A program made the translations under genes and the position numbers. Under the pieces are notes generated by a model. It was given only the letters and a program-made list of their open reading frames with translations. It was not told where the DNA came from and did no database searches. Shown one piece after another: positions 1 through 64,000 of a DNA stretch of 64,000 nt. Within the stretch, counting starts at the first letter, position 1. Every line of letters starts with the position of its first letter. The DNA comes from Sulfuricurvum sp. (lineage in GTDB: Bacteria > Campylobacterota > Campylobacteria > Campylobacterales > Sulfurimonadaceae): NCBI GenBank assembly GCA_030692765.1, contig JAUYUB010000016.1, positions 1 to 64,000 of the forward strand, read 5' to 3'.

Positions 1-456
1 GAAGAGTCACAAAAAGCAAAAGACACCATTGAGACATTACTGCAATACAATGTTGTTCCGATCATCAATGAAAATGATGCAACAGCTACAGAAGAACTTG
101 TTCTTGGAGATAATGATCAGCTTTCTGCGTATGCAGCGTATCATTTTGATGCGGACATGTTGATCATACTTTCAGATATTGACGCCTATTATGATAAAGA
201 CCCTCGAGCACATGAGGACGCAAAAGTACGTTCGCATGTTACGGTTATTGAGCCTGATGAACTTGCACGTGAGGTTACGCCAAATCATAGTTTTGCAACA
301 GGCGGGATAGTTACTAAGCTAAAAGCGGCAGATTTTTTACTTAAGCGTGGTAAAGCGATGTTCTTAGCAAGCGGTTTTGATTTAACCGATGCAAAGTCGT
401 TTCTTTTAGAGGACGCTCATTGTGGTGGAAGCCTCTTTCAAGCGAATTCTCTTTAA
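1..456 (+). CDS. proB: Glutamate 5-kinase, C-terminal part (5' end outside window)
   Basis: Frame 1 is open from the first base to the TAA at 454-456, giving 151 residues of an amino-acid kinase fold. Visible motifs are the INENDA and GDNDQLSA segments (substrate loop), [11 protein letters not shown], and the ATGGI/TKL segment near the end, all typical of ProB, which phosphorylates glutamate as the first step of proline synthesis in the cytosol. The protein stops soon after the kinase domain and has no C-terminal PUA domain, unlike E. coli ProB (367 aa); a PUA-less form is what I expect in Campylobacterota. The stop overlaps the fmt start (taATG), so the two are likely co-translated. Confidence 0.93.
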
Positions 457-1367
457 TGACGCGTATTATTTTTATGGGTACGCCGGAGTATGCGGCGGAT
501 ATTTTAAAAACGGTGATTGCTGCTGATGACATTGAAGTGGTTGCCGTTTACACGCAGCCGGATAAGCCGGTAGGGCGCAAAGGAGTATTAACTCCTCCAG
601 CGGTAAAAGTATTGGCACAAGATGCAGATATCGCGATTTTTCAGCCTTCACGTTTACGAGATGAGAAGGTTGTCAATGAATTATTGAAAATCGACTGCGA
701 TATGATTATTGTCGCGGCATACGGTCAAATTCTTCCTAAAGCGATTTTAGAGCATGCTCCGTGTGTCAATCTGCACGCATCTATTCTCCCTCAATATCGG
801 GGTGCCAGTCCGATACAGCAAAGTTTATTGCATAACGATACCAAAAGCGGTGTGACAGCGATGTGGATGGATGAGGGGCTTGATACGGGTGCAATAATCA
901 AGATTGAAACCGTTGAGCTTTCCCCTGATGAGATGGTGGAGACCCTCTATTCTTCACTGACAAAGATCGCGTGTAATCTGACAGTCGATATCATACACAA
1001 TTGGGATCGTAAAACGGCCATTGCACAAAATGATACCCAGGCAACGCATTGCAGCAAGATATCCAAATCGGATGGTTTGATAAGCTTTGATGATGCCGTT
1101 ACTATTTACAATAAATACCGTGCATTTACTCCATGGCCTGGTATATATTTAGAGTCCGGTTTAAAGATCAAGAAGATGCTGTTGGTTGAACGCAGCAGTG
1201 AAGGAACCGCAGGAGAAATCATTGCGATTGAATCGGATAGTATCATCGTGCAATGTTCTAAAGGTTCATTGCGTTTGTTTAAAGTTCAAGCTCCTTCAAA
1301 ACAGGAAACGGACGTTATAGCGTATTTAAACGGAAAGCGAATTGGGTGTGGAAATACACTGGTTTGA
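456..1367 (+). CDS. fmt: Methionyl-tRNA formyltransferase
   Basis: Transfers a formyl group from 10-formyl-tetrahydrofolate to initiator Met-tRNA in the cytosol. The 303-residue product has the N-terminal formyltransferase fold ([14 protein letters not shown]) with the catalytic triad N105, H107 and D143 in NLHASILPQYRG and EGLDTGA, matching the E. coli numbering (106/108/144) almost exactly. A C-terminal OB-like domain follows after about residue 205. I chose the ATG at 456, which overlaps the proB stop; an upstream in-frame start at 420 would add 12 residues that belong to the proB reading region. The 3' end overlaps birA by 20 bases. Confidence 0.95.
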   Translation: MTRIIFMGTPEYAADILKTVIAADDIEVVAVYTQPDKPVGRKGVLTPPAVKVLAQDADIAIFQPSRLRDEKVVNELLKIDCDMIIVAAYGQILPKAILEHAPCVNLHASILPQYRGASPIQQSLLHNDTKSGVTAMWMDEGLDTGAIIKIETVELSPDEMVETLYSSLTKIACNLTVDIIHNWDRKTAIAQNDTQATHCSKISKSDGLISFDDAVTIYNKYRAFTPWPGIYLESGLKIKKMLLVERSSEGTAGEIIAIESDSIIVQCSKGSLRLFKVQAPSKQETDVIAYLNGKRIGCGNTLV

Positions 1368-1983
1368 TGAATTAGAATCAACCCAAGCGTATTTGATCGA
1401 AGCGCTTAAAGCAAAAGAGTTAAAAGCTCCTGTTTGTGTGGGGACCCCTCTGCAGACACAAGGTAAAGGGAGCCGCGGTAATGTTTGGATAGGAGAAGTT
1501 GGTAATCTCTTTATATCGTTTGCCATTCATCGATCACAGTTACCCTATGACTTAAAACTTGAATCTTCATCTATCTACTTGGCATTTATCATGAAAGAAG
1601 TGCTAACTTCTTTAGGTTCAAAAGTGTGGTTAAAATGGCCTAATGATTTTTATCTAGGCCAACAAAAGATGGGTGGTGTGATTACCAATTTAGTGGGTGA
1701 TTACCTAGTGTGTGGAATTGGACTAAATCTGATATCTGCACCAAATAATTTTGCAAAAATGGATATAGAAATAACACCATATAATTTAACAAATTATTTT
1801 ATAACGTCACTTGAAAAGTTTCCTTATTGGAAGCAGATATTTAGTAAATTCAAGTTAGAATTCAACAGAAGTAAATTTTTTACGACACATGCAGAAGAAA
1901 TGACTTTTAGATTAGAGGATGCTCTTTTATTAGAGGACGGTTCTCTTGAATATAACGGGCAAAGGATATTCAGTTTACGATGA
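1348..1983 (+). CDS. birA: Biotin--[acetyl-CoA-carboxylase] ligase (no DNA-binding domain)
   Basis: Attaches biotin to the biotin carboxyl carrier protein through biotinyl-AMP. About 211 residues, the length of a single catalytic domain, so it lacks the HTH repressor domain of E. coli BirA. Motifs: ELESTQ near the N-terminus, GKGSRGNVW (the biotinyl-AMP loop, usually GRGRxGRxW, so slightly divergent), KWPND and KMGGVI. I prefer the GTG at 1348 (MEIHWFDEL), which lies 10 bases after GGAAAG at 1332-1337; a TTG at 1342 is the alternative but only 4 bases from that site. The 3' end overlaps parA by four bases (ATGA), indicating translational coupling. Confidence 0.9.
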
Positions 1984-2762
1984 GCGAAGTAATAGTTATT
2001 GCAAACCAAAAGGGTGGTGTCGGTAAAACAACAACTGCTGTAAACTTAGCTGCCTCATTGGCGGTAGCTGAAAAAAAAGTCCTCCTTATCGATGCTGATC
2101 CTCAAGCGAATGCAACAACTTCGCTGGGATATCATCGTAATAATTATGAATTTAATATTTATCATGTCCTTATTGGTGCAAAAAAACTACGTGAGATCAT
2201 TTTAAAAACAGAACTCCCGAAACTGTTTATCGCGCCATCCAATATAGGTTTAGTTGGGGTTGAAAAAGAGTATTACGATGCGGCCAATGCAACAGGGAGA
2301 GAATTGATTCTCAAGCGTGCCATTGCGCAGGTAAAAGATGAGTACGATTATGTCATCATTGATTCACCTCCAGCGCTTGGGCCAATGACAATTAATGCTT
2401 TGAGTGCTTCAAATTCTGTTATCATCCCAATTCAATGTGAGTTTTTTGCGTTAGAGGGTTTGGCTCAGTTGCTGAATACCGTTAAGCTTGTACGTAAAAC
2501 CATTAACCCGAAATTGAGTATAAAAGGCTTTTTGCCAACGATGTACAGTGCTCAAAATAATCTTTCACGTCAAGTCTTTGCAGATTTGAGTCAACATTTT
2601 CAGACGAAACTCTTTAAATCACGTACAGATGAATACATAGTCATACCGCGTAACGTCAAATTGGCGGAGTCTCCAAGTTTTGGAAAACCGGCTATTTTGT
2701 ACGATGTAAAATCGAGCGGATCTTTAGCCTATCAAGATCTTGCTCACGCAATCATTGCTTAA
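1980..2762 (+). CDS. parA: Chromosome-partitioning ATPase ParA/Soj
   Basis: Chromosomal ParA of 260 residues. The deviant Walker [10 protein letters not shown] is at residues 11-19, the second sequence DADPQAN around 40-46, and IIDSPPALG (Walker B) around 124. It binds nucleoid DNA in an ATP-dependent way and, with ParB bound at parS, moves origin regions apart. It overlaps birA by ATGA and is followed after 9 bases by parB. The order fmt-birA-parA-parB before the ATP synthase operon is what I recall for Campylobacterota. Confidence 0.96.
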
Positions 2763-2771
2763 GGATCGTTA

Positions 2772-3620
2772 ATGGCAAAAGCATCAGCACTAGGACGCGG
2801 TCTGGGCGCACTACTAAGTGAAATAGAAGAAGCATACGACAACGAACTTCCAAAACGAAATGGATTTGAAGAAATTTCCATTACAGAAATCCGTCCCAAT
2901 CCTTATCAGCCACGTAAACATTTTGATCCTGAATCACTTGCGGAACTTAGTGAATCCATAAAAACTCACGGTATTTTACAGCCAATCGTTGTCAAGGAAA
3001 CTCTTGACGGTTATGTGCTCATCGCGGGTGAACGACGTTTGCGTGCGAGTAAACTGGCAAAATTCAAAACCATAAAAGCTATTATTGTTACCGTCACTGA
3101 TGAACAGATGCGCCAGCATGCCTTGATTGAAAATATTCAGCGTGATGAACTCAATGCGATTGATTTGGCACAAGCGTATCAAGAACTCATTGAGATACAT
3201 GAATTGACGCATGATCAGCTTTCTACAACGGTCCATAAAAGCCGTGCCCAAATTACTAATACACTGCGTTTGCTACAACTGTGTGACAAGGGTCGTAAAG
3301 CATTGATGGAGGGTAAAATAAGTGCCGGTCATGCAAAAGTAGTTGTCGGAATGGAAGAAAATGCACAAGCATTAATGATTGATTCTATTATTGGACAAAA
3401 GCTGAGTGTTCGTGACGTAGAACAAATGGCAAAAAATATGAAACTTCCTACGCAAACACCTATGAGTACAAACCATAAAATCGAGGCACTTGATTTTGAT
3501 GCACTTCAAAGCTATTTTTCAGACCTTGGTATTAGTACGTCGAAAAAAGGGTCAAAACTTACCCTTGAATTTGATAATAATGGACAAATTGATTCATTTT
3601 TAATCACACTTTCCTCATAA
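2772..3620 (+). CDS. parB: Chromosome-partitioning protein ParB/Spo0J
   Basis: CTPase DNA-binding clamp of 282 residues that loads at parS. It begins with the family signature ALGRGLGALLSE. The ParB/Srx domain contains IRPNPYQPRK, GERRLRASKL and IENIQRDELNAID (roughly residues 36-130). A helix-turn-helix follows around 150-180 (HDQLSTTVHKSRAQITNTLRL), then a short C-terminal dimerisation region. AAGGA at 2761-2765 serves as ribosome site. I saw no convincing parS in the window, so the centromere sites are probably elsewhere, nearer the origin. Confidence 0.95.
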   Translation: MAKASALGRGLGALLSEIEEAYDNELPKRNGFEEISITEIRPNPYQPRKHFDPESLAELSESIKTHGILQPIVVKETLDGYVLIAGERRLRASKLAKFKTIKAIIVTVTDEQMRQHALIENIQRDELNAIDLAQAYQELIEIHELTHDQLSTTVHKSRAQITNTLRLLQLCDKGRKALMEGKISAGHAKVVVGMEENAQALMIDSIIGQKLSVRDVEQMAKNMKLPTQTPMSTNHKIEALDFDALQSYFSDLGISTSKKGSKLTLEFDNNGQIDSFLITLSS

Positions 3621-3657
3621 TTCCTATCGTTTAACTATCCCTTCAATTTACACGTTG

Positions 3658-3681
3658 TATAATCACGCAACTTTTAGGAGG
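3658..3681 (+). promoter_or_regulatory. Promoter -10 box and ribosome site of the ATP synthase operon
   Basis: TATAAT at 3658-3663, preceded by TTG as an extended -10, lies 28 bases before atpF' in the only gap (65 bases) between parB and the ATP synthase genes. A strong AGGAGG follows at 3676-3681. No clear -35 hexamer is visible, which is normal for sigma-70 promoters in this phylum. No terminator hairpin follows parB, so some readthrough is possible. Confidence 0.65.
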
Positions 3682-3685
3682 TGGT

Positions 3686-4108
3686 ATGTTAGATATAAGT
3701 CCGATGTTGCTAGGCAGCACACTGATTGTCTTCCTTGTCCTTATTGCCGCTCTTAATAGTTTACTTTACAAACCTCTTTTCAACTATATGGAAAAAAGAG
3801 ATGCAGATATTAAAAAAGATCTTGAGCAAGTTGGAAACAACGATGCTGAGATCGCTGCATTTCATGCACAAGCGGAAAAGATTATTAGTGATGCTAAACT
3901 AGAAGCGCATGTAATAAGAGAAAAAGTTGTTGCTGAGGCCAAGGCGTTGGCAAACAGCAAGATAGAGGCAAAACGTGCTGAACTGGCACTAGAATATTCT
4001 AAGTTCGAAGACGCAATGTCTGAAGAACGTTCACGATTGAAAGAGGCGCTTCATGCAGAAGCTCCATCTTTCCAAGCTGCTGTATCAGCTAAGCTAAATC
4101 AGATTTGA
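3686..4108 (+). CDS. atpF': ATP synthase F0 subunit b' (second b-type stator subunit)
   Basis: 140 residues: one membrane helix at about residues 5-27 (MLLGSTLIVFLVLIAAL) followed by a long charged helix with heptad-like spacing. This is the shape of the b' stator subunit that pairs with b to hold F1 against F0. A b/b' pair rather than a b homodimer is typical of Campylobacterota and phototrophs. It is first in the operon atpF'-F-H-A-G-D-C; genes for a and c (atpB, atpE) are not here and in this phylum lie elsewhere. Product closely resembles neighbouring atpF in design but is shorter and has no signal-like start. Confidence 0.9.
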   Translation: MLDISPMLLGSTLIVFLVLIAALNSLLYKPLFNYMEKRDADIKKDLEQVGNNDAEIAAFHAQAEKIISDAKLEAHVIREKVVAEAKALANSKIEAKRAELALEYSKFEDAMSEERSRLKEALHAEAPSFQAAVSAKLNQI

Positions 4109-4117
4109 GGAGATAAT

Positions 4118-4633
4118 ATGGGTAAATTATTGGTTACTGTATTAATGCTCAGTGCTTATCTGTTTGGATCTGACGCTGCGCATGAGGGTTCTACGGATAT
4201 TGTACAACGTACCGTTAACTTTCTTATATTCGCAGGAATACTTTATTATCTATTGGCAGAGCCGCTCAAAAATTATTTTGGCGGTAGAAGTGCAGGAATC
4301 GCGTCTGAGCTTGAAAAAGTTCAAGAGCGTTTGCGCGAGTCAAAACGGTTGAAGGATGCTGCTGAACACAAGATTGATGATGCCAATCGTTTTGTGCATG
4401 ATTTGAGTGAAATGACTAAAAAAGAGTGCAAAATTCTTAGTGAAAAGATCATAGCACAAAGTGAAGTAGACGTTGAGATTGCACAAAAGCAGAATGATGC
4501 GTTAATGGATCTTGAAAAACGTAAAATGGTACGTGAAGTGGTTGCTGAAGTTATGGACGATGTTATGCGTGCTAGTGATGCGGCTATGGGTAAAGATGCT
4601 ATGACTGACATTTTGAAAAAGAAGGTGGCCTAA
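4118..4633 (+). CDS. atpF: ATP synthase F0 subunit b
   Basis: 171 residues. The N-terminus MGKLLVTVLMLSAYLFGSDAAHEG looks like a signal peptide with a possible cleavage after SDA. It is followed by the membrane helix (VNFLIFAGILYYLLAEPL, about 32-49) and a long coiled-coil stator arm to the C-terminus. The extra N-terminal segment distinguishes it from the E. coli b subunit (156 aa). Separated from atpF' by 9 bases with a GAGGAGAT ribosome site; its stop abuts the atpH start directly. Confidence 0.92.
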   Translation: MGKLLVTVLMLSAYLFGSDAAHEGSTDIVQRTVNFLIFAGILYYLLAEPLKNYFGGRSAGIASELEKVQERLRESKRLKDAAEHKIDDANRFVHDLSEMTKKECKILSEKIIAQSEVDVEIAQKQNDALMDLEKRKMVREVVAEVMDDVMRASDAAMGKDAMTDILKKKVA

Positions 4634-5170
4634 ATGCAGGAAGAACTGATTGCGAAACGTTATGTTCAATCTCTGATGACCGTCTTGGATGAAACTTCAT
4701 TGGATAATGTTGCGGAACTGTTTACAGTTTTGACTACTGCTTTTAGTGATAGTAAATTCCTTCAAGTCATGCGTAGCAATGATATTACTGTTTCATCTAA
4801 GACAAATTTGGTTCTTGGTATGGTCGAAAGAGCTAATAGCCTTGAAGTCAATAACTTGATCAAACTTTTAGGTGAAAATGGAAGATTATCGTTAATACCG
4901 GCAATTTCAAAAGATTTAAAGCGTCAAATAGCTTCTAAGAAACGTGTTTATCATGGCCGTATCTACAGTATTTCTGAAATCAAACAAGATTCTATTGATG
5001 CAATTGCGAATGATTTAGGAAAGAAAATGAATGCGAAAATATCATTACAGTTTGTTCCCTCAAACAGTGATGGCATTCGAGTTATTGTTGATGATTTGAA
5101 TGTTGAAATTGATTTTTCAAAAAGCCGCCTTAATGCTCAGATCGTTGAGCATATTTTAAAAGCAATTTAA
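4634..5170 (+). CDS. atpH: ATP synthase F1 delta subunit
   Basis: 178 residues of the OSCP/delta family, which links the peripheral stalk to the top of F1. The N-terminal all-helical domain begins [15 protein letters not shown], and the C-terminal part carries the loosely conserved segment of the family ([32 protein letters not shown], quoted here only by its ends HGRIYS and AKISL). Starts at the base after the atpF stop and is followed by 20 bases before atpA. Confidence 0.9.
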
Positions 5171-5190
5171 CCCTCACGAAAGGAGATATA

Positions 5191-6708
5191 GTGGTAGCAA
5201 AAGTACAAGTAGATGAAGTCAGTTCAATTATTAAAGAAAGAATTGGTAATTTTGAGCTTAATGTAGATATAAACGAAACCGGTAAAATCGTCTCATATGG
5301 AGATGGCGTTGCCCAAGTTTACGGCCTTAACAATGTTATGGCTGGTGAAATGGTTGAGTTTGAAGATGGGACTCGTGGTCTTGTTATGAACCTTGAAGAG
5401 AGCAGCGTTGGTGTTGTTATTCTTGGTAAGGGAGTCGAGCTTCGTGAGGGAATGTCAGTAAAACGTCTTGGACGTTTGTTGAAAGTTCCTGTTGGTGATG
5501 CTCTTCTTGGTCGTGTTGTTAATGCACTTGGTGAGCCAATCGACGGTAAAGGTCCAATCGAATCTACAGAATCACGTTTTGTAGAAGAGAAAGCACCTGG
5601 TATCATGGCTCGTAAATCAGTACATGAGCCAATGGCAACTGGTATCAAATCAATTGATGCACTTGTTCCAATCGGACGTGGTCAACGTGAGTTGATCATC
5701 GGTGACCGTCAAACAGGTAAAACAACGATCGCTCTTGATGCTATCATGAACCAAAAAGGTAACGGCGTAGTTTGTATCTATGTTGCTATCGGGCAAAAAG
5801 AATCAACCGTTGCAAACGTTATTCGTCGTCTTGAAGAGAGCGGTGCAATGGAATATACTATCGTTGTTTCTTCTTCAGCTTCTGAAGCTGCAGCATTGCA
5901 ATTTTTGGCTCCATATACGGGTGTAACAATGGCGGAATATTTCCGTGATTCAGCTCGTCATGGTTTGATCGTTTATGATGATCTTTCTAAGCATGCAGTT
6001 GCATACCGTGAGATGTCATTGATCCTTCGTCGTCCTCCGGGCCGTGAAGCGTATCCGGGTGACGTTTTCTATATCCACTCTCGTTTGCTAGAGCGTGCTG
6101 CTAAATTGAGTGATGAATTGGGTAACGGTTCTTTGACTGCACTTCCAATCATTGAAACTCAAGCGGGTGACGTTGCGGCGTATATCCCAACAAATGTTAT
6201 CTCTATTACTGACGGTCAAATATTCTTGGAGACTGACTTGTTCAATGCTGGTGTTCGTCCTGCGATTAACGTTGGTCTTTCAGTTTCACGTGTTGGTGGT
6301 GCGGCTCAAATCAAAGCTACTAAACAAGTTGCTGGAACATTGCGTCTTGACCTTGCGCAATACCGTGAACTTCAAGCGTTTGCACAGTTTGCTTCTGATT
6401 TGGATGAAGTAAGCCGCAAGCAGCTTGAGCGTGGTCAGCGTATGGTTGAAGTATTGAAGCAGCCTCCATATTCTCCACTTGCTGTTGAAAAACAAGCATT
6501 GATCATTTTTGCAGGTAATGAGGGCTATCTTGATAGTCTTCCAGCATCTGCTGTTGTTAAATTTGAATCAGATTTATATCCATTTATTGAAGCTAGCTAT
6601 CCGCAGATTTTTGAAAGCATCCGTGCATCATCAAAAATCGATGACGATACTATGGCAACAATGAAAAAAGCGCTCGAAGAGTTTAAAACTACTTTCGTTG
6701 CGCAATAA
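5191..6708 (+). CDS. atpA: ATP synthase F1 alpha subunit
   Basis: 505 residues, full length. Non-catalytic nucleotide-binding subunit of F1. The P-loop GDRQTGKT is at residues 171-178; the N-terminal beta-barrel and the C-terminal helical domain are both complete. Start is GTG at 5191, supported by AGGAGATAT just upstream; the protein begins [18 protein letters not shown] as expected for alpha. Codon choice is smoother than in flanking genes, as usual for a highly expressed gene. Confidence 0.98.
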
Positions 6709-6717
6709 GGATCTTTA

Positions 6718-9020
<2,303 letters not shown>

Positions 9021-9046
9021 TTGCTTTTCATCCTAAAGGATAGATA

Positions 9047-9454
9047 GTGCATACTCTAGAATTAGAAGTGCTAACACCAAGTGGTTCGATTTTTAATGGT
9101 CCTGTTAAAAGTGTAACAGTTCCTGGAGAAGAAGGAGAGTTTGGTGTTCTACCTGAGCACGTGGGATTAACAACTCTGTTACAAGCAGGTGTTGTTGATA
9201 TCATTAAAGAAAACGGTAAAAAAGAATCAATCGTCGTAAATTGGGGCGTTGTTCAAATTTCTAATAATTTGGTAACGGTTCTAGTAGACGGCGCTGTAGC
9301 TATTCGTGGCGACAGTGAAAGTGAAGTTGCAAAAGCACTTGATGAAGCAAAAGATCTTATTGCAAGTGTTGCAGATTCTCACTCTATGATCGCGTCTGTT
9401 TCAGCGCGTATTGAGTCAGCTGCCCATAATCAAAACCACTCACATATGCTCTAA
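9047..9454 (+). CDS. atpC: ATP synthase F1 epsilon subunit
   Basis: 135 residues. The N-terminal beta-sandwich shows LEVLTPSGSIF and VPGEEGEFGVLPEHVGL, and a C-terminal helical hairpin follows, which in other bacteria inhibits ATP hydrolysis. Start is GTG at 9047 after AAAGGA. Last gene of the ATP synthase set; only 5 bases separate it from tolQ, so the Tol genes may share its transcript. Confidence 0.95.
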   Translation: MHTLELEVLTPSGSIFNGPVKSVTVPGEEGEFGVLPEHVGLTTLLQAGVVDIIKENGKKESIVVNWGVVQISNNLVTVLVDGAVAIRGDSESEVAKALDEAKDLIASVADSHSMIASVSARIESAAHNQNHSHML

Positions 9455-9459
9455 CTCTT

Positions 9460-10026
9460 ATGTTTGAGCTTCTTTCAAATTTCATAGACAAGAGTCATCC
9501 GGTAACACTAGCTGTGTTACTGATTCTCTTGTCCTATCTCATTATTATTAACTGGGTTTTCTTTTATCGTTGGCTAGCTCTTAATGAGTGGATTTCGCAA
9601 GAAAATGAGACACTAGAATCTCTTTTAATGGGTTCACAGCGTCTTAATGACTACGCTTTTCTCGCACCATTTTTAAAGTCCGATACGAAAAATGCCAAAG
9701 CATTGTTTGATTTGGCACAATTTGCGGCTACTAAAGAAGCAACCAAAGGGTTGACCATACTTTCAGTAGTAGCGTCTACAACTCCGTTTATCGGTCTTTT
9801 TGGAACCGTTGTGTCTATTCTAGATACCTTTGATAACATTGGACAGGCTAGCGGTACGATGACTATTATTGCGGCTGGGGTTTCGGACGCACTTGTTGCA
9901 ACGGCTTCTGGTATCTTTGTAGCCATTTTTGCATACAGTTATCATCAGATTTTAAAACGTCAATCCTTTGAAGTTGTAGGTCTTATTCGTATGCAAAGTG
10001 ATTCGTTACTTTCAAAGGCTGAGTAA
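9460..10026 (+). CDS. tolQ: MotA/TolQ/ExbB-type proton channel protein
   Basis: 188 residues with three predicted membrane helices (about 16-36, 100-122 and 135-160) and the conserved segment STTPFIGLFGTVVSILDTF, the family core that forms the proton channel with TolR/ExbD. It energises the TonB/TolA-like protein encoded two genes downstream. Placement directly before tolR, a TolA-like gene, tolB, pal and cpoB argues for the Tol-Pal role rather than iron uptake, although ExbB and TolQ cannot be told apart by sequence alone. No good Shine-Dalgarno is visible, so it may be coupled to atpC. Confidence 0.88.
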   Translation: MFELLSNFIDKSHPVTLAVLLILLSYLIIINWVFFYRWLALNEWISQENETLESLLMGSQRLNDYAFLAPFLKSDTKNAKALFDLAQFAATKEATKGLTILSVVASTTPFIGLFGTVVSILDTFDNIGQASGTMTIIAAGVSDALVATASGIFVAIFAYSYHQILKRQSFEVVGLIRMQSDSLLSKAE

Positions 10027-10028
10027 GC

Positions 10029-10418
10029 ATGTACGATTGGGACGATAAACCGGAACTTAACATTACCCCCCTTGTGGATGTGATGTTGGTTTTGTTGGCT
10101 ATATTAATGGTCATATCGCCCAATATTATATATGAAGAATTAATTAACCTTCCTAGAGGTTCAACTCAAACGGAAGTAAAAGAAAAAAAACAAATTGAGA
10201 TCCTCATTAATGAAGCTAAAGAAATTAAGGTCAATAACCAAACCTTTGATTTTTTGACGTTTAGTGATAATTTTAGATTATTTGCCAATGATTTTTCTCC
10301 TGAGACTGTCGTACGTATCAGTGCTGATCATAAGCTCGATTATGGGGATGTTATGAATGTTATGAGTGCCGTAAAACGTTCAGGTTTAACCAATATTTCA
10401 CTCGCAACTAGCGGTTGA
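10029..10418 (+). CDS. tolR: ExbD/TolR-type proton channel protein
   Basis: 129 residues: short cytoplasmic N-terminus, one membrane helix (about 15-31) containing the conserved proton-carrying aspartate D17 in NITPLVDVMLVLLAILMV, and a periplasmic domain. Works with the preceding TolQ-like channel subunit. The start is 2 bases after the tolQ stop. Family assignment is firm; TolR versus ExbD rests on the tolB-pal context. Confidence 0.88.
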   Translation: MYDWDDKPELNITPLVDVMLVLLAILMVISPNIIYEELINLPRGSTQTEVKEKKQIEILINEAKEIKVNNQTFDFLTFSDNFRLFANDFSPETVVRISADHKLDYGDVMNVMSAVKRSGLTNISLATSG

Positions 10419-10451
10419 GTTCATCTAAAAATAATTTTAGAGTATTTTTAC

Positions 10452-11210
10452 ATGAATTTACATTATCAACGTTTTTTTCTTCAAAGCGGTATCATTACTT
10501 TTTTGATTTTAGGATTGATCTTATCCTTTTTTATCGGCGGACTGTTAAAGACATCTAAGCCAGATGCGTTTGCAATGACTAAAAGTGATGTTATTTCGAT
10601 CTCCTTAGAAGATAAACCCTCTTTAGTTTCTACAAAAGCGTCTCAGCATAGTGTGCCATCAGCACCTGAACCAGTGATTGAACCAAAAAGCGTAGAAAAA
10701 AATCCAGCTGAAGAGAATGAAGTCAAGCCAGTTGTCCCTGAAATCAATGATTTATTTGCATCAGTAAAGGTGAGTAAAACTAAGCCAAAAACACCAGATA
10801 ATACTCGACAGCTTTCAGAGTTGAATGCATTAGAAAAAAAAATACTAGAAACCAATCGTGATTCAAAGATTTTTGATAAAGTCAAAACACTTGATCTGGC
10901 TAAATCTGGTGTTAAGATGATGACCCTATCCAGTGGGCCGGCTGTTAATGAATACAATGCAAAGATACAAGGTGTCATTTATGCTAACTTTCATCCTGCA
11001 AGTGGGACAGAAGGGTATGCTGCGCGTGTGCGTATCAGCTTAAGTCCTGATGGACGTTTGTTAGCGTATCGTGTGATATCATACTCTGGTAATACAGTTT
11101 TTAATGCTGAAGTTGATTGGCTTAAAGAACGATTACGCCAAGTAGGGCTTCCTCCCCATCCACAAGGTTTAGAAGCTGTATTTGAGATTATATTGACCGC
11201 AAAGGAATAA
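10452..11210 (+). CDS. TolA/TonB-like energy transducer
   Basis: 252 residues with the layout of TolA/TonB. A short cytoplasmic start is followed by one membrane helix (about 14-34), a long Pro/Lys/Glu/Ser-rich periplasmic linker (about 55-140), and a compact C-terminal domain (about 165-252) containing VIYANFHPA, YAARVRISLSPDG and the hydrophobic end FEIILTA. It should carry the proton-driven force from TolQR to TolB/Pal at the outer membrane. Sequence similarity in this family is low, so the name rests on architecture and on position between tolR and tolB. Confidence 0.8.
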   Translation: MNLHYQRFFLQSGIITFLILGLILSFFIGGLLKTSKPDAFAMTKSDVISISLEDKPSLVSTKASQHSVPSAPEPVIEPKSVEKNPAEENEVKPVVPEINDLFASVKVSKTKPKTPDNTRQLSELNALEKKILETNRDSKIFDKVKTLDLAKSGVKMMTLSSGPAVNEYNAKIQGVIYANFHPASGTEGYAARVRISLSPDGRLLAYRVISYSGNTVFNAEVDWLKERLRQVGLPPHPQGLEAVFEIILTAKE

Positions 11211-11211
11211 A

Positions 11212-12444
11212 ATGCATTATTTGCTAATAGTAACTTTTTTAATATCGACTCTTTGGAGTGCAGATGCTACATTGGAAGTAACTAAAAATGTGGGAATGTT
11301 ACCAAAATTTGCTATTGAAGATGCCAGTGCGATGGGTAATGACACAGGAACACGATTTCATAAGATGCTTAGTGCGGATATGAATGTTGTATCCTTATTT
11401 GACGTCGATGACCGTTATGCATCTCAGTCGTTTGATAATTCTCAAGCGGCAGGAATTCATAAAGATGCTGTTTATATTTTACGTTATCGTTTAGTGTCAG
11501 ATGGCAGCGGTGGATACAGAACGGATGTAAAGTTACTTCAGAACAATTTGGAACTTTTTAGTAAAATATATTATTTGAAGCAAAGTGAAATGTTGGTTTT
11601 TTTAGCCCATTCCATTGCGTATGATATCAATGCAAAAATGGGAGGGGGATCTCTGGAGTGGATGAAGCGAAAAGTTCTTTTTGTTCGTCTAAACGGACCC
11701 AGACGCTCTGAGATTGTTGCCGCTGATTATACGTTATCGTATCAGAAAGTTGTCCTCAGTGGGGGTATGTATGGTTTTGCAAAATGGGCAAATCGTGAAC
11801 AAACTGATTTTTATTACACTTCTTTGAGTGATTTTCATCCTACTCTTTACAAAGTAAATTTGGCAACCGGTAAAAAATCAGCTGTTATCTCTTCAGACGG
11901 TATGGCGGTATGTTCAGATGTAAGTGAAGACGGCAATCGGCTATTGCTGACATTGGCACCTAATGGTCAGCCTGATATCTATCTTTATGATGTTCGTACT
12001 AAAAGCAAAACCCGTCTAACGGATTATTCCGGTATTGATGTGAGCGGTCAGTTTATGGGAGAAGACAGAATCGCATTTGTCTCTAATCGTATGGGAAGCC
12101 CGAATATTTTTTCCAAAAGGATTGACGAAAGTGCTATTAAACAAGTCGTTTTTGAGGGTAAAAATAATTCAACATGTAGCACCTATCGTGACTTACTGGT
12201 TTATAAAGCACGTGAAGGCAGAGGTGCTTTTAACCTTCATCTTATTTCTTTAAACAACAGTTCTATTCGTCGTTTAACCAGCAGTGGGGACAATGATTAT
12301 CCTCGTTTTTCACATGATGGTGAAGCAATATTGCATATTAAACATGAGGGTTCACGCAGTATGGTTGGGGTTATTCGTCTTGGTGTGAATAAAAGTTTTA
12401 GTTTCCCGTTACATATAGGACGAATGCAATCTATAGATTGGTGA
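11212..12444 (+). CDS. tolB: Tol-Pal system beta-propeller protein TolB
   Basis: 410 residues with a signal peptide (MHYLLIVTFLISTLWSADA). An N-terminal domain is followed by propeller repeats from about residue 200, with the recurring pattern G-x-P-D-I-Y-L-Y-D and N-I-F. Periplasmic partner of Pal. Residues between the repeats are divergent from E. coli, as expected for this phylum. Starts one base after the TolA-like gene with AAAGGA upstream. Confidence 0.9.
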   Translation: MHYLLIVTFLISTLWSADATLEVTKNVGMLPKFAIEDASAMGNDTGTRFHKMLSADMNVVSLFDVDDRYASQSFDNSQAAGIHKDAVYILRYRLVSDGSGGYRTDVKLLQNNLELFSKIYYLKQSEMLVFLAHSIAYDINAKMGGGSLEWMKRKVLFVRLNGPRRSEIVAADYTLSYQKVVLSGGMYGFAKWANREQTDFYYTSLSDFHPTLYKVNLATGKKSAVISSDGMAVCSDVSEDGNRLLLTLAPNGQPDIYLYDVRTKSKTRLTDYSGIDVSGQFMGEDRIAFVSNRMGSPNIFSKRIDESAIKQVVFEGKNNSTCSTYRDLLVYKAREGRGAFNLHLISLNNSSIRRLTSSGDNDYPRFSHDGEAILHIKHEGSRSMVGVIRLGVNKSFSFPLHIGRMQSIDW

Positions 12445-12460
12445 TTTACTTTTTTTTAGG

Positions 12461-12492
12461 TACAATGGCTCTTAAATAATTAAATTCAGGGG
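12461..12492 (+). promoter_or_regulatory. Candidate promoter of pal
   Basis: TACAAT at 12461-12466 follows a T-run (12450-12457) in the 57-base gap between tolB and pal; AGGGG at 12488-12492 is the ribosome site. A separate promoter would fit the usual high level of Pal relative to the rest of the Tol operon. No -35 is evident. Confidence 0.4.
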
Positions 12493-12501
12493 TAATATAT
12501 A

Positions 12502-13053
12502 ATGAAACGTGTAGTATATTTAAGCGCTGTATTAGCAGCATTAGTATTTAGTGGATGTTCCAGCAAGCAGCCTGCAATCGATGCAACAGCAAATGCTGCT
12601 GGAAATGGTAGTAAAGGCGGCGCATCAAATGGGCAAAACGGTGGGGCTGATGGTTCAGCTGTGATTAATGCAATTACTAACGCAAATTCTGCAGATAGTT
12701 CTGCAAGCGGTTCTGCAAATGGCTCTGCAGGTTCACAAATCGTGAGTGTCTATTTTGATTACGATAAATACGATATCCGTGAAGACATGATGACTGCAGT
12801 TAAGGGTAATGCTGGATTGTTAAAAAACAAAGCCTTTAAACTTGAAGGAAATTGTGATGAGTTCGGTAGCGATGAATATAACTTTGCATTAGGGCTTAAG
12901 CGTGCAAATGCGGTTAAAACAGCTCTTGTAAATGACGGCATCAATGCTGATTCAATCAGTATGGTTAGTTTGGGCGAGGGTAATCCTGCCTGTACAGAAA
13001 AAACACAAGAGTGTTGGGCTAAAAATCGCCGCGTTGAAGTAAAACTTCCGTAA
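12502..13053 (+). CDS. pal: Peptidoglycan-associated lipoprotein Pal
   Basis: 183 residues. Lipobox FSGC puts the lipidated cysteine at about residue 19; a low-complexity Gly/Ser/Asn/Ala linker covers about 30-78; an OmpA-like domain begins at VYFDYDKYDI and contains the peptidoglycan-binding segment EGNCDEFGSDEYNFALG and a final NRRVEV. Anchors the outer membrane to peptidoglycan and binds TolB. The linker is unusually rich in Asn/Gly/Ser repeats. Its stop abuts the cpoB start. Confidence 0.95.
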   Translation: MKRVVYLSAVLAALVFSGCSSKQPAIDATANAAGNGSKGGASNGQNGGADGSAVINAITNANSADSSASGSANGSAGSQIVSVYFDYDKYDIREDMMTAVKGNAGLLKNKAFKLEGNCDEFGSDEYNFALGLKRANAVKTALVNDGINADSISMVSLGEGNPACTEKTQECWAKNRRVEVKLP

Positions 13054-13926
13054 ATGCGTTTTTTCGTTAGTCTTTCGTTACTTTCCTCCTTATTACTTGC
13101 AGCGGAACCTTCGGTTTTCGGTGCGGGTAATCTAAATCAACCTAACCCATATGGTCTTACTGCTGAAGAAAAATTGATTCTTGAAAATAAACAAGAAATA
13201 CAAGCTGTAGCTCAAAAGAGTAATATACAGAATGCAAAGGTTGATACGGTTACAGAGCGTTTGGATGGTTTACAAACAATCGTTGAAGGGTTGGGACAGT
13301 CTGTTAATGAACAAAGAATAGCACTGCAAAAAATCACTGAATCTTCTGCAAGTGATAACAATCTTTCATCTTCGATTAATGAACTGCGCCAACAAACTGC
13401 TGCTAATAGTGAAAACATTACTCAACTTAAGACGCTGCTTGAAGAGCTTTCCCATGTGGTTGATTCGGTCAATGCTTCTTATGTCAGTAAAGAAGAGTTT
13501 TCACTCTTGATGAAACAATTAAAAATGACATTGCCTACTAAAACAGAGTCAAATAATAAAATGGATCCGGAATTACTTGATAGAAAAGCAAAAGCGTTAT
13601 TTGATCAAGAAAAGTATGCAGAGGCACAAGCATGCTATGAAGTGCTTATTCAGAAAAAATATAAGATTGCCGGATCAAATTTTTGGCTTGGTGAGACTTA
13701 TTTTCAGCGCAAAGAGTATAAACAGGCTATTTCGTATTACAAAGAGAGTGCTTCATTGTATGATAAAGCGTCATATATGCCAACGTTACTTTTGCATACA
13801 GCTATTTCAATGGAAAAAAATGGTGACTTAGCGAATGCAAAAGCATTCTATAAAGCTACGCTTACTAAGTACAGTGGCACAGGTGCCGCTAATGAGGCAC
13901 AAGAGAGACTCTCTAAGCTAAAATAG
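13054..13926 (+). CDS. cpoB: CpoB/YbgF-like TPR periplasmic protein
   Basis: 290 residues with a signal peptide (MRFFVSLSLLSSLLLAAEP), an N-terminal coiled-coil region (about 50-145) and TPR repeats at the C-terminus (about 175-290, for example AKALFDQEKYAEAQACYEVL). This matches CpoB, which links Tol-Pal to septal peptidoglycan synthesis. Last gene of the Tol cluster, directly following pal without spacer. Confidence 0.87.
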   Translation: MRFFVSLSLLSSLLLAAEPSVFGAGNLNQPNPYGLTAEEKLILENKQEIQAVAQKSNIQNAKVDTVTERLDGLQTIVEGLGQSVNEQRIALQKITESSASDNNLSSSINELRQQTAANSENITQLKTLLEELSHVVDSVNASYVSKEEFSLLMKQLKMTLPTKTESNNKMDPELLDRKAKALFDQEKYAEAQACYEVLIQKKYKIAGSNFWLGETYFQRKEYKQAISYYKESASLYDKASYMPTLLLHTAISMEKNGDLANAKAFYKATLTKYSGTGAANEAQERLSKLK

Positions 13927-13958
13927 CTATATGAGCCTTTTCAGGCTAGGTATAGCTA
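13924..13958 (+). terminator. Stem-loop at the end of the Tol cluster
   Basis: TAGCTATA (13924-13931) pairs with TATAGCTA (13951-13958), with an inner AGCC/GGCT pairing around a T-rich loop. It begins on the cpoB stop codon. No uridine tract follows, so it may be a weak terminator or an mRNA-end stabiliser rather than a classical intrinsic terminator. Confidence 0.4.
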
Positions 13959-14002
13959 ATTGTGCTAAAATCGCATTATCTTAAAATTTGTAAGGCAAAT
14001 CA

Positions 14003-14512
14003 ATGGCAATTGAAGCAAATCAGATCGTTTCGATCGAATACGAAGTACGTGACGGACAAAATGTTGTAGACAGTAACGTGGGTGGTGCGCCACTTGTATT
14101 TATGTTTGGTAAGGGTCAAGTTATTCCAGGTCTTGAGAACGGAATCGCACACATGAACATCGGTGAAAAGTCAGATGTATCGGTCAAAGCGGCTGATGCA
14201 TATGGCGATTATAATGAAGATGCACAGCAAGAAGTTCCTCGCGAACAGTTTGCTGGTATCGATTTGAATGTCGGTATGACTCTTTATGGTCAAGGTGAAG
14301 ACGGCGGTACGGTTCAAGTAATCGTTAAAGAAGTGAAAGACGATAGTGTTGTTATTGATTTTAATCATCCGTTAGCGGGTAAAGATTTGATGTTTACGGT
14401 AACAATCAGTAGTGTACGTGATGCTTCTGCTGCAGAAGCTGCGAGTGGAATCCCTGCTGAAAATGCTGTGGAATCTAGTGGAAGTTGTGGCACTGGTTGT
14501 GGATGTCACTAA
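14003..14512 (+). CDS. slyD: SlyD-type FKBP peptidyl-prolyl isomerase
   Basis: 169 residues. FKBP core (SIEYEVRDG, GKGQVIPGLENGI) interrupted by the insert-in-flap chaperone domain (DAYGDYNEDAQQEVPREQF onward), then FNHPLAGKDLMF. The C-terminal tail SCGTGCGCH is a short Cys/His cluster like the metal-binding tail by which SlyD supplies nickel to hydrogenase maturation; this tail is much shorter than in E. coli. Starts at ATG 14003 after TAAGG. The 3' end overlaps the next gene by 14 bases. Confidence 0.93.
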   Translation: MAIEANQIVSIEYEVRDGQNVVDSNVGGAPLVFMFGKGQVIPGLENGIAHMNIGEKSDVSVKAADAYGDYNEDAQQEVPREQFAGIDLNVGMTLYGQGEDGGTVQVIVKEVKDDSVVIDFNHPLAGKDLMFTVTISSVRDASAAEAASGIPAENAVESSGSCGTGCGCH

Positions 14513-15269
14513 TTTTTTAACTGCCTCAAGCGCCTCTATTGAGGCGTTTAAAACTGCGAATTTATTAAAAGCGCTATCCGTCAATGCTATGATTATTGGC
14601 GAGCGTGGAACTGGAAAGCTTACCCTAGCGCGTTACATTCTTCCCAATGCTCCTATTGTTGATGCAAGTCGTTTCGAAGAGCTTTTAGAAGCCATTGAAC
14701 GAAACAGTGAGATTATTATCCACAGGCTTGATGATGTGGCGAATCTTAAACGTTTGATAGATACGCTGCAAAGAACTAAAACGAGAGTTGTTGCAACCGG
14801 CGGCTACCGTTATACACAAGAACAGCTGGAAGAGATTTTTTCCATTCGTCTTGTGTTGCCACCTTTGGATCAACGCCAGGAAGATATCACGCTTTTAGTA
14901 AATTTGTTTGTAGAAGAAGCGAAGAATACATTTGGAAGAAGTGATGAATTTAATACTCAGGATTTTCTTGCTGATGTGAGTGAAAATGCTATTTCTTTGC
15001 GACGACAAGTTTATTTGCATTATTTATTGAACAGCATCAAAGAAAATGATTTGATGGAAATAGTGGAACACTATTTGGTCGATAAATTGGGGAGTAATAA
15101 TGATTACCGTAAATTTCTTCATTTGTTTGAAGTTCCATTGATCCGTGCGGGTATCAAACGATTTAAATCGCAGTTACAAATTGCGGATAAATTAGGACTC
15201 AATCGTAATACGCTACGTAAAAAAATCGCTGATCATAGCGACTATCAATTTGATTTGAAGGATATTTAG
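14499..15269 (+). CDS. Degenerate NtrC-like regulator with Fis-type HTH
   Basis: About 256 residues from the GTG at 14499, which overlaps slyD; the longer in-frame start at 14412 lies wholly inside slyD and is unlikely. A Walker A (GERGTGKLTLARYI) is at about 34-47, and NtrC-like sequence follows (VVATGGYRYTQEQLEEIFSIRLVLPPLDQRQEDITLLVNLF, recognisable by FSIRLVLPPL and RQEDI). The C-terminus is a Fis-type helix-turn-helix (IADKLGLNRNTLRKKI). The GAFTGA loop that contacts sigma-54 is absent and the Walker B is not canonical, so it probably cannot open sigma-54 promoters. There is no receiver domain. Target unknown. Confidence 0.75.
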   Translation: MDVTNFLTASSASIEAFKTANLLKALSVNAMIIGERGTGKLTLARYILPNAPIVDASRFEELLEAIERNSEIIIHRLDDVANLKRLIDTLQRTKTRVVATGGYRYTQEQLEEIFSIRLVLPPLDQRQEDITLLVNLFVEEAKNTFGRSDEFNTQDFLADVSENAISLRRQVYLHYLLNSIKENDLMEIVEHYLVDKLGSNNDYRKFLHLFEVPLIRAGIKRFKSQLQIADKLGLNRNTLRKKIADHSDYQFDLKDI

Positions 15270-16207
15270 TGAATAACAAAAAAATTGCAATGATTTTTCC
15301 AGGGCAGGGCAGTCAAAGTATCGGTATGGGAAAATCATTTTATGAAAACAGCGCTGTTGCACGTGAAATGTTTGAAAAAGCGGGTGAACGGATCGGAGTG
15401 GATTTTGCAAAATTATTGTTTGAAGAAAACGATCAGTTGGACAAAACCGCTTATACTCAACCTGCTATTTTATTGATCTCTTTGATTGCGTATCGATTGT
15501 TTCAAGATGCGATGCCAACAAAGCCTGTAATGCTCTTGGGACACTCACTAGGTGAGTTTAGTGCTTTGAGTGCTGCCGGTGCGATCGATTATCTGGATGC
15601 GGTTGAATTGGTCCATAAACGCGGAGCATTGATGCAAAGTGCATGTGAAGAGATTGATGCGGGTATGATGGCAATTTTAGGGTTGGAAGATGACGTTGTT
15701 GAACAGCTTTGTGCAACGGCAAACACAGAGGGTAAAAAAGTATGGCCTGCTAACTTTAACCAAAATGGGCAACTTGTCGTAGCAGGGTTGAAAGCTGATC
15801 TTCAAGCCATGGAAGCGACGTTTAAAGAAGCGGGTGCAAAGCGTGCACTATTGTTGAACATGTCCATTGCAAGTCACTGTCCTCTGCTCGCTCCTGCGCA
15901 AGAACCTTTGGCGCAAGTAATGGAAAAAATGGTAAGTGATACTTTTATAGCACCGGTTGTTTCCAATGTTACGATGCAAAAGTATTCGACCAAAGCGGAT
16001 GCAGTAGCATTACTCAAAGATCAGTTGGTCAAGCCAGTACGCTACAAACAATCGATTGAAGCTATTGTCGGTGAAATCGATATTATGATCGAGTTTGGAA
16101 ACGGTGCTGTTCTCAAAGGGTTGAATAAACGTAATGCTCCTAATAATGAGACATTTGGTATATCAGATATGGAAACATTGGCAAAGGTATGCGAAGCACT
16201 CAAATGA
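15269..16207 (+). CDS. fabD: Malonyl-CoA:ACP transacylase
   Basis: Loads malonyl groups onto acyl carrier protein for fatty acid synthesis. 312 residues; PGQGSQSIGMG at 11-21, nucleophile S93 in GHSLGEF, and catalytic H203 in SIASHCPLL. GTG start at 15269 shares its first base with the stop of the upstream regulator, so translation is coupled. Overlaps the following nitrilase start by four bases. Confidence 0.96.
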   Translation: MNNKKIAMIFPGQGSQSIGMGKSFYENSAVAREMFEKAGERIGVDFAKLLFEENDQLDKTAYTQPAILLISLIAYRLFQDAMPTKPVMLLGHSLGEFSALSAAGAIDYLDAVELVHKRGALMQSACEEIDAGMMAILGLEDDVVEQLCATANTEGKKVWPANFNQNGQLVVAGLKADLQAMEATFKEAGAKRALLLNMSIASHCPLLAPAQEPLAQVMEKMVSDTFIAPVVSNVTMQKYSTKADAVALLKDQLVKPVRYKQSIEAIVGEIDIMIEFGNGAVLKGLNKRNAPNNETFGISDMETLAKVCEALK

Positions 16208-16962
16208 ATGTTGCTTTAATCCAATTTGCACCTAAACTAAATCGCAGTAATTTACAAGAAGTTTTAGCGATTGTAAAACGGCATGAAGCTGCGGATGTGG
16301 TTATATTCCCGGAGTTAGCTCTTAGCGGGTATATGCTGCAAGATAAGCTGTTTGAAGACGCATGGAATGTGGATGAATTGCAAGAGCTTTGTATCGCAAG
16401 TTTACAATGCGATATTGCCATAGGTGCTGCGTTATGGGACGATGGGAAAGTGTACAACAGTGCGTTGTACTTTAGTGGAGGTGAACTGATTCATATTCAT
16501 CATAAAAACCATTTGCCAACGTACGGGATGTTCGAAGAGGGGCGTTACTTTGCTGCTGGCCATGAGATTAAAGCTTTTGATACCGATCATGGAAAAACAG
16601 CTATGGTCGTGTGTGAAGATCTTTGGCGAGCACAGACATTGGCCGATTTGGCTGCTTGTGACGCAGATGTTATCTATGTCTTGGCGGCATCACCGGCGCG
16701 TGATTTTGGTGAGGATGGATTACTCATTGAGCGTCAGTGGGATGCCTTGCTAAAGTCGTGTGCTCTTTTGACTCATGCGTATGTGGTTTTTGTAAATCGC
16801 GTCGGATTTGAAGACGGCCTTGGTTTTTGGGGCGGGAGTCGTGTGATTACCCCGTTGGGAGAGAGTGAACATATTCTTGGAGTTTTGGATACTCAAGAAA
16901 AAGTGGTTTCTCTCAATCACACATTGCAAAAACTACAACGTTATATTGTAAAACATTCATAA
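16204..16962 (+). CDS. Carbon-nitrogen hydrolase (nitrilase superfamily)
   Basis: 252 residues with an intact catalytic triad: E37 in FPELALSGY, K101 in HHKNHLPTYG and C137 in VVCEDLWRA. The flanking sequence (MFEEGRYFAAG) resembles the glutaminase-type domains of glutamine-dependent NAD synthetases, so an amidase acting on a small amide is likely, but the substrate is unknown. ATG at 16204 overlaps the fabD stop (ATGA). Contrast with the second nitrilase-fold gene at 41273, which has lost these residues. Confidence 0.85.
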   Translation: MNVALIQFAPKLNRSNLQEVLAIVKRHEAADVVIFPELALSGYMLQDKLFEDAWNVDELQELCIASLQCDIAIGAALWDDGKVYNSALYFSGGELIHIHHKNHLPTYGMFEEGRYFAAGHEIKAFDTDHGKTAMVVCEDLWRAQTLADLAACDADVIYVLAASPARDFGEDGLLIERQWDALLKSCALLTHAYVVFVNRVGFEDGLGFWGGSRVITPLGESEHILGVLDTQEKVVSLNHTLQKLQRYIVKHS

Positions 16963-16983
16963 AAAACAATTAAAGGTCGGATA

Positions 16984-17676
16984 ATGAAAATAGCCATCAT
17001 GGGCGCAATGCGTGAAGAGATCGATCCGATTTTAAGTACGGTTGAAAAATACACGAGTACCGAATATGCGGGAAATGTTTTTTATGAGTGTACCTACGGT
17101 GGTCATGAGTTGGTGATCGCATATTCAAAAATCGGTAAAGTCTTTTCAGCCATTACGGCATCGGTCATGCTGGAACGTTTTAAAGCCGAAACTTTATTAT
17201 TCAGCGGTGTTGCAGGCGGAATTAGCAAAGAGTTAAAAATCGGTGATTTGGTTATGGCCAGTGCCTTGTGTCAGCATGATGTTGATATTACCGCATTTGG
17301 TCATCCTGCCGGTTTTATTCCTGAAGGGACATTGATGATTGAAGCAGATGAACAGCTTCGTTCTTTGGCATCTGAAGTGGCAGTCGATCTTGGGATGGAA
17401 TTATATGAAGGTATCATTGCCACGGGTGACCAGTTTGTTGCCAGCAGTGAGCGTAAGGGATGGATTGAGTCAACGTTTAATGCTGATGCGCTAGAGATGG
17501 AAGGGGCAAGCGTTGCGTGTGTCTGTCAAAACTTTGGGGTTCCGTTTTTTGTCCTTCGTGCGATCAGTGATACGGCTGATGGCGGTGCGAGTGACGATTT
17601 TGATGCCTTTTTGAAAACATCGGCGCAAGTAAGCGCGAAGTTTATTTTGGAAATGGTTAAACGCCTTGGCCATTAA
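16984..17676 (+). CDS. mtn: MTA/SAH nucleosidase (also aminofutalosine nucleosidase)
   Basis: 230 residues. Catalytic E12 in GAMREEIDP, M172-E173 in MEGASVACV and D196 in AISDTADGG match E. coli Pfs (E12, E174, D197). Cleaves 5'-methylthioadenosine and S-adenosylhomocysteine; in Campylobacterota this enzyme is also known to split 6-amino-6-deoxyfutalosine in menaquinone synthesis, so it may be essential here. AAAGGT-type ribosome site upstream; 3' end overlaps the next gene by 11 bases. Confidence 0.94.
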   Translation: MKIAIMGAMREEIDPILSTVEKYTSTEYAGNVFYECTYGGHELVIAYSKIGKVFSAITASVMLERFKAETLLFSGVAGGISKELKIGDLVMASALCQHDVDITAFGHPAGFIPEGTLMIEADEQLRSLASEVAVDLGMELYEGIIATGDQFVASSERKGWIESTFNADALEMEGASVACVCQNFGVPFFVLRAISDTADGGASDDFDAFLKTSAQVSAKFILEMVKRLGH

Positions 17677-18424
17677 ACTCAGTAAAAAGATCATGCGCCG
17701 TATGGGTCAAACCAACGCGGCGTTTAATCTGATCGAAGAGGGAGATAAGATCCTCGTGGGTCTCAGCGGCGGTAAAGATTCTCTCACGATGATCCATGCG
17801 CTGATGGAACAACAGCGCCGTGCCCCTTTTAATTTTGAACTCCTTGCCGTGACCGTTACGTATGGGATGGGAGAAGATTTGAGCGCACTCGTAGCTCATT
17901 GTGCACAACATAATATCCCCCATGTTATCCATGAGACCAATACGTATGAAATCGCAGGCGACAAAATCCGTAAAAACTCCTCTTTTTGCAGTTTCTTTTC
18001 CCGTATGCGCAGAGGTTCACTGTATAGTGTGGCGGCAGAACACGGATGTAACAAAGTAGCCTTGGGTCATCATCTCGATGATGCGGCTGAGAGCTTTTTT
18101 ATGAACATGATCTACAATGGTCATATGCGCGCCCTTGCACCGAAATATAAAGCGGAGAATGGGCTTATTATTATCCGCCCTTTGATACAGATGCGTGAGC
18201 GTCAGTTAAGCGCGTGTGCGATCGAGAACGAGATGCCGACCATCGGAGATGAAGCATGCCCATCAATGCGCTTTGATGTTAAAATGCCCCATGCCAGAGC
18301 CAGCATGAAAGTAATGCTCGCTGAGATGGAAGAAAAGTATCCGGACATCTTCGTCTCGATCAACTCCGCCTTTGGGCATATCAGCGACGATACCTTTTTT
18401 GACCCAAGCCGATTTAAACTATAA
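17666..18424 (+). CDS. TtcA-like tRNA 2-thiocytidine synthetase / PP-loop protein
   Basis: 252 residues of the PP-loop ATPase family. SGGKDS is at 34-39 and the TtcA signature SRMRRGSLY at 112-120. E. coli TtcA binds a 4Fe-4S cluster through C122, C125 and C222; here the first and third map to C108 and C198, but the second is F111 (CSFFSRMRRG instead of CxxCSRLRRG). Sulfur transfer to C32 of tRNA is therefore uncertain. Start appears to be TTG at 17666 inside the mtn 3' end. The stop overlaps the convergent mutY by 11 bases. Confidence 0.82.
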   Translation: MAIKLSKKIMRRMGQTNAAFNLIEEGDKILVGLSGGKDSLTMIHALMEQQRRAPFNFELLAVTVTYGMGEDLSALVAHCAQHNIPHVIHETNTYEIAGDKIRKNSSFCSFFSRMRRGSLYSVAAEHGCNKVALGHHLDDAAESFFMNMIYNGHMRALAPKYKAENGLIIIRPLIQMRERQLSACAIENEMPTIGDEACPSMRFDVKMPHARASMKVMLAEMEEKYPDIFVSINSAFGHISDDTFFDPSRFKL

Positions 18425-19364
18425 GCTTTAGCACTTTATGATCGGCGCCGCTGAGAGATAGGTGATTAATCTCGCTAGGTGCAAACCATTCACACTCTTC
18501 ATTGACATATTCGCTTTCGCATTTATAGACATCGGCATCAAGGGTAAAATGGCTGTAATGTTGGGTAATGTGCCCTAATAAAACTCCTTCGTTTTCCTCA
18601 AATGTTTCATACTGCACAAATCCCCACAGCCCATGCAAAAAACGTTCTTTTCGTTGAGAGAGAGCGATTTTACCGTTGTGTGTATACACGACGATAGTAG
18701 GTTTACGGACAGGTTTTATTTTTTTTATTTTTGGTTCTGGGAAGTTTTGGGGAGCAGATTTTCCTTCACACCCTTTTTCAAAAGGGCACACGTCACAAAG
18801 CGGTTTTTTTGCCAAACATACCATTGAACCGATATCCATCATCGCTTGATTGTATTCAAACGGATACTTGGTATCAAAAAGTTCATACGCCGCTTTCCAA
18901 AGCTTTTTTTCATCGCGTGCCTCAATAGCGAAATAGCGATGAAGGATGCGTTTGACGTTGGCATCAAGAATCGGCAGTGCCTCTTTGTAGGCAAAGGCAC
19001 TAATAGCATGAGCCGTGGAGCGTCCAATTCCAGGAAGCTCTAAAAGTTCGGAGGCATTTTTAGGTAAATCTCCTTGGCATTTTTGTGCTGTTGTATGCAA
19101 GTTCTTGGCCCGCGTGTAGTAGCCAAGACCCTCCCACATTTTAAGTACATCATCCAAATCACTTTTGGCAACATCCAAAAGAGTAGGGAATTTTTCTAAA
19201 AAGGGAAAATAAAACCGTTCTAACACCGTTTTGACCTGCGTTTGCTGCAGCATGATTTCACTCAGGTAGATTTTGTAGGGATTGTTTGTAATACGCCACG
19301 GTAGATCATGGCGCCCGTGGATTTTATACCATTGCATGAGGGAATGATGAATCTTATTGTGCAT
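18414..19364 (-). CDS. mutY: A/G-specific adenine DNA glycosylase
   Basis: Removes adenine mispaired with 8-oxoguanine. From the ATG at 19364 the protein has about 316 residues. Catalytic E36 (SEIMLQQTQ), HhH motif LPGIGRSTA, D134 (ILDANVKRIL) and the iron-sulfur cysteines C183, C190, C193, C199 (C-x6-C-x2-C-x5-C) are all present, with a C-terminal NUDIX-like recognition domain. I prefer the ATG at 19364 over TTG at 19379 because the N-terminus then lines up with E. coli MutY (24 residues to LPW+1). Convergent with the TtcA-like gene. Confidence 0.94.
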   Translation of the reverse strand: MHNKIHHSLMQWYKIHGRHDLPWRITNNPYKIYLSEIMLQQTQVKTVLERFYFPFLEKFPTLLDVAKSDLDDVLKMWEGLGYYTRAKNLHTTAQKCQGDLPKNASELLELPGIGRSTAHAISAFAYKEALPILDANVKRILHRYFAIEARDEKKLWKAAYELFDTKYPFEYNQAMMDIGSMVCLAKKPLCDVCPFEKGCEGKSAPQNFPEPKIKKIKPVRKPTIVVYTHNGKIALSQRKERFLHGLWGFVQYETFEENEGVLLGHITQHYSHFTLDADVYKCESEYVNEECEWFAPSEINHLSLSGADHKVLKLIV

Positions 19365-19470
19365 AAAATATTGTATCAAAATGTCTTATAAAAACATAAC
19401 CTATATCCGCGCCAATGAGAGATGACTGTACCTTATCGTGGTTTGATCTATTTAGCTCTAAGGTAATTGG

Positions 19471-20487
19471 TTATTCAATGTGCCAAGTATCTCCTGAATA
19501 TAAAAGCTTATGGAAGTCTGCAGGTCCTTTTTTAGCTTTAACTTCTACTATTTGGGTGGTTACTTGCTCGTTGTATATGACATCGTTCACTGCATACAAT
19601 ACCCCGTAGAGTTTTGGCATTGCTGGATCTGCATCGATAGCCACAAGTAAGGAAGCCAGCATCTCATTGTGTTTGTCATGTACCAAACAATCTTCTTCGG
19701 TGTACATCTCACCGAGTTCGACGACTTTCAGTCTGAGATGATCGAGGATAATACCTTTTTTGATATCACCTCCAAAGACCATGGGTTTGCCATGGGTGAG
19801 TATGATTGAGTGATCATTTCGACTTTCTTTATTTACGTATTGCGAGTGACATCCATCATTAAAGATAACACAGTTTTGGTAGATCTCAATGAATGAAGTA
19901 CCTCGGTGGGCTTCTGCCTCTAACATGACTTCTTGCATGTGATTGGCGTCAGCATCCAAGGTGCGTGCGATAAAAGTAGCACTGGCACCAAAGGCAAGTT
20001 TCGCCGGGCTGAAGGGCCGGTCTAAAGATCCATATGGCGTGGATTTGGTAATATGACCTGGTTGTGTTGTTGGAGAATACTGCCCTTTGGTAAGTCCATA
20101 GATCTCATTGTTAAACAGTACAATATTCATGTCTACATTGCGTCGAAGGGCATGAATAAGGTGATTGCCTCCAATAGAGAGGCTGTCTCCATCGCCAGTA
20201 ATGACCCAAACACTCAAATCTGGGTTGGCAGTCTTAAGCCCTGACGCAACGGCAGGAGCCCGTCCATGAATGGTGTGGTAGCCATAGGTATTCATGTAAT
20301 ACGGAAAACGGGAAGAACATCCAATGCCTGAGACGAATACAATATCCTCGCGCTTTCTCCCTATGTGGGTCAATGCTGTTTGAATAGCAGATAAAATAGC
20401 GTAATCACCGCATCCAGGACACCATTTGACCTCTTGATCGCTGGCGAAGTCTTTTTTTGTATAGTTTAGTTCTGTATTTTCACTCAT
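19471..20487 (-). CDS. korB: 2-oxoacid:ferredoxin oxidoreductase, beta subunit
   Basis: 338 residues carrying the thiamine-diphosphate site: CPGCGDYAIL at about 23-32, GIGCSSRFPYY, and GDGDSLSIGGNHL with NNEIYGLTKGQYSPT. Forms the catalytic unit with the alpha subunit encoded just upstream (2-base gap). In Campylobacterota such enzymes work on 2-oxoglutarate or pyruvate with ferredoxin, including in the reductive TCA cycle. No separate gamma, delta or ferredoxin gene is next to it, so this is the two-subunit type. Confidence 0.92.
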   Translation of the reverse strand: MSENTELNYTKKDFASDQEVKWCPGCGDYAILSAIQTALTHIGRKREDIVFVSGIGCSSRFPYYMNTYGYHTIHGRAPAVASGLKTANPDLSVWVITGDGDSLSIGGNHLIHALRRNVDMNIVLFNNEIYGLTKGQYSPTTQPGHITKSTPYGSLDRPFSPAKLAFGASATFIARTLDADANHMQEVMLEAEAHRGTSFIEIYQNCVIFNDGCHSQYVNKESRNDHSIILTHGKPMVFGGDIKKGIILDHLRLKVVELGEMYTEEDCLVHDKHNEMLASLLVAIDADPAMPKLYGVLYAVNDVIYNEQVTTQIVEVKAKKGPADFHKLLYSGDTWHIE

Positions 20488-20488
20488 C

Positions 20489-22336
20489 TTACACCTCGTT
20501 CAGTGCTTGTGTAAATGCACTCTTGAGCTCTGAAATCTTAAACGGCAATCCCTGAACCTTGTTATAGCCTATAGCATTACAGCCAAACTTTGCATTGATT
20601 ATATGGACCATTTGCCCCATGTTCAGTTCAGGGATGATCACCTTTTTATAGTTCTTGATAATTTCTCCGACATTTTTTGGCATCGGATTTAGGTAGCGAA
20701 GGTGTATCAATGAGATTTTTTTGCCTTCTTTTTGCAATGCTCTCATGGCCATTTCGACAGCGCCGTAGGTACCGCCCCAGGAAATGATCAGCAGATCGCC
20801 GCTTGGTTCGCCTTCGATCTCTTGTAGGGGGATATTCTCTTTTACTGCTTCAATCTTGTCACGGCGAATGTCACTCATCTTTTGATGATTCGCAGGGTCG
20901 TAGGAGACATTTCCCGTCTTAAAGTCCTTTTCAAGCCCTCCAATACGGTGCTCTAGACCAGGCATTCCAGGAATGGCCCAATCTCTGACAAGTGTTTTAG
21001 GATCACGCGAAATCCAGCTCCAGTTTTCTGTGTAAACGCTGTTTGGATCGAGCATTTTATGTTTGATCTGCGCGTAATGGGCATCGATATCGGGAATCTT
21101 CCAAGGTTCTGTACCATTAGCAATATACCCATCAGTGAGCATGATAACAGGGCTCATATGCTCTAATGCCAAACGGCTGGCTTCATAGGCCATATCAAAA
21201 CAATCATTGGGTCGTGATGCTGCAATGATAATAAGAGGGGCATCGCCATTTCTGCCATATAGTGCTTGAAAAAGATCAGATTGCTCCGTTTTGGTAGGAA
21301 GCCCTGTCGAGGGACCACCACGTTGAACATTGACGATGACCAAAGGTATCTCATAGCTAATGGCCATACCAATAGCCTCGCCTTTGAGGGCGATTCCTGG
21401 ACCTGAGGATGTGGTTATGGCCAATGAGCCTGCAAGCCCAGCACCAATAGCAGCACAGATAGCTGCAATCTCGTCTTCGGCTTGAAAAGTCTTGACGTCA
21501 AACTCTTTGTATTTAGAGAGCTCGTGCAAGATATCTGAAGCTGGCGTAATGGGGTAGCTTCCTAAAAACAGGGGTAGTTTTGCTGCTTGAGCCGCTCTCA
21601 TGAAGCCCCAAGCAGTAGAGGTATTTCCGTTTATTTGGCGGTAGATTCCAGGGTCTATTTTGGCACTAGAGACTTTGTAGGTAGAAACGACTTCTTCTAG
21701 GGTCTCTGCAAAATGGGCTCCCGCCTTCATCGCCGTCTGGTTAGCCTGAAGAAGTTCAGGATGGTCGCTGAACTTTTCTTTGATCCATTCCAACGTTGTT
21801 TGCATTTCACGGTGATATAAGAAGTAGGTCATTCCTAATGCATAGAAGTTCTTGCAACGTTTTTTGCTCTTTGTATCGAGGTCTATATCTTTTAGTGCTT
21901 CAATGGTCTGAGAGTCTATGGGGACTTTGATTACTTGGTAGCCATCAAGTTCACCGCTGTCTAATGGATTGGCTTCAAAACCGGCTTTGGCGATCTTGCT
22001 ATCTGAAAAAGCATCAGAGTTGACTAATAGCGTGCCACCTTTTTTTAGATCTTTGAGATTGACCATAAGTGCAGCAGGATTGAAGGCGACAAGCATATCT
22101 GCCTCATCACCAGGAGTGAATATCTCTCGAGATCCAAAGTGTATCTGAAACCCTGAGACCCCGGCAATGGTCCCTTGAGGTGCTCTTATTTCTGCTGGAT
22201 AATCAGGAAATGTTGCAATATCATTACCCATGATAGCGGATGTATTTGAAAACTGTGTACCAGTGAGCTGCATTCCATCTCCAGAGTCACCAGAGAAACG
22301 GATTACGACACTTTCAACTTCTGTAAGGGCACTCAT
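20489..22336 (-). CDS. korA: 2-oxoacid:ferredoxin oxidoreductase, fused gamma-alpha subunit
   Basis: 615 residues. The N-terminal about 190 residues are a gamma domain (VIRFSGDSGDGMQLTG, FPDYPAEIRAPQGT), followed by the alpha pyrimidine-binding and C-terminal domains (GSYPITPASDILHELSK, TSSGPGIALKGEAIGMA, RGGPSTGLPTKTEQSDL). The fused form recalls KorA of Bacteroidetes and mycobacteria rather than the four-subunit Oor set usual in Campylobacter; transfer is possible but unproven. GAGGTAAT is the ribosome site. A region of inverted and direct repeats lies about 35-70 bases upstream. Confidence 0.92.
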   Translation of the reverse strand: MSALTEVESVVIRFSGDSGDGMQLTGTQFSNTSAIMGNDIATFPDYPAEIRAPQGTIAGVSGFQIHFGSREIFTPGDEADMLVAFNPAALMVNLKDLKKGGTLLVNSDAFSDSKIAKAGFEANPLDSGELDGYQVIKVPIDSQTIEALKDIDLDTKSKKRCKNFYALGMTYFLYHREMQTTLEWIKEKFSDHPELLQANQTAMKAGAHFAETLEEVVSTYKVSSAKIDPGIYRQINGNTSTAWGFMRAAQAAKLPLFLGSYPITPASDILHELSKYKEFDVKTFQAEDEIAAICAAIGAGLAGSLAITTSSGPGIALKGEAIGMAISYEIPLVIVNVQRGGPSTGLPTKTEQSDLFQALYGRNGDAPLIIIAASRPNDCFDMAYEASRLALEHMSPVIMLTDGYIANGTEPWKIPDIDAHYAQIKHKMLDPNSVYTENWSWISRDPKTLVRDWAIPGMPGLEHRIGGLEKDFKTGNVSYDPANHQKMSDIRRDKIEAVKENIPLQEIEGEPSGDLLIISWGGTYGAVEMAMRALQKEGKKISLIHLRYLNPMPKNVGEIIKNYKKVIIPELNMGQMVHIINAKFGCNAIGYNKVQGLPFKISELKSAFTQALNEV

Positions 22337-22367
22337 GTATTACCTCTTAAAATTTTCTATGGACTAT

Positions 22368-22406
22368 AGTATATTAGTTGTACTTATTCTAATATAAGTA
22401 TATTAG
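22368..22406. promoter_or_regulatory. Repeat-rich putative operator upstream of korAB
   Basis: AGTATATTAG occurs twice in the same direction (22368-22377 and 22397-22406), and TACTTAT (22381-22387) forms an inverted repeat with ATAAGTA (22394-22400). All lie in the 181-base gap between the divergent korA and yigZ, closer to korA, and overlap the likely korA promoter (TATACT on the minus strand within 22369-22374). This looks like a regulator-binding site; the regulator is unknown. Confidence 0.4.
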
Positions 22407-22488
22407 ATTGATATGAATACAGATGGATATAAGAACTATAACTCTGATGGGGCATTTTTATTAAACCAATAAGAGATAATTTTAATAC

Positions 22489-22494
22489 TATAAT
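22489..22494 (+). promoter_or_regulatory. Candidate -10 box of yigZ
   Basis: TATAAT 24 bases before the yigZ ATG, within an AT-rich stretch; an AGAGG ribosome site follows. No -35 is recognisable. Confidence 0.45.
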
Positions 22495-22517
22495 TACGTA
22501 CTTTAAAAAGAGGTCTT

Positions 22518-23093
22518 ATGGTCACAGTTGATTCAATTTCCACCGATACCATTGAGATCAAGCAGTCCAAATTTTTGGCGTATTTGATGCCGATGTCTCT
22601 TTATGAAGATGAGATGAAACGTTTACGGGACAAACATCCTAAAGCAGTTCATTTTGTCAGTGCCTATCGAATGCTTAACGAATTTGATCAGATTGTAGAA
22701 TACAGCGGTGATGATGGCGAGCCAAAGGGGACATCGGGTAAACCGACACTGTCAGTATTGCAGGGACACGAATTTATCAATACGGCAATAATCACGGTTC
22801 GCTATTTTGGCGGAACGAAGCTGGGACCTGGGGGATTAGTGCGTGCGTATGCCGAAGCTGCCAATGCAGCCGTGTCATCGGCCTATTTATGTGAGTATGA
22901 AAAGCTTTTCCAGCATCATGTGCAATGCACTTATTCGATACTGTCACAACTGGAATATGAAGCCCAACAGCAAAGTATCACCATACTGCATAAAGAGTTT
23001 ATAGCAGATGGTGCAGTTGTTACAATCGAGGGGACTCAAGAACAACTAGACGCGTTTAAAAATGCAATGAGACGAGCGATCACTATTCTCTAA
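22518..23093 (+). CDS. YigZ/IMPACT family protein
   Basis: 191 residues with the UPF0029 N-terminal domain signatures KQSKFLAYLMP, YSGDDGEPKGTSGKP and the hallmark RYFGGTKLGPGGLVRAY (about 94-110), followed by a small C-terminal ferredoxin-like domain. Bacterial YigZ binds nucleic acid and its role is unsettled; the eukaryotic relative IMPACT regulates translation under stress. Stands alone between divergent korA and convergent DUF3137 gene (5-base gap to the latter). Confidence 0.88.
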   Translation: MVTVDSISTDTIEIKQSKFLAYLMPMSLYEDEMKRLRDKHPKAVHFVSAYRMLNEFDQIVEYSGDDGEPKGTSGKPTLSVLQGHEFINTAIITVRYFGGTKLGPGGLVRAYAEAANAAVSSAYLCEYEKLFQHHVQCTYSILSQLEYEAQQQSITILHKEFIADGAVVTIEGTQEQLDAFKNAMRRAITIL

Positions 23094-23097
23094 GTAG

Positions 23098-24081
23098 CTA
23101 CTCTTTACTCCACAACTTTTCATTAAGTTTTAACTCTTCCACCAATCCTATTGTATTGTTGAGGGTATTGACGTACTCCATCGCCTGTTTGTAATCCATC
23201 AGTGATGTAAAGATGGAAGGTTCAAAGAGATCTTTTTGTGTCCCGATGGCAATATGAATATGGTTTTGCACAAATGAAACAAAGAGGGGATGGGATATTT
23301 TTTTCTGAAATTCTACAATTCGTTTCATCATGGAATGGGTGAGAATATAGCGTGCTTCGATAGGGTCATTTCCGTAGACCACAAACTTTTTTTCAAATTC
23401 AGGATCATCGAGCTGGATCACACTGTCACGTGCCATATTTTTGGATTGAAGCCAGCCTCCGATGAGGTTTCCGAATGTTTTTTCGGCAAGGTCGGGGAGG
23501 ATAACGGTGCGGCTTTTGAAGTGTTTATTAAATTCAGCAACGAGAAATAATCCTCGAAAAAGGGTGTGCCATTGGGTGCGTCCTTTGGAATCTTTGGTCT
23601 GATATTCGGCATGGACATCCGAAAACTCAAGTGAAACTCCCTCAATAGAGCCTTTGACATAGTCATTGCCACTATAGCGGTCAATCTTGTGCTCAAAAAG
23701 GTGTGAGCGTTGAAGCAGATGTTGGGAGATGACAAAATCAGGGTTATAGAGCAAATGGGGATCGATGGCGCCGATGAGGGGTGTGATGATATTGGTTTTA
23801 AAATCTTTGGCGTATCCTCGAATCATAAAACGGTAGGTCATGGAGGTCAGTGCCGCAAAACCGATTACAATACTTACCATAAGCGGATGCAGTAAACCGA
23901 AGCTTTTTCCCATCCAAAGGGCAACAATGACAAATACCATAGCCCCCATCGCGCCATACCATTTAAGCTGTGAGAGAATCTGAGTGCGTGTTTTTTCCAA
24001 TTCGCTCAAACTGGGATAAAGCTCTTTGTAATAAAAGTCGGTAAGTTGTGAGGTCGATTTCATTTTATTTTTGAATGCCAA
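23098..24081 (-). CDS. DUF3137 membrane protein
   Basis: About 327 residues from a TTG at 24081; an ATG at 24063 would give MKSTSQLTDFYYKEL and may be the true start. Two adjacent membrane helices lie near residues 47-87 (WYGAMGAMVFVIVALWMGKSFG and LMVSIVIGFAALTSMTYRF, cited by their hydrophobic cores), and a soluble domain follows. DUF3137 proteins are often encoded beside lemA, as here (the lemA stop is 65 bases upstream). Function unknown; a membrane-associated partner of LemA is a reasonable inference. Confidence 0.75.
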   Translation of the reverse strand: MAFKNKMKSTSQLTDFYYKELYPSLSELEKTRTQILSQLKWYGAMGAMVFVIVALWMGKSFGLLHPLMVSIVIGFAALTSMTYRFMIRGYAKDFKTNIITPLIGAIDPHLLYNPDFVISQHLLQRSHLFEHKIDRYSGNDYVKGSIEGVSLEFSDVHAEYQTKDSKGRTQWHTLFRGLFLVAEFNKHFKSRTVILPDLAEKTFGNLIGGWLQSKNMARDSVIQLDDPEFEKKFVVYGNDPIEARYILTHSMMKRIVEFQKKISHPLFVSFVQNHIHIAIGTQKDLFEPSIFTSLMDYKQAMEYVNTLNNTIGLVEELKLNEKLWSKE

Positions 24082-24146
24082 AGGAATTCATCCCTTTGTC
24101 TGCGCTAGCCGCTATGGCACTGAAGCTTGCCCTTGAGCGGGCAGAA

Positions 24147-24704
24147 TTATTTATTGAATAAAGCATGTACATCAACATTTTGACGCTCAGTCGTTGTGAT
24201 TTCAAAAACCGGTTTTCGTTGTAACTTCATATACGATGCCATCATATTAGTAGGGAACATTTCAATAGCATTATTGAAATCAGTGACGGCTTGGTTATGG
24301 GCACGGCGGGCTGCTGAGATTTGTTCTTCTGCTTCGGTTAGTGAACGTTGTAGGTGCATGACGTTTTCATTGGCTTTTAGATCAGGGTAAGCTTCCATGG
24401 CAACTGTGATTGAGCCTAAAGCTGCGGTGAGTTTCGCATCCAATGCAATTTTTTGATCGTCACTGATTCCCGGTTTCATCGCTTGCGCTCTTAGCTCGGT
24501 AACTTTTTCGAGTGTTGATTTTTCATGTTCCATGTATTGAGCTACGGAGGCCACGAGATTGGGTATGAGATCGAATCTTTTTTTGAGGACGGCATCAACA
24601 CCGGCGAAAATGTTATCCACCTGATTTTTTTTGCCAATAAGTGAGTTATACATCAACACAGCGATCACTGTGACAACCCCAAGAATAATCAAAAATACGT
24701 TCAT
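24147..24704 (-). CDS. lemA: LemA family protein
   Basis: 185 residues. One N-terminal membrane helix (about 2-20) is followed by the LemA helical domain with YNSLIGKKNQVDNIFAGVDAVLKKRFDLIPNLV (family core, recognisable by KRFDLIPNLV), AYPDLKANENV and ARRAHNQAVTDFNNAIEMFP. LemA proteins are small membrane-anchored coiled coils with no assigned reaction. AAGGAA precedes the ATG. Probably transcribed with the DUF3137 gene. Confidence 0.92.
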   Translation of the reverse strand: MNVFLIILGVVTVIAVLMYNSLIGKKNQVDNIFAGVDAVLKKRFDLIPNLVASVAQYMEHEKSTLEKVTELRAQAMKPGISDDQKIALDAKLTAALGSITVAMEAYPDLKANENVMHLQRSLTEAEEQISAARRAHNQAVTDFNNAIEMFPTNMMASYMKLQRKPVFEITTTERQNVDVHALFNK

Positions 24705-24770
24705 GCAAGTTCCTTTTAAAATATTTTTCTATTCTATGGGAAGTTTTCTAAAGAAGGGATAAGAGATGTT

Positions 24771-24826
24771 AATATTTGATTAATGATGGTTTTAATGTTA
24801 CATGTTACACTTAGTCAATATTTGAT
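24771..24826. repeat. Repeat cluster in the lemA / copper-cluster promoter region
   Basis: AATATTTGAT occurs at 24771-24780 and again at 24817-24826. TGTTACA is tandemly repeated at 24796-24802 and 24803-24809. They sit in the 139-base gap before the metal-handling genes and opposite lemA, so they are candidates for a regulator-binding site controlling that cluster. Confidence 0.4.
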
Positions 24827-24843
24827 GCAAAAAGGATTTTTTT

Positions 24844-25053
24844 ATGTATCGGTTATTTTTTACACTGTTGATGATGACTTTAGGCGTATTGACTGTTTTT
24901 GGAATGGGTGATGAAGTTGATAAGCCTTCATCAATCAAAGCTGAAGAAGGAAAAACAGTCTATATTTCTATCTCTCCTGCGGTGAATTTTATGGATGAAT
25001 CAAAAATTCAACAAGAAGACCAAAACAGTACAGGTCATGGAAAAGCAAAATGA
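24844..25053 (+). CDS. Small exported protein at the head of the copper cluster
   Basis: 69 residues: a signal-peptide-like start (MYRLFFTLLMMTLGVLTVFGMG) and a short charged remainder with EEGKTVYISISPAVNF and the C-terminal GHGKAK. I do not recognise a family. AAGGA precedes the ATG at good spacing, and its stop overlaps the next gene's ATG by four bases (ATGA), so it is almost certainly translated with the TolC-like gene. A periplasmic metal-related role is inference from context only. Confidence 0.65.
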   Translation: MYRLFFTLLMMTLGVLTVFGMGDEVDKPSSIKAEEGKTVYISISPAVNFMDESKIQQEDQNSTGHGKAK

Positions 25054-26390
25054 AGCAAATAATTATTTATTCTTTTGTGACGCTCATTGTTTTTTCAGGC
25101 TGTTCAACGATTTCTCAAGATGAGGTGTTTGGCGGGCTTAGAGAAGAGACCTCGCAAAACCTTCAATGGATTAAAACGCCACAGGAATCTGAGATGGTTA
25201 AGAAAAGCGTAAATGACCTTCTGTCACAACCTCTGAGCCAGGAAAATGCAGTGCACATTGCGCTTATGAATAACCGTTCGCTGCAGCAAACGTATGCACA
25301 GATCGGACTTTCTCAAAGTGAACTGGTACAAGCGGGATTAATGAGTAATCCCTTATTGGGCTACACGATAGGACATGGCGGAGGTGTGACGAGGTCAACA
25401 TTGAGTCTTGATGTGGCTTTGTTGGATGTGTTATGGATACCGCTTCGCAGAGATCTTGCTGGTGTGGCACTTGAAGAGACCAGATTTAGGGTTGGAGATG
25501 AGGTTCTGCAAACCGTTCGAGAGGTGAAAAAAACCTACATCGATGCCCACGTAGCTCAAGAAAAACTGGCTTTGTACGAAAACTTATTGAAATCGCATGA
25601 AGCATCCATACAGTTGGCGATTCGTCAGCATACGGCAGGGAATCTCTCGAAACGTAATTTACTCAAAATGCAGGATACCTATGCCCATGCACGGCTTGAA
25701 GCCATAGAGCTGAAACGTGAAAATTCAATGGCACGGGAAACACTTAACCGAATTTTGGGTCTCTACGGGGAGCAAACAAACTATACCTTGGAAGATACAC
25801 CGCTGAAATTGGATGCACCTATTTTGGATGCTAAAGGATTGGAAACAAGAGCGATTAAGAATCGTCTGGATATGAATGCGGCAATCAAAGCGGTGGATTA
25901 TGCCGCACGCGATGCGGGGTATACGCAAAATACCCGATTGCTCAACGAGATTGAACTCTCAGCCCAAAGTGAAAAAGAGACGGATGAGCAAAGATTTAAC
26001 AGCTTCGGCATCAAAATTCCACTCCCTATTTTTGACTTTGGGCAGGGGCGTGTAGGCAAAGTGCAGGCTATGTACAATCAAAAGGTGCATCGTCTGTACG
26101 AAGTAGCAGTGAATATCCGATCCCAAGTACGGGAATCGTACGCACTGTCACGTTATGCGTACGATAAAGGGGTTGAAGCAAGCGACGTGATAGTCCCGGT
26201 GAATCAAGAGATTTTAGAAGAAACAAAGCTGTTTTATAACGGTATGCTCGATGGAATTTATGAATTACTGGAAGATCATCGCCGTTACAATGAGGCGAAA
26301 ATGCAATCACTGATGTTTATTGGTGATTATAACAAGGCGCAAGCCGATTTAGAATATGTGTTGGGCGGTAATAACCATGGGACAAAATAG
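25050..26390 (+). CDS. TolC-family outer-membrane lipoprotein
   Basis: 446 residues. Lipobox FSGC (lipidated C18), then two outer-membrane-efflux-protein repeats rich in long helices, with NRSLQQTYAQIGLSQSELVQAGLMSNPLL at the start of the first (recognised by LQQTYAQIG) and GIKIPLPIFDFGQGRVG in the second. Resembles CusC/NodT-type channels that export copper, silver or cobalt. No membrane-fusion or RND pump gene is adjacent. It may serve a pump encoded elsewhere, or the pump has been lost. Overlaps the multicopper oxidase start by 14 bases. Confidence 0.88.
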   Translation: MKQIIIYSFVTLIVFSGCSTISQDEVFGGLREETSQNLQWIKTPQESEMVKKSVNDLLSQPLSQENAVHIALMNNRSLQQTYAQIGLSQSELVQAGLMSNPLLGYTIGHGGGVTRSTLSLDVALLDVLWIPLRRDLAGVALEETRFRVGDEVLQTVREVKKTYIDAHVAQEKLALYENLLKSHEASIQLAIRQHTAGNLSKRNLLKMQDTYAHARLEAIELKRENSMARETLNRILGLYGEQTNYTLEDTPLKLDAPILDAKGLETRAIKNRLDMNAAIKAVDYAARDAGYTQNTRLLNEIELSAQSEKETDEQRFNSFGIKIPLPIFDFGQGRVGKVQAMYNQKVHRLYEVAVNIRSQVRESYALSRYAYDKGVEASDVIVPVNQEILEETKLFYNGMLDGIYELLEDHRRYNEAKMQSLMFIGDYNKAQADLEYVLGGNNHGTK

Positions 26391-27720
26391 ACGAGATTTT
26401 TTAGGGCTTGGTGCGACACTGTTGGCATCTGCCGGGTTGGGAACATCACTCAAAGCACAAGAACACGATCATGGGGGGCACGGTGAACCTTTATCTCCAA
26501 AACGTCAGTTAACACGTGTAGAGAACCCTAAGCGTGTTCTTTCTCCCGCTACCGTTATAACACCGCATGAGGGTCAAAACTACAATCCTGTGGTAACGCT
26601 CAATGGTTGGACATTACCTTTTGATATGAAAGAGGGGATCAAAGAGTTTCATCTTATCGCCGAGCCGGTTGTGCGTGAGTTTGCCCCCGGGATGGTGGTG
26701 AACTGCTGGGGATACAACGGTACCTCTCCGGGTCCTACCATCGAAGCGGTGGAAGGGGACCGTGTCCGTCTGATTGTGACGAATAAACTGCCTGAACACA
26801 CAACGATTCATTGGCATGGACTGATACTCCCCAACGGTATGGATGGAGTAGGGGGATTGACGCAACCGCAGATTGCTCCGGGAGAGACGTTTGTCTATGA
26901 ATTTACACTGGTACAAAGCGGTACATTCATGTATCACCCTCATGCCGATGAGATGGTGCAAATGGCGATGGGGGCAATGGGGATGTTTGTGATTCATCCT
27001 AAAAATCCAAAAGAACATCGTGTGGATAGAGATTTTTGCTTTTTACTTTCCAGTTATGACATTGCTCCGGGCACCTATACCCCAAACCCCTCAACCATGA
27101 CCGAGTTCAATCTCTGGACGTTCAACTCTCGTGTTTTTCCCGGGATTGATTCGATGAATGTACGGGTGGGGGATCGTGTCCGTATCCGTGTCGGGAACCT
27201 CACCATGACAAACCATCCTATCCATATGCACGGACACATTTTCGAGGTGGCCTGTACCGATGGTGGATGGGTACCTAAAAGCGCCAGATGGCCCGAAGTG
27301 ACAACCGATGTAGCCGTAGGGCAGATGAGAGCCATCGAGTTTGTGGCAAAACATGAGGGTGACTGGTCCATTCATTGCCATAAATCGCACCATACAATGG
27401 GACCTATGGGGCATCAGATTCCCAATATGATCGGGGTAAAACAAGACGATATAGCCGAAAAAATAGGTGATTTACTCCCCAACTATATGTACATGCCTAT
27501 GGGTAAGAACGGGATGGCAGAAATGAGTGATATGGTGGATATGGGGATGGCTTTACCAGAAAATACTTTGCCGATGATGAGCGGGCAAGGTCCTTTTGGT
27601 CCCATCGAGATGGGAGGGATGTTCACGCTTGTTAAAGTCCGTAAGAATCAGCCCAAAGGGGATTACTCTGATCCGGGATGGTTCAAGCATCCCTCAGGGA
27701 CCGTGGCAAGTAAAAAGTAG
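26377..27720 (+). CDS. Tat-exported multicopper oxidase (CopA/CueO-like)
   Basis: About 447 residues. Twin-arginine signal (NRRDFLGLGATLLASAG). Copper ligands appear in the usual order: HWHG, HPHAD, HMHGH near 280, and HCHKSHHTMGPMG at the end of the cupredoxin part, giving type 1, 2 and 3 sites. A Met-rich segment follows (YMYMPMGKNGMAEMSDMVDMGM), typical of enzymes that bind Cu(I). Likely oxidises Cu(I) to Cu(II) in the periplasm. I chose the ATG at 26377, which places the RR motif at residues 5-6; a start at 26356 would add seven residues inside the TolC-like gene. Confidence 0.92.
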   Translation: MGQNRRDFLGLGATLLASAGLGTSLKAQEHDHGGHGEPLSPKRQLTRVENPKRVLSPATVITPHEGQNYNPVVTLNGWTLPFDMKEGIKEFHLIAEPVVREFAPGMVVNCWGYNGTSPGPTIEAVEGDRVRLIVTNKLPEHTTIHWHGLILPNGMDGVGGLTQPQIAPGETFVYEFTLVQSGTFMYHPHADEMVQMAMGAMGMFVIHPKNPKEHRVDRDFCFLLSSYDIAPGTYTPNPSTMTEFNLWTFNSRVFPGIDSMNVRVGDRVRIRVGNLTMTNHPIHMHGHIFEVACTDGGWVPKSARWPEVTTDVAVGQMRAIEFVAKHEGDWSIHCHKSHHTMGPMGHQIPNMIGVKQDDIAEKIGDLLPNYMYMPMGKNGMAEMSDMVDMGMALPENTLPMMSGQGPFGPIEMGGMFTLVKVRKNQPKGDYSDPGWFKHPSGTVASKK

Positions 27721-27787
27721 AAGGGCTGGTTAAGGATAAAAAAGGATAATTCGATAATCGCTATTATTTTATCTAAAGGCTATAGGC

Positions 27788-28849
27788 ATGGAAGCGCTCT
27801 TGGAAGCATTCTGGGGATTAAGTGTTGATATGGGTATTTATATCCTTTTTGGTTTATTGGCCGCAGGTGTTTTGCATCAGCTTATTCGTGAAGAATGGAT
27901 ACAAAAACATCTAGGGAAGAATACCCATGGCAGTGTCTATAAAGCGGCGTTATATGGAACTCCCTTGCCGTTGTGCTCATGCAGCGTTATCCCCTTTGCC
28001 GCGACACTACGTCGAAATGGTGCCTCAAAGGGCGCAACACTCTCTTTCTTGATCTCAACACCAATTACAGGTGTTGACTCTATGTTAGCGACCTTTGGTA
28101 TATTTGGAGGGGTATTTACTCTGTACCGTGTGGTTAGTTCTGTTATTATCGCTATGGCTGCAGGGATGTTAATGAATATTTTCGAACCTAAAGAGGCTGT
28201 AAAACCTTTTTCATTTAGTACCACGGCTCCTGTATCGTCTGTAAAATCTTCTCCAACAACAGCAAATGAAGCTCCTAAAAAGTTCTCACTCTACGATGTT
28301 TTTCACTATGGACTGATCACCTTGCTGGGTAGTTTTAGCAAACCGCTTTTCTGGGGACTTTTAATAGGGGCATCTATTACTGCCGCTATGCCTACGAATT
28401 TACAGCAATTCTTTGGAGACAATCGTTTCTTGGGATATTTGATTGCTGTTGCTATTGCCGCTCCGATGTACGTATGTGCTACAGCGTCTTTACCTATTGC
28501 TGCTGCTTTGATCGTTGCCGGAGTTTCACCGGGAGCTGCGTTTATTTTTTTGAGTGCGGGACCTGCAACCAATACGGTGACAATGGGTGTGGTTAAGTCA
28601 ATGCTTGGAATGCGGTCTCTTCTTATTTATCTAGGGGTTATTGGAGGGGGAAGTATCCTATTTGGAGCCCTCATTGATGTCGGTTTTGAAAGTTTTGCTG
28701 TACCCATGAGTGTTGATATGAACGAACATCACGGTGTGATTGAACAAGCAGGTGCCATTATCATGCTGGGGCTCATAGCTTGGCATTTCACGACTGGATG
28801 GTTGACGAAAAAAGATCAAAGTTGCAGTGGTGGATCGTGTTGTTCGTAA
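27788..28849 (+). CDS. SO_0444-type Cu/Zn efflux permease (DUF318/ArsP-like)
   Basis: 353 residues, about eight membrane helices. The signature PLPLCSCSVIPFA (C63 and C65) with RRNGASKGATLSFLISTP, repeated in the second half as AAPMYVCATASLPIAAAL, marks the permease family. The C-terminal cytoplasmic tail DQSCSGGSCCS offers three more cysteines that may bind metal. SO_0444-like members are linked to copper or zinc export. Sits 67 bases after the oxidase, with AAAGGC before the ATG. Substrate is inference from context. Confidence 0.85.
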   Translation: MEALLEAFWGLSVDMGIYILFGLLAAGVLHQLIREEWIQKHLGKNTHGSVYKAALYGTPLPLCSCSVIPFAATLRRNGASKGATLSFLISTPITGVDSMLATFGIFGGVFTLYRVVSSVIIAMAAGMLMNIFEPKEAVKPFSFSTTAPVSSVKSSPTTANEAPKKFSLYDVFHYGLITLLGSFSKPLFWGLLIGASITAAMPTNLQQFFGDNRFLGYLIAVAIAAPMYVCATASLPIAAALIVAGVSPGAAFIFLSAGPATNTVTMGVVKSMLGMRSLLIYLGVIGGGSILFGALIDVGFESFAVPMSVDMNEHHGVIEQAGAIIMLGLIAWHFTTGWLTKKDQSCSGGSCCS

Positions 28850-28878
28850 ATAAATTTAGTAAACTAGGAGAATAAAAA

Positions 28879-28998
28879 ATGAAATACGCAGTTGCATTAG
28901 TAGTATTAGTTACATTGGCATTTGCGGCAGATAGTAATAGCAGCCAAAAAAAGCCCGTTAAAAAAGTGTATCCAAGAGGAACTATTTCTACGCATTAA
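28879..28998 (+). CDS. Exported 39-residue mini-protein
   Basis: ATG at 28879 after TAGGAG gives MKYAVALVVLVTLAFAADSN and a basic tail KKPVKKVYPRGTISTH. The first 17 residues look like a signal peptide ending in AFA, leaving about 22 residues in the periplasm. Too short for confident family assignment. A good ribosome site, only 29 bases after the permease gene, and the signal sequence argue that it is real. Possibly a small periplasmic metal-related or membrane-associated peptide. Confidence 0.55.
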   Translation: MKYAVALVVLVTLAFAADSNSSQKKPVKKVYPRGTISTH

Positions 28999-29072
28999 GA
29001 GATATGTAATTTTTTTGTCATTTCTGAGTTATAATATTTTCATATTTTAATATTTTTACATTTGGATTATCT

Positions 29073-31064
29073 ATGTTTACATTTAAGAGCTTTATGGAAG
29101 CCTATACTCAAATGGGAGTAGCTCCGGAAGATACGGATGAAGAAATACTTAAAAAGCGGATGCTGTCATTTCTCCCATTGATTATTGGTATTGTAGCCAC
29201 TACCTTGGGTTTCATATATATCGTGTTTGGACATTATCTTTCCGCAGCGATTCCTTTATCGTATTCGGTGATATCCGTATTGAATCTCTGGCATATGTAT
29301 GCAACTAAAAAAATTATCTTTCTGCAAGTATCACAATTACTTTTAGTCCTTTTTCTTCCTTTTTTCTTGATGTGGTCATTAGGCGGATTTAATGGCGGAA
29401 GTTACATGCTTATATGGGCATTTTTTGCTCCCGTTGCGGCAATGGCATTTGAAAAAAAGAAAAGTTTATTTTGGATTACTACCTTTATGGTGATGATTTT
29501 TATTTCATCTTTTTTGAATGCTACGCTTGTACGTGAAGTATCACACCTCCCTGACACTTGGGTAACTATCTTTTTTGTCTTGAACAGCGTAGTCGGTTTT
29601 GGCGGTATCTATTTTATGTTTCATTATTACATTACCGACAAAGAGAGACGCTCGGAACTTGAAATTTTTAAAGAACATCAAAAGTTATTGAAAAAAAGTG
29701 ATGAGTTAGCCATTGCTAATGTGAAGTTAGAAGAAATCGCTACGCATGATCATCTAACCGGTCTTGAAAATCGTCTTTCGTTATTGGATAAAGTCCAAAG
29801 TTCTATTAATTATGCGATGAATAATGATCAAAGAGTCGCTCTCTTCTTTATCGATCTGGATCGTTTTAAACAAATTAACGATACGTTGGGACATCCTGTT
29901 GGTGACAAAGTGCTCATTCATATATCGAATGTACTTCGTGGCCATGTAAATGGTAATGATATCGTTGCCCGTTTGGGAGGGGATGAGTTTGTAGTGCTTA
30001 TCGATAAGTTTGAGGATGTCGATGAGTTATCCCTTTTGGCTGCCAAGATTACGGAAGCAGTACGACAGGTTATACTACTTGAAGATCAAGAACTGCAAGT
30101 GACCTGTAGTATTGGCATTACGGTGTATCCGGATGATGTGCAGAGCGATAAGGCACTTCTGCATCATGAAAATATCGCGGATATGTTACTTCGAAATGCA
30201 GATACAGCTATGTATCGCGCGAAAGAGGAAGGTAAAGATAACTATCAATATTACCAAACAGCGATGACAGTACATGCGCTTGAGCGGATGAGCCTTGAAA
30301 AAAAGTTGCGTAAAGCACTTAAAGAAGATGAATTCATAGTGTATTATCAACCGCAAATTGACAGCCGTGAAGATAAGATGGTGGGAATGGAGGCTCTGGT
30401 GCGATGGAATGAACCTTTCAACGGATTGGTCCAACCAGATCGTTTTATTCCGCTTGCTGAAGAGATAGGGCTTATTGTCCTTATGGACAGAGTTGTGATG
30501 TACAAGGCAATGACCCAGTTTGGTATATGGCATAAACAAGGATTAAACCCTGGAATATTATCTCTCAATTTGTCCGTGAGACAATTGGAACAGGAAGATT
30601 TTTTTGATAAATTAGTACTGATAATGCGAGAGACCGGATGCCAGCCAAGTTGGATTGAATTGGAGGTCACGGAGGGGCATATTATGACTGATCCTGAAAA
30701 ATCGATTACGATTTTACAAGCGATAAGTGCGCTGGGAGTCAAGATCTCAGTTGATGATTTTGGGACTGGCTATTCTTCTCTTGCGTACTTGAAACGGCTA
30801 CCTATTGATAAACTTAAAATTGATAAATCGTTTGTTGATGGATTACCGGATGATGAAAACGATAGTGCGATTACACGGACAATTATTGGTTTAGCGCAGA
30901 GTTTAAAATTGAGGATTATTGCAGAGGGTGTAGAGACACTTGAGCAAAAAATATTTTTGGCAGAACATGGATGTAATTTAGTACAAGGATATTTTTATTC
31001 TAAACCGCTTGAAACAGTGCAAATGGAAGAGTATTTAAAAGGTCCAATGGGAAATCTTGTATAA
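29073..31064 (+). CDS. Membrane-anchored diguanylate cyclase/phosphodiesterase (GGDEF-EAL)
   Basis: 663 residues. Five or six N-terminal membrane helices (about 30-185) form an uncharacterised sensor, followed by GGDEF (about 225-390, motif RLGGDEF near 302) and EAL (about 405-655, GMEALVRW near 438, DDFGTGYSSL). The position of the RxxD inhibitory site before GGDEF reads NGND, so product inhibition is probably lost. Both active-site motifs are intact, so it could make or break c-di-GMP. TATAAT at 29030-29035 is its likely promoter. Confidence 0.92.
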   Translation: MFTFKSFMEAYTQMGVAPEDTDEEILKKRMLSFLPLIIGIVATTLGFIYIVFGHYLSAAIPLSYSVISVLNLWHMYATKKIIFLQVSQLLLVLFLPFFLMWSLGGFNGGSYMLIWAFFAPVAAMAFEKKKSLFWITTFMVMIFISSFLNATLVREVSHLPDTWVTIFFVLNSVVGFGGIYFMFHYYITDKERRSELEIFKEHQKLLKKSDELAIANVKLEEIATHDHLTGLENRLSLLDKVQSSINYAMNNDQRVALFFIDLDRFKQINDTLGHPVGDKVLIHISNVLRGHVNGNDIVARLGGDEFVVLIDKFEDVDELSLLAAKITEAVRQVILLEDQELQVTCSIGITVYPDDVQSDKALLHHENIADMLLRNADTAMYRAKEEGKDNYQYYQTAMTVHALERMSLEKKLRKALKEDEFIVYYQPQIDSREDKMVGMEALVRWNEPFNGLVQPDRFIPLAEEIGLIVLMDRVVMYKAMTQFGIWHKQGLNPGILSLNLSVRQLEQEDFFDKLVLIMRETGCQPSWIELEVTEGHIMTDPEKSITILQAISALGVKISVDDFGTGYSSLAYLKRLPIDKLKIDKSFVDGLPDDENDSAITRTIIGLAQSLKLRIIAEGVETLEQKIFLAEHGCNLVQGYFYSKPLETVQMEEYLKGPMGNLV

Positions 31065-31076
31065 GTAAATGAGGGA

Positions 31077-31095
31077 TGATGTGGCGCAGCCGACG
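31077..31095. repeat. Truncated copy of the tRNA-Asp 3' end
   Basis: TGATGTGGCGCAGCCGACG matches 31194-31212 in 18 of 19 positions; the latter is the trailer, CCA and acceptor 3' strand of tRNA-Asp. The rest of the tRNA is absent here. Either a remnant of an earlier tandem tRNA copy or a duplicated tRNA 3' end as left by integrating elements. Confidence 0.6.
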
Positions 31096-31198
31096 ATATG
31101 CCGTGAGCAATATCCTAAATGGATGTTGTGATCGGATAAAATAGAATAAAATAAAGAGTGAAACGATACTTTGATAGCGAAGAGAGTGAGAAGTGATG

Positions 31199-31275
31199 TG
31201 GCGCAGTCGACGGGACTCGAACCCGCGACCTCCTGCGTGACAGGCAGGCGTTCTAACCAACTGAACTACGACTGC
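31199..31275 (-). tRNA. tRNA-Asp (GTC), copy 2 in transcription order
   Basis: 77 bases including the encoded CCA. Acceptor GCAGTCG pairs with CGACTGC, anticodon loop CTGTCAC gives GTC, and the T-arm GGGTTCGAGTCCC is standard. Last gene of the minus-strand tRNA operon. Differs from the other tRNA-Asp copy by one D-loop base (31255 against 31443). Confidence 0.97.
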
Positions 31276-31287
31276 ACAACTAAATAA

Positions 31288-31363
31288 TGGTGGGAATTAC
31301 AAGACTCGAACTTGTGACATCTACCTTGTAAGGGTAGCGCTCTACCAACTGAGCTAAACTCCC
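31288..31363 (-). tRNA. tRNA-Val (TAC), copy 2 in transcription order
   Basis: 76 bases with encoded CCA. Acceptor GGGAGTT/AATTCCC with one G-T pair, anticodon loop CTTACAA gives TAC. Identical in sequence to the copy at 31478-31553. Confidence 0.97.
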
Positions 31364-31386
31364 AAGAGTTTGTAGAAAATAAAAAA

Positions 31387-31463
31387 TGGCGCAGTCGACG
31401 GGACTCGAACCCGCGACCTCCTGCGTGACAGGCAGGCGTTCTCACCAACTGAACTACGACTGC
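31387..31463 (-). tRNA. tRNA-Asp (GTC), copy 1 in transcription order
   Basis: 77 bases with encoded CCA and loop CTGTCAC (GTC). Part of an Asp-Val pair duplicated in tandem. Confidence 0.97.
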
Positions 31464-31477
31464 ACATTTTGACTAAA

Positions 31478-31553
31478 TGGTGGGAATTACAAGACTCGAA
31501 CTTGTGACATCTACCTTGTAAGGGTAGCGCTCTACCAACTGAGCTAAACTCCC
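31478..31553 (-). tRNA. tRNA-Val (TAC), copy 1 in transcription order
   Basis: 76 bases with encoded CCA, loop CTTACAA (TAC). Precedes tRNA-Asp copy 1 in the transcript. Confidence 0.97.
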
Positions 31554-31571
31554 ATGTCTTTGATGAACAAG

Positions 31572-31647
31572 TGGCGACCCCTAAAGGATTTGAACCTCTG
31601 TTCTTACCATGAAGTGATAATGTCCTTGGCCACTAGACGAAAGGGTC
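31572..31647 (-). tRNA. tRNA-Glu (TTC) with unusual C33
   Basis: 76 bases with encoded CCA. Acceptor GACCCTT/AGGGGTC, T-arm loop GTTCAAAT. The anticodon stem TTATC/GGTAA closes a seven-base loop ACTTCAT, which places TTC at 34-36 but C rather than the almost universal U at position 33. The four other tRNA species or copies in the cluster keep U33. Confidence 0.95.
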
Positions 31648-31665
31648 ACTTAAAACTCTAAAACA

Positions 31666-31741
31666 TGGTGTCCCGTGATGGATTCGAACCATCGACCCCT
31701 TCATTAAAAGTGAAATGCTCTACCAGCTGAGCTAACGGGAC
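31666..31741 (-). tRNA. tRNA-Lys (TTT)
   Basis: 76 bases with encoded CCA. Acceptor GTCCCGT/ACGGGAC, anticodon loop CTTTTAA gives TTT. First gene of the tRNA operon, 38 bases downstream of the promoter -10 box. Confidence 0.97.
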
Positions 31742-31779
31742 CTCTATCAATCTCCAAAAGCGGTGATTGTGAGGGCGAA

Positions 31780-31808
31780 ATTATAGGCTAAAAGCACTTA
31801 ATTGTCAA
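31780..31808 (-). promoter_or_regulatory. Consensus sigma-70 promoter of the tRNA operon
   Basis: On the minus strand TTGACA (31808-31803) and TATAAT (31785-31780) are both perfect hexamers with a 17-base spacer. The only promoter needed for the six tRNA genes; it starts 11 bases from the end of cinA. One of few promoters in the window with a full -35 box. Confidence 0.9.
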
Positions 31809-31818
31809 GCTTTATTTT

Positions 31819-32913
31819 TTAGTGGGCAAAAAACAATTCTTTATCGCTGTTGATAAGCATTTTTACGGCCATCAAAACACTTTGATCTTGTATGTACTTA
31901 CGATCACCTTGAAACATAAAGCGTTCAGTGTGAGCATGGGTCTTGGTTCGTGCACTGATATAAACAGTTCCTACAGGCTTGCTTTCTGCCCCTCCAGTAG
32001 GTCCCGCAATTCCACTAATAGCAAGAGCATAGTCGGCATAGCTGACGTTCATGGCTCCCTCAGACATTTGATTAACGACATCAGCACTGACTGCCCCGTG
32101 GGTTTCAAGTGATTCATCGTCTACGGCGAGCCAATTTGCTTTTAGAATGTTGTCGTAGGTGATCAGTGAACCCTCAAAGACATTGGAAGCACCGCTTTGA
32201 GAGGTGAAATAATAAGCGAGCAATCCGCCGCTGCAACTTTCAGCAAAGGAGACTTTTTTGTTATTTTTCTGGAGCCGTTCGATGATAAAGGCGGCTATGT
32301 TTCCAGCGGTGATTACTTTGTGACTCATAAGCCCTTTGGTAGAGGCGATAAATTGAGCGAGATTACCGTGTTTTCGGGTATATATTTTGAGTTTAAGCCA
32401 TCCATCAACCAACTCACTGAACTCTAAACGCACATCAAAGGTTTGGGATAAGGGTTCCAGTAGGGTCTGAGCACTGGAAATATCTTCGTTAAAAATATGA
32501 ATGACGGCATTGCGATGCTCATCCTCGATCAAAATTTGCGGAAGCGGTTTGCCTTCGTGTGCTTGAATAACGTTGATGTCTGAAGAATTGTAATTGAGCA
32601 GGTAACTGCCGTTTTCCAAGATACTGGCACGTGAGGGGATGAGCATTTGGTCTTTTAGGATTTGATTGTCCGCGGTGACGGTACTTAACAGTTTACCAAC
32701 GATAGTAAAAGTGCTTTTTGTAGTGATGATGACCACTTTTGACTCGTGTTTGAGGAGCTCTTCTAAATGAAGAAACAACCCTTTGTCTGATTCGTCAAAA
32801 TACGAAATGGAATCAATCGCAGCAAGGGTGGATTTGAGTGTTCGCAAGATATAGCGTTCATATGCTTCATTGAGAGTGAGTCGGTTGCCGACAAAAATGA
32901 TATCCCGTTTCAT
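31819..32913 (-). CDS. cinA: CinA-family protein with divergent N-terminal domain
   Basis: 364 residues from the ATG at 32913 (MKRDIIFVGN). The C-terminal about 160 residues are a typical CinA/PncC domain (SFAESCSGGLLAYYFT, GSLITYDN, ALAISGIAGPTGG, PVGTVYISA), the nicotinamide-nucleotide amidohydrolase of the pyridine-nucleotide cycle. The N-terminal about 200 residues occupy the place of the MoaB-like ADP-ribose pyrophosphatase domain but lack its GTELLLGQ signature, so that activity is doubtful. A start at 32949 would add 12 residues with no ribosome site. Confidence 0.85.
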   Translation of the reverse strand: MKRDIIFVGNRLTLNEAYERYILRTLKSTLAAIDSISYFDESDKGLFLHLEELLKHESKVVIITTKSTFTIVGKLLSTVTADNQILKDQMLIPSRASILENGSYLLNYNSSDINVIQAHEGKPLPQILIEDEHRNAVIHIFNEDISSAQTLLEPLSQTFDVRLEFSELVDGWLKLKIYTRKHGNLAQFIASTKGLMSHKVITAGNIAAFIIERLQKNNKKVSFAESCSGGLLAYYFTSQSGASNVFEGSLITYDNILKANWLAVDDESLETHGAVSADVVNQMSEGAMNVSYADYALAISGIAGPTGGAESKPVGTVYISARTKTHAHTERFMFQGDRKYIQDQSVLMAVKMLINSDKELFFAH

Positions 32914-33028
32914 GCTTTTTCCGGTAATAAATTTGGGATAGTATAGCATAGCTGTCTAAATGACAGCAAAAATTAATCCCCAAACCGCTATAATCTGCCA
33001 CTTTTATACGCATATTTTAAGGGATAAG

Positions 33029-35788
33029 ATGGATTATAAAGATACCCTCCTACTACCTCAAACCGAGTTTCCGATGCGCGGGAATTTGGTGAATAATGAG
33101 CCGCAGCGTTATGCTGCGTGGATCGCCAAAGATGTTTATGGCAAAATGAAAACCAATCGCAAAGGTGCGCCGACCTTTACCCTGCACGATGGACCTCCGT
33201 ATGCCAATGGGCATACCCATATCGGTCATGCACTTAATAAAATTCTCAAAGACATTATCGTCAAATATAATTATTTTAATGGAAAATCGGTCCGTTTTAC
33301 TCCGGGCTGGGATTGTCACGGTTTGCCGATCGAGCAGCAAGTCGAAAAAAAGCTGGGCGGAAAGCAGAAAAAAGAGCTTTTGAGCAAGGCAGAAGTACGC
33401 AAGCTTTGCCGTGCGCATGCGAGTGAATTTGTTGATATTCAGCGCGAAGAGTTCAAAAAACTGGGTGTGATCGCAGATTGGGACAAGCCCTATTTGACCA
33501 TGGACTATAAGTTTGAAGCCAATATCTACCGAACACTTTGCTCTGTGGCAAAAAAAGGGCTTTTGATTGAGCGGTCCAAGCCTGTCTATTGGAGCTGGGC
33601 CGAGCGTACAGCACTGGCGGAAGCCGAAGTAGAGTACGAAGACAAAGAAGATTACTCCATTTATGTCGCGTTTGAACTCTCTGATGAAGCAAAAATACGT
33701 GCAGGTATCGAGGGCAAAGCTGCCATGGTTATCTGGACGACAACCCCATGGACTCTTCCTGCCAATACGGGAATTTCGCTCAATCCTGAAGAGATCTATG
33801 TACGTACAGCCGATGGGTACATTGTTGCGCAAAAACGTTATGAAGCGATGTTGGAAGAGGGTGTCTTAACGGGTGCTGTAGTACAAAAGATCGAAGCAAA
33901 AAAACTGGAAAACCTCTATGCGATCAATCCTCTCAATGGGCGTCCATCGCACTTGGTTTTGGGTGAACATGTTTTGATGGAAAACGGTTCAGGTTGTGTC
34001 CATACAGCTCCGGGACATGGTGAGGATGACTACCGCATAGGACTTGTGTACAATCTTGAAGTCGTGATGCCAGTCGATGAGACGGGATGTTATGACAACA
34101 CCGTTGTCACGGAAAAGTTGCTTCCAAATCCTGAAAGTTTTGTCGGAACCCATATCTTCAAAGCCAATGAGCCGATTATTGAGCTATTGGGCGCAAGCGT
34201 CCTTAAAGTCTCAAAATTCCGTCACTCGTATCCGCACTGTTGGCGTTCACACACTCCATTGATCTTCCGTGCGACCAAGCAATGGTTTATCAGTGTTGAT
34301 GGTATCCCTGAAGGTGAGACAAAAACATTGCGTGAAATCGCATTGGGTGAAGTAGCAAAAACCGCGTTCTATCCTGAAACAGGTCGTAACCGTCTCAATG
34401 CGATGGTTGAAAACCGTCCTGACTGGTGTATTTCCCGTCAACGTGATTGGGGGGTACCGATCGCATTATTCCGTGTCAAAGAAACAGGTGAAGTAATATT
34501 GGACGAGAAAGTCCTCAATTTCACCGCCATGATCTTTGAGATGCACGGCAGTGATGCATGGTACTCGATGAGTATTCCTGAGCTTCTTTATCCGGGATGC
34601 CCTCATAAAGCGGATGATTTGGAAAAAGTAACGGACATTTTGGACGTATGGTTTGACAGCGGTTCGACATGGAATGCAGTGCTTAAATCACGTAACTACG
34701 ATGCGGGAACTTATCCGGCTGATTTGTATGTTGAAGGTTCAGATCAGCATCGCGGATGGTTCCAATCATCCCTCTTTTTGAGTACGGCAGTAGAACACAT
34801 AGCACCGTACAAAGCACTTTTAACTCACGGATTTACCGTGGATGAAAAGGGCGAGAAGATGTCCAAATCTAAGGGCAATGTTGTTGCTCCTGATACGGTA
34901 CTTAAAGAATACGGTTCAGAGATTTTACGTCTATGGGTTGCGATGAGTGACTATCAAGGTGATTTGAAAATTTCAGGCAATATCCTCAAGCAAACATCCG
35001 AGCAGTATCGTAAATTGCGCAATACCTTCCGTATTATGTTGGCAAATATTGATGGACTGGAATCTATCGTACCGTACAGCGAAATGGGTGAGATCGATAA
35101 ATGGATCGTTGCAAAAGCTAAAGAAGTTTTTGATGAAACTCATCGTCTTTTTGGCGAGTATAACTTTGTTCATGGGATGAGCGGTTTGAACTATTTCATC
35201 GTCAATGAACTCAGCGGTGTGTACATTGATATCACCAAAGACCGTATGTACTGTGACGCTAAAGATTCGATAGAGCGTCGTTCGTCTCAAAGTGCTATGG
35301 CAATTATCGCCCGGTCAATGCTCGGACTTATTGCACCGATTTTGACGTATACGGCTGATGAGATCTTTGACAATGCTCCTGCTGTTATCAAAGGGAATGC
35401 AAGCGATATTTTTGATATCACTTACACTACTATCGATGCAGTCGAGAGTGCTTGGGACTATACAACGATGAATGTGATTCGTGAAAAGTTCAATGAAATC
35501 GTCGATGGATTGAAAAAAGAAAAAGTAATCAAAAATACCCTTGAATTGGTGATTTCAACAAAATCAACCTGTGCAGCATCGGCTAAAAAAGCAGATATTG
35601 AAGAGTTTTTGGTCATCTCTAAATGGTGTGCTTGCGAGTTGAACGATATTTTAGGTACCTTTGAAATTGAGGGTGACCTATTTAATATTGCCCGCGCAAC
35701 CAAAGCAAAATGTCCGCGTTGTTGGAAATATCACAGCGTAGACGAAGATACGGCATGTGAGCGTTGTGCTACGGTAGTTGGCGCATGA
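33029..35788 (+). CDS. ileS: Isoleucyl-tRNA synthetase
   Basis: 919 residues, full length. HIGH motif at 64-67 (GHTHIGHAL), editing domain with WTTTPWTLPAN, KMSKS motif in GEKMSKSKGNVV, and a C-terminal zinc finger CPRCWKY...CERC. Start at ATG 33029 after AAGGGA; an upstream in-frame ATG at 32960 would add 23 residues without support. First gene of a long plus-strand run to 42747. Its stop overlaps the next small gene by four bases. Confidence 0.97.
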   Translation: MDYKDTLLLPQTEFPMRGNLVNNEPQRYAAWIAKDVYGKMKTNRKGAPTFTLHDGPPYANGHTHIGHALNKILKDIIVKYNYFNGKSVRFTPGWDCHGLPIEQQVEKKLGGKQKKELLSKAEVRKLCRAHASEFVDIQREEFKKLGVIADWDKPYLTMDYKFEANIYRTLCSVAKKGLLIERSKPVYWSWAERTALAEAEVEYEDKEDYSIYVAFELSDEAKIRAGIEGKAAMVIWTTTPWTLPANTGISLNPEEIYVRTADGYIVAQKRYEAMLEEGVLTGAVVQKIEAKKLENLYAINPLNGRPSHLVLGEHVLMENGSGCVHTAPGHGEDDYRIGLVYNLEVVMPVDETGCYDNTVVTEKLLPNPESFVGTHIFKANEPIIELLGASVLKVSKFRHSYPHCWRSHTPLIFRATKQWFISVDGIPEGETKTLREIALGEVAKTAFYPETGRNRLNAMVENRPDWCISRQRDWGVPIALFRVKETGEVILDEKVLNFTAMIFEMHGSDAWYSMSIPELLYPGCPHKADDLEKVTDILDVWFDSGSTWNAVLKSRNYDAGTYPADLYVEGSDQHRGWFQSSLFLSTAVEHIAPYKALLTHGFTVDEKGEKMSKSKGNVVAPDTVLKEYGSEILRLWVAMSDYQGDLKISGNILKQTSEQYRKLRNTFRIMLANIDGLESIVPYSEMGEIDKWIVAKAKEVFDETHRLFGEYNFVHGMSGLNYFIVNELSGVYIDITKDRMYCDAKDSIERRSSQSAMAIIARSMLGLIAPILTYTADEIFDNAPAVIKGNASDIFDITYTTIDAVESAWDYTTMNVIREKFNEIVDGLKKEKVIKNTLELVISTKSTCAASAKKADIEEFLVISKWCACELNDILGTFEIEGDLFNIARATKAKCPRCWKYHSVDEDTACERCATVVGA

Positions 35789-35910
35789 TAGACGTAACCC
35801 AAAGTGTCCCAATGAGTTTTATCATTGAGACGATTGGTGTTATTTTTGCAGCCATTGCTGTAGGTATTTTGATGGTTATAAAAGCAAAACGAACAAAGGA
35901 GAACAGTTGA
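35785..35910 (+). CDS. Small conserved membrane protein between ileS and gatA
   Basis: 41 residues from the ATG at 35785, which overlaps the ileS stop (ATGA). One membrane helix (about 11-32, [20 protein letters not shown]) is followed by a basic tail ([11 protein letters not shown]). Its stop overlaps the gatA TTG start by four bases (TTGA), and AAAGGAG inside its 3' end is the gatA ribosome site. I recall a similar small membrane protein in the same place in Campylobacter jejuni. Function unknown. Confidence 0.7.
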
Positions 35911-37247
35911 TTACCCTAAAAGAAGCGTTAAAGCTCTCCAAAGAGGAAATTGTCGCCCTCAAGGATGAACTGAAAGTCAAGATTGCCGCGTATCCTGAAC
36001 TTAACGGCTACATTGATGTAGAGAATGTCGGTGAGGGGATTCCCATCGCGATTAAAGACAATATCCAAGTGCAGGGTTGGTCGGTAACATCAGGATCGAA
36101 TATTCTAAAAGGATACATCGCTCCGTACAATGCAACCGTCATCGAAAAACTGATGGCAAACGGGTTGAGTCCGTTTGGCCGAACGAATATGGATGAATTT
36201 GCAATGGGTTCAACGACAGAGAGCAGCTGTTATGGTAAAACACTCAACCCTCGTAACCATAATTGTGTCCCAGGCGGAAGTTCAGGCGGATCAGCTGCAG
36301 TAGTTGCAGCAGGCTTGGCGATTGCGGCATTGGGCAGTGATACGGGCGGATCGATCCGTCAGCCTGCTGCATTTTGTGGAATTGTGGGAATGAAACCTAC
36401 CTATGGACGTGTAAGCCGTTACGGTTTGGGTGCGTATGCAAGTTCACTCGATCAAATCGGACCTATGACCCAAAATGTGGAAGACGCCGCGATTTTATAC
36501 GATATGATCCAAGGGCATGATCCTAGAGATTCGACAAGTAGCGATCGAAATGAGGGCATGGTCAGCGATAAACTAAATGCTGATGTTAAACTCAAAATCG
36601 CTATTGTCCCAGAGTATATTAAAGACGCATCGGCCGATGTGCGCAAAGCATATACTAAAGCCGTCGAAGCATTGAAAAATGCAGGACATACGATCGTTGA
36701 AAAAACAATGATGGACCCTAAATACGACATATCAGCCTATTATGTCACGGCAACAGCGGAAGCTACGACGAATCTTGCGCGTTATGACGGTATTCGTTAC
36801 GGTAATCGTGTCGAGGGTGAAAATCTCAAAGATACGTTTTTGCAAACACGCTCTCAAGGTTTTGGTCCAGAAGTTCAACGACGTATTATGCTAGGGAACT
36901 TTGTTCTCTCTTCGGGATATTATGATGCGTACTATGTCAAGGCGCAAAAAGTACGCTCATTGATCCAAGAAGAGTATAATAAGATCTTTGAAGAAGTGGA
37001 TCTTATTTTGACTCCGGTTGCTCCAGCAACGGCGTACGAATTTGGTGCTTTAAATGATCCTCTTGAGATGTATCTGAGTGATATCTATACGATTTCAGTC
37101 AATCTTGCAGGTCTTCCGGCGATCTCACTACCTGTCGATACGGCAGAAAACGGTATGCCTGTAGGGCTTCAGCTTATCGGTGCTGCGTATGCAGAACAAA
37201 CTTTATTTGACGGGGCTATGAGTCTCGAAAAACACCTGAAAGGATAA
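35907..37247 (+). CDS. gatA: Glu-tRNA(Gln)/Asp-tRNA(Asn) amidotransferase subunit A
   Basis: 446 residues. Amidase-signature catalytic set: Lys in IAIKDNI, Ser in [12 protein letters not shown], and Ser in [14 protein letters not shown]. Supplies ammonia from glutamine to mischarged tRNA, required where GlnRS or AsnRS is missing. Start is TTG at 35907, coupled to the small membrane protein. gatB and gatC are elsewhere. Confidence 0.95.
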
Positions 37248-38696
<1,449 letters not shown>

Positions 38697-38710
38697 ATAA
38701 AAGGGTAAAT

Positions 38711-39976
38711 ATGCAATTGCAAACAGAAGCACTTCACGCCGGTTATGAAAAAGACTCTCAACGAACGATGGCAGTACCCATTTATCAAACAACTGCGTAT
38801 GAATTTCGTGATGTTGAACATGCAGCTAATTTGTTTGCACTCAAAGAGCTGGGCAATATTTATACACGTTTGAATAATCCGACAACGGATGTTTTCGAAA
38901 AGCGTTTTGCTACTTTGGAAGGTGGTGTGGCAGCATTGGCTACTTCTAGTGGTATGGCGGCTATTTTTTACGCCATTGCCAATGCAGCAGAAGCGGGGGA
39001 TAATATTTTGTGTGCTCGCCAAATGTACGGCGGATCGTTGACACAAGCTTCGTATACACTCAAGCGTTTTGGAATCGAAGCACGTTATTTTGATGTCCAA
39101 AATCCTAGCGAAATCGAAACCTTGGTAGACGCGAAAACAAAAGTAATCTTTTTCGAGAGTTTGACCAATCCGAGTATCGATGTTGCCGATACAGTTGCGA
39201 TAACTGCTATTGCAAAAAAACACGGTGTTCTGACGATCGTTGATAATACGGTTGCAACTCCTGTATTGTGCCGACCGTTTGAGCATGGTGTTGACATTGT
39301 GGTACACAGTGCGAGTAAATATACGACAGGGCAGGGGCTTGCGATTGGCGGTATTTTGGTTGAGCGTCATGATCTGGTCGATTTTATTCGAGGCAATGCA
39401 CGTTATCCACAGTTTAACGAAGGCGATGAGAGCTATCACGGATTGGTCTATGTCGATGTGCCTCTTCCGTTGTATACACTGCGTGCGCGCTTGTCACTTT
39501 TACGTGATTTGGGTGCGGTGGTTTCTCCGTTTAACTCATGGCTCTTTATCCAAGGGATTGAAACCTTGTCGTTACGTATGCGTGAACATTCCCGCAATGC
39601 GCAAGCGGTAGCAGAATTTTTAGAAGCGCATCCAAAAGTGAAAAAAGTAAACTATCCGGGATTGAAAAGCAATAGCAATTATGCGAATGCACAAAAGTAT
39701 TTTCAAGATGGAATGTCCAGCGGATTGTTGAGTTTTGTAGTAGAGGATTTGGAGAGCGCAAAACGTATGGTTGATGCTACCAACCTCTTTTCATTGGTGG
39801 TTAATATCGGAGATTCAAAATCAATCATCACCCATCCGGCTTCTACAACACACCAGCAGCTAAGCTCAGAAGAATTGATTGCCTGTGGTGTTCTGCCGGG
39901 TCTTATTCGTCTGAGTATCGGTTTGGAGTCATCGGTTGATTTGATCAATGATTTAAAACAGGCATTGGACGCGTAA
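38711..39976 (+). CDS. metY: O-acetylhomoserine sulfhydrylase
   Basis: 421 residues of the Cys/Met PLP family. The PLP lysine is in HSASKYTTGQG, with LEGGVAALATSSGMAA and MYGGS upstream. Makes homocysteine directly from O-acetylhomoserine and sulfide, a natural route for a sulfur organism. Immediately followed by metX, which makes its substrate. Confidence 0.95.
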   Translation: MQLQTEALHAGYEKDSQRTMAVPIYQTTAYEFRDVEHAANLFALKELGNIYTRLNNPTTDVFEKRFATLEGGVAALATSSGMAAIFYAIANAAEAGDNILCARQMYGGSLTQASYTLKRFGIEARYFDVQNPSEIETLVDAKTKVIFFESLTNPSIDVADTVAITAIAKKHGVLTIVDNTVATPVLCRPFEHGVDIVVHSASKYTTGQGLAIGGILVERHDLVDFIRGNARYPQFNEGDESYHGLVYVDVPLPLYTLRARLSLLRDLGAVVSPFNSWLFIQGIETLSLRMREHSRNAQAVAEFLEAHPKVKKVNYPGLKSNSNYANAQKYFQDGMSSGLLSFVVEDLESAKRMVDATNLFSLVVNIGDSKSIITHPASTTHQQLSSEELIACGVLPGLIRLSIGLESSVDLINDLKQALDA

Positions 39977-39984
39977 AGAGACCT

Positions 39985-41082
39985 ATGCTCAATCTCCAGA
40001 CGAAAACGGAACATTTTACCAACCCTCTGTATTTGGAAAGCGGACGTATTTTAGAGCCGTACGATATCGTTTACGAAACGTACGGTGAGCTCAACGAGGC
40101 AAAAGACAACGTAATCGTTATTTGCCATGCTCTTACGGGTTCGCACCATGCTGCTGGGACCTATGAGGGAGATAATAAGCATGGCTGGTGGGACAGTTTG
40201 ATAGGTCAGGGAAAAGCAGTGGATACCGACCGTTTTTTCGTGATTTGTACGAATGTAATCGGCAGCTGTTTTGGTTCAACGGGACCTATGTCCCCACGTT
40301 ACCCATATAATGAGCCTTATCGGTATAAATTTCCGGTTGTGACTATTTTGGACATGGTTAAAGCGCAGCGTATCCTTTTTGATCGACTGGGTATTCATGA
40401 AGTTCATGCCATCATCGGAGGCTCGATGGGTGGGATGCAGGCACTTGCGTTTGGTGTCTTTTTCCCTAATTTTGCGAAAAAAATTATTGCTATGGCAACA
40501 ACACACGCGACACAATCTTGGGCAATCGCTTTTAACAAAGTAGCCCAAGAAGCCATCCTCAAAGACCCCGAGTTTAAAAACGGCTATTATGACCCTAAAA
40601 CGATTCAAGAAAATGGTCTTAGCGGCATGGCAATCGGACGCATGGCAGGGCATATAAGTTTCTTGTCACCACAGTCGATGGAACAAAAATTTGGGCGTGA
40701 ATACAAACGAACGGATGGTTTGTTTGAATTGTTCGGAAAATTTCAGGTTGAATCGTATCTGGAGTATAATGGATACAATTTTACAAAATGGTTTGATCCG
40801 TTGTCGTATTTGTATATTACCAAAGCGATCAATATTCATGATCTTTCCCGTGGATTTGATTCATTGGAAGAGGCTTTGGACAAAATAGTGTGTGAGCTTT
40901 ATTTGGTAGGATTTGAAAAAGATTTCCTCTTTTTACCCTCTGAAATGGAGCACATTGCAACTACAATGCGAGCATGCGGAAAAAAGAATGTTGATTATAT
41001 TGAGATACAAAGTGATTATGGGCATGATGCTTTTTTAGTAGAAATTGATAAAATTGATCAGTATGTAAGGGATGCACTATGA
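39985..41082 (+). CDS. metX: Homoserine O-acetyltransferase
   Basis: 365 residues, alpha/beta hydrolase fold. Nucleophile S147 in GGSMGGMQAL, oxyanion segment HALTGSHHAAG, and the C-terminal catalytic histidine in DYGHDAFL. Acetylates homoserine for MetY. Eight bases after metY, and its stop overlaps xseB by four bases. Confidence 0.95.
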   Translation: MLNLQTKTEHFTNPLYLESGRILEPYDIVYETYGELNEAKDNVIVICHALTGSHHAAGTYEGDNKHGWWDSLIGQGKAVDTDRFFVICTNVIGSCFGSTGPMSPRYPYNEPYRYKFPVVTILDMVKAQRILFDRLGIHEVHAIIGGSMGGMQALAFGVFFPNFAKKIIAMATTHATQSWAIAFNKVAQEAILKDPEFKNGYYDPKTIQENGLSGMAIGRMAGHISFLSPQSMEQKFGREYKRTDGLFELFGKFQVESYLEYNGYNFTKWFDPLSYLYITKAINIHDLSRGFDSLEEALDKIVCELYLVGFEKDFLFLPSEMEHIATTMRACGKKNVDYIEIQSDYGHDAFLVEIDKIDQYVRDAL

Positions 41083-41273
41083 GTAAAGAAGAGAGTTTTG
41101 AAGATAAAATAACCAATGCGAAAGCAATTTTAGAGAAATTGATGGACCCTGCATTACCGATGAACGAAAGTGTAAAGGCATACGAAGCAGGAATGAATGA
41201 ACTTAAATCTGCAGAAAAAATGTTAGAACAAGCACAATTGCAAATTCAAATCATTAAAAACCAGGACCAATAA
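41079..41273 (+). CDS. xseB: Exodeoxyribonuclease VII small subunit
   Basis: 64 residues with the XseB pattern FEDKITNAKAILEKLMDPALPMNESVKAYEAGM, recognised by its spaced leucines and PMNESVKAYE. The product is a small helical hairpin that binds XseA. The gene overlaps metX by ATGA and shares one base with the next start. xseA is not in the window. Confidence 0.88.
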   Translation: MSKEESFEDKITNAKAILEKLMDPALPMNESVKAYEAGMNELKSAEKMLEQAQLQIQIIKNQDQ

Positions 41274-42073
41274 TGCGTTGCGCAATTTTACAGCTTCCAT
41301 CTATTGGAATGGGAAGTAAAACCTTAGAAAACTACGCGAGAGCTGCCCATCAAAAAGGGGTTAAATTGATTCTCTTGGGAGAGTATCTTCTCAACCCTTT
41401 TTTCAAAGAACTGACCAATACTCCCATTTCAATGATAGCCGAACAAAGTGTTCATCAAATTGAAACACTTAAGGCACTTGCTGAAAAATACGAGATGACT
41501 TTTGTTGCCCCCATCGTTACGGTTAAGAAAAAAGAGTGCACCAAAATGATCGCGAAAATCAGCGGGCGCAGTGTTACATACTATCCGCAGCAATTTTTGA
41601 TTAACTACCCGCACTGGAATGAAGAAGCATTTTTCGCCAATGCTATTGAACCCGTTAAGGCGCCTATGATGTTTTCCCTTAATGGTTTTAAATTTGCAGT
41701 TATGGGCGGTTTTGAAATTCATTTTGATCCTATGTGGGAAGCAATCAGCGCCAAGGGGATCGATGTAGTATTGTTGCCAAGTGCGTCAACCTTTGATTCT
41801 CATAACCGTTGGCGTGAAGTGATAAAAACGAGAGCTTTTACACATAATTGCTATATCTTACGTGCCAATCGCGTGGGAGAATATCACGATGAGGCGCATG
41901 CGTGGAAGTTTTACGGCGATTCGATGCTTGTAACTCCCGATGGCGATGTTGAGAGTGATCTAGGCAATACTGAAGAGTTATTGATCGTCGATTTGGATCG
42001 TAAAATGCTCACTGAAGCTCGCAAAGGGTGGAAGTTTAAAGAAGCTCTGAAAAAACGGAGGGTACTCGTATGA
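41273..42073 (+). CDS. Nitrilase-fold protein lacking catalytic Cys and Lys
   Basis: 266 residues clearly of the carbon-nitrogen hydrolase fold, with the glutamate E37 in LLGEYLLNP. The position of the catalytic lysine reads YPQQFLI (Q106/Q107), and the nucleophile motif normally C-Y-E-x-x-F reads GGFEIHF, with G146 where Cys is expected (codon GGT, one base from TGT). It should therefore be inactive as an amidase and may be a binding or scaffold protein. Coupled to xseB and to the following ThiF-like gene, and not frameshifted, so it appears to be maintained. Confidence 0.8.
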   Translation: MRCAILQLPSIGMGSKTLENYARAAHQKGVKLILLGEYLLNPFFKELTNTPISMIAEQSVHQIETLKALAEKYEMTFVAPIVTVKKKECTKMIAKISGRSVTYYPQQFLINYPHWNEEAFFANAIEPVKAPMMFSLNGFKFAVMGGFEIHFDPMWEAISAKGIDVVLLPSASTFDSHNRWREVIKTRAFTHNCYILRANRVGEYHDEAHAWKFYGDSMLVTPDGDVESDLGNTEELLIVDLDRKMLTEARKGWKFKEALKKRRVLV

Positions 42074-42747
42074 TGCATTATTTTCATAGACAAGTCCAGT
42101 TATGGGGTGAGGAAACACAACTCCTTTTGCAAACTAAACGTATTGCGATTATCGGAAGTGGCGGATTAGGCTCTTCATTGGCTTTTGCATTGGGAGCATC
42201 CGGGATCGGTGAGATCCATATTGTCGATTTCGATACGGTTAGTCTGCACAACATTCATCGTCAAATCGCTTTTAAGATGGGTGATGAGGACAAGTTTAAA
42301 GCAGACATTACGGCACAGCTCATTCAAGAGCGTTGTCCATATGTCAAAAGCTACGCGCATATATGCAATTTTGAAGAATTTGCACTCAAGGGGATTGAGG
42401 TTGATCTTATTATTGATGCGACAGATAATCTCCCTACGCGCGGAGCCATTAATACCTATGCTAAACAAATAGAAAAACCATGGGTCTACGGCTCAGTAGA
42501 AGCTTTTAACGGGCAAGTCTGTTTTTTTGAGAAATCTTCATTTACGGAACTGTTTAAAATCACGCAAAAAACTCCAGCGGGCATTGCCGCGCCTATCGTC
42601 ATGCACATTGCCTCTCTTCAAGCCAACTTGGCATTACGCTATTTAGCAGGGCTGTCGGTTAAAAAAGATCAGCTTTCATATCTGTTTTTCAATGAAGAGG
42701 GAGAATTGATGACTCAAAAGTTCATGCTCCCCTCATCAAACGAATAA
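42070..42747 (+). CDS. ThiF/MoeB/HesA-like protein without zinc cysteines
   Basis: 225 residues. Nucleotide-binding GSGGLGSSLAFALGASGIG (about 29-47), IVDFDTVSLHNIHRQ and IIDATDNLPTR are typical of E1-like enzymes that adenylate ThiS, MoaD or related ubiquitin-like carriers. The CxxC pairs that hold zinc in ThiF and MoeB are missing: the segment reads SFTELFKITQKTPAGI. No ubiquitin-like carrier gene is adjacent. Two ATG codons at 42070 and 42073 are possible starts. Specific role unknown. Confidence 0.82.
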   Translation: MMHYFHRQVQLWGEETQLLLQTKRIAIIGSGGLGSSLAFALGASGIGEIHIVDFDTVSLHNIHRQIAFKMGDEDKFKADITAQLIQERCPYVKSYAHICNFEEFALKGIEVDLIIDATDNLPTRGAINTYAKQIEKPWVYGSVEAFNGQVCFFEKSSFTELFKITQKTPAGIAAPIVMHIASLQANLALRYLAGLSVKKDQLSYLFFNEEGELMTQKFMLPSSNE

Positions 42748-42748
42748 T

Positions 42749-43318
42749 TTACAGCGTTGAAATATATTTAGCTAGTGATTTGATCTGTTCACCGCTCAAT
42801 GATTTAGCCTGTCCTGTCATAAGGGCTTTCATCTCTTTACCATAGCTTCCTGCTTGGTATCCATGTAAAGCATCTTCAATCTGCGAAGCTGACCAGCCTG
42901 CGATAACCTGTGATTTTCCTAATGCCGGTTTTTCGGCTTTTGCACCATGACATGAAGCACATTTTTCCCGATACAAAGCACTCGCATCTGCTTGTGCAGG
43001 TTTTTCTTTCACTTCTGTTTGTGGCTTCACTTCTTTTAGCACTTTTAGAGTAGAAGGTTTTTTAGGTTCGGTTTTAATCTTTTCAACAGGTTTTTCCACA
43101 GGTTTTGATTCAACGATCGGTGTTGACTCTACTTTAGCTGGGGGAGTTATGGTTGGGGTTATTTCTGGAATAACGGCTTTTGGTTCATCTACAGAAGTTG
43201 TATTGACTTCTGGTGTTATGACATTGGTATTTTCAACGGAAGGGGCATTTTGAGTGGGTATAGTATCATTGCATCCTATGAAAAAAAGAGTACAAAGCAA
43301 GGGAATGAGTGCTTTCAT
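42749..43318 (-). CDS. Lipoprotein c-type cytochrome
   Basis: 189 residues. Lipobox FIGC (C16), then a long Pro/Lys/Glu/Thr/Val-rich linker (about 20-110), then a class I cytochrome c domain with heme motif CASCH at 120-124 and a likely Met ligand M163 or M167 in KEMKALM. A small electron carrier tethered to a membrane through a flexible arm. AGGAGATAAAC precedes the ATG. Convergent with the ThiF-like gene, whose stop is one base away. Partner unknown. Confidence 0.88.
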   Translation of the reverse strand: MKALIPLLCTLFFIGCNDTIPTQNAPSVENTNVITPEVNTTSVDEPKAVIPEITPTITPPAKVESTPIVESKPVEKPVEKIKTEPKKPSTLKVLKEVKPQTEVKEKPAQADASALYREKCASCHGAKAEKPALGKSQVIAGWSASQIEDALHGYQAGSYGKEMKALMTGQAKSLSGEQIKSLAKYISTL

Positions 43319-43417
43319 GTTTATCTCCTAGTTATTTAGGATGATTGTACACTATGTATTTTGTATTTTAGATTATTTTATTTGATTTGGAATAAAAAAA
43401 GAGGGAAAAGTGACTCA

Positions 43418-43437
43418 TTTTGCACCGAAGTGCAAAA
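43418..43437 (-). terminator. UUCG-capped hairpin after the Ala-rich lipoprotein gene
   Basis: TTTTGCAC and GTGCAAAA form a perfect 8-base stem. On the minus strand the loop is TTCG, the extra-stable tetraloop. It lies 18 bases downstream of the lipoprotein stop and is followed on that strand by T-rich sequence ending in a run of seven T (43403-43397). Probably an intrinsic terminator or 3' stabiliser. Confidence 0.65.
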
Positions 43438-43454
43438 CTTATCGCTAGAGCTAA

Positions 43455-43676
43455 TTACTTAGCAGCTTCTACAGGTGCAGCAGCTTCAGCAGCAGCTTCA
43501 GGTGCAGCAGCATCAGCAGGTGCAGCAGCATCAACAGCAGCAGCATCAGCAGGCATAGCTTCAGCAGCAGGTGCTACTTCCTCAGTTGCAGCAGGTGCTG
43601 CCTCAGTAGTAGCTTCTTCTTTACTACATCCAATAAACATTGCAGCTAAAAGCATAGCAAGGGCGATTTTCATCAT
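43455..43676 (-). CDS. Small Ala-rich lipoprotein
   Basis: 73 residues. Signal and lipobox FIGC (C17), followed by about 55 residues made almost only of Ala, Glu, Asp, Pro and Thr, in imperfect repeats such as AAPADAAAPEAAAEAA. It is acidic and without aromatic residues after the lipobox, so it is likely unfolded and extended. The DNA is correspondingly repetitive (GCAGCA/GCTGC). AGGAGT is 5 bases before the ATG. It has its own strong promoter and hairpin terminator, suggesting an abundant outer-membrane lipoprotein. I do not recognise a family; a spacer or Lpp-like structural role is inference. Confidence 0.75.
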   Translation of the reverse strand: MMKIALAMLLAAMFIGCSKEEATTEAAPAATEEVAPAAEAMPADAAAVDAAAPADAAAPEAAAEAAAPVEAAK

Positions 43677-43704
43677 GTGTGACTCCTATTTAAAATATGC
43701 TGGA

Positions 43705-43733
43705 AGTATACACTCACCATGAATCTTTGTCAA
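43705..43733 (-). promoter_or_regulatory. Strong sigma-70 promoter of the Ala-rich lipoprotein
   Basis: On the minus strand TTGACA (43733-43728) and TATACT (43710-43705) with a 17-base spacer, 29 bases before the ATG. The upstream side is very A/T-rich (43734-43800), like an UP element. Confidence 0.8.
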
Positions 43734-43912
43734 GAGTTTTTTTTTATTTTTCATAATTTTTCTACTAAATCCCTATTTTATGGGCTTTTTAAATGTAATT
43801 ATTTTTTTTTAATGTGTAAAAAATGTCATTTTTGAGCTATTTTTAGGAAATGTTTTAGGAAATTTAGGCAGTTTATTTGAATTGTTTACTTACTGTTGTC
43901 TTTTTTCAGTCC

Positions 43913-45502
43913 CTATTTTGAATCATTATTATTTTCTATAAGGCTATAGACTTTATTACGCCCATCTGATTTTGCATGATAAAGTGCATCGTCAGCATCT
44001 TTAAGTAGTTTTAAAATTTGATCTTTATTACCTACTAATGCACTTGAAAGACCAATACTAACGGTTATGTTTGTAGATGTAGGTGAAGTCTTATGTGGGA
44101 TTTTATAATTTTCTATCTCTTTACATATACTCTGGGCAATAGCTTTTGCTGCTTGAAATGATGTGTCCGGGAATATTACAATAAACTCTTCTCCTCCATA
44201 ACGTGCGACAAAATCCGATAGTCGACTGGCATTATGTACAATTGCTCGCGCGATTTTTTTGATGATCTCATCACCTTGTACATGTCCGTACGTATCATTG
44301 TAGAGTTTGAAATGATCAATATCTATCATTATGATAGAAATGTTTTTTTCCTCACGTTGGACCAATGCACCCAGTGTTGTTATGAATTGATCCAAAGAAC
44401 GTCTGTTCTGTAATAATGTAAGTGGATCGGTGAGTGAAAGATCTTCAAGAGCTTTGTTTTGATTGATGACATGTTGTATCAATGAATTAAAATGCTTAGT
44501 TAGATCTGAAAACTCATCGTTCGTCTTTGAAAATTGATGGATTGGTCTGAACTTCTTGTTACGGAGGATCCAGCTCATTTGATTTTGGAGTGTATGAATT
44601 GGTTTTAAGATAACAAAGTTCATAAATAAAAGTGCACCTAACACAAACATAATGCCCGCTATGATGCCGAGAAGGAGAAAATTTTTGACATTTTCTTGGG
44701 CTTTTTGAAAAAGATTCCGGTGGGTGTTCAGTGTGATCAAGATATTTGATGTGTTACTGAAATCCGATAATAGTGCATAGGTAGTAAGCAGATTTTCTGT
44801 TTGTTGAGTTATAACAGTCTTTGCTTTATTTTTAAGCTGATGTTGTATGGTAGATGGAGCTGATTTAAACGAGGAGAGAGTGAAATGAGTTCCGGTATCT
44901 TCATGAATCTTTTTCCATATCTTTTTATCTAAAACCCGTCCAAACATTATGTATCCATTTGGTGCTCCAGAAGGGTCTGATGCATATATGGGATTGATGC
45001 TTATCATCAATACCTTATTTCCTATTAATGAATAACCGTAATGGCCTTGCTGCTCATAGGGGACGTTGTTATCTATTTTAATCAAGGGAGCAGAAAGTGT
45101 GTACATAGACTTCATGAACTTTGGTATTAATAATGCAGAATCAGCATCTGTATTGCGTGAGTAGGTCATCATTTTTCCATTTGGATAATAGATGGCTATT
45201 AGGGCAAAATTAGATGCTTCCAGAGCATGAGCAGTTAAATAAGTCTTAGCAAACTCTTTGTCATTGGTCTGAAGGTAACTTGCCATTTCATCCCAGATTG
45301 ACCATCCCGTTCCAAATTGTTGAAATTGTTGTGCATCATTTTTTAAATTTAGGGTAATTTGTTTGAGTGACTGTTGTGCCATGTTTATTTCTAAGTTAGC
45401 GTACGTTGGATAGATATAATAATAGACAAACGAGGTTATAGCCAACGTGAAGAGAAACGCTTGAAAGGCTAGAAATAATATAAGTTTTTTTGATAAATTC
45501 AT
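43913..45502 (-). CDS. Diguanylate cyclase with CHASE4-like sensor
   Basis: 529 residues. N-terminal membrane helix (about 7-29), periplasmic domain with the CHASE4-type segment GTGWSIWDEMASYL near 64, second membrane helix (about 265-290), HAMP-like region, and a C-terminal GGDEF domain whose active site is YGGEEF near 434. The RxxD inhibitory site is present (RLSD). Expected to make c-di-GMP in response to a periplasmic signal. The 235-base stretch upstream toward 43677 is AT-rich non-coding sequence at its 3' side. Confidence 0.92.
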   Translation of the reverse strand: MNLSKKLILFLAFQAFLFTLAITSFVYYYIYPTYANLEINMAQQSLKQITLNLKNDAQQFQQFGTGWSIWDEMASYLQTNDKEFAKTYLTAHALEASNFALIAIYYPNGKMMTYSRNTDADSALLIPKFMKSMYTLSAPLIKIDNNVPYEQQGHYGYSLIGNKVLMISINPIYASDPSGAPNGYIMFGRVLDKKIWKKIHEDTGTHFTLSSFKSAPSTIQHQLKNKAKTVITQQTENLLTTYALLSDFSNTSNILITLNTHRNLFQKAQENVKNFLLLGIIAGIMFVLGALLFMNFVILKPIHTLQNQMSWILRNKKFRPIHQFSKTNDEFSDLTKHFNSLIQHVINQNKALEDLSLTDPLTLLQNRRSLDQFITTLGALVQREEKNISIIMIDIDHFKLYNDTYGHVQGDEIIKKIARAIVHNASRLSDFVARYGGEEFIVIFPDTSFQAAKAIAQSICKEIENYKIPHKTSPTSTNITVSIGLSSALVGNKDQILKLLKDADDALYHAKSDGRNKVYSLIENNNDSK

Positions 45503-45609
45503 TTTCTCTCTTACTATATTGGATTATAGATATTACTTTCTAAGTATAGAATTATTTTACTTGAATATTTTCAAAACATTCTCATTATCTCTTTAGATGA
45601 AGTTGTTTA

Positions 45610-45639
45610 TTGAGTTTAAATCGATAATTGGTATATAAT
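45610..45639 (+). promoter_or_regulatory. Candidate promoter of the polysaccharide deacetylase gene
   Basis: TTGAGT at 45610-45615 and TATAAT at 45634-45639, spacer 18, 36 bases before the GTG start. Lies in the gap between divergent cyclase and deacetylase genes. Confidence 0.55.
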
Positions 45640-45675
45640 CGCGCTAAATATTTTATAAGAATCGAGTACTGATCT

Positions 45676-46449
45676 GTGGCGTTAAAATCTCCGTTTTCCT
45701 TATTAGCATTGTTGGCAACCTTATGGCTGTCTGTTCCTGCGTTTGCAGTTCAAAGTATCCCTGTATTGTGCTATCACCGTTGCGGTGCTGAAGTCAAAGA
45801 TTCGATGACCATTAAAACACAGGCGTTTGCCGCTCAGCTAGAATGGCTCATCAAAAACGGTTATACGGTTATCACGCTGGACACCGCGGCACGTTATCTC
45901 AATGGTCAGATCAAATCGATTCCTGCCAAATCGATTGTCGTTACCGCGGATGATGGTCACAAAAGTGTCTACAGTGATATGGCCCCTATTATCAAAAAGT
46001 ACAAAGTTCCTGTGACCCTGTTTATCTATCCAAGTGCGATCTCCAATGCCAAATACGCAATGACGTGGGATCAGTTGCGGGAGCTGGAAGCCACGAAACT
46101 GTTTCATGTAGAGTCTCATACCTATTGGCACCCGAATTTCAAGCGCGAGAAGAAGATGCTTTCAAAAGAAGAATATGAAAAATCGGTGCACGCGCAATTG
46201 TATAAATCCAAAGCGACGTTAGAGAAAAAAATGGGGCATGGGATCAAGTATCTCGCATGGCCGTTTGGTATCTATGATGAGGATCTTTTAAAAAGAGCAA
46301 AAGAAGCGGGATATGAGATGGCGTTTTCAATCGATCATCACCATGCAAAGTCCACGGAGCCGTTGATGGCAAAATCACGTTACATGATTATCGACGGCTA
46401 TAATCTGAAACGATTTGAATCGATCAGCAGCGGGAAAGAAGATAAGTAA
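45676..46449 (+). CDS. Exported polysaccharide deacetylase
   Basis: 257 residues. GTG start, signal peptide (LLALLATLWLSVPAFA), then a NodB-type domain. The first motif is TADDG instead of TFDDG, the zinc-binding H-x3-H motif is in ESHTYWHPNF, and LAWPFGIYDE follows. Predicted to remove acetyl groups from a cell-surface glycan such as poly-N-acetylglucosamine or peptidoglycan. The neighbouring c-di-GMP cyclase would fit a biofilm role, but that is inference. Confidence 0.85.
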   Translation: MALKSPFSLLALLATLWLSVPAFAVQSIPVLCYHRCGAEVKDSMTIKTQAFAAQLEWLIKNGYTVITLDTAARYLNGQIKSIPAKSIVVTADDGHKSVYSDMAPIIKKYKVPVTLFIYPSAISNAKYAMTWDQLRELEATKLFHVESHTYWHPNFKREKKMLSKEEYEKSVHAQLYKSKATLEKKMGHGIKYLAWPFGIYDEDLLKRAKEAGYEMAFSIDHHHAKSTEPLMAKSRYMIIDGYNLKRFESISSGKEDK

Positions 46450-46457
46450 AAAATCGT

Positions 46458-46485
46458 TATAATATGAGACTATTTATCTCATATT
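46458..46485 (+). promoter_or_regulatory. -10 box overlapped by a perfect inverted repeat before dapC
   Basis: TATAAT at 46458-46463 overlaps AATATGAGA (46461-46469), which pairs perfectly with TCTCATATT (46477-46485) across a 7-base loop, in the 48-base gap before the aminotransferase. No T-run follows, so an operator or 5' leader hairpin is more likely than a terminator. Confidence 0.45.
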
Positions 46486-46497
46486 AAAGACCGTCCT

Positions 46498-47637
46498 TTG
46501 CACTTTGAACCGTACCCTTTTGAAAAACTAACCTCCCTCTTGGAGGGAATCATCCCCAATGAAGCGTATTCACCCATAGCACTGACTATTGGTGAGCCGC
46601 AGTTTGAAACTCCTGCATTTATCCAAAAATCACTGGCGATGCACTCTGAAGACCTGCGCCGTTATCCAAAAACAGCGGGTGAACCGTATCTCAATGAATC
46701 CATGCGCAACTTTGTAAAAAGCCGTTTTGGGGTGGAACTCAAAGCCAATGAGCTGATCAGTTCATTTGGGACACGTGAAGTGCTCTTTAATTTTCCGCAG
46801 TATTATCTGTTCGATAAAAAAGAGCCAGTCATGGCGTATACCAATCCATTTTATCAGATCTATGAGGGTGCGGCAATCGCATCGCGTGCAAAAGTGATCC
46901 ATCTGAATTTGACCCAGAACAATGCCTTTAAACCGGTCATCAATGAAGAGGAATTGGCAACGTGTGATCTGGTGATCTTGAATTTTCCCAACAATCCGAC
47001 TGCTTCGTTATTGTCGATTGAGGAGTTGGGTGAATGGGTGAAGCTTGCCCTCAAACACGACTTTATGCTTATCAATGACGAGTGTTACAGTGAGATCTAT
47101 ACGGCGAAAAAAGTCCCTTCATTACTCGAAGCATCGGTGCATGTAGGGAATGTCAGTTTTAAAAATATCTTGGTGATCAACTCCATCTCTAAGCGTTCTT
47201 CGGCTCCGGGATTGCGCAGCGGATTTATCGCTGGGGATGCAACGGTATTAAAAGGGTATGCCCAATACCGTACGTACGTGGGATGTGCGTCACCATTGCC
47301 TCTTCAAGCCTCTGCAGCCATGGCATGGGCGGATGATGAACACGTGCAGGTCGCACGTGATGTGTATGCTCAAAACTTTAAAGCGGCACGCGAGATATTG
47401 GGTGTTGAAACATCGGATGCGACGTTTTATCTGTGGCTAAAAGTACCCAATGCGCTGGAGTTTACGCAACGTTTTTATCGTGATTACAACGTAAAAGTCC
47501 TCCCTGGAGAATTTTTAGCACGTGATAATGCACAGGGCGAAAATCCTGGGTTAGGATATATCCGTATCGCGTTAGTCGAAGAAACCACCAAAACAATACA
47601 AGCGCTTATGCGACTTAAGGAGGCACTCAATGGATGA
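46498..47637 (+). CDS. dapC: Succinyldiaminopimelate aminotransferase (DapC-like)
   Basis: 379 residues, class I PLP aminotransferase. NFPNNPTASLLS near 162-173, NDECYSEIY near 193, and PLP lysine K232 in SISKRSSAPG. Start is TTG at 46498 (TTG CAC TTT GAA). Assignment to DapC in the lysine and peptidoglycan precursor pathway rests on overall similarity and on the following murC; another substrate is possible. Overlaps the next gene by 8 bases. Confidence 0.8.
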   Translation: MHFEPYPFEKLTSLLEGIIPNEAYSPIALTIGEPQFETPAFIQKSLAMHSEDLRRYPKTAGEPYLNESMRNFVKSRFGVELKANELISSFGTREVLFNFPQYYLFDKKEPVMAYTNPFYQIYEGAAIASRAKVIHLNLTQNNAFKPVINEEELATCDLVILNFPNNPTASLLSIEELGEWVKLALKHDFMLINDECYSEIYTAKKVPSLLEASVHVGNVSFKNILVINSISKRSSAPGLRSGFIAGDATVLKGYAQYRTYVGCASPLPLQASAAMAWADDEHVQVARDVYAQNFKAAREILGVETSDATFYLWLKVPNALEFTQRFYRDYNVKVLPGEFLARDNAQGENPGLGYIRIALVEETTKTIQALMRLKEALNG

Positions 47638-48109
47638 GCTCAAGGAAAAGATCTATAACGCACAAGCGGCAGGGGATATAGCTTCACTGTATGTTCTCGA
47701 AGCACAGGCGCATGAGACGTTTGATGACGATACATTGATGGCCTATTATGCCAATATTTTGGACCTTGCCATGGAGCGTATGACCAATGCGCTGGAAAAT
47801 CTGGAGCGTCTGGACATGAACGAAGTTCAGGACTTTGCTACTTTGAGAGCATTGTATGAGTATGCGATCGAGCATTACAGTGCGGGAAGTGCTCATGATG
47901 CGAGTGCCCTTTTTGAAGTCATTGGCGGATTAAGCAAAGACGAGCCGTTTAATGAAGCGATGAAAATGCACCGCGCGGCATGCGATGCGAAAATCCCGTT
48001 TGATGATTTTATCGATGAGTATGTGGATATGAAAGCGGTACAAGAGAGCGGAAAATTCTACATCGGCGAGTTCAAAAAATGCATTGAAGAAGCAGGAGAG
48101 ACAGAATGA
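47630..48109 (+). CDS. Acidic helical protein of unknown function
   Basis: 159 residues, almost all predicted helix and acidic, with no signal or membrane segment. Overlaps the aminotransferase 3' end and murC start (ATGA), with AAGGAGG just before its ATG, so it is a genuine member of this operon. I do not recognise a family. Repeated hydrophobic spacing (LAMERMTNALENLERL) suggests a helical bundle. Confidence 0.75.
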   Translation: MDELKEKIYNAQAAGDIASLYVLEAQAHETFDDDTLMAYYANILDLAMERMTNALENLERLDMNEVQDFATLRALYEYAIEHYSAGSAHDASALFEVIGGLSKDEPFNEAMKMHRAACDAKIPFDDFIDEYVDMKAVQESGKFYIGEFKKCIEEAGETE

Positions 48110-49416
48110 AAATTCATTTTATAGGAATCGGCGGTATCGGTATCTCAGGTCTCGCGAAATACATGCGTTTTAGCGGACACGATGTGAGCGGATCGGACAT
48201 GAAAGATACCCATATCACTGAATTGTTGCGCAAGCGCGGGATTACGGTGAATATCGGTCATGATGCGGCGAATATCCCTGATGGGTGTGAATTGGTCATC
48301 CACTCGGCGATCATCAAACCTACCAACTCTGAAATCGTGGAAGCGAAACGTCGCGGTATCGAAGTACTCCATCGTCGCGATGCCCTATTAAAAATCTTGA
48401 GCGAGAAAAAGGTGTATGCGGTATGTGGCGCTCACGGTAAGAGCACAACAACGGCGATCTTGGCGGCGATCATGGACGGAAGTGCGATCATCGGTGCAGA
48501 ATCCAAAGGATTCGGCTCGAATGTCCGTTATGACGGTAGTACGGATGTATTGCTGTTTGAAGCAGATGAATCAGACGGAAGTTTTTTGAACTCCAATCCG
48601 TACTGCTCGATCGTTACCAATGCCGAGCCTGAGCACATGGAGTATTACAACTACAACATTGATGAGTTTCACAATGCCTATAAACGTTTTATCGAGATGG
48701 GAAGCGTGCGGGTGATCAATGCCGAAGACCCGTTTATGGCGACATTGACCTGTGATGCGTTGCGATTGTATCCAAGTACGGATATTACCAACATTACCTA
48801 TACCTTGATCGATGATGAGCCGTATACCCGTTTTCACCTCAAGGGGTTTGGCGAGTTTGAAGTATGGGGATTTGGGGAGCACATCGCAATGGATGCATCA
48901 TTGGCGATCATGGCGGCGGCACAGACGATGAGCATCGCTTCCATTCGGGTGCACATCCTTAATTTCCGTGGAATCAAAAAGCGTTTTGATGTGATTTTCA
49001 AAGGATCGGATCGTGTTATCATAGACGATTACGCCCACCATCCCACCGAGATCAAAGCCACCATGCAGTCTCTGACAACCTATGCAAAGCTCAAAGGCTT
49101 TAATCGTGTCGTAGCGATCTGGCAACCGCATAAGTATTCACGTACGATTGATAATCTGCAAGCGTTTGTAGAGTGTTTTGAAGGGGTGGATGAATTGGTA
49201 ATCTTGCCGGTATGGGCTGCGAGTGAAGAACATCGTGATATTGATTTTGCAAACGAATTTTCCCGTTACAACCTCATTTTGGCGGATAAGTTGCACCGTG
49301 AGGGTGATACGATCCAAGTGATTACCGGTGATAGTGTCTATACTACGTATGATAAAGATTTGATCGTCGGCTTTGGAGCAGGGGATCTGACCTATCAATT
49401 ACGGGGGATTAAGTAA
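48106..49416 (+). CDS. murC: UDP-N-acetylmuramate--L-alanine ligase
   Basis: 436 residues. N-terminal Rossmann domain (HFIGIGGIGISGLAKYM), ATP-binding GAHGKSTTTAIL near 108, catalytic EADESDGSF, and YAHHPTEI in the C-terminal half. Adds the first amino acid of the peptidoglycan stem peptide. Coupled to the preceding gene by ATGA; three bases before the next. Confidence 0.96.
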   Translation: MKIHFIGIGGIGISGLAKYMRFSGHDVSGSDMKDTHITELLRKRGITVNIGHDAANIPDGCELVIHSAIIKPTNSEIVEAKRRGIEVLHRRDALLKILSEKKVYAVCGAHGKSTTTAILAAIMDGSAIIGAESKGFGSNVRYDGSTDVLLFEADESDGSFLNSNPYCSIVTNAEPEHMEYYNYNIDEFHNAYKRFIEMGSVRVINAEDPFMATLTCDALRLYPSTDITNITYTLIDDEPYTRFHLKGFGEFEVWGFGEHIAMDASLAIMAAAQTMSIASIRVHILNFRGIKKRFDVIFKGSDRVIIDDYAHHPTEIKATMQSLTTYAKLKGFNRVVAIWQPHKYSRTIDNLQAFVECFEGVDELVILPVWAASEEHRDIDFANEFSRYNLILADKLHREGDTIQVITGDSVYTTYDKDLIVGFGAGDLTYQLRGIK

Positions 49417-49419
49417 ACG

Positions 49420-49749
49420 ATGGGATATTTGCTCTGGTTTAGTATCGTTGTCATTGTTTTTATTTGGATGCACTACTTTACTGCATTGACATGGCGTCAA
49501 AAGTGGATGACTCTTATTTTATTGACGTTGATTATTGCCAATGCCATTCTTTACAATATTATGAAAGATTTGGAAAGCAAACATATCAATGATATGCAGC
49601 TGAAATACAAAAACGGTGAGACACTGCGTTGTAACAAAATAAACGTTGATAGAAAATCTTTCACTTACAGTGTCGGAACGCAAAGTTATATCGGCAACCA
49701 AGATTCCCGTTATCCCAACCAGATCTTTAGCGCGTCAGAGTGTCGATGA
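49420..49749 (+). CDS. Small membrane protein between murC and mutS2
   Basis: 109 residues with two membrane helices (about 2-22 and 29-48) and a soluble C-terminal half containing two cysteines (LRCNKIN and SASECR). Coupled to mutS2 by ATGA. I recall the same murC-membrane protein-mutS2 order in Campylobacter jejuni. Function unknown. Confidence 0.75.
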   Translation: MGYLLWFSIVVIVFIWMHYFTALTWRQKWMTLILLTLIIANAILYNIMKDLESKHINDMQLKYKNGETLRCNKINVDRKSFTYSVGTQSYIGNQDSRYPNQIFSASECR

Positions 49750-51965
49750 GTCATCTCTCCGCCAATCTTGCCGAGCTTTTTGGCAAGCTTGATCTGATTG
49801 CTCACCTCTCTGAACTTGAGCAGTTTTTCGCACGTTCTCAAAACGTTGCTATCCCAGGAGATCAGGAGCGCCATTATCGCTATATTCAGGCACTTGATCT
49901 ATTAGAGTTCAAAGCACCTTCCAAAAGCATCCCGTTTGAAACCATTATCAATCATCTCAAAAAGCAGGGTGTTTTGCGTTTTGAAGATATGTTTGAGCTG
50001 ATCAAAGTAGTCCGCTATTTTCGCACCCTTCGCAACAGTGCTTTTGCGGGATTGATCGGGGAGTGGATGGAGACGATCCAAATCTCTGAACCGTTTAGTG
50101 AGATTGACGACTATTTTGATGAGACGGGTAAATTTATCGAATCGCGTGATGAAGAGCTACACCGCATTGCCCAACGGATCAAGGCGATAAAGACCGAGAT
50201 CAATGAGTCGATGAAACGGCTTTTGTACACCCAAAAGCTGGCCCCATATCTCGTGGATACCCAAGTGCACTATATCAACGACGAAGAGTGTCTGCTGTTG
50301 CGCGGCGGATTTAACCATGTGTTCAAAGGTGCTGTTATCGGTCGTACGGCAGGGGGATTTTTCTACGTCGCTCCCGATGCGATCTTGCGTTCCAAAGAGC
50401 AGCTGCGCCATGTGATGCAAGATCGTGAAGCGAAGCTGTATGAGTATGCCAAGCGCTTTTCTTCCAAACTCGCACCGTTAACACCGTTTATCGGGTTTAT
50501 CGACCGTGAGTTTGAGCGGTTTGACCATTATCAAGCGCGTGTTTTGTTTGCCCGTTCCAAGGGGTATGCGATACTCAAACCGCAAAGTGACAATAAAATC
50601 ATTCTTGAAGAGTTCTCTCATCCGGCACTGCATAAGCCAAAGCCGGTCAGTGTCGAATTTCGCGGAAATTTATTGATGATTACAGGTGTTAATGCCGGTG
50701 GTAAGACGATGTTACTTAAATCAATTCTCAGCGCGTGTGCGATGGCCAAATATCTGATACCGATGAAACTCAATGCCCATAAATCGCATATCGGCGGATT
50801 TAAACGTATCGAAGCCGTGATCGATGATCCTCAAAATGTGGGTAATGACATCTCGACCTTTGCGGGTCGTATGGTGCAGTTTAGTCATCTGTTTGAGCAT
50901 AAAAATGCTCTTGTAGGGGTAGATGAGATCGAATTGGGTACGGACAGTGATGAAGCGGCGGCATTGTTTGCCGTGGTCTTGGATGATCTGATCAAACGGG
51001 GGCAGAAGATCATCGTCACCACCCACCATAAACGTCTTGCTGCATTGATGGCGGATCGTGATGATGTGGAGCTGTTGGCGGCGATCTATGACGAAGAACA
51101 CCGTGTTCCGACCTACGAGTTTCTAAACGGCGTGATCGGAAAGAGTTATGCGTTTGAGACAGCATCACGCTACGGTATTAATCAAAACATTATCAGCCGT
51201 GCCAAAGTGCTGTACGGTGAAAATCATGAGAAGCTCAATATCCTCATCGAACGCGGAAGCGAACTTGAACGTGCGCTGAAGATGAAGAACAAAGAGGTCG
51301 ATGAGCGATTGGACTTGCTCAAGAGTCAAGAACTAGCTCTAAAAGAGGCACGCGAAACGCTTCGCAGTGAACTCGATGCCGAGAAAAACCGTCTTCGTGC
51401 GCTGTATGATGCAGCGACCAATGAGGCAAAAGAGGCAGCACGAGGGATGGATATGGCAGCGATCCATAGACAGCTCAACAAAGCAGCCTCGATGATCCCC
51501 AAAGATCAGCCGTTGAAGATTGCTGAGCCTGAGCCAATTGTATTTACAGTAGGGCAAACAGTGAAATATCGAAATCAACGCGCAACGATTGTGAGTATCG
51601 GAAGCAAAGATGCGATGATCGAGGTGGAAGGGATGCGCTTGCGGGTTAAACTCTTCGATCTCAAGCCCTCAGGCAATCTGCCGAAAAAAGTCAAAACAAC
51701 CCATACCGCGCAGATCGACCAAAAAAGCGGGCTCAAACTTGATCTGCATGGTCTGCGAGGTGAAGAAGCGTGTGAGAGAATGGATAAGTTTCTTTCCGAT
51801 GCGCTGCTCCAAGGGTTTGATGAGGTTATCATCTATCATGGTATCGGGACGGGGAAACTTTCCTATGCCGTTAAAGAGTTTTTAAAAGTCCATCCGAGTG
51901 TCAAAAGCTTTACCGATGCTCCTCAGCATTTGGGTGGATTTGGGGCGAAGATTGTGAGACTGTAA
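49746..51965 (+). CDS. mutS2: MutS2 endonuclease / ribosome-rescue protein
   Basis: 739 residues from the ATG at 49746 (GTG at 49740 is a less likely start). Lacks the mismatch-recognition domain of MutS, has the ATPase domain with GVNAGGKTMLLKS and EIELGTDSDEA, a long coiled coil, and a C-terminal Smr nuclease domain (LDLHGLRGEEA ... IIYHGIGTGKL). MutS2 suppresses recombination and, in Bacillus, splits collided ribosomes. Confidence 0.95.
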   Translation: MSHLSANLAELFGKLDLIAHLSELEQFFARSQNVAIPGDQERHYRYIQALDLLEFKAPSKSIPFETIINHLKKQGVLRFEDMFELIKVVRYFRTLRNSAFAGLIGEWMETIQISEPFSEIDDYFDETGKFIESRDEELHRIAQRIKAIKTEINESMKRLLYTQKLAPYLVDTQVHYINDEECLLLRGGFNHVFKGAVIGRTAGGFFYVAPDAILRSKEQLRHVMQDREAKLYEYAKRFSSKLAPLTPFIGFIDREFERFDHYQARVLFARSKGYAILKPQSDNKIILEEFSHPALHKPKPVSVEFRGNLLMITGVNAGGKTMLLKSILSACAMAKYLIPMKLNAHKSHIGGFKRIEAVIDDPQNVGNDISTFAGRMVQFSHLFEHKNALVGVDEIELGTDSDEAAALFAVVLDDLIKRGQKIIVTTHHKRLAALMADRDDVELLAAIYDEEHRVPTYEFLNGVIGKSYAFETASRYGINQNIISRAKVLYGENHEKLNILIERGSELERALKMKNKEVDERLDLLKSQELALKEARETLRSELDAEKNRLRALYDAATNEAKEAARGMDMAAIHRQLNKAASMIPKDQPLKIAEPEPIVFTVGQTVKYRNQRATIVSIGSKDAMIEVEGMRLRVKLFDLKPSGNLPKKVKTTHTAQIDQKSGLKLDLHGLRGEEACERMDKFLSDALLQGFDEVIIYHGIGTGKLSYAVKEFLKVHPSVKSFTDAPQHLGGFGAKIVRL

Positions 51966-51986
51966 AATGTTCCATTATTTTGCTTT

Positions 51987-52012
51987 CCGTTCGCCCTGAG
52001 CTAGTCGAAGGG
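51987..52012. repeat. Dispersed intergenic repeat-like motif
   Basis: CCGTTCGCCCTGAGCTAGTC followed by GAAGGG. From memory this closely matches a short repeat (read in reverse, CCCTTCGAC-x-GGCTCAGGGCGAACGG) scattered between genes of many bacterial genomes. Marks the left edge of the accessory region. Only one copy is in this window. Confidence 0.5.
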
Positions 52013-52110
52013 TGTACGGATTCATAGTTGACAAGCTCATTACGAGTGAAACACTCCTTGTCATCCTATACTATACTCCCATACAAAAGTATTGTTAATT
52101 TATAAAATAG

Positions 52111-52354
52111 ATGATACAGTTACTGTATGAAAAAGTTCCAGAAAACGAACATAATATTTCTAATCTTCATGAAAAATATAAAGAGTTATATTCTGCAGAT
52201 GAGTTCAATATAAAAATTCCATTTACTAAAGAAGTAGAGTATATTGGTTTTGGTAAAGCAGAAATTGCAAAGCTGTCCTGTTGGAAATAAAGGTGAAAAT
52301 TACAGCCCAATAACTAAGTATGAAATAGGTATATTGGAATTTTATAAAAGGTAA
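52111..52354 (+). pseudogene. Frameshifted orphan ORF
   Basis: ATG at 52111 opens a 59-residue frame (MIQLLYEKVPENEHNISNL...) that stops at 52288-52290. Just before, around 52274, a second frame takes over and reads PVGNKGENYSPITKYEIGIL to a TAA at 52352-52354. Joined, they give about 80 residues that read like one protein with a one-base frame error. It is very AT-rich and unlike its neighbours. No family recognised. A short 5' stretch may also be missing. Its end lies 39 bases before the attC-like hairpin, the spacing seen in integron cassettes. Confidence 0.5.
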
Positions 52355-52393
52355 TTTTTAGATTTTGGATGTAAAATATATCCATGTGAAGAT

Positions 52394-52464
52394 GTTTAAC
52401 AAAGCAAAGGAGACCAATCAAAAACCCTCAGGCAGTTTTTGATTGCTCATTTCAAACGTTCGGC
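52394..52464. other. attC-like (integron recombination) site
   Basis: 71 bases with attC-type organisation. The left end GTTTAAC (52394-52400, R'' pattern RYYYAAC) faces GTTCGGC (52458-52464), sharing the essential AAC/GTT core. Five-base unpaired spacers follow (AAAGC and CAAAC). Then AAAGGAG (52406-52412) pairs with CTCATTT (52446-52452) apart from one mismatched base. Finally a perfect 10-base stem AATCAAAAAC/GTTTTTGATT closes on a 9-base loop. The TTCAAACGTT right end is typical of attC. A single site, no integrase nearby. Confidence 0.5.
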
Positions 52465-52506
52465 GTTACGGGACACGGTTTCCGTTGGCTCGTAGAAGGA
52501 GACATT

Positions 52507-53535
52507 ATGGCATCGACCCAAGAGTACGATCAAGTGGCAAGTGACATGCGTCGGTCAAGTGACCAGTCAGACGGTAACTTAAATGCAAGAGAGTTGATTC
52601 GGTACGCTACGCTCGCAGCCTCTAGCCACAACACACAGCCGTGGAAGTTCCGTATCCGAAAAGACAAGATTACGATCTTGCCAGATTTCTTGCGGTGCTG
52701 CCCGGTTGTTGATCCAGATGACAGTCATCTCTTCAAAAGCCTAGGCTGCGCGGCCGAGAATCTTGTTCATGCAGCTGCGGCACAGGGCTTTTCAGCTGAG
52801 GTTCGATTCGATGCCGATGAAAATGGCATTAATATTTTTTTGAAAAGTGACGTCAAGGCATGTGCGACGGATCTTTATCGGGCAATACCCAAACGGCAGT
52901 GTGTGAAGGCGGCCTATGATGGCAGCCCAATTGGAGTGACGGAGCTTGAGAAATTGAAAAGGGCGGGTGAAGGACCATTTGTCCGTACCATCATGTTATC
53001 GTCAGATATGCAGAAGAGTGCAGTGATTGATTATGTAACGCGAGGAAATATCGCCCAGTTGAGTGATCGGGCGTTCCGAAAGGAACTTATTGCTTGGATT
53101 CGTTTCAATATTGGCGAGGCAATGCGTATGGGCGACGGCTTGGCCGGGCGCATCAGTGGCCAACCGGCATTGCCGAGGTGGTTGGCAAAATTGATTATGG
53201 GGGTAGTGCTGACACCAAAGGGGCAAGCCGATACAGATGCCACGAATATTAGGAGTTCAACCGGTATCGCGGTCTTTGTATCAAGCCACAACAATAAAGC
53301 CGCTTGGGTTGAAGTTGGGCGCGCATATGAGCGCTTCGCCCTGCAAGCGACTGCACTTAATATTTGTACTGCCTTCATCAACCAGCCAATCGAAGTGAGC
53401 GAGTTACGCCCGCAGTTCGAATCATGGTTGAAGCTTGAAGGAGAATACGCGCTTCTAATGGTTCGCTTCGGCCATGGTCCCGTGGCACCTTTTAGTCTGC
53501 GTCGTCCAATTGATGATGTGATTATTGAAGACTGA
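52507..53535 (+). CDS. Acg-type FMN-binding nitroreductase-fold protein, probably acquired
   Basis: 342 residues. The segment YATLAASSHNTQPWKFRI near 33-50 is the FMN-binding signature of the Acg/nitroreductase group, and the fold appears duplicated, as in mycobacterial Acg. That protein lacks clear reductase activity and may store flavin. It is more GC-rich than flanking genes and uses GCG, GGC and CGC codons more freely, suggesting transfer. GAAGGAGA is the ribosome site. It follows the attC-like site by 42 bases, so it could be a captured cassette, but no matching attC follows it. Confidence 0.75.
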   Translation: MASTQEYDQVASDMRRSSDQSDGNLNARELIRYATLAASSHNTQPWKFRIRKDKITILPDFLRCCPVVDPDDSHLFKSLGCAAENLVHAAAAQGFSAEVRFDADENGINIFLKSDVKACATDLYRAIPKRQCVKAAYDGSPIGVTELEKLKRAGEGPFVRTIMLSSDMQKSAVIDYVTRGNIAQLSDRAFRKELIAWIRFNIGEAMRMGDGLAGRISGQPALPRWLAKLIMGVVLTPKGQADTDATNIRSSTGIAVFVSSHNNKAAWVEVGRAYERFALQATALNICTAFINQPIEVSELRPQFESWLKLEGEYALLMVRFGHGPVAPFSLRRPIDDVIIED

Positions 53536-53634
53536 CCAATAGGATTAGCAAATTACAGCTATGCATAGTGACACCGACTCACTTGAAATGTGGGAATATA
53601 TAAGGCCGCTCTTCAAAATCACTCTAACCTAAAA

Positions 53635-53676
53635 TTGACACAACCAGTCTTTATTCGGTATCATATTAAGACCGAA
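53635..53676 (+). promoter_or_regulatory. Promoter and palindromic operator of toxin-antitoxin pair 1
   Basis: TTGACA at 53635-53640 and TATCAT at 53659-53664, spacer 18. TTCGGT (53654-53659) and ACCGAA (53671-53676) form an inverted repeat straddling the -10 box, the usual place for antitoxin autorepression. The antitoxin ATG follows 11 bases later with GAAGGAG. Confidence 0.65.
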
Positions 53677-53686
53677 GGAGTTACTA

Positions 53687-53959
53687 ATGCAGTTAATGAA
53701 TGATATTAAACCCATTACCTATTTAAAGAGTCGAGCGGCAGATGTACTGAAACATATTAATGAAACGCATAGACCTATGATCATCACCCAAAACGGTGAA
53801 GCCAAGGCGGTTATTCAAGATCCGCAAAGTTATGAAGATATGAAAAATGCTATTTCACTTTTAAAACTGCTGTCGTTTGCCGAAGAAGATATAAAAAATG
53901 GAAATGTGCAGAGCGAAGAGGATGTATTTCGTTCGGTAGAAGAATTACTGAAAAAATGA
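53687..53959 (+). CDS. Phd/YefM-family antitoxin
   Basis: 90 residues. N-terminal DNA-binding and dimerisation part (ITYLKSRAADVLKHINETHRPMIITQNGEAKAVI, recognised by PMIITQNGEAKAV), then a charged helical tail (EEDIKNGNVQSEEDVF) that should wrap the toxin. Overlaps the toxin gene by ATGA. The palindrome at the promoter supports autoregulation. Confidence 0.88.
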   Translation: MQLMNDIKPITYLKSRAADVLKHINETHRPMIITQNGEAKAVIQDPQSYEDMKNAISLLKLLSFAEEDIKNGNVQSEEDVFRSVEELLKK

Positions 53960-54288
53960 CTAAAACCTATAAACTACTATGGACGCTCAATGCTAAAAGT
54001 GACCTTTTGAATATTATTGAATATATTAAAAAAGATAGTCCGAGCAATGCAAATGATATTTATTTAAAAATTAGAGAAGAAGCCCATTCCAGTAATTTTT
54101 TCCCTTTAAAAGGGAGAGTTGTACCAGAACTCCAGAAAGAAGGGATAACGCTGTATAGAGAGGTTATCGCGTCTCCTTGGAGGATTATCTACAAAGTCGG
54201 CAATGACACGGTGTACATCATGGCTATTTTAGACTCAAGACAAAATGTTGAAGAGATATTGCTGCAAAAGCTTTTAAAAAAATCTTGA
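53956..54288 (+). CDS. RelE/ParE-family toxin
   Basis: 110 residues. ParE/RelE pattern: WTLNAKSDLLNIIEYI at the start, LYREVIASPWRIIYKV in the middle and VYIMAILDSRQNVEEIL near the end. A ParE-like gyrase poison is somewhat more likely than a ribosome-dependent RNase from the R-x-I-Y-K-V / I-L-x-x-R-Q pattern, but this cannot be settled by eye. Coupled to its antitoxin. Confidence 0.85.
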   Translation: MTKTYKLLWTLNAKSDLLNIIEYIKKDSPSNANDIYLKIREEAHSSNFFPLKGRVVPELQKEGITLYREVIASPWRIIYKVGNDTVYIMAILDSRQNVEEILLQKLLKKS

Positions 54289-54337
54289 GCTAAAGCGGTG
54301 TCGGAATAAATACATAATTTAAACAAAAAGAGAAACA

Positions 54338-54439
54338 TTGCACACATTTCAAATTTCAGAGCCACTGTTAGAAAATTTTAGAAATGACAAATTAAGTGAT
54401 GTAAGAGAAAAAGGGGACAGGCTACTCTTTAATATATAA
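54338..54439 (+). pseudogene. Truncated paralogue of the gene at 55160
   Basis: TTG at 54338 gives MHTFQISEPLLENFRNDKLSD, which aligns to MHTFQIAESVLDAYKNYKLSD at the start of the intact gene. Similarity ends near 54408, and the frame closes at 54439. The leader before both copies is also shared (ATAATTTAAACAAAAAGAGAA at 54314-54334 and 55136-55156). So a duplicated gene start is left on the near side of toxin-antitoxin pair 2. The junction runs into AAAAAGGGGACAGGCTACTC. Confidence 0.75.
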
Positions 54440-54468
54440 GATCAATAAGAGATCCCCTAAAAACATTG

Positions 54469-54486
54469 TATAATTCTTTAAAGAAT
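54469..54486 (+). promoter_or_regulatory. -10 box and perfect palindrome of toxin-antitoxin pair 2
   Basis: TATAAT at 54469-54474 runs into the 14-base perfect palindrome ATTCTTTAAAGAAT (54473-54486), 17 bases before the antitoxin ATG. AAAGGA at 54492-54497 is the ribosome site. Position and symmetry fit an antitoxin operator. Confidence 0.6.
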
Positions 54487-54503
54487 ACTACAAAGGATTA
54501 ATT

Positions 54504-54794
54504 ATGATTGCATACAGTCGTGAAGAGATGGTATCGGTTACTGATCTGCTTAAAACACTGCGTCAAACATTGGATAAAATTTCCCATCATAGTGTTGAAA
54601 AAATTGCTGTGATGAAAAATAACCGCCCTGAAGCGGTCATGCTGAGTATTGATGAATACGAGCGGATAAAAGAACTAGCAGATATGGCAGAACATATCGG
54701 TTTGGCAGAAGTGATCCGTGAACGTAAAGAAACTCCAAAAGAGTCTTATATCCCATTTAATGATGTCATGGCAAAAGCGGGTATTGTCCTGTAA
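54504..54794 (+). CDS. Phd/YefM-like antitoxin
   Basis: 96 residues. N-terminal part with SVTDLLKTLRQTLDKI and the family core IAVMKNNRPEAVMLSIDEYERIKEL, then a helical tail with RERKETPKESYIPFNDVMAK. One base shared with the downstream toxin start. Unrelated in detail to the antitoxin at 53687, so the two pairs are different systems rather than a recent duplication. Confidence 0.87.
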   Translation: MIAYSREEMVSVTDLLKTLRQTLDKISHHSVEKIAVMKNNRPEAVMLSIDEYERIKELADMAEHIGLAEVIRERKETPKESYIPFNDVMAKAGIVL

Positions 54795-55099
54795 TGGCAT
54801 ACACGCTCAAATTTCATCCAGAAGCCGAAAAAGAGTTTTTAAAGTTGGATAATGGAGTTCGTGAACGGGTTGCTAAACAGCTTGTAAAAATTTCTGTTTC
54901 TCCTGAGTTGGGAGAGAAGCTTGGAAATAGAAGTGGGATCGATCTCTCTGGGTATCGAAAGATGTATGCCGAAAAAAAGAAAATTCGGATCGTTTATGAA
55001 GTGATCGAAGAGGAAATTTTGGTCCATATCATGGCGATCGGTGAACGGGATGATATGGCGGTGTATAAAACGGCATTGAAACGATTAAAAGAAAAATAA
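54794..55099 (+). CDS. RelE-family toxin
   Basis: 101 residues. YTLKFHPEAEKEFLKLD at the start, LSGYRKMYAEKKKIRIVYEV in the middle and MAIGERDDMAVYKTALKRL at the end fit the RelE mRNA interferase group. A basic surface (KKKIR) would suit RNA or ribosome contact. Coupled to the antitoxin. Confidence 0.87.
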   Translation: MAYTLKFHPEAEKEFLKLDNGVRERVAKQLVKISVSPELGEKLGNRSGIDLSGYRKMYAEKKKIRIVYEVIEEEILVHIMAIGERDDMAVYKTALKRLKEK

Positions 55100-55159
55100 A
55101 GAATAGGGTCAAGTGATCCCCAAGTCATTAATTAGATAATTTAAACAAAAAGAGAATCA

Positions 55160-55615
55160 GTGCACACATTTCAGATTGCAGAGTCAGTATTAGATGCGTA
55201 TAAAAATTATAAACTGAGTGATGAAAGAATCAACTTTTTAACAACACAGGCCAATGAGCAGCTCGCAGAAATGGCTCAAAACAAAGAGCTCTATGACAGT
55301 TTTTTAAAAAAAGTGAATGCACCCCAAAAGATAGACAATATTATTCTTTGGATACTGCTGATGTCAAATGAAACAATCGGTAGTAAATACATCAGAGAGT
55401 TCAAAAAAGATTTTAGAAAATTTATCCCAGTCAGTGACCTGGCTGATTTATTACTCTACGCTATTCATCTAAAGAAACTCAAAAACATTGAGTTGGACGG
55501 ATTTGACTATTTATTTGAATACGAAGAAGAGGGGATGGAAGTGATGGATCAATATGCTTTTACAAACGTCTTGCTCTACATCCAAAGTTCAAAAGAAGTC
55601 CAAATGGAGTTTTAA
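55160..55615 (+). CDS. Helical protein of unknown function (intact copy)
   Basis: 151 residues from a GTG at 55160, acidic in its second half and predicted all-helical; no signal or membrane segment. I do not recognise a family. A truncated relative lies at 54338, before toxin-antitoxin pair 2, with a shared leader. Two copies in an accessory region hint at association with mobile or defence-type DNA, but nothing in the sequence shows function. Confidence 0.65.
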   Translation: MHTFQIAESVLDAYKNYKLSDERINFLTTQANEQLAEMAQNKELYDSFLKKVNAPQKIDNIILWILLMSNETIGSKYIREFKKDFRKFIPVSDLADLLLYAIHLKKLKNIELDGFDYLFEYEEEGMEVMDQYAFTNVLLYIQSSKEVQMEF

Positions 55616-55619
55616 TAGA

Positions 55620-55637
55620 GCTCAGATAAAACTGAGC
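55620..55637. terminator. Possible bidirectional terminator hairpin
   Basis: GCTCAG (55620-55625) and CTGAGC (55632-55637) around ATAAAA, in the 35-base gap between convergent genes. No clear T-run on either side, so weak. Confidence 0.4.
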
Positions 55638-55650
55638 CCTAGATGGTTAA

Positions 55651-57351
55651 TTACGACGAACAGCTGATGTGAGATATACCGGCGATGTCAAAGAAGTGAG
55701 CAGGTTTTTCCCGATAGTATTTCTCTTCTATTTCACTGGACTGCTCATCATAAGGGTGTGTCATCACCTCTTGCAACTCCCTGATAAGTGTATAGTCTCC
55801 GGCGGTTGCTTGCTGATAAGCGGGTACCAGGAACCATTCTCTCAACGTGTATTTTGGATTGACCCGTTTCATCTGCTGTGAGAGCTTCTCGCGAGACTCT
55901 GGAGTAGCGGCATCTATAAGTGATTTCCATTTTTCCAGCCATGCTGACCAGCTCTCTAAGAGTTTTTTATCAAGAAACGTCTCATCGTAAAAGCTTCTTA
56001 GAAGTGGACTAATCTCATCAGGTACCGATGAGAGCTCACGGAAGAAGATCGTATAATCAACGTGAGTCTGGACCATGAGGCTAAAAAGTTCTTGGACCAG
56101 TGCGGCATCATAGGTGGAGAGACCCAGTTTTGCCGTCAACATCTTCTCCATTTGCTCTAGCATGATTTGAGAAAAACCATGGTCGATCTCATCGAGCCGG
56201 CTTTGAACATCGGGATTTGACTCTATGAGCGGTTTTAGCGCCGAGCAAAACATGTGAAAGTTGCGTTGGGCAGCCTGAGGCTGATTGAAAAATGAGAAAT
56301 GGACTCCGCCACCCGTCCAAGGCTGATATTTCGGGTCAAACATATCGATAAACCCAAACGGACCATAATCGAGAGTAAATCCTCCTGCCGCACAGTTGTC
56401 ACCGTTGAAATTTCCTTGGCAGTAGCCCACACGAATCCAATTGGCAACAAGAGCTGTGAGGCGACTTCGGAACTCACGTGCTAACAAGAGCACTTTTTCT
56501 TCAAAAGGCAACTGCGTATCTATGGTCTCACTGTATTCACGCTCAATCAAGTGCAATACGATCTGCTCGAGCTCTTTGTGCGCTTTTGAGTGTTCGCTTT
56601 TACGCGCGCGACGCCCGAAAAGCTCTATCTGACCTACGCGAAGAAACGAGGGTGCGACTCGTGTCGTGATCGCTACGTCTTCTTCGATCATCACTTCGGG
56701 GTCTCGTGAATACGATCCCTGATTAAACCAAGGGCGTTTTACCTTCTCCGTTTTAGAGGTGTACAGTGTGAGCGAACGTGAGGTCGGTACGCCCAGTGCG
56801 TACATGTGCTCCTGTGCCAAAAACTCTCTTATACTTGAACGCAATACCGCACGTCCGTCAGCTCCGCGGCAGTAGGGGGTTCTGCCGCCCCCTTTGAGCT
56901 GCATTTCCCAGTGTTTTCCGTTGATATTCGCCTCCAGGATGGAAACGGCACGTCCGTCACCGTAACCGTTGCCTGTCTGAAAAGGGCACTGATTATAGTA
57001 TTCTGTGCCATAGATCGAGAGGGCATAGCCCGTCGCCCAACCATGAGTGCGTAAAGGTTTTGGCAGTTGTGAAGCATCGCCCGAGAACATCCGCATGAAA
57101 TCCTCAGAGGTTGCGAGGGCATCATCGAATCCAAGCTCTTTAAAAAAAGTCTGACTGTGGGCTATGTAGTGCGGCTCTTTGATAGGGGTAGGGTTCACGG
57201 GGACATAGTGGCCTGAGAACACTTGTCGGGGAGAATGATCGACTCCGTCTGCGCTCGCCTCAGGATCAGGAGTGAGTGTGTTTAGGAGCGAATAATCTGC
57301 CAATTTTGCTAGATCGTCCAGTGTTTTTATAGGTGCAGAAGTGTCATTCAT
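55651..57351 (-). CDS. selO: Protein adenylyltransferase SelO/YdiU
   Basis: 566 residues, longer than E. coli YdiU (478) through extra N-terminal sequence and insertions. Pseudokinase-like AMPylase with [45 protein letters not shown] (recognised by LKGGGRTPY and EHMYALGVP), [22 protein letters not shown] (the metal and catalytic segment) and the C-terminal SHISCSS with the cysteine that is selenocysteine in eukaryotic SelO. Transfers AMP to target proteins and is linked to redox stress. Candidate -10 ATTATA/TATAAT on the minus strand at 57399-57404. Confidence 0.93.
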
Positions 57352-57474
57352 GGCGATAAAATACCTTCATTATTTATATTTTTGTTCAGTTTAGAGGAAT
57401 TATATATTTGGAAGGTCAAACAAGAGACAGCAAAAGAATCTAATTATTTTGTACAAGATTAGGAGTCAGATGAA

Positions 57475-58083
57475 TCAGATGATCCAATTCCTGATCGGAA
57501 TCCTCATCCTGATACGATAGCGTATCAGCGGGAAGACGACCAAAGAGGACCCGATGGTCATATAGACGGGCAGCAACAGACTCTCCAGCGTGTAGTGCTC
57601 GATCCCAAAAACACCGATGAATGATCCCAGAAAGAAGCAGATCCATACCAGTGGTGTCTCCTCATCGGGAGCACTTATCACAAAGCGAAGTGTCGGCAAG
57701 AGGGCGCAAAAGTCTGCGGCTATGGCTATGATAGTAGGCAAGACGCCCGAACTGTTTTTAAAGATGAGCCAAATCACGATGGCGCAGAGTCCCACAAGCA
57801 GGGAGAACTTTTCCAAAGTATCAGGTTTGAGGTTCTCACCCCGAAAGAGGGTCAACACAAAGATCAGTGTCGGATTGATCCAAAAAATAACAGTGAGCAT
57901 CCGAGTGACCTGATCGGCTGTGTCGGGGGTGATCAGCCAAAAGGCAAAACCTATGATACTCCAAATAAACCAGGAAATACGGTTGGGTTTCACAGTGCCT
58001 CGAAAGATACTGATCGTATAGGGGACAATAGAGACAGCCATGATGAATTGGGCTGCCAAACCAAAGTAGTAAGGTTCTAACAT
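57475..58083 (-). CDS. Multi-pass membrane protein of unknown function
   Basis: 202 residues with about six to seven membrane helices and the short motif VKPNRISWFIWSIIGFAFW near 32. The even spacing of helices and Trp-rich loops resemble small transporter-like or PQ-loop-like proteins, but I do not assign a family. Divergent from the sirtuin gene by 111 bases. Ends in a basic tail (RYRIRMRIPIRNW). Confidence 0.7.
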   Translation of the reverse strand: MLEPYYFGLAAQFIMAVSIVPYTISIFRGTVKPNRISWFIWSIIGFAFWLITPDTADQVTRMLTVIFWINPTLIFVLTLFRGENLKPDTLEKFSLLVGLCAIVIWLIFKNSSGVLPTIIAIAADFCALLPTLRFVISAPDEETPLVWICFFLGSFIGVFGIEHYTLESLLLPVYMTIGSSLVVFPLIRYRIRMRIPIRNWII

Positions 58084-58169
58084 TCTATTGCGTTATAAGA
58101 TGAATTGTCGATAGCCATGTAATGATCCTTTGTCACATTATATATTTCCTCCAATTAATCTAGCAGCAG

Positions 58170-58190
58170 TATAATTCCTATAACAGGAGA
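58170..58190 (+). promoter_or_regulatory. -10 box and ribosome site of the sirtuin gene
   Basis: TATAAT at 58170-58175 and AGGAGA at 58185-58190, immediately before the ATG at 58195. The short distance means a very short 5' leader. Confidence 0.55.
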
Positions 58191-58194
58191 ATTA

Positions 58195-58893
58195 ATGAAA
58201 AAAGTTCTTATTTTAAGCGGTGCAGGTATCAGCGCCGAAAGCGGTATCCGTACATTTCGTGATGCCGACGGTTTATGGGAAGAGTATGATGTCATGGAAG
58301 TATGCTCGGTTGAGGGCTTCGCACGAAATCCAAAACTGGTCGCTGATTTTTACGATGCGAGACGCCGCGATCTGGAAGATAAATCTTTCAATACAGCTCA
58401 TGAGATGGTGGCCCGTTTAAAAGCAAAATACCCTCACCAAATCGATGTTTTGACCCAAAATGTCGATGATCTGTTTGAACGTGCCGGTTGTGATGAGGTT
58501 CTCCATTTGCATGGGACGTTGACGCAGTTGCGCTGTGAGGATTGCGGACGGGTCTTTATGATAGGGTATGAGTCTCAAATAGGGGTCGTGTGTCCTGGAT
58601 GTGAGAGTGACCGAATCCGTCACAATGTCGTGATGTTCGGAGAAGCGGCACCGATGTATGAGAAGCTTCAGGAATCGGTTGAGGAGTGTGACATGCTCGT
58701 GGTGATCGGGACGAGCGGTCAGGTTATCAATGTGGCGGCAATCGCACAATGGTTTGATCATTCGATCCTAAACAACTACGATTCTGATCCGATGCTGGAT
58801 CGCCATTTTCAGAACCGATATATTGAAAAAGCGACGACTGCCGCAGCGAAGATCGAGGGGGATATTGAAAGATTTTTAGCTGAAAATGGCTAA
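58195..58893 (+). CDS. cobB: Sir2-type NAD-dependent protein deacylase
   Basis: 232 residues. NAD site GAGISAESGIRTFR (10-23), TQNVDDL (88-93), catalytic H106 in HLHGTL, and zinc cysteines C114, C117, C133 and C136. Y53 and R56 in FYDAR match the Y-x-x-R pair of class III sirtuins, which prefer succinyl and malonyl groups as well as acetyl. Its stop is 43 bases before the chosen start of the next gene. Confidence 0.95.
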   Translation: MKKVLILSGAGISAESGIRTFRDADGLWEEYDVMEVCSVEGFARNPKLVADFYDARRRDLEDKSFNTAHEMVARLKAKYPHQIDVLTQNVDDLFERAGCDEVLHLHGTLTQLRCEDCGRVFMIGYESQIGVVCPGCESDRIRHNVVMFGEAAPMYEKLQESVEECDMLVVIGTSGQVINVAAIAQWFDHSILNNYDSDPMLDRHFQNRYIEKATTAAAKIEGDIERFLAENG

Positions 58894-58936
58894 GGTTCTA
58901 TTAAAGAAATATTTTATGAAAGGAGGGAGGATAAAA

Positions 58937-64000
<5,064 letters not shown>

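Follow-up and report, generated by a model that had tools for sequence, protein, structure and literature searches.

Gene content of the locus

We analysed a window of 64,000 nucleotides from Sulfuricurvum sp. (contig JAUYUB010000016.1; the window is the whole stretch of DNA under analysis). It carries five open reading frames in a row, for a 69-aa exported protein, a TolC-type lipoprotein, a Tat-exported multicopper oxidase (MCO), an SO_0444 permease and a 39-aa exported protein, as a preliminary description of the locus had listed them. The features are the following:

24768..24783, + strand: conserved block GTTAATATTTGATTAA, then CATGTTACACTT, upstream of the operon; candidate operator/promoter
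24844..25053, + strand: P0001, 69-aa exported protein; 4-nt overlap with tolC
25050-26390, + strand: P0002, TolC-type outer-membrane lipoprotein; Pfam OEP at 99 bits, with a lipobox, read by eye, whose last residue is Cys18
26235..26249, + strand: second periplasmic tip YNGML of P0002, residues 396-400, with invariant Met399 (alignment and model)
26377..27720, + strand: P0003 from its Met8, Tat-exported two-domain MCO; Cu-oxidase_3 and Cu-oxidase_2
26809-26820, + strand: HWHG motif of the MCO, copper ligands
27373..27408, + strand: HCHKSHHTMGPM, T1/T3 copper ligands of MCO domain 2, with HPIHMH upstream of it
27487..27621, + strand: Met-rich C-terminal extension of the MCO (alignment)
27788..28849, + strand: P0004, SO_0444-family Cu/Zn permease; NF033936, 337 bits (cut-off 300)
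28879..28998, + strand: P0005, 39-aa exported protein with conserved C-terminus KKVYPRGTIxTH (homologue search)

The listed reading frame of the MCO starts at 26356; we rejected this start for the ATG at 26377, which gives the Tat start MGQNRRDFLGLG and a 14-nt overlap with tolC. The absence of CusA/CusB-type genes from the locus, also noted in the preliminary description, was borne out: RND and adaptor families were absent from the nine proteins scanned between 22.5 and 31 kb, and the window's contig gave 0 RND matches. The cluster is not a broken cus operon. The two mini-proteins said to flank it are both present and look real, since close relatives have homologues at the equivalent position and pN/pS was 0.19-0.68 in all 16 pairs compared, but they belong to different sub-modules, the 69-aa protein going with tolC and the 39-aa protein with the permease.

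Upstream of the operon, the pattern TTAATnTTkGrTTAA was found in 5/5 aligned regions including that of the window, with G as the first base in 4/5, and the window held 2 matches to the block at up to 2 mismatches, compared with 1.28 expected. Its role as an operator or promoter is putative. An operator common to this cluster and the two-component system of the genome's heavy-metal RND operon on contig C1 was considered and rejected, as no copy of the block was found in 12 kb around that operon. Promoter and terminator scans returned fewer sites than shuffles, and repeats in the region were uninformative.

The TolC-type channel

The AlphaFold model of P0002 (mean pLDDT 83.6) had CusC as its first Foldseek match (E 3.2e-16) and aligned with TolC 1ek9 at a VIA-align Z of 27.4 (rmsd 3.4 over 373). 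Together with the OEP profile, its two beta hairpins and two long helical hairpins place it in the outer-membrane factor (TolC/OEP) superfamily. In the model, residues 398-402 form the turn joining helices 332-397 and 403-437, and the counterpart of this tip in OprM is, by alignment, the RYRTG tip. Met399 was present in 102/102 aligned rows (3 of 105 rows had been dropped by length, and 4 rows are duplicate genomes), and the lipid Cys is invariant in the MCO-linked channels. A regular-expression search for the tip motif in other channels yielded few comparable tips, so the tip contrast rests on the OprM alignment and on column conservation.

P0002 scored at most 32 bits in blast against the 17 other channels compared, versus at least 114 against MCO-linked channels outside the genus. 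In a tree of 53 rows chosen from 122, with several non-MCO rows on very long branches, the MCO-linked channels fell on a separate side of a 100/99 branch. Judged by these sequence comparisons, of which the blast gap appears to be the firmer evidence, the MCO-linked channels form a clade of their own. In the literature searched we found no description of this clade or its tip.

The multicopper oxidase

P0003 is the only Cu-oxidase_3 match of the genome. It is of the two-domain type, with two cupredoxin domains: it aligned with 3g5w at a VIA-align Z of 29.7 (rmsd 2.5 over 275), with 2zwn and 3gdc close, and copper nitrite reductases were also close in fold (4kns, Z 28.0, rmsd 2.2 over 259). T1 ligands are found in domain 2 only, HPH replacing HCH in domain 1. 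The His, Cys and Met residues of the copper motifs were kept in 72/72 rows, made up of the window plus 71 of the 80 loci; their assignment to T1, T2 and T3 sites follows the general MCO pattern. The same 72 rows all retained nine methionines of the C-terminal tail (M378, M382, M393, M396, M398, M407, M408, M419, M422), much of which is modelled with low confidence.

MCO families have many substrates, and P0003 reached only 172 bits against the copper-resistance model TIGR01480 (cut-off 479). Both points would suit an oxidase that acts on iron, manganese or organics and whose product leaves by the channel. We consider this very improbable in view of the CusF, CopC and CopD neighbours of the pair, the Met-rich tail, and the copper induction and copper sensitivity reported for the Sinorhizobium meliloti operon (PMC4932525, PMC6266702).

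Distribution of the channel-oxidase pair

This type of TolC lay directly before the MCO in 78 of the 80 named loci; L082 and L099, which begin at the MCO, are the exceptions. The spacing was 170 nt or less in 76 of the 78. Within the genus the presence of the two genes was patchy, and they occurred in an identical set of 27/41 genomes. The tolC-MCO pair is a fixed unit. Scans of 72,556 plasmid records matched 337 records with a rhizobial MCO (E 1e-100) and 337 with its TolC (E 1e-20), with near-equal organism profiles, the comparison being one of totals and profiles and not an intersection of record lists. The patchy presence and the nearest kin, rather than an oxidase tree, lead us to infer that the pair was probably gained horizontally.

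A CusF match was present in 58/80 named loci, and pBMUL01 carries CusF, CopC and CopD. In S. meliloti 1021 pSymA the layout is small gene, tolC, MCO, azurin, CusF, which matches that of the MCO operon described in the literature. The window subclade is without CusF, and no CusF family match was found in the window's genome; because 21 of the 26 fetched genus loci have CusF ahead of the small gene, this absence reads as a loss. Taken together, the pair appears as a conserved copper-defence unit on chromosomes and plasmids of Campylobacterota and of Alpha-, Beta- and Gammaproteobacteria, and its pumpless TolC as no accident.

The small protein encoded before tolC showed no Pfam or NCBIfam family. 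An HMM built from the Sulfuricurvum small proteins found 28 places upstream of tolC and 1 elsewhere (E 0.1, 103 loci), and one built from 41 proteobacterial seeds found 48 upstream and 5 elsewhere (E 0.1). The upstream matches are mostly the seeds themselves, and for the first HMM some genomes are counted twice, so the informative part is the scarcity elsewhere. Common descent of the two kinds was considered and rejected, since a threshold as loose as E 10 still gave neither HMM a match to the other kind before tolC. A possible origin of P0001 is a fusion with the leader of the lost CusF (MGDE motif). P0001 has no lipobox, and some alphaproteobacterial counterparts have one (by eye).

The tight spacing of the pair and its identical genome distribution bear on a further arrangement, in which the oxidase would bind directly to the YNGM tips of the channel trimer, without an adaptor, and oxidation would hand copper to the duct. 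The separate channel clade with its invariant tip Met, the invariant Met-rich oxidase tail and the best oxidase folds (2zwn, 3g5w and 3gdc, two-domain MCOs of trimeric state) also fit it. Still, such a complex offers no energy source for vectorial export, the conserved tip may serve an adaptor instead, and the tail is modelled with low confidence; we hold this arrangement to be improbable. A broader and quite speculative extension, to which we give slightly less credence, is that the MCO-linked channels make up a class of TolC-type exporters without pump or classical adaptor, in which the oxidase caps the YNGM tips, copper oxidation gates the exit and the small protein is a channel partner like YbjP.

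RND pumps in the window's genome and its relatives

We found three RND sets in the window's genome, each with its own channel gene. The first is a complete heavy-metal RND operon (G000:C1:72081-77385), whose pump scored 967 bits against TIGR00914 (cut-off 701). It had 0/3 of the CusA methionines, with I, Q and E in their place, as compared with 3/3 in the CusA of genome G224; the positions, taken as 573, 623 and 672, were located on the premise that a tag shifts the PDB chain by 7 residues. The C17 pump is of the multidrug (AcrB) type (TIGR00915, 1160 of 940 bits; TIGR00914, 308 of 701), and the C7 set has a split RND gene, both halves of which matched a multidrug model best, all below cut-off. 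That the genome might hold a full Cus operon at another site was thus rejected: a complete heavy-metal operon with its own channel does exist, but it is without the CusA methionine triad and not CusA-like. Likewise, the orphan RND pump that the preliminary description had proposed to look for was not recovered as a CusA-like sequence, although the three RND sets are there.

Among the 80 named loci, 57 had no RND match within the fetched flanks. The other 23 comprise 10 that are cut before the place of the channel gene and 13 with readable flanks, and 11 of these 13 carried a separate channel gene; in pBMUL01 and G224, too, the neighbouring pump has its own channel. The two remaining cases are L068, with a CusA-type pump and adaptor downstream of tolC-MCO, and L082, with an RND gene and adaptor near the MCO, neither showing a second channel in the readable flank; in these species the channel is possibly shared with the pump. 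A true CusA (at least 51% identity to the G224 CusA) was found in 3/27 genomes with the pair and in 3/14 without it. The puzzle of a channel but no pump is therefore real locally, but it is the usual state of the module.

These data bear on whether P0002 works in trans, using a remote adaptor and pump (C1, C17 or C7) and replacing or exchanging with their channels at high copper. In topology, down to its tip hairpins, P0002 is an ordinary outer-membrane factor, candidate pumps are at hand in the genome, L068 and L082 have a pump and adaptor but no further channel where the flank is readable, and several pumps can use one TolC-type channel according to the discussion in PMC10092412. Against this stand the own channel gene of each RND set, the missing methionines of the C1 pump, the rarity of true CusA among carriers of the pair, the own channel of 11 of the 13 readable neighbouring pumps, and a clade and tip motif unlike those of the other channels compared. 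We regard operation in trans as possible, short of being our preferred account; it is compatible with copper tolerance and concerns how the channel is driven.

The preliminary description had left the choice between a remote pump and a different export route. The orphan-CusC form of the former is disfavoured, because 11/13 pumps have their own channel, the clade is separate and no CusA-like RND was seen by sequence in the window's genome, but L068 and L082 indicate that sharing is possible there and conceivable in the window. An orphan cus system was accordingly set aside as the main reading, CusA being rare among carriers of the pair.

The SO_0444 permease and the 39-aa protein

P0004 is the genome's only ArsP_1-family match. 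It carries a CxC motif (in PLCSCSVIP), present in 9/9 permease sequences, and a Cys-rich tail, CSGGSCC, whose pattern CxxGSCC occurred in 8/8 permeases lying beside the MCO. The permease adjoins the MCO in 8/27 genus loci, the window included. All 8 are at one chromosomal site and so perhaps go back to a single event. In other genomes SO_0444 lies elsewhere than beside the MCO, and it is present in 6/14 genus genomes that are without the pair; it has no fixed link with tolC-MCO. The 39-aa protein had clear copies in 5/8 loci with an MCO-adjacent permease (window included) and a weak match of 38% in a sixth. It was found in 0/19 loci without an MCO-adjacent permease, among them L153, whose sequence stops at the MCO; the search covered the 27 loci.

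It is conceivable, if rather unlikely, that two unrelated units are neighbours here, tolC-MCO acting on copper and SO_0444 with its mini-protein on another metal or metalloid (Zn, Cd, As). The independent occurrence of the permease, a mini-protein that tracks the permease and not the MCO, the single chromosomal site of the 8 adjacent cases and the 67-nt gap between MCO and permease all fit this, as does the induction of the Nitratiruptor SO_0444 gene, reported to be stronger with Cd than with Cu (log2 3.35 and 2.46; PMC10092412). On the other hand, the genes lie on the same strand and close together in 8/8 loci, and in Shewanella SO_0444 was reported to be required under both Cu and Zn stress (PMC3219624).

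The window's genome has one MCO, one ArsP_1/SO_0444 permease and one CPC-type ATPase, which has PF12156 at its N-terminus and whose neighbour is CcoS (51.8 bits against a cut-off of 28.35). The same ATPase scores above the cut-off of TIGR01511, the general model for Cu-ATPases (462 bits, cut-off 397), so SO_0444 need not be the sole copper exit.

A proposed route for copper

Metal handling was the part of the preliminary description that the analysis supported well, with copper as the metal, through the copper neighbours, the intact ligands and the S. meliloti and Shewanella data. We consider it probable that the cluster is a copper-tolerance operon in which the permease exports copper, the oxidase makes Cu(II) and the channel passes copper out. 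The SO_0444 permease would move excess Cu, perhaps Zn, from the cytoplasm to the periplasm through the inner membrane; the Tat-exported two-domain oxidase would convert Cu(I) to Cu(II), which does less harm; and the TolC-type lipoprotein, as the oxidase's dedicated partner, would take copper out through the outer membrane, cf. PcoB/CopB for PcoA/CopA. The 69-aa protein may be an accessory of the channel-oxidase unit and the 39-aa protein one of the permease unit. We infer the direction and order of metal flow, the passage of copper by the channel and the dispensability of a Cus pump.

Several points weigh against this reading. The expression and phenotype evidence comes from other organisms, such as S. 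meliloti and Shewanella; SO_0444 is without a fixed link to the pair, and the window subclade is without CusF; the pump and adaptor of L068 and L082 are without their own channel, so that in some species a pump may make use of it; and porins of outer membranes already let small ions through, so a passive channel would add little.

Comparison with known systems

The closest system is the MCO operon of S. meliloti CCNWSX0020, reported as omp-cueO-azurin-like-chaperone (PMC6266702, PMC4932525), its locus tags being tied to this MCO family by gene layout only. There, omp and cueO were induced 646- and 243-fold by copper and the omp mutant was copper-hypersensitive (PMC4932525, PMC6266702), and the window cluster is thus most likely a copper-tolerance operon of the S. 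meliloti type, with SO_0444 added and CusF lost. In both, a TolC-type protein lies directly before a Tat MCO and a small exported protein before tolC; the window MCO is 65% identical to the S. psoraleae copy, to which the S. meliloti 1021 copy is 96% identical. The window differs in having SO_0444 and the 39-aa protein instead of azurin-like and CusF genes, and its 69-aa protein has no detectable homology to the proteobacterial small proteins. It is a variant of the S. meliloti-type operon, not a full member.

With CusCFBA the cluster shares the outer-membrane factor fold, and most of the fetched genus loci have CusF next to the pair. It differs by its lack of CusA/CusB and its separate channel clade, and in relatives most pumps near the pair come with a channel gene of their own. 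The SO_0444 cluster of Nitratiruptor sp. SB155-2, also a member of Campylobacterota, likewise combines SO_0444 with a TolC gene and is induced by Cd and Cu, but cytochrome c, regulator, probable RND and hypothetical genes lie in between, and CueO was reported separately (PMC10092412). In E. coli the lipoprotein YbjP is described as a partner bound to the TolC channel (PMC13082787, PMC13095208), which hints at what the small protein encoded ahead of tolC might do; P0001 differs in having no lipobox, and the likeness drawn here is one of description.

The Cop/Pco systems (PcoA-PcoB, CopA-CopB) combine a Tat MCO with an outer-membrane protein, like the logic proposed here, and PcoB has been described as a possible Cu(II) exporter (PMC7558416). 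They differ in that the window MCO is two-domain and below the TIGR01480 cut-off, and that its outer-membrane partner is of the OEP/TolC type; the CopB family had 0 matches in the scan of nine proteins. In Cop/Pco-like systems the outer-membrane partner is not known to have a motor that would drive metal out of the periplasm. Here the oxidase is paired with a channel whose fold is known and whose tip carries an invariant residue, which makes the exit of metal accessible to experiment.

Layout of the cluster and features of the oxidase

The cluster comprises five plus-strand genes in a Sulfuricurvum-like genome of 2.15 Mb, between a lemA/DUF3137 pair (minus strand) on one side and a GGDEF-EAL gene on the other.

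Genes of the cluster (window coordinates, strand, product)
24844-25053, +, 69-aa exported protein
25050-26390, +, TolC/OEP lipoprotein (P0002)
26377-27720, +, Tat multicopper oxidase (MCO)
27788-28849, +, SO_0444 permease
28879-28998, +, 39-aa exported protein

Overlaps join the first three genes: 4 nt between the 69-aa gene and tolC, and 14 nt between tolC and the oxidase gene. Relatives keep both small genes, with pN/pS of 0.19-0.68 in 16/16 pairs compared. Among the proteins scanned beside the cluster we found neither a pump nor an adaptor gene, and the window's contig gave no RND match; the preliminary description of a channel lacking a local pump was thus borne out. Directly after the cluster lies the GGDEF-EAL membrane protein gene (29073-31064, +), with a sub-threshold N-terminal MASE6 match, and then six consecutive tRNA genes (31199-31741, -; Asp-Val-Asp-Val-Glu-Lys) with a duplicated Asp-Val unit.

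The oxidase is a two-domain MCO. Its model (mean pLDDT 68.6; weak at the N-terminus and the Met-rich tail) matched 3g5w, 3gdc, 2zwn and 7rab best, one phmmer stretch covered both 3g5w domains (residues 116-349), and the T1 ligands were confined to domain 2. We aligned the window's oxidase with those of 71 of the best 80 loci described below. All 72 rows kept every copper-ligand His, Cys and Met motif, together with nine more invariant Met in the Met-rich C-terminal stretch.

The tolC-oxidase pair and its distribution

Scanning 84,980 species genomes for the oxidase confirmed at least 591 places, of which the best 80 were kept: 5 Sulfuricurvum and 75 Pseudomonadota loci, the latter at 61-73% identity and from alpha, beta and gamma classes where a class was recorded. 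Among the matches listed, the nearest named loci to the cluster were Sulfuricurvum MAGs. A tolC of the P0002 kind was present in 78 of these best 80 loci, the other two (L082 and L099) being sequences that start at the oxidase gene. The start of the oxidase match was at most 170 nt away from the tolC stop in 76 of these 78. At genus level, 27/41 genomes carried the oxidase and exactly those 27 carried the TolC. The two genes are therefore one unit. At order level, the oxidase was found (E 1e-40) in 3/199 sampled genomes, all Sulfuricurvum and including the window's own; this patchy spread, and nearest kin in the proteobacteria, suggest that the pair was gained horizontally. Among 72,556 plasmid records, 337 matched the rhizobial oxidase and 337 the rhizobial TolC, with similar organism counts, under different E limits and as two separate lists of records.

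The bit scores of P0002 were at least 114 with MCO-linked channels from other genera and at most 32 with the 17 other channels compared. In a tree of 53 of 122 rows, with long branches among the non-MCO channels, a branch supported at 100/99 set the MCO-linked rows apart from the rest. The predicted structure, at a mean pLDDT of 83.6, shows the classical layout, with a pair of beta hairpins and a pair of long helical hairpins, and resembles TolC (Z 27.4, rmsd 3.4 over 373) and CusC (Z 24.7, rmsd 3.8 over 373). The lipid Cys18 and Met399 occurred in 102/102 aligned rows (3 of 105 dropped for length; 4 from duplicate genomes). Met399 is part of YNGM, in the second hairpin's turn, where OprM has RYRTG; this tip methionine is of interest because CusC has no specific Cu(I)-binding signature, according to the review passage cited (PMC7558416).

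The 69-aa protein is a member of a Sulfuricurvum family whose HMM matched 28 places directly before tolC and 1 elsewhere, and a proteobacterial small exported family at the same place gave 48 and 5 (both at E 0.1), the pre-tolC matches being mostly seeds of these HMMs. The proteobacterial family is often His/Met-rich, with a lipobox in some alphaproteobacteria; HMM cross-search detected no relatedness between the two. CusF precedes the small gene in 21/26 genus loci and is missing in all four loci of the window's subclade, while one further locus ends too early. The permease adjoins the MCO in 8/27 loci, 8/8 at one chromosomal site, and in the genus loci compared the 39-aa gene goes with the permease, not the oxidase. 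At L162 (5774-6208), a small glycine-zipper lipoprotein gene (Pfam) stands between the MCO and SO_0444 genes, and L145 has one after the MCO (by eye).

Pumps and other metal genes

The preliminary description had raised a remote pump, and the P0002 channel may be driven by a borrowed one. The genome has nine channel genes and three RND sets, but each set has its own channel. The set on contig C17 is of multidrug type, and the halves of the C7 RND resemble multidrug pumps; this permease (C7:189650-192918) is split into two neighbouring ORFs (529 and 559 aa) that join at a TGA, and it is accompanied by adaptor and channel genes of its own. The only heavy-metal set (C1:72081-77385) is of the CusA/CzcA family. 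It has I, Q and E at the three CusA methionine places (573, 623 and 672, located with an assumed 7-residue tag offset in the PDB chain), and the CusA of the relative G224 keeps 3/3 Met. Hence the complete cus operon with its own cusC that had been considered was found only in part, as a set with its own channel but without the CusA methionines.

Alternatively, the channel may work without a pump. RND genes occurred in the fetched flanks (at most 10 kb, shorter at contig ends) of 23 of the best 80 of at least 591 loci. Ten of these end before the channel-gene place (L043, L053, L056, L060, L061, L072, L078, L081, L088, L113); in 11 of the remaining 13 the pump has a separate channel gene (L050, L055, L083, L090, L105; with OEP confirmed, L039, L044, L049, L062, L077, L086), and the readable flanks of L068 and L082 showed no second one. 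Plasmid pBMUL01 of Burkholderia multivorans carries small-tolC-oxidase-cusF-copC-copD and then a separate tolC-adaptor-RND set, and in G224 a cusCBA set that has a 399-aa channel of its own stands immediately before cusF-small-tolC-oxidase. The latter belongs to a stacked metal island (C14:36914-54564) with SO_0444, a czcCBA-like set and a FixH-like gene (by eye). Taking at least 51% identity to the G224 protein as true CusA (all others reached at most 32%), we found it in 3/27 genus genomes with the pair and 3/14 without, so presence of the pair does not follow that of CusA. Absence of a pump near the pair is the usual state, and a few species may have a pump that uses the pair's channel. At L068 (Chelatococcus; 11433-18738), tolC-MCO is followed by an azurin-like gene, a DUF305-like gene (by eye), an adaptor and a CusA-type pump, which the MCO-linked channel may serve.

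The window's genome has one oxidase, one ArsP_1-family permease and no CusF family match. Of three P-type ATPases found, only one (C28:66054-68683) has CPC. It is probably of the CcoI assembly type, because of its PF12156 N-terminus and the ccoS directly after it (51.8 bits, cut-off 28.35); a detox role is possible, since its score is above the cut-off of TIGR01511, the general Cu-ATPase model, as well. We recognised no further ATPase of the CopA detox type in this genome. The review passage cited sets low-turnover ATPases of the CcoI kind apart from detox CopA (PMC7558416), and if the sole CPC ATPase is of this kind, copper may leave the cytoplasm mainly through SO_0444.

Comparison with known systems

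In the passages cited, Shewanella needs SO_0444 when stressed with Cu or Zn (PMC3219624), Cd and Cu induce an SO_0444-tolC cluster of Nitratiruptor (PMC10092412), and separate insertions in a tolC gene and an MCO gene reduced Cu tolerance in Bradyrhizobium (PMC5057107). For S. meliloti CCNWSX0020, the cited parts of PMC6266702 and PMC4932525 name omp-cueO the MCO operon, report 646-fold (omp) and 243-fold (cueO) induction by Cu, and describe an omp mutant as Cu-hypersensitive. S. meliloti 1021 has the MCO-operon layout built from genes of the window's family; CCNWSX0020 is tied to it by layout. Judged by this comparison, the cluster is most likely an omp-cueO-type operon for copper tolerance, differing from the S. 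meliloti one in having gained SO_0444 and lost CusF.

Follow-up and report, generated by a model that had tools for sequence, protein, structure and literature searches.

Integron gene cassettes are known from many bacterial lineages, and Campylobacterota are listed among the carriers of integrons (PMC8618304). The architecture of their recombination sites (attC) and the bottom-strand preference have been described (PMC11641012), and a functional integron integrase (IntI) can mobilise cassettes in trans (PMC12444791). For CALIN elements, in which attC sites stand without an integrase, three origins have been discussed, namely IntI acting in trans, ready-made arrival and loss of the integron (PMC8618304). 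IntegronFinder 2.0 reports a CALIN by default from two sites upwards, and true positives can occur among those with a single site (PMC9024848). In Sulfurimonas autotrophica, an In0 and a CALIN have been tabulated (PMC10295459). We found no paper in the open-access literature on integrons of Sulfuricurvum, the genus studied here.

We analysed a 64,000-nucleotide stretch of a Sulfuricurvum genome (hereafter the window), in which an earlier note had read a solitary attC-like site from the letters alone. A base-by-base feature check recovered the R''/R' core, the unpaired spacers, the L boxes and the terminal stem exactly where that note had placed them (Table 1).

Table 1. Features of the attC locus downstream of mutS2, in window coordinates.
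Feature	Position	Strand	Remarks
Remnant of two-gene module: upstream region and first codons	52067-52135	+	88-95% identity; module intact in G004, G016, G024, G033
First-cassette remnant: 5'-truncated, frame-broken pseudogene and its attC	52136-52458	+	
attC site	52394-52464	+	base-by-base feature check; R2 63.1 bits; predicted cleavage G52458^T52459
R'' box GTTTAAC	52394-52400	+	
Spacer AAAGC	52401-52405	+	
L'' box AAAGGAG	52406-52412	+	
Stem arm 1 CAATCAAAAA	52415-52424	+	perfect pairing with TTTTTGATTG
Stem arm 2 TTTTTGATTG	52436-52445	+	
L' box CTCATTT	52446-52452	+	single G:A mismatch against L''
Spacer CAAAC	52453-52457	+	
R' box GTTCGGC	52458-52464	+	
Second gene cassette (Acg oxidoreductase)	52459-53577	+	TTCGGC to ACCGA, the start of its own R'', the rest of which is lost
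Acg-family FMN-binding oxidoreductase gene, intact, 342 aa	52507-53535	+	NF047509, PF00881
Phd/YefM antitoxin and RelE/ParE toxin genes	53687-54288	+	right flank common to G004, G012 from 53611

On folding alone, the hairpin is modestly above chance and weak evidence for an attC: 5 of 200 dinucleotide shuffles fold as well or better on the top strand, and 2 of 200 on the bottom strand. Homology was assessed with two covariance models. A blastn search of plasmids returned copies of the attC with 84-91% identity on four Aliarcobacter/Arcobacter plasmids, and a search of related genomes showed the same attC sequence in several genomes of the window's genus. The first model, R1, was built from twelve such sites and used for fetching. 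One of the twelve is the window site, so a match to it follows from the way R1 was made, and only the second model, R2, was counted as evidence. R2 was built on 47 aligned sites from eleven integron loci in the phylum, all of them outside the window's genus (one locus, L205, has an integrase fragment only, and in another, L208, the integrase scores below the cut-off). Its training sites were fetched via R1, in which the window contributes one of twelve rows, and its independence is thus good, if not perfect.

The stem of the attC family covaries. In the 47-site alignment, 93.1% of the stem cells are paired against 78.2% in shuffled alignments, and two-sided changes occupy 112 cells against 43. 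The covariation score is 0.326, compared with 0.086 after shuffling and at most 0.166 for slid versions of the structure, with the caveat that related sequences may beat shuffles even where no structure exists. R2 recovers the window site at 63.1 bits, with roughly calibrated E-values (as for R1) of 7e-13 over the 64-kb window and 2.4e-11 over the genome; the next-best match in the window has an E-value of 0.14. This score is far above noise, and not the below-threshold score that the earlier note had named as counter-evidence. Nor did the same hairpin turn up in many genomes without any cassettes, the other such outcome: the related sites lie in cassette arrays, many of them adjoining integrases.

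The modest free-energy excess over shuffles and the lack of a match to 52394-52464 in Rfam, at gathering and relaxed thresholds, would suit a chance look-alike of an attC, for instance a terminator or dispersed repeat that forms an ordinary stem-loop between genes. This reading is extremely improbable and in practice refuted: R2, trained without the window's genus, finds the hairpin, which argues against chance, its relatives sit in arrays beside IntI, cassette boundaries fall at the cleavage point, and no T-run follows 3' of the stem. With the AAC...GTT core, L boxes, unpaired spacers, terminal stem and covariance score all in place, 52394-52464 is, as judged from its sequence, a genuine attC site, and the attC organisation proposed for it is borne out.

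Sites of this family were found by R1 in 65 of the 397 genomes examined from the phylum, and 34 of the 397 carry an integron integrase above the TIGR02249 cut-off. One example is locus L200, in which an IntI gene lies at about 9.4-10.3 kb and the opposite strand carries five attC sites at 5.1-8.0 kb; L201, L202, L206, L207 and L208 resemble it and are ordinary integrons. Within the window's genus, 12 genomes have sites, and one locus (L101, G016:C15) is a small array of four attC sites in the same orientation within about 4.3 kb. In the closed genomes of a sister genus, g27 (G240, G335 and G404; L218, L219), 9-12 family sites are listed at several chromosomal places; among the matches listed, G240 and G335 show no integrase at E 1e-50, and another genome of that genus, G351, has a complete integron. 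The Aliarcobacter plasmids pCNAC48 and pAFAEC (L110, L111) bear two and four family sites, respectively, and plasmids of this type are a possible vehicle for cassettes.

The absence of an integrase, which the earlier note had reported for the window, extends to the whole genome, a draft of 28 contigs: none of its five TIGR02249 matches exceeds 59 bits, the cut-off being 265. Among 41 genomes of the genus, many of the compared genomes being drafts as well, no IntI was found at 1e-40. The locus is accordingly no complete integron with IntI near an array, a configuration for which the same search was positive in the 34 phylum genomes. It shares the lack of an integrase with CALINs, and it falls short of their default of at least two attC sites, as the window site is the sole match in the genome for both R1 and R2. 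The description of a single attC lacking an integrase therefore holds at genome scale for this attC family.

The R' box departs from the family. Across the phylum it is nearly always GTTA, and in the window it reads GTTCGGC. Since the R'' box and the hairpin are of the phylum's attC family and TTCGGC opens a foreign cassette, which begins in the same way in other phyla, the mismatch between the R boxes marks a junction of two different cassettes, as had been proposed.

The foreign part carries an oxidoreductase gene that scores 265 bits with NF047509 (NCBIfam cut-off 199), matches PF00881 and is preceded by a ribosome-binding-like site, GAAGGAG. Its G+C content is 50.2%, against 42.2% for the window. 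A scan of genome contigs placed its close relatives in a Nitrospiraceae bacterium (L006; 83% protein identity), Azoarcus, Arsukibacterium, an unclassified gammaproteobacterium and Rhodocyclaceae; no phage match was found for it. DNA identity to the loci of other phyla is 73-85% and confined to about 52457-53577, that is, to the gene and its flanks. The match starts at 52457 in L006, at 52452 in L009 and at 52455 in L010, which is 0-7 bases from the predicted cleavage point, as expected of a cassette boundary from which the next cassette runs on from G^TT, and it stops at 53577 in all three. In L006, attC-like sequence that ends in GCGTTCGGC precedes the block, and behind the block comes its own attC, which starts with GCCGAAC, the reverse complement of GTTCGGC; in L009 an attC likewise lies 3' of the block. 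These homology bounds, together with the cassette's own attC in L006 and L009, mark 52459-53577 as a true gene cassette. At least two loci in other phyla thus keep that attC intact, whereas the window copy has lost it after ACCGA. Remains of a second attC were sought at 53577-53611 with R2, filters off, and no match was obtained. The oxidoreductase gene, if expressed, would probably be read from a local promoter, given that no integron platform with a Pc promoter was found.

The cassette to which the surviving attC itself belongs is now a pseudogene, truncated and with its frame broken. The segment 52135-52396 contains two pieces of reading frame, which are collinear and have an internal stop, and the last stop codon (52397-52399) lies within R''. 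No parent was found in 228 genomes of the family or on plasmids. Upstream lies the remnant of a two-gene module, which we take to be BrnT/BrnA-like from inspection by eye. This segment, repeated in five relatives, was considered as an attI and rejected, as in four of them it matches the 5' flank and opening codons of a module that is intact. Directly after mutS2, at 51987-52045, there is an intergenic repeat around GCCCTGAGCTAGTCGAAGGGTG, which recurs in many copies, with 75-100% identity, both at other places in this genome and in the majority of those of the genus.

The comparison with related genomes that had been suggested for an empty site yielded three loci downstream of mutS2 that have no cassettes. 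In G021, the mutS2 match ends at 281 and the next toxin-antitoxin pair begins at 303, the two almost adjoining; in G031 and G023, about 330-360 bp of unrelated DNA lie 3' of mutS2. Two other relatives carry the right flank of the window. In G004, the toxin-antitoxin pair is 88.5% identical to 53611-54281, and between it and mutS2 lie the two-gene module, a GNAT gene ending in an attC of the window-site family, an HNH gene and half an attC. In G012, other genes precede the same pair, and no attC was found there. The locus thus varies in content among relatives between common flanks.

Further to the right, 54307-54406 is a 100-base partial copy, with 80% identity, of 55129-55228, the start region of an ORF at 55160. 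The copy lies upstream of a second toxin-antitoxin pair. The start region occurs in one place only in G031, G010 and G023, from which we infer a local duplication in the island. Of the 52.0-55.6 kb that had been taken as inserted DNA, about 52.14-53.58 kb stands as cassette DNA; the toxin-antitoxin pairs and the downstream ORF are instead local background or arrived by another route.

Taken together, the locus is probably a single attC joining two integron cassettes in a genome that lacks an integron integrase, with the joining by IntI having occurred in trans or before arrival. An attC of the phylum's family, at the end of a pseudogene cassette, is joined at its R' cleavage point to an Acg cassette also found in other phyla. 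To make this junction, the IntI tyrosine recombinase would have acted at G^TT via the attC bottom strand in its folded form, either in trans from another replicon or before the cassettes came already joined, for example on a plasmid. Decay has since affected one end of each cassette. Because deletions have removed the left end of the first cassette and the right end of the second, the original insertion point, and whether whole cassettes were inserted exactly, can no longer be read. In principle, the attC that remains could still accept cassettes should an IntI enter the cell.

A different origin would make the attC all that remains of a complete integron once present at this locus, its integrase and attI deleted. 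Loss of intI is among the proposed origins of CALINs (PMC8618304), and integrases co-occur with this attC family in the same taxonomic family; however, not one of the 41 genus genomes yielded an IntI, and the relatives' locus holds either no cassettes or cassettes lacking an integrase, which makes this origin unlikely. Homologous recombination in the flanks, with mutS2 on one side and the toxin-antitoxin genes on the other, is a possible though less favoured route, by which cassettes would have been moved in or exchanged and an integrase would have been active only in another organism. The flanks are common to genomes with different contents, and the partial ORF repeat at 54307-54406 points to rearrangement. 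Such recombination accounts for arrival on the chromosome but not for the cassette boundaries, and it is compatible with the preferred reading of a junction made by IntI in trans or before arrival. It is doubtful that the DNA behind mutS2 serves as a hotspot for cassette landing in an integrase-less genus, with delivery and exchange purely by foreign integrases in trans.

The locus suggests that a lone attC, skipped by default CALIN detection, can be genuine. It documents one cassette as common to distant phyla and adds orphan sites, persisting in a genus in which no integrase was found, to an attC family that spans the phylum. It thereby offers a case in which the spread and decay of cassettes can be traced.

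When comparing the window site with the phylum's integrons that possess IntI (L200, L202, L206 and L207), the site architecture is alike, with TAAC, a spacer, an L box, an AT-rich stem, CAAAC or a similar spacer, and GTT. Those loci combine an IntI gene with several attC sites per array; the window has a single site and no IntI. Insertion at attG sites (Loot et al. 2024, as cited in PMC12444791) likewise places cassettes at a chromosomal position outside an integron platform, a comparison limited by the deletion in the window of the end that would show an attG. The window shares with sedentary integrons the use of one family of attC sites, and with CALINs a genuine attC and cassettes in a genome without an integrase. 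It differs from the default CALIN in having one attC against a threshold of two (PMC9024848) and in that both cassettes are damaged. The window site is thus a CALIN-like remnant reduced to a single decaying attC, the leftover of a known gene-capture system and not a new one.
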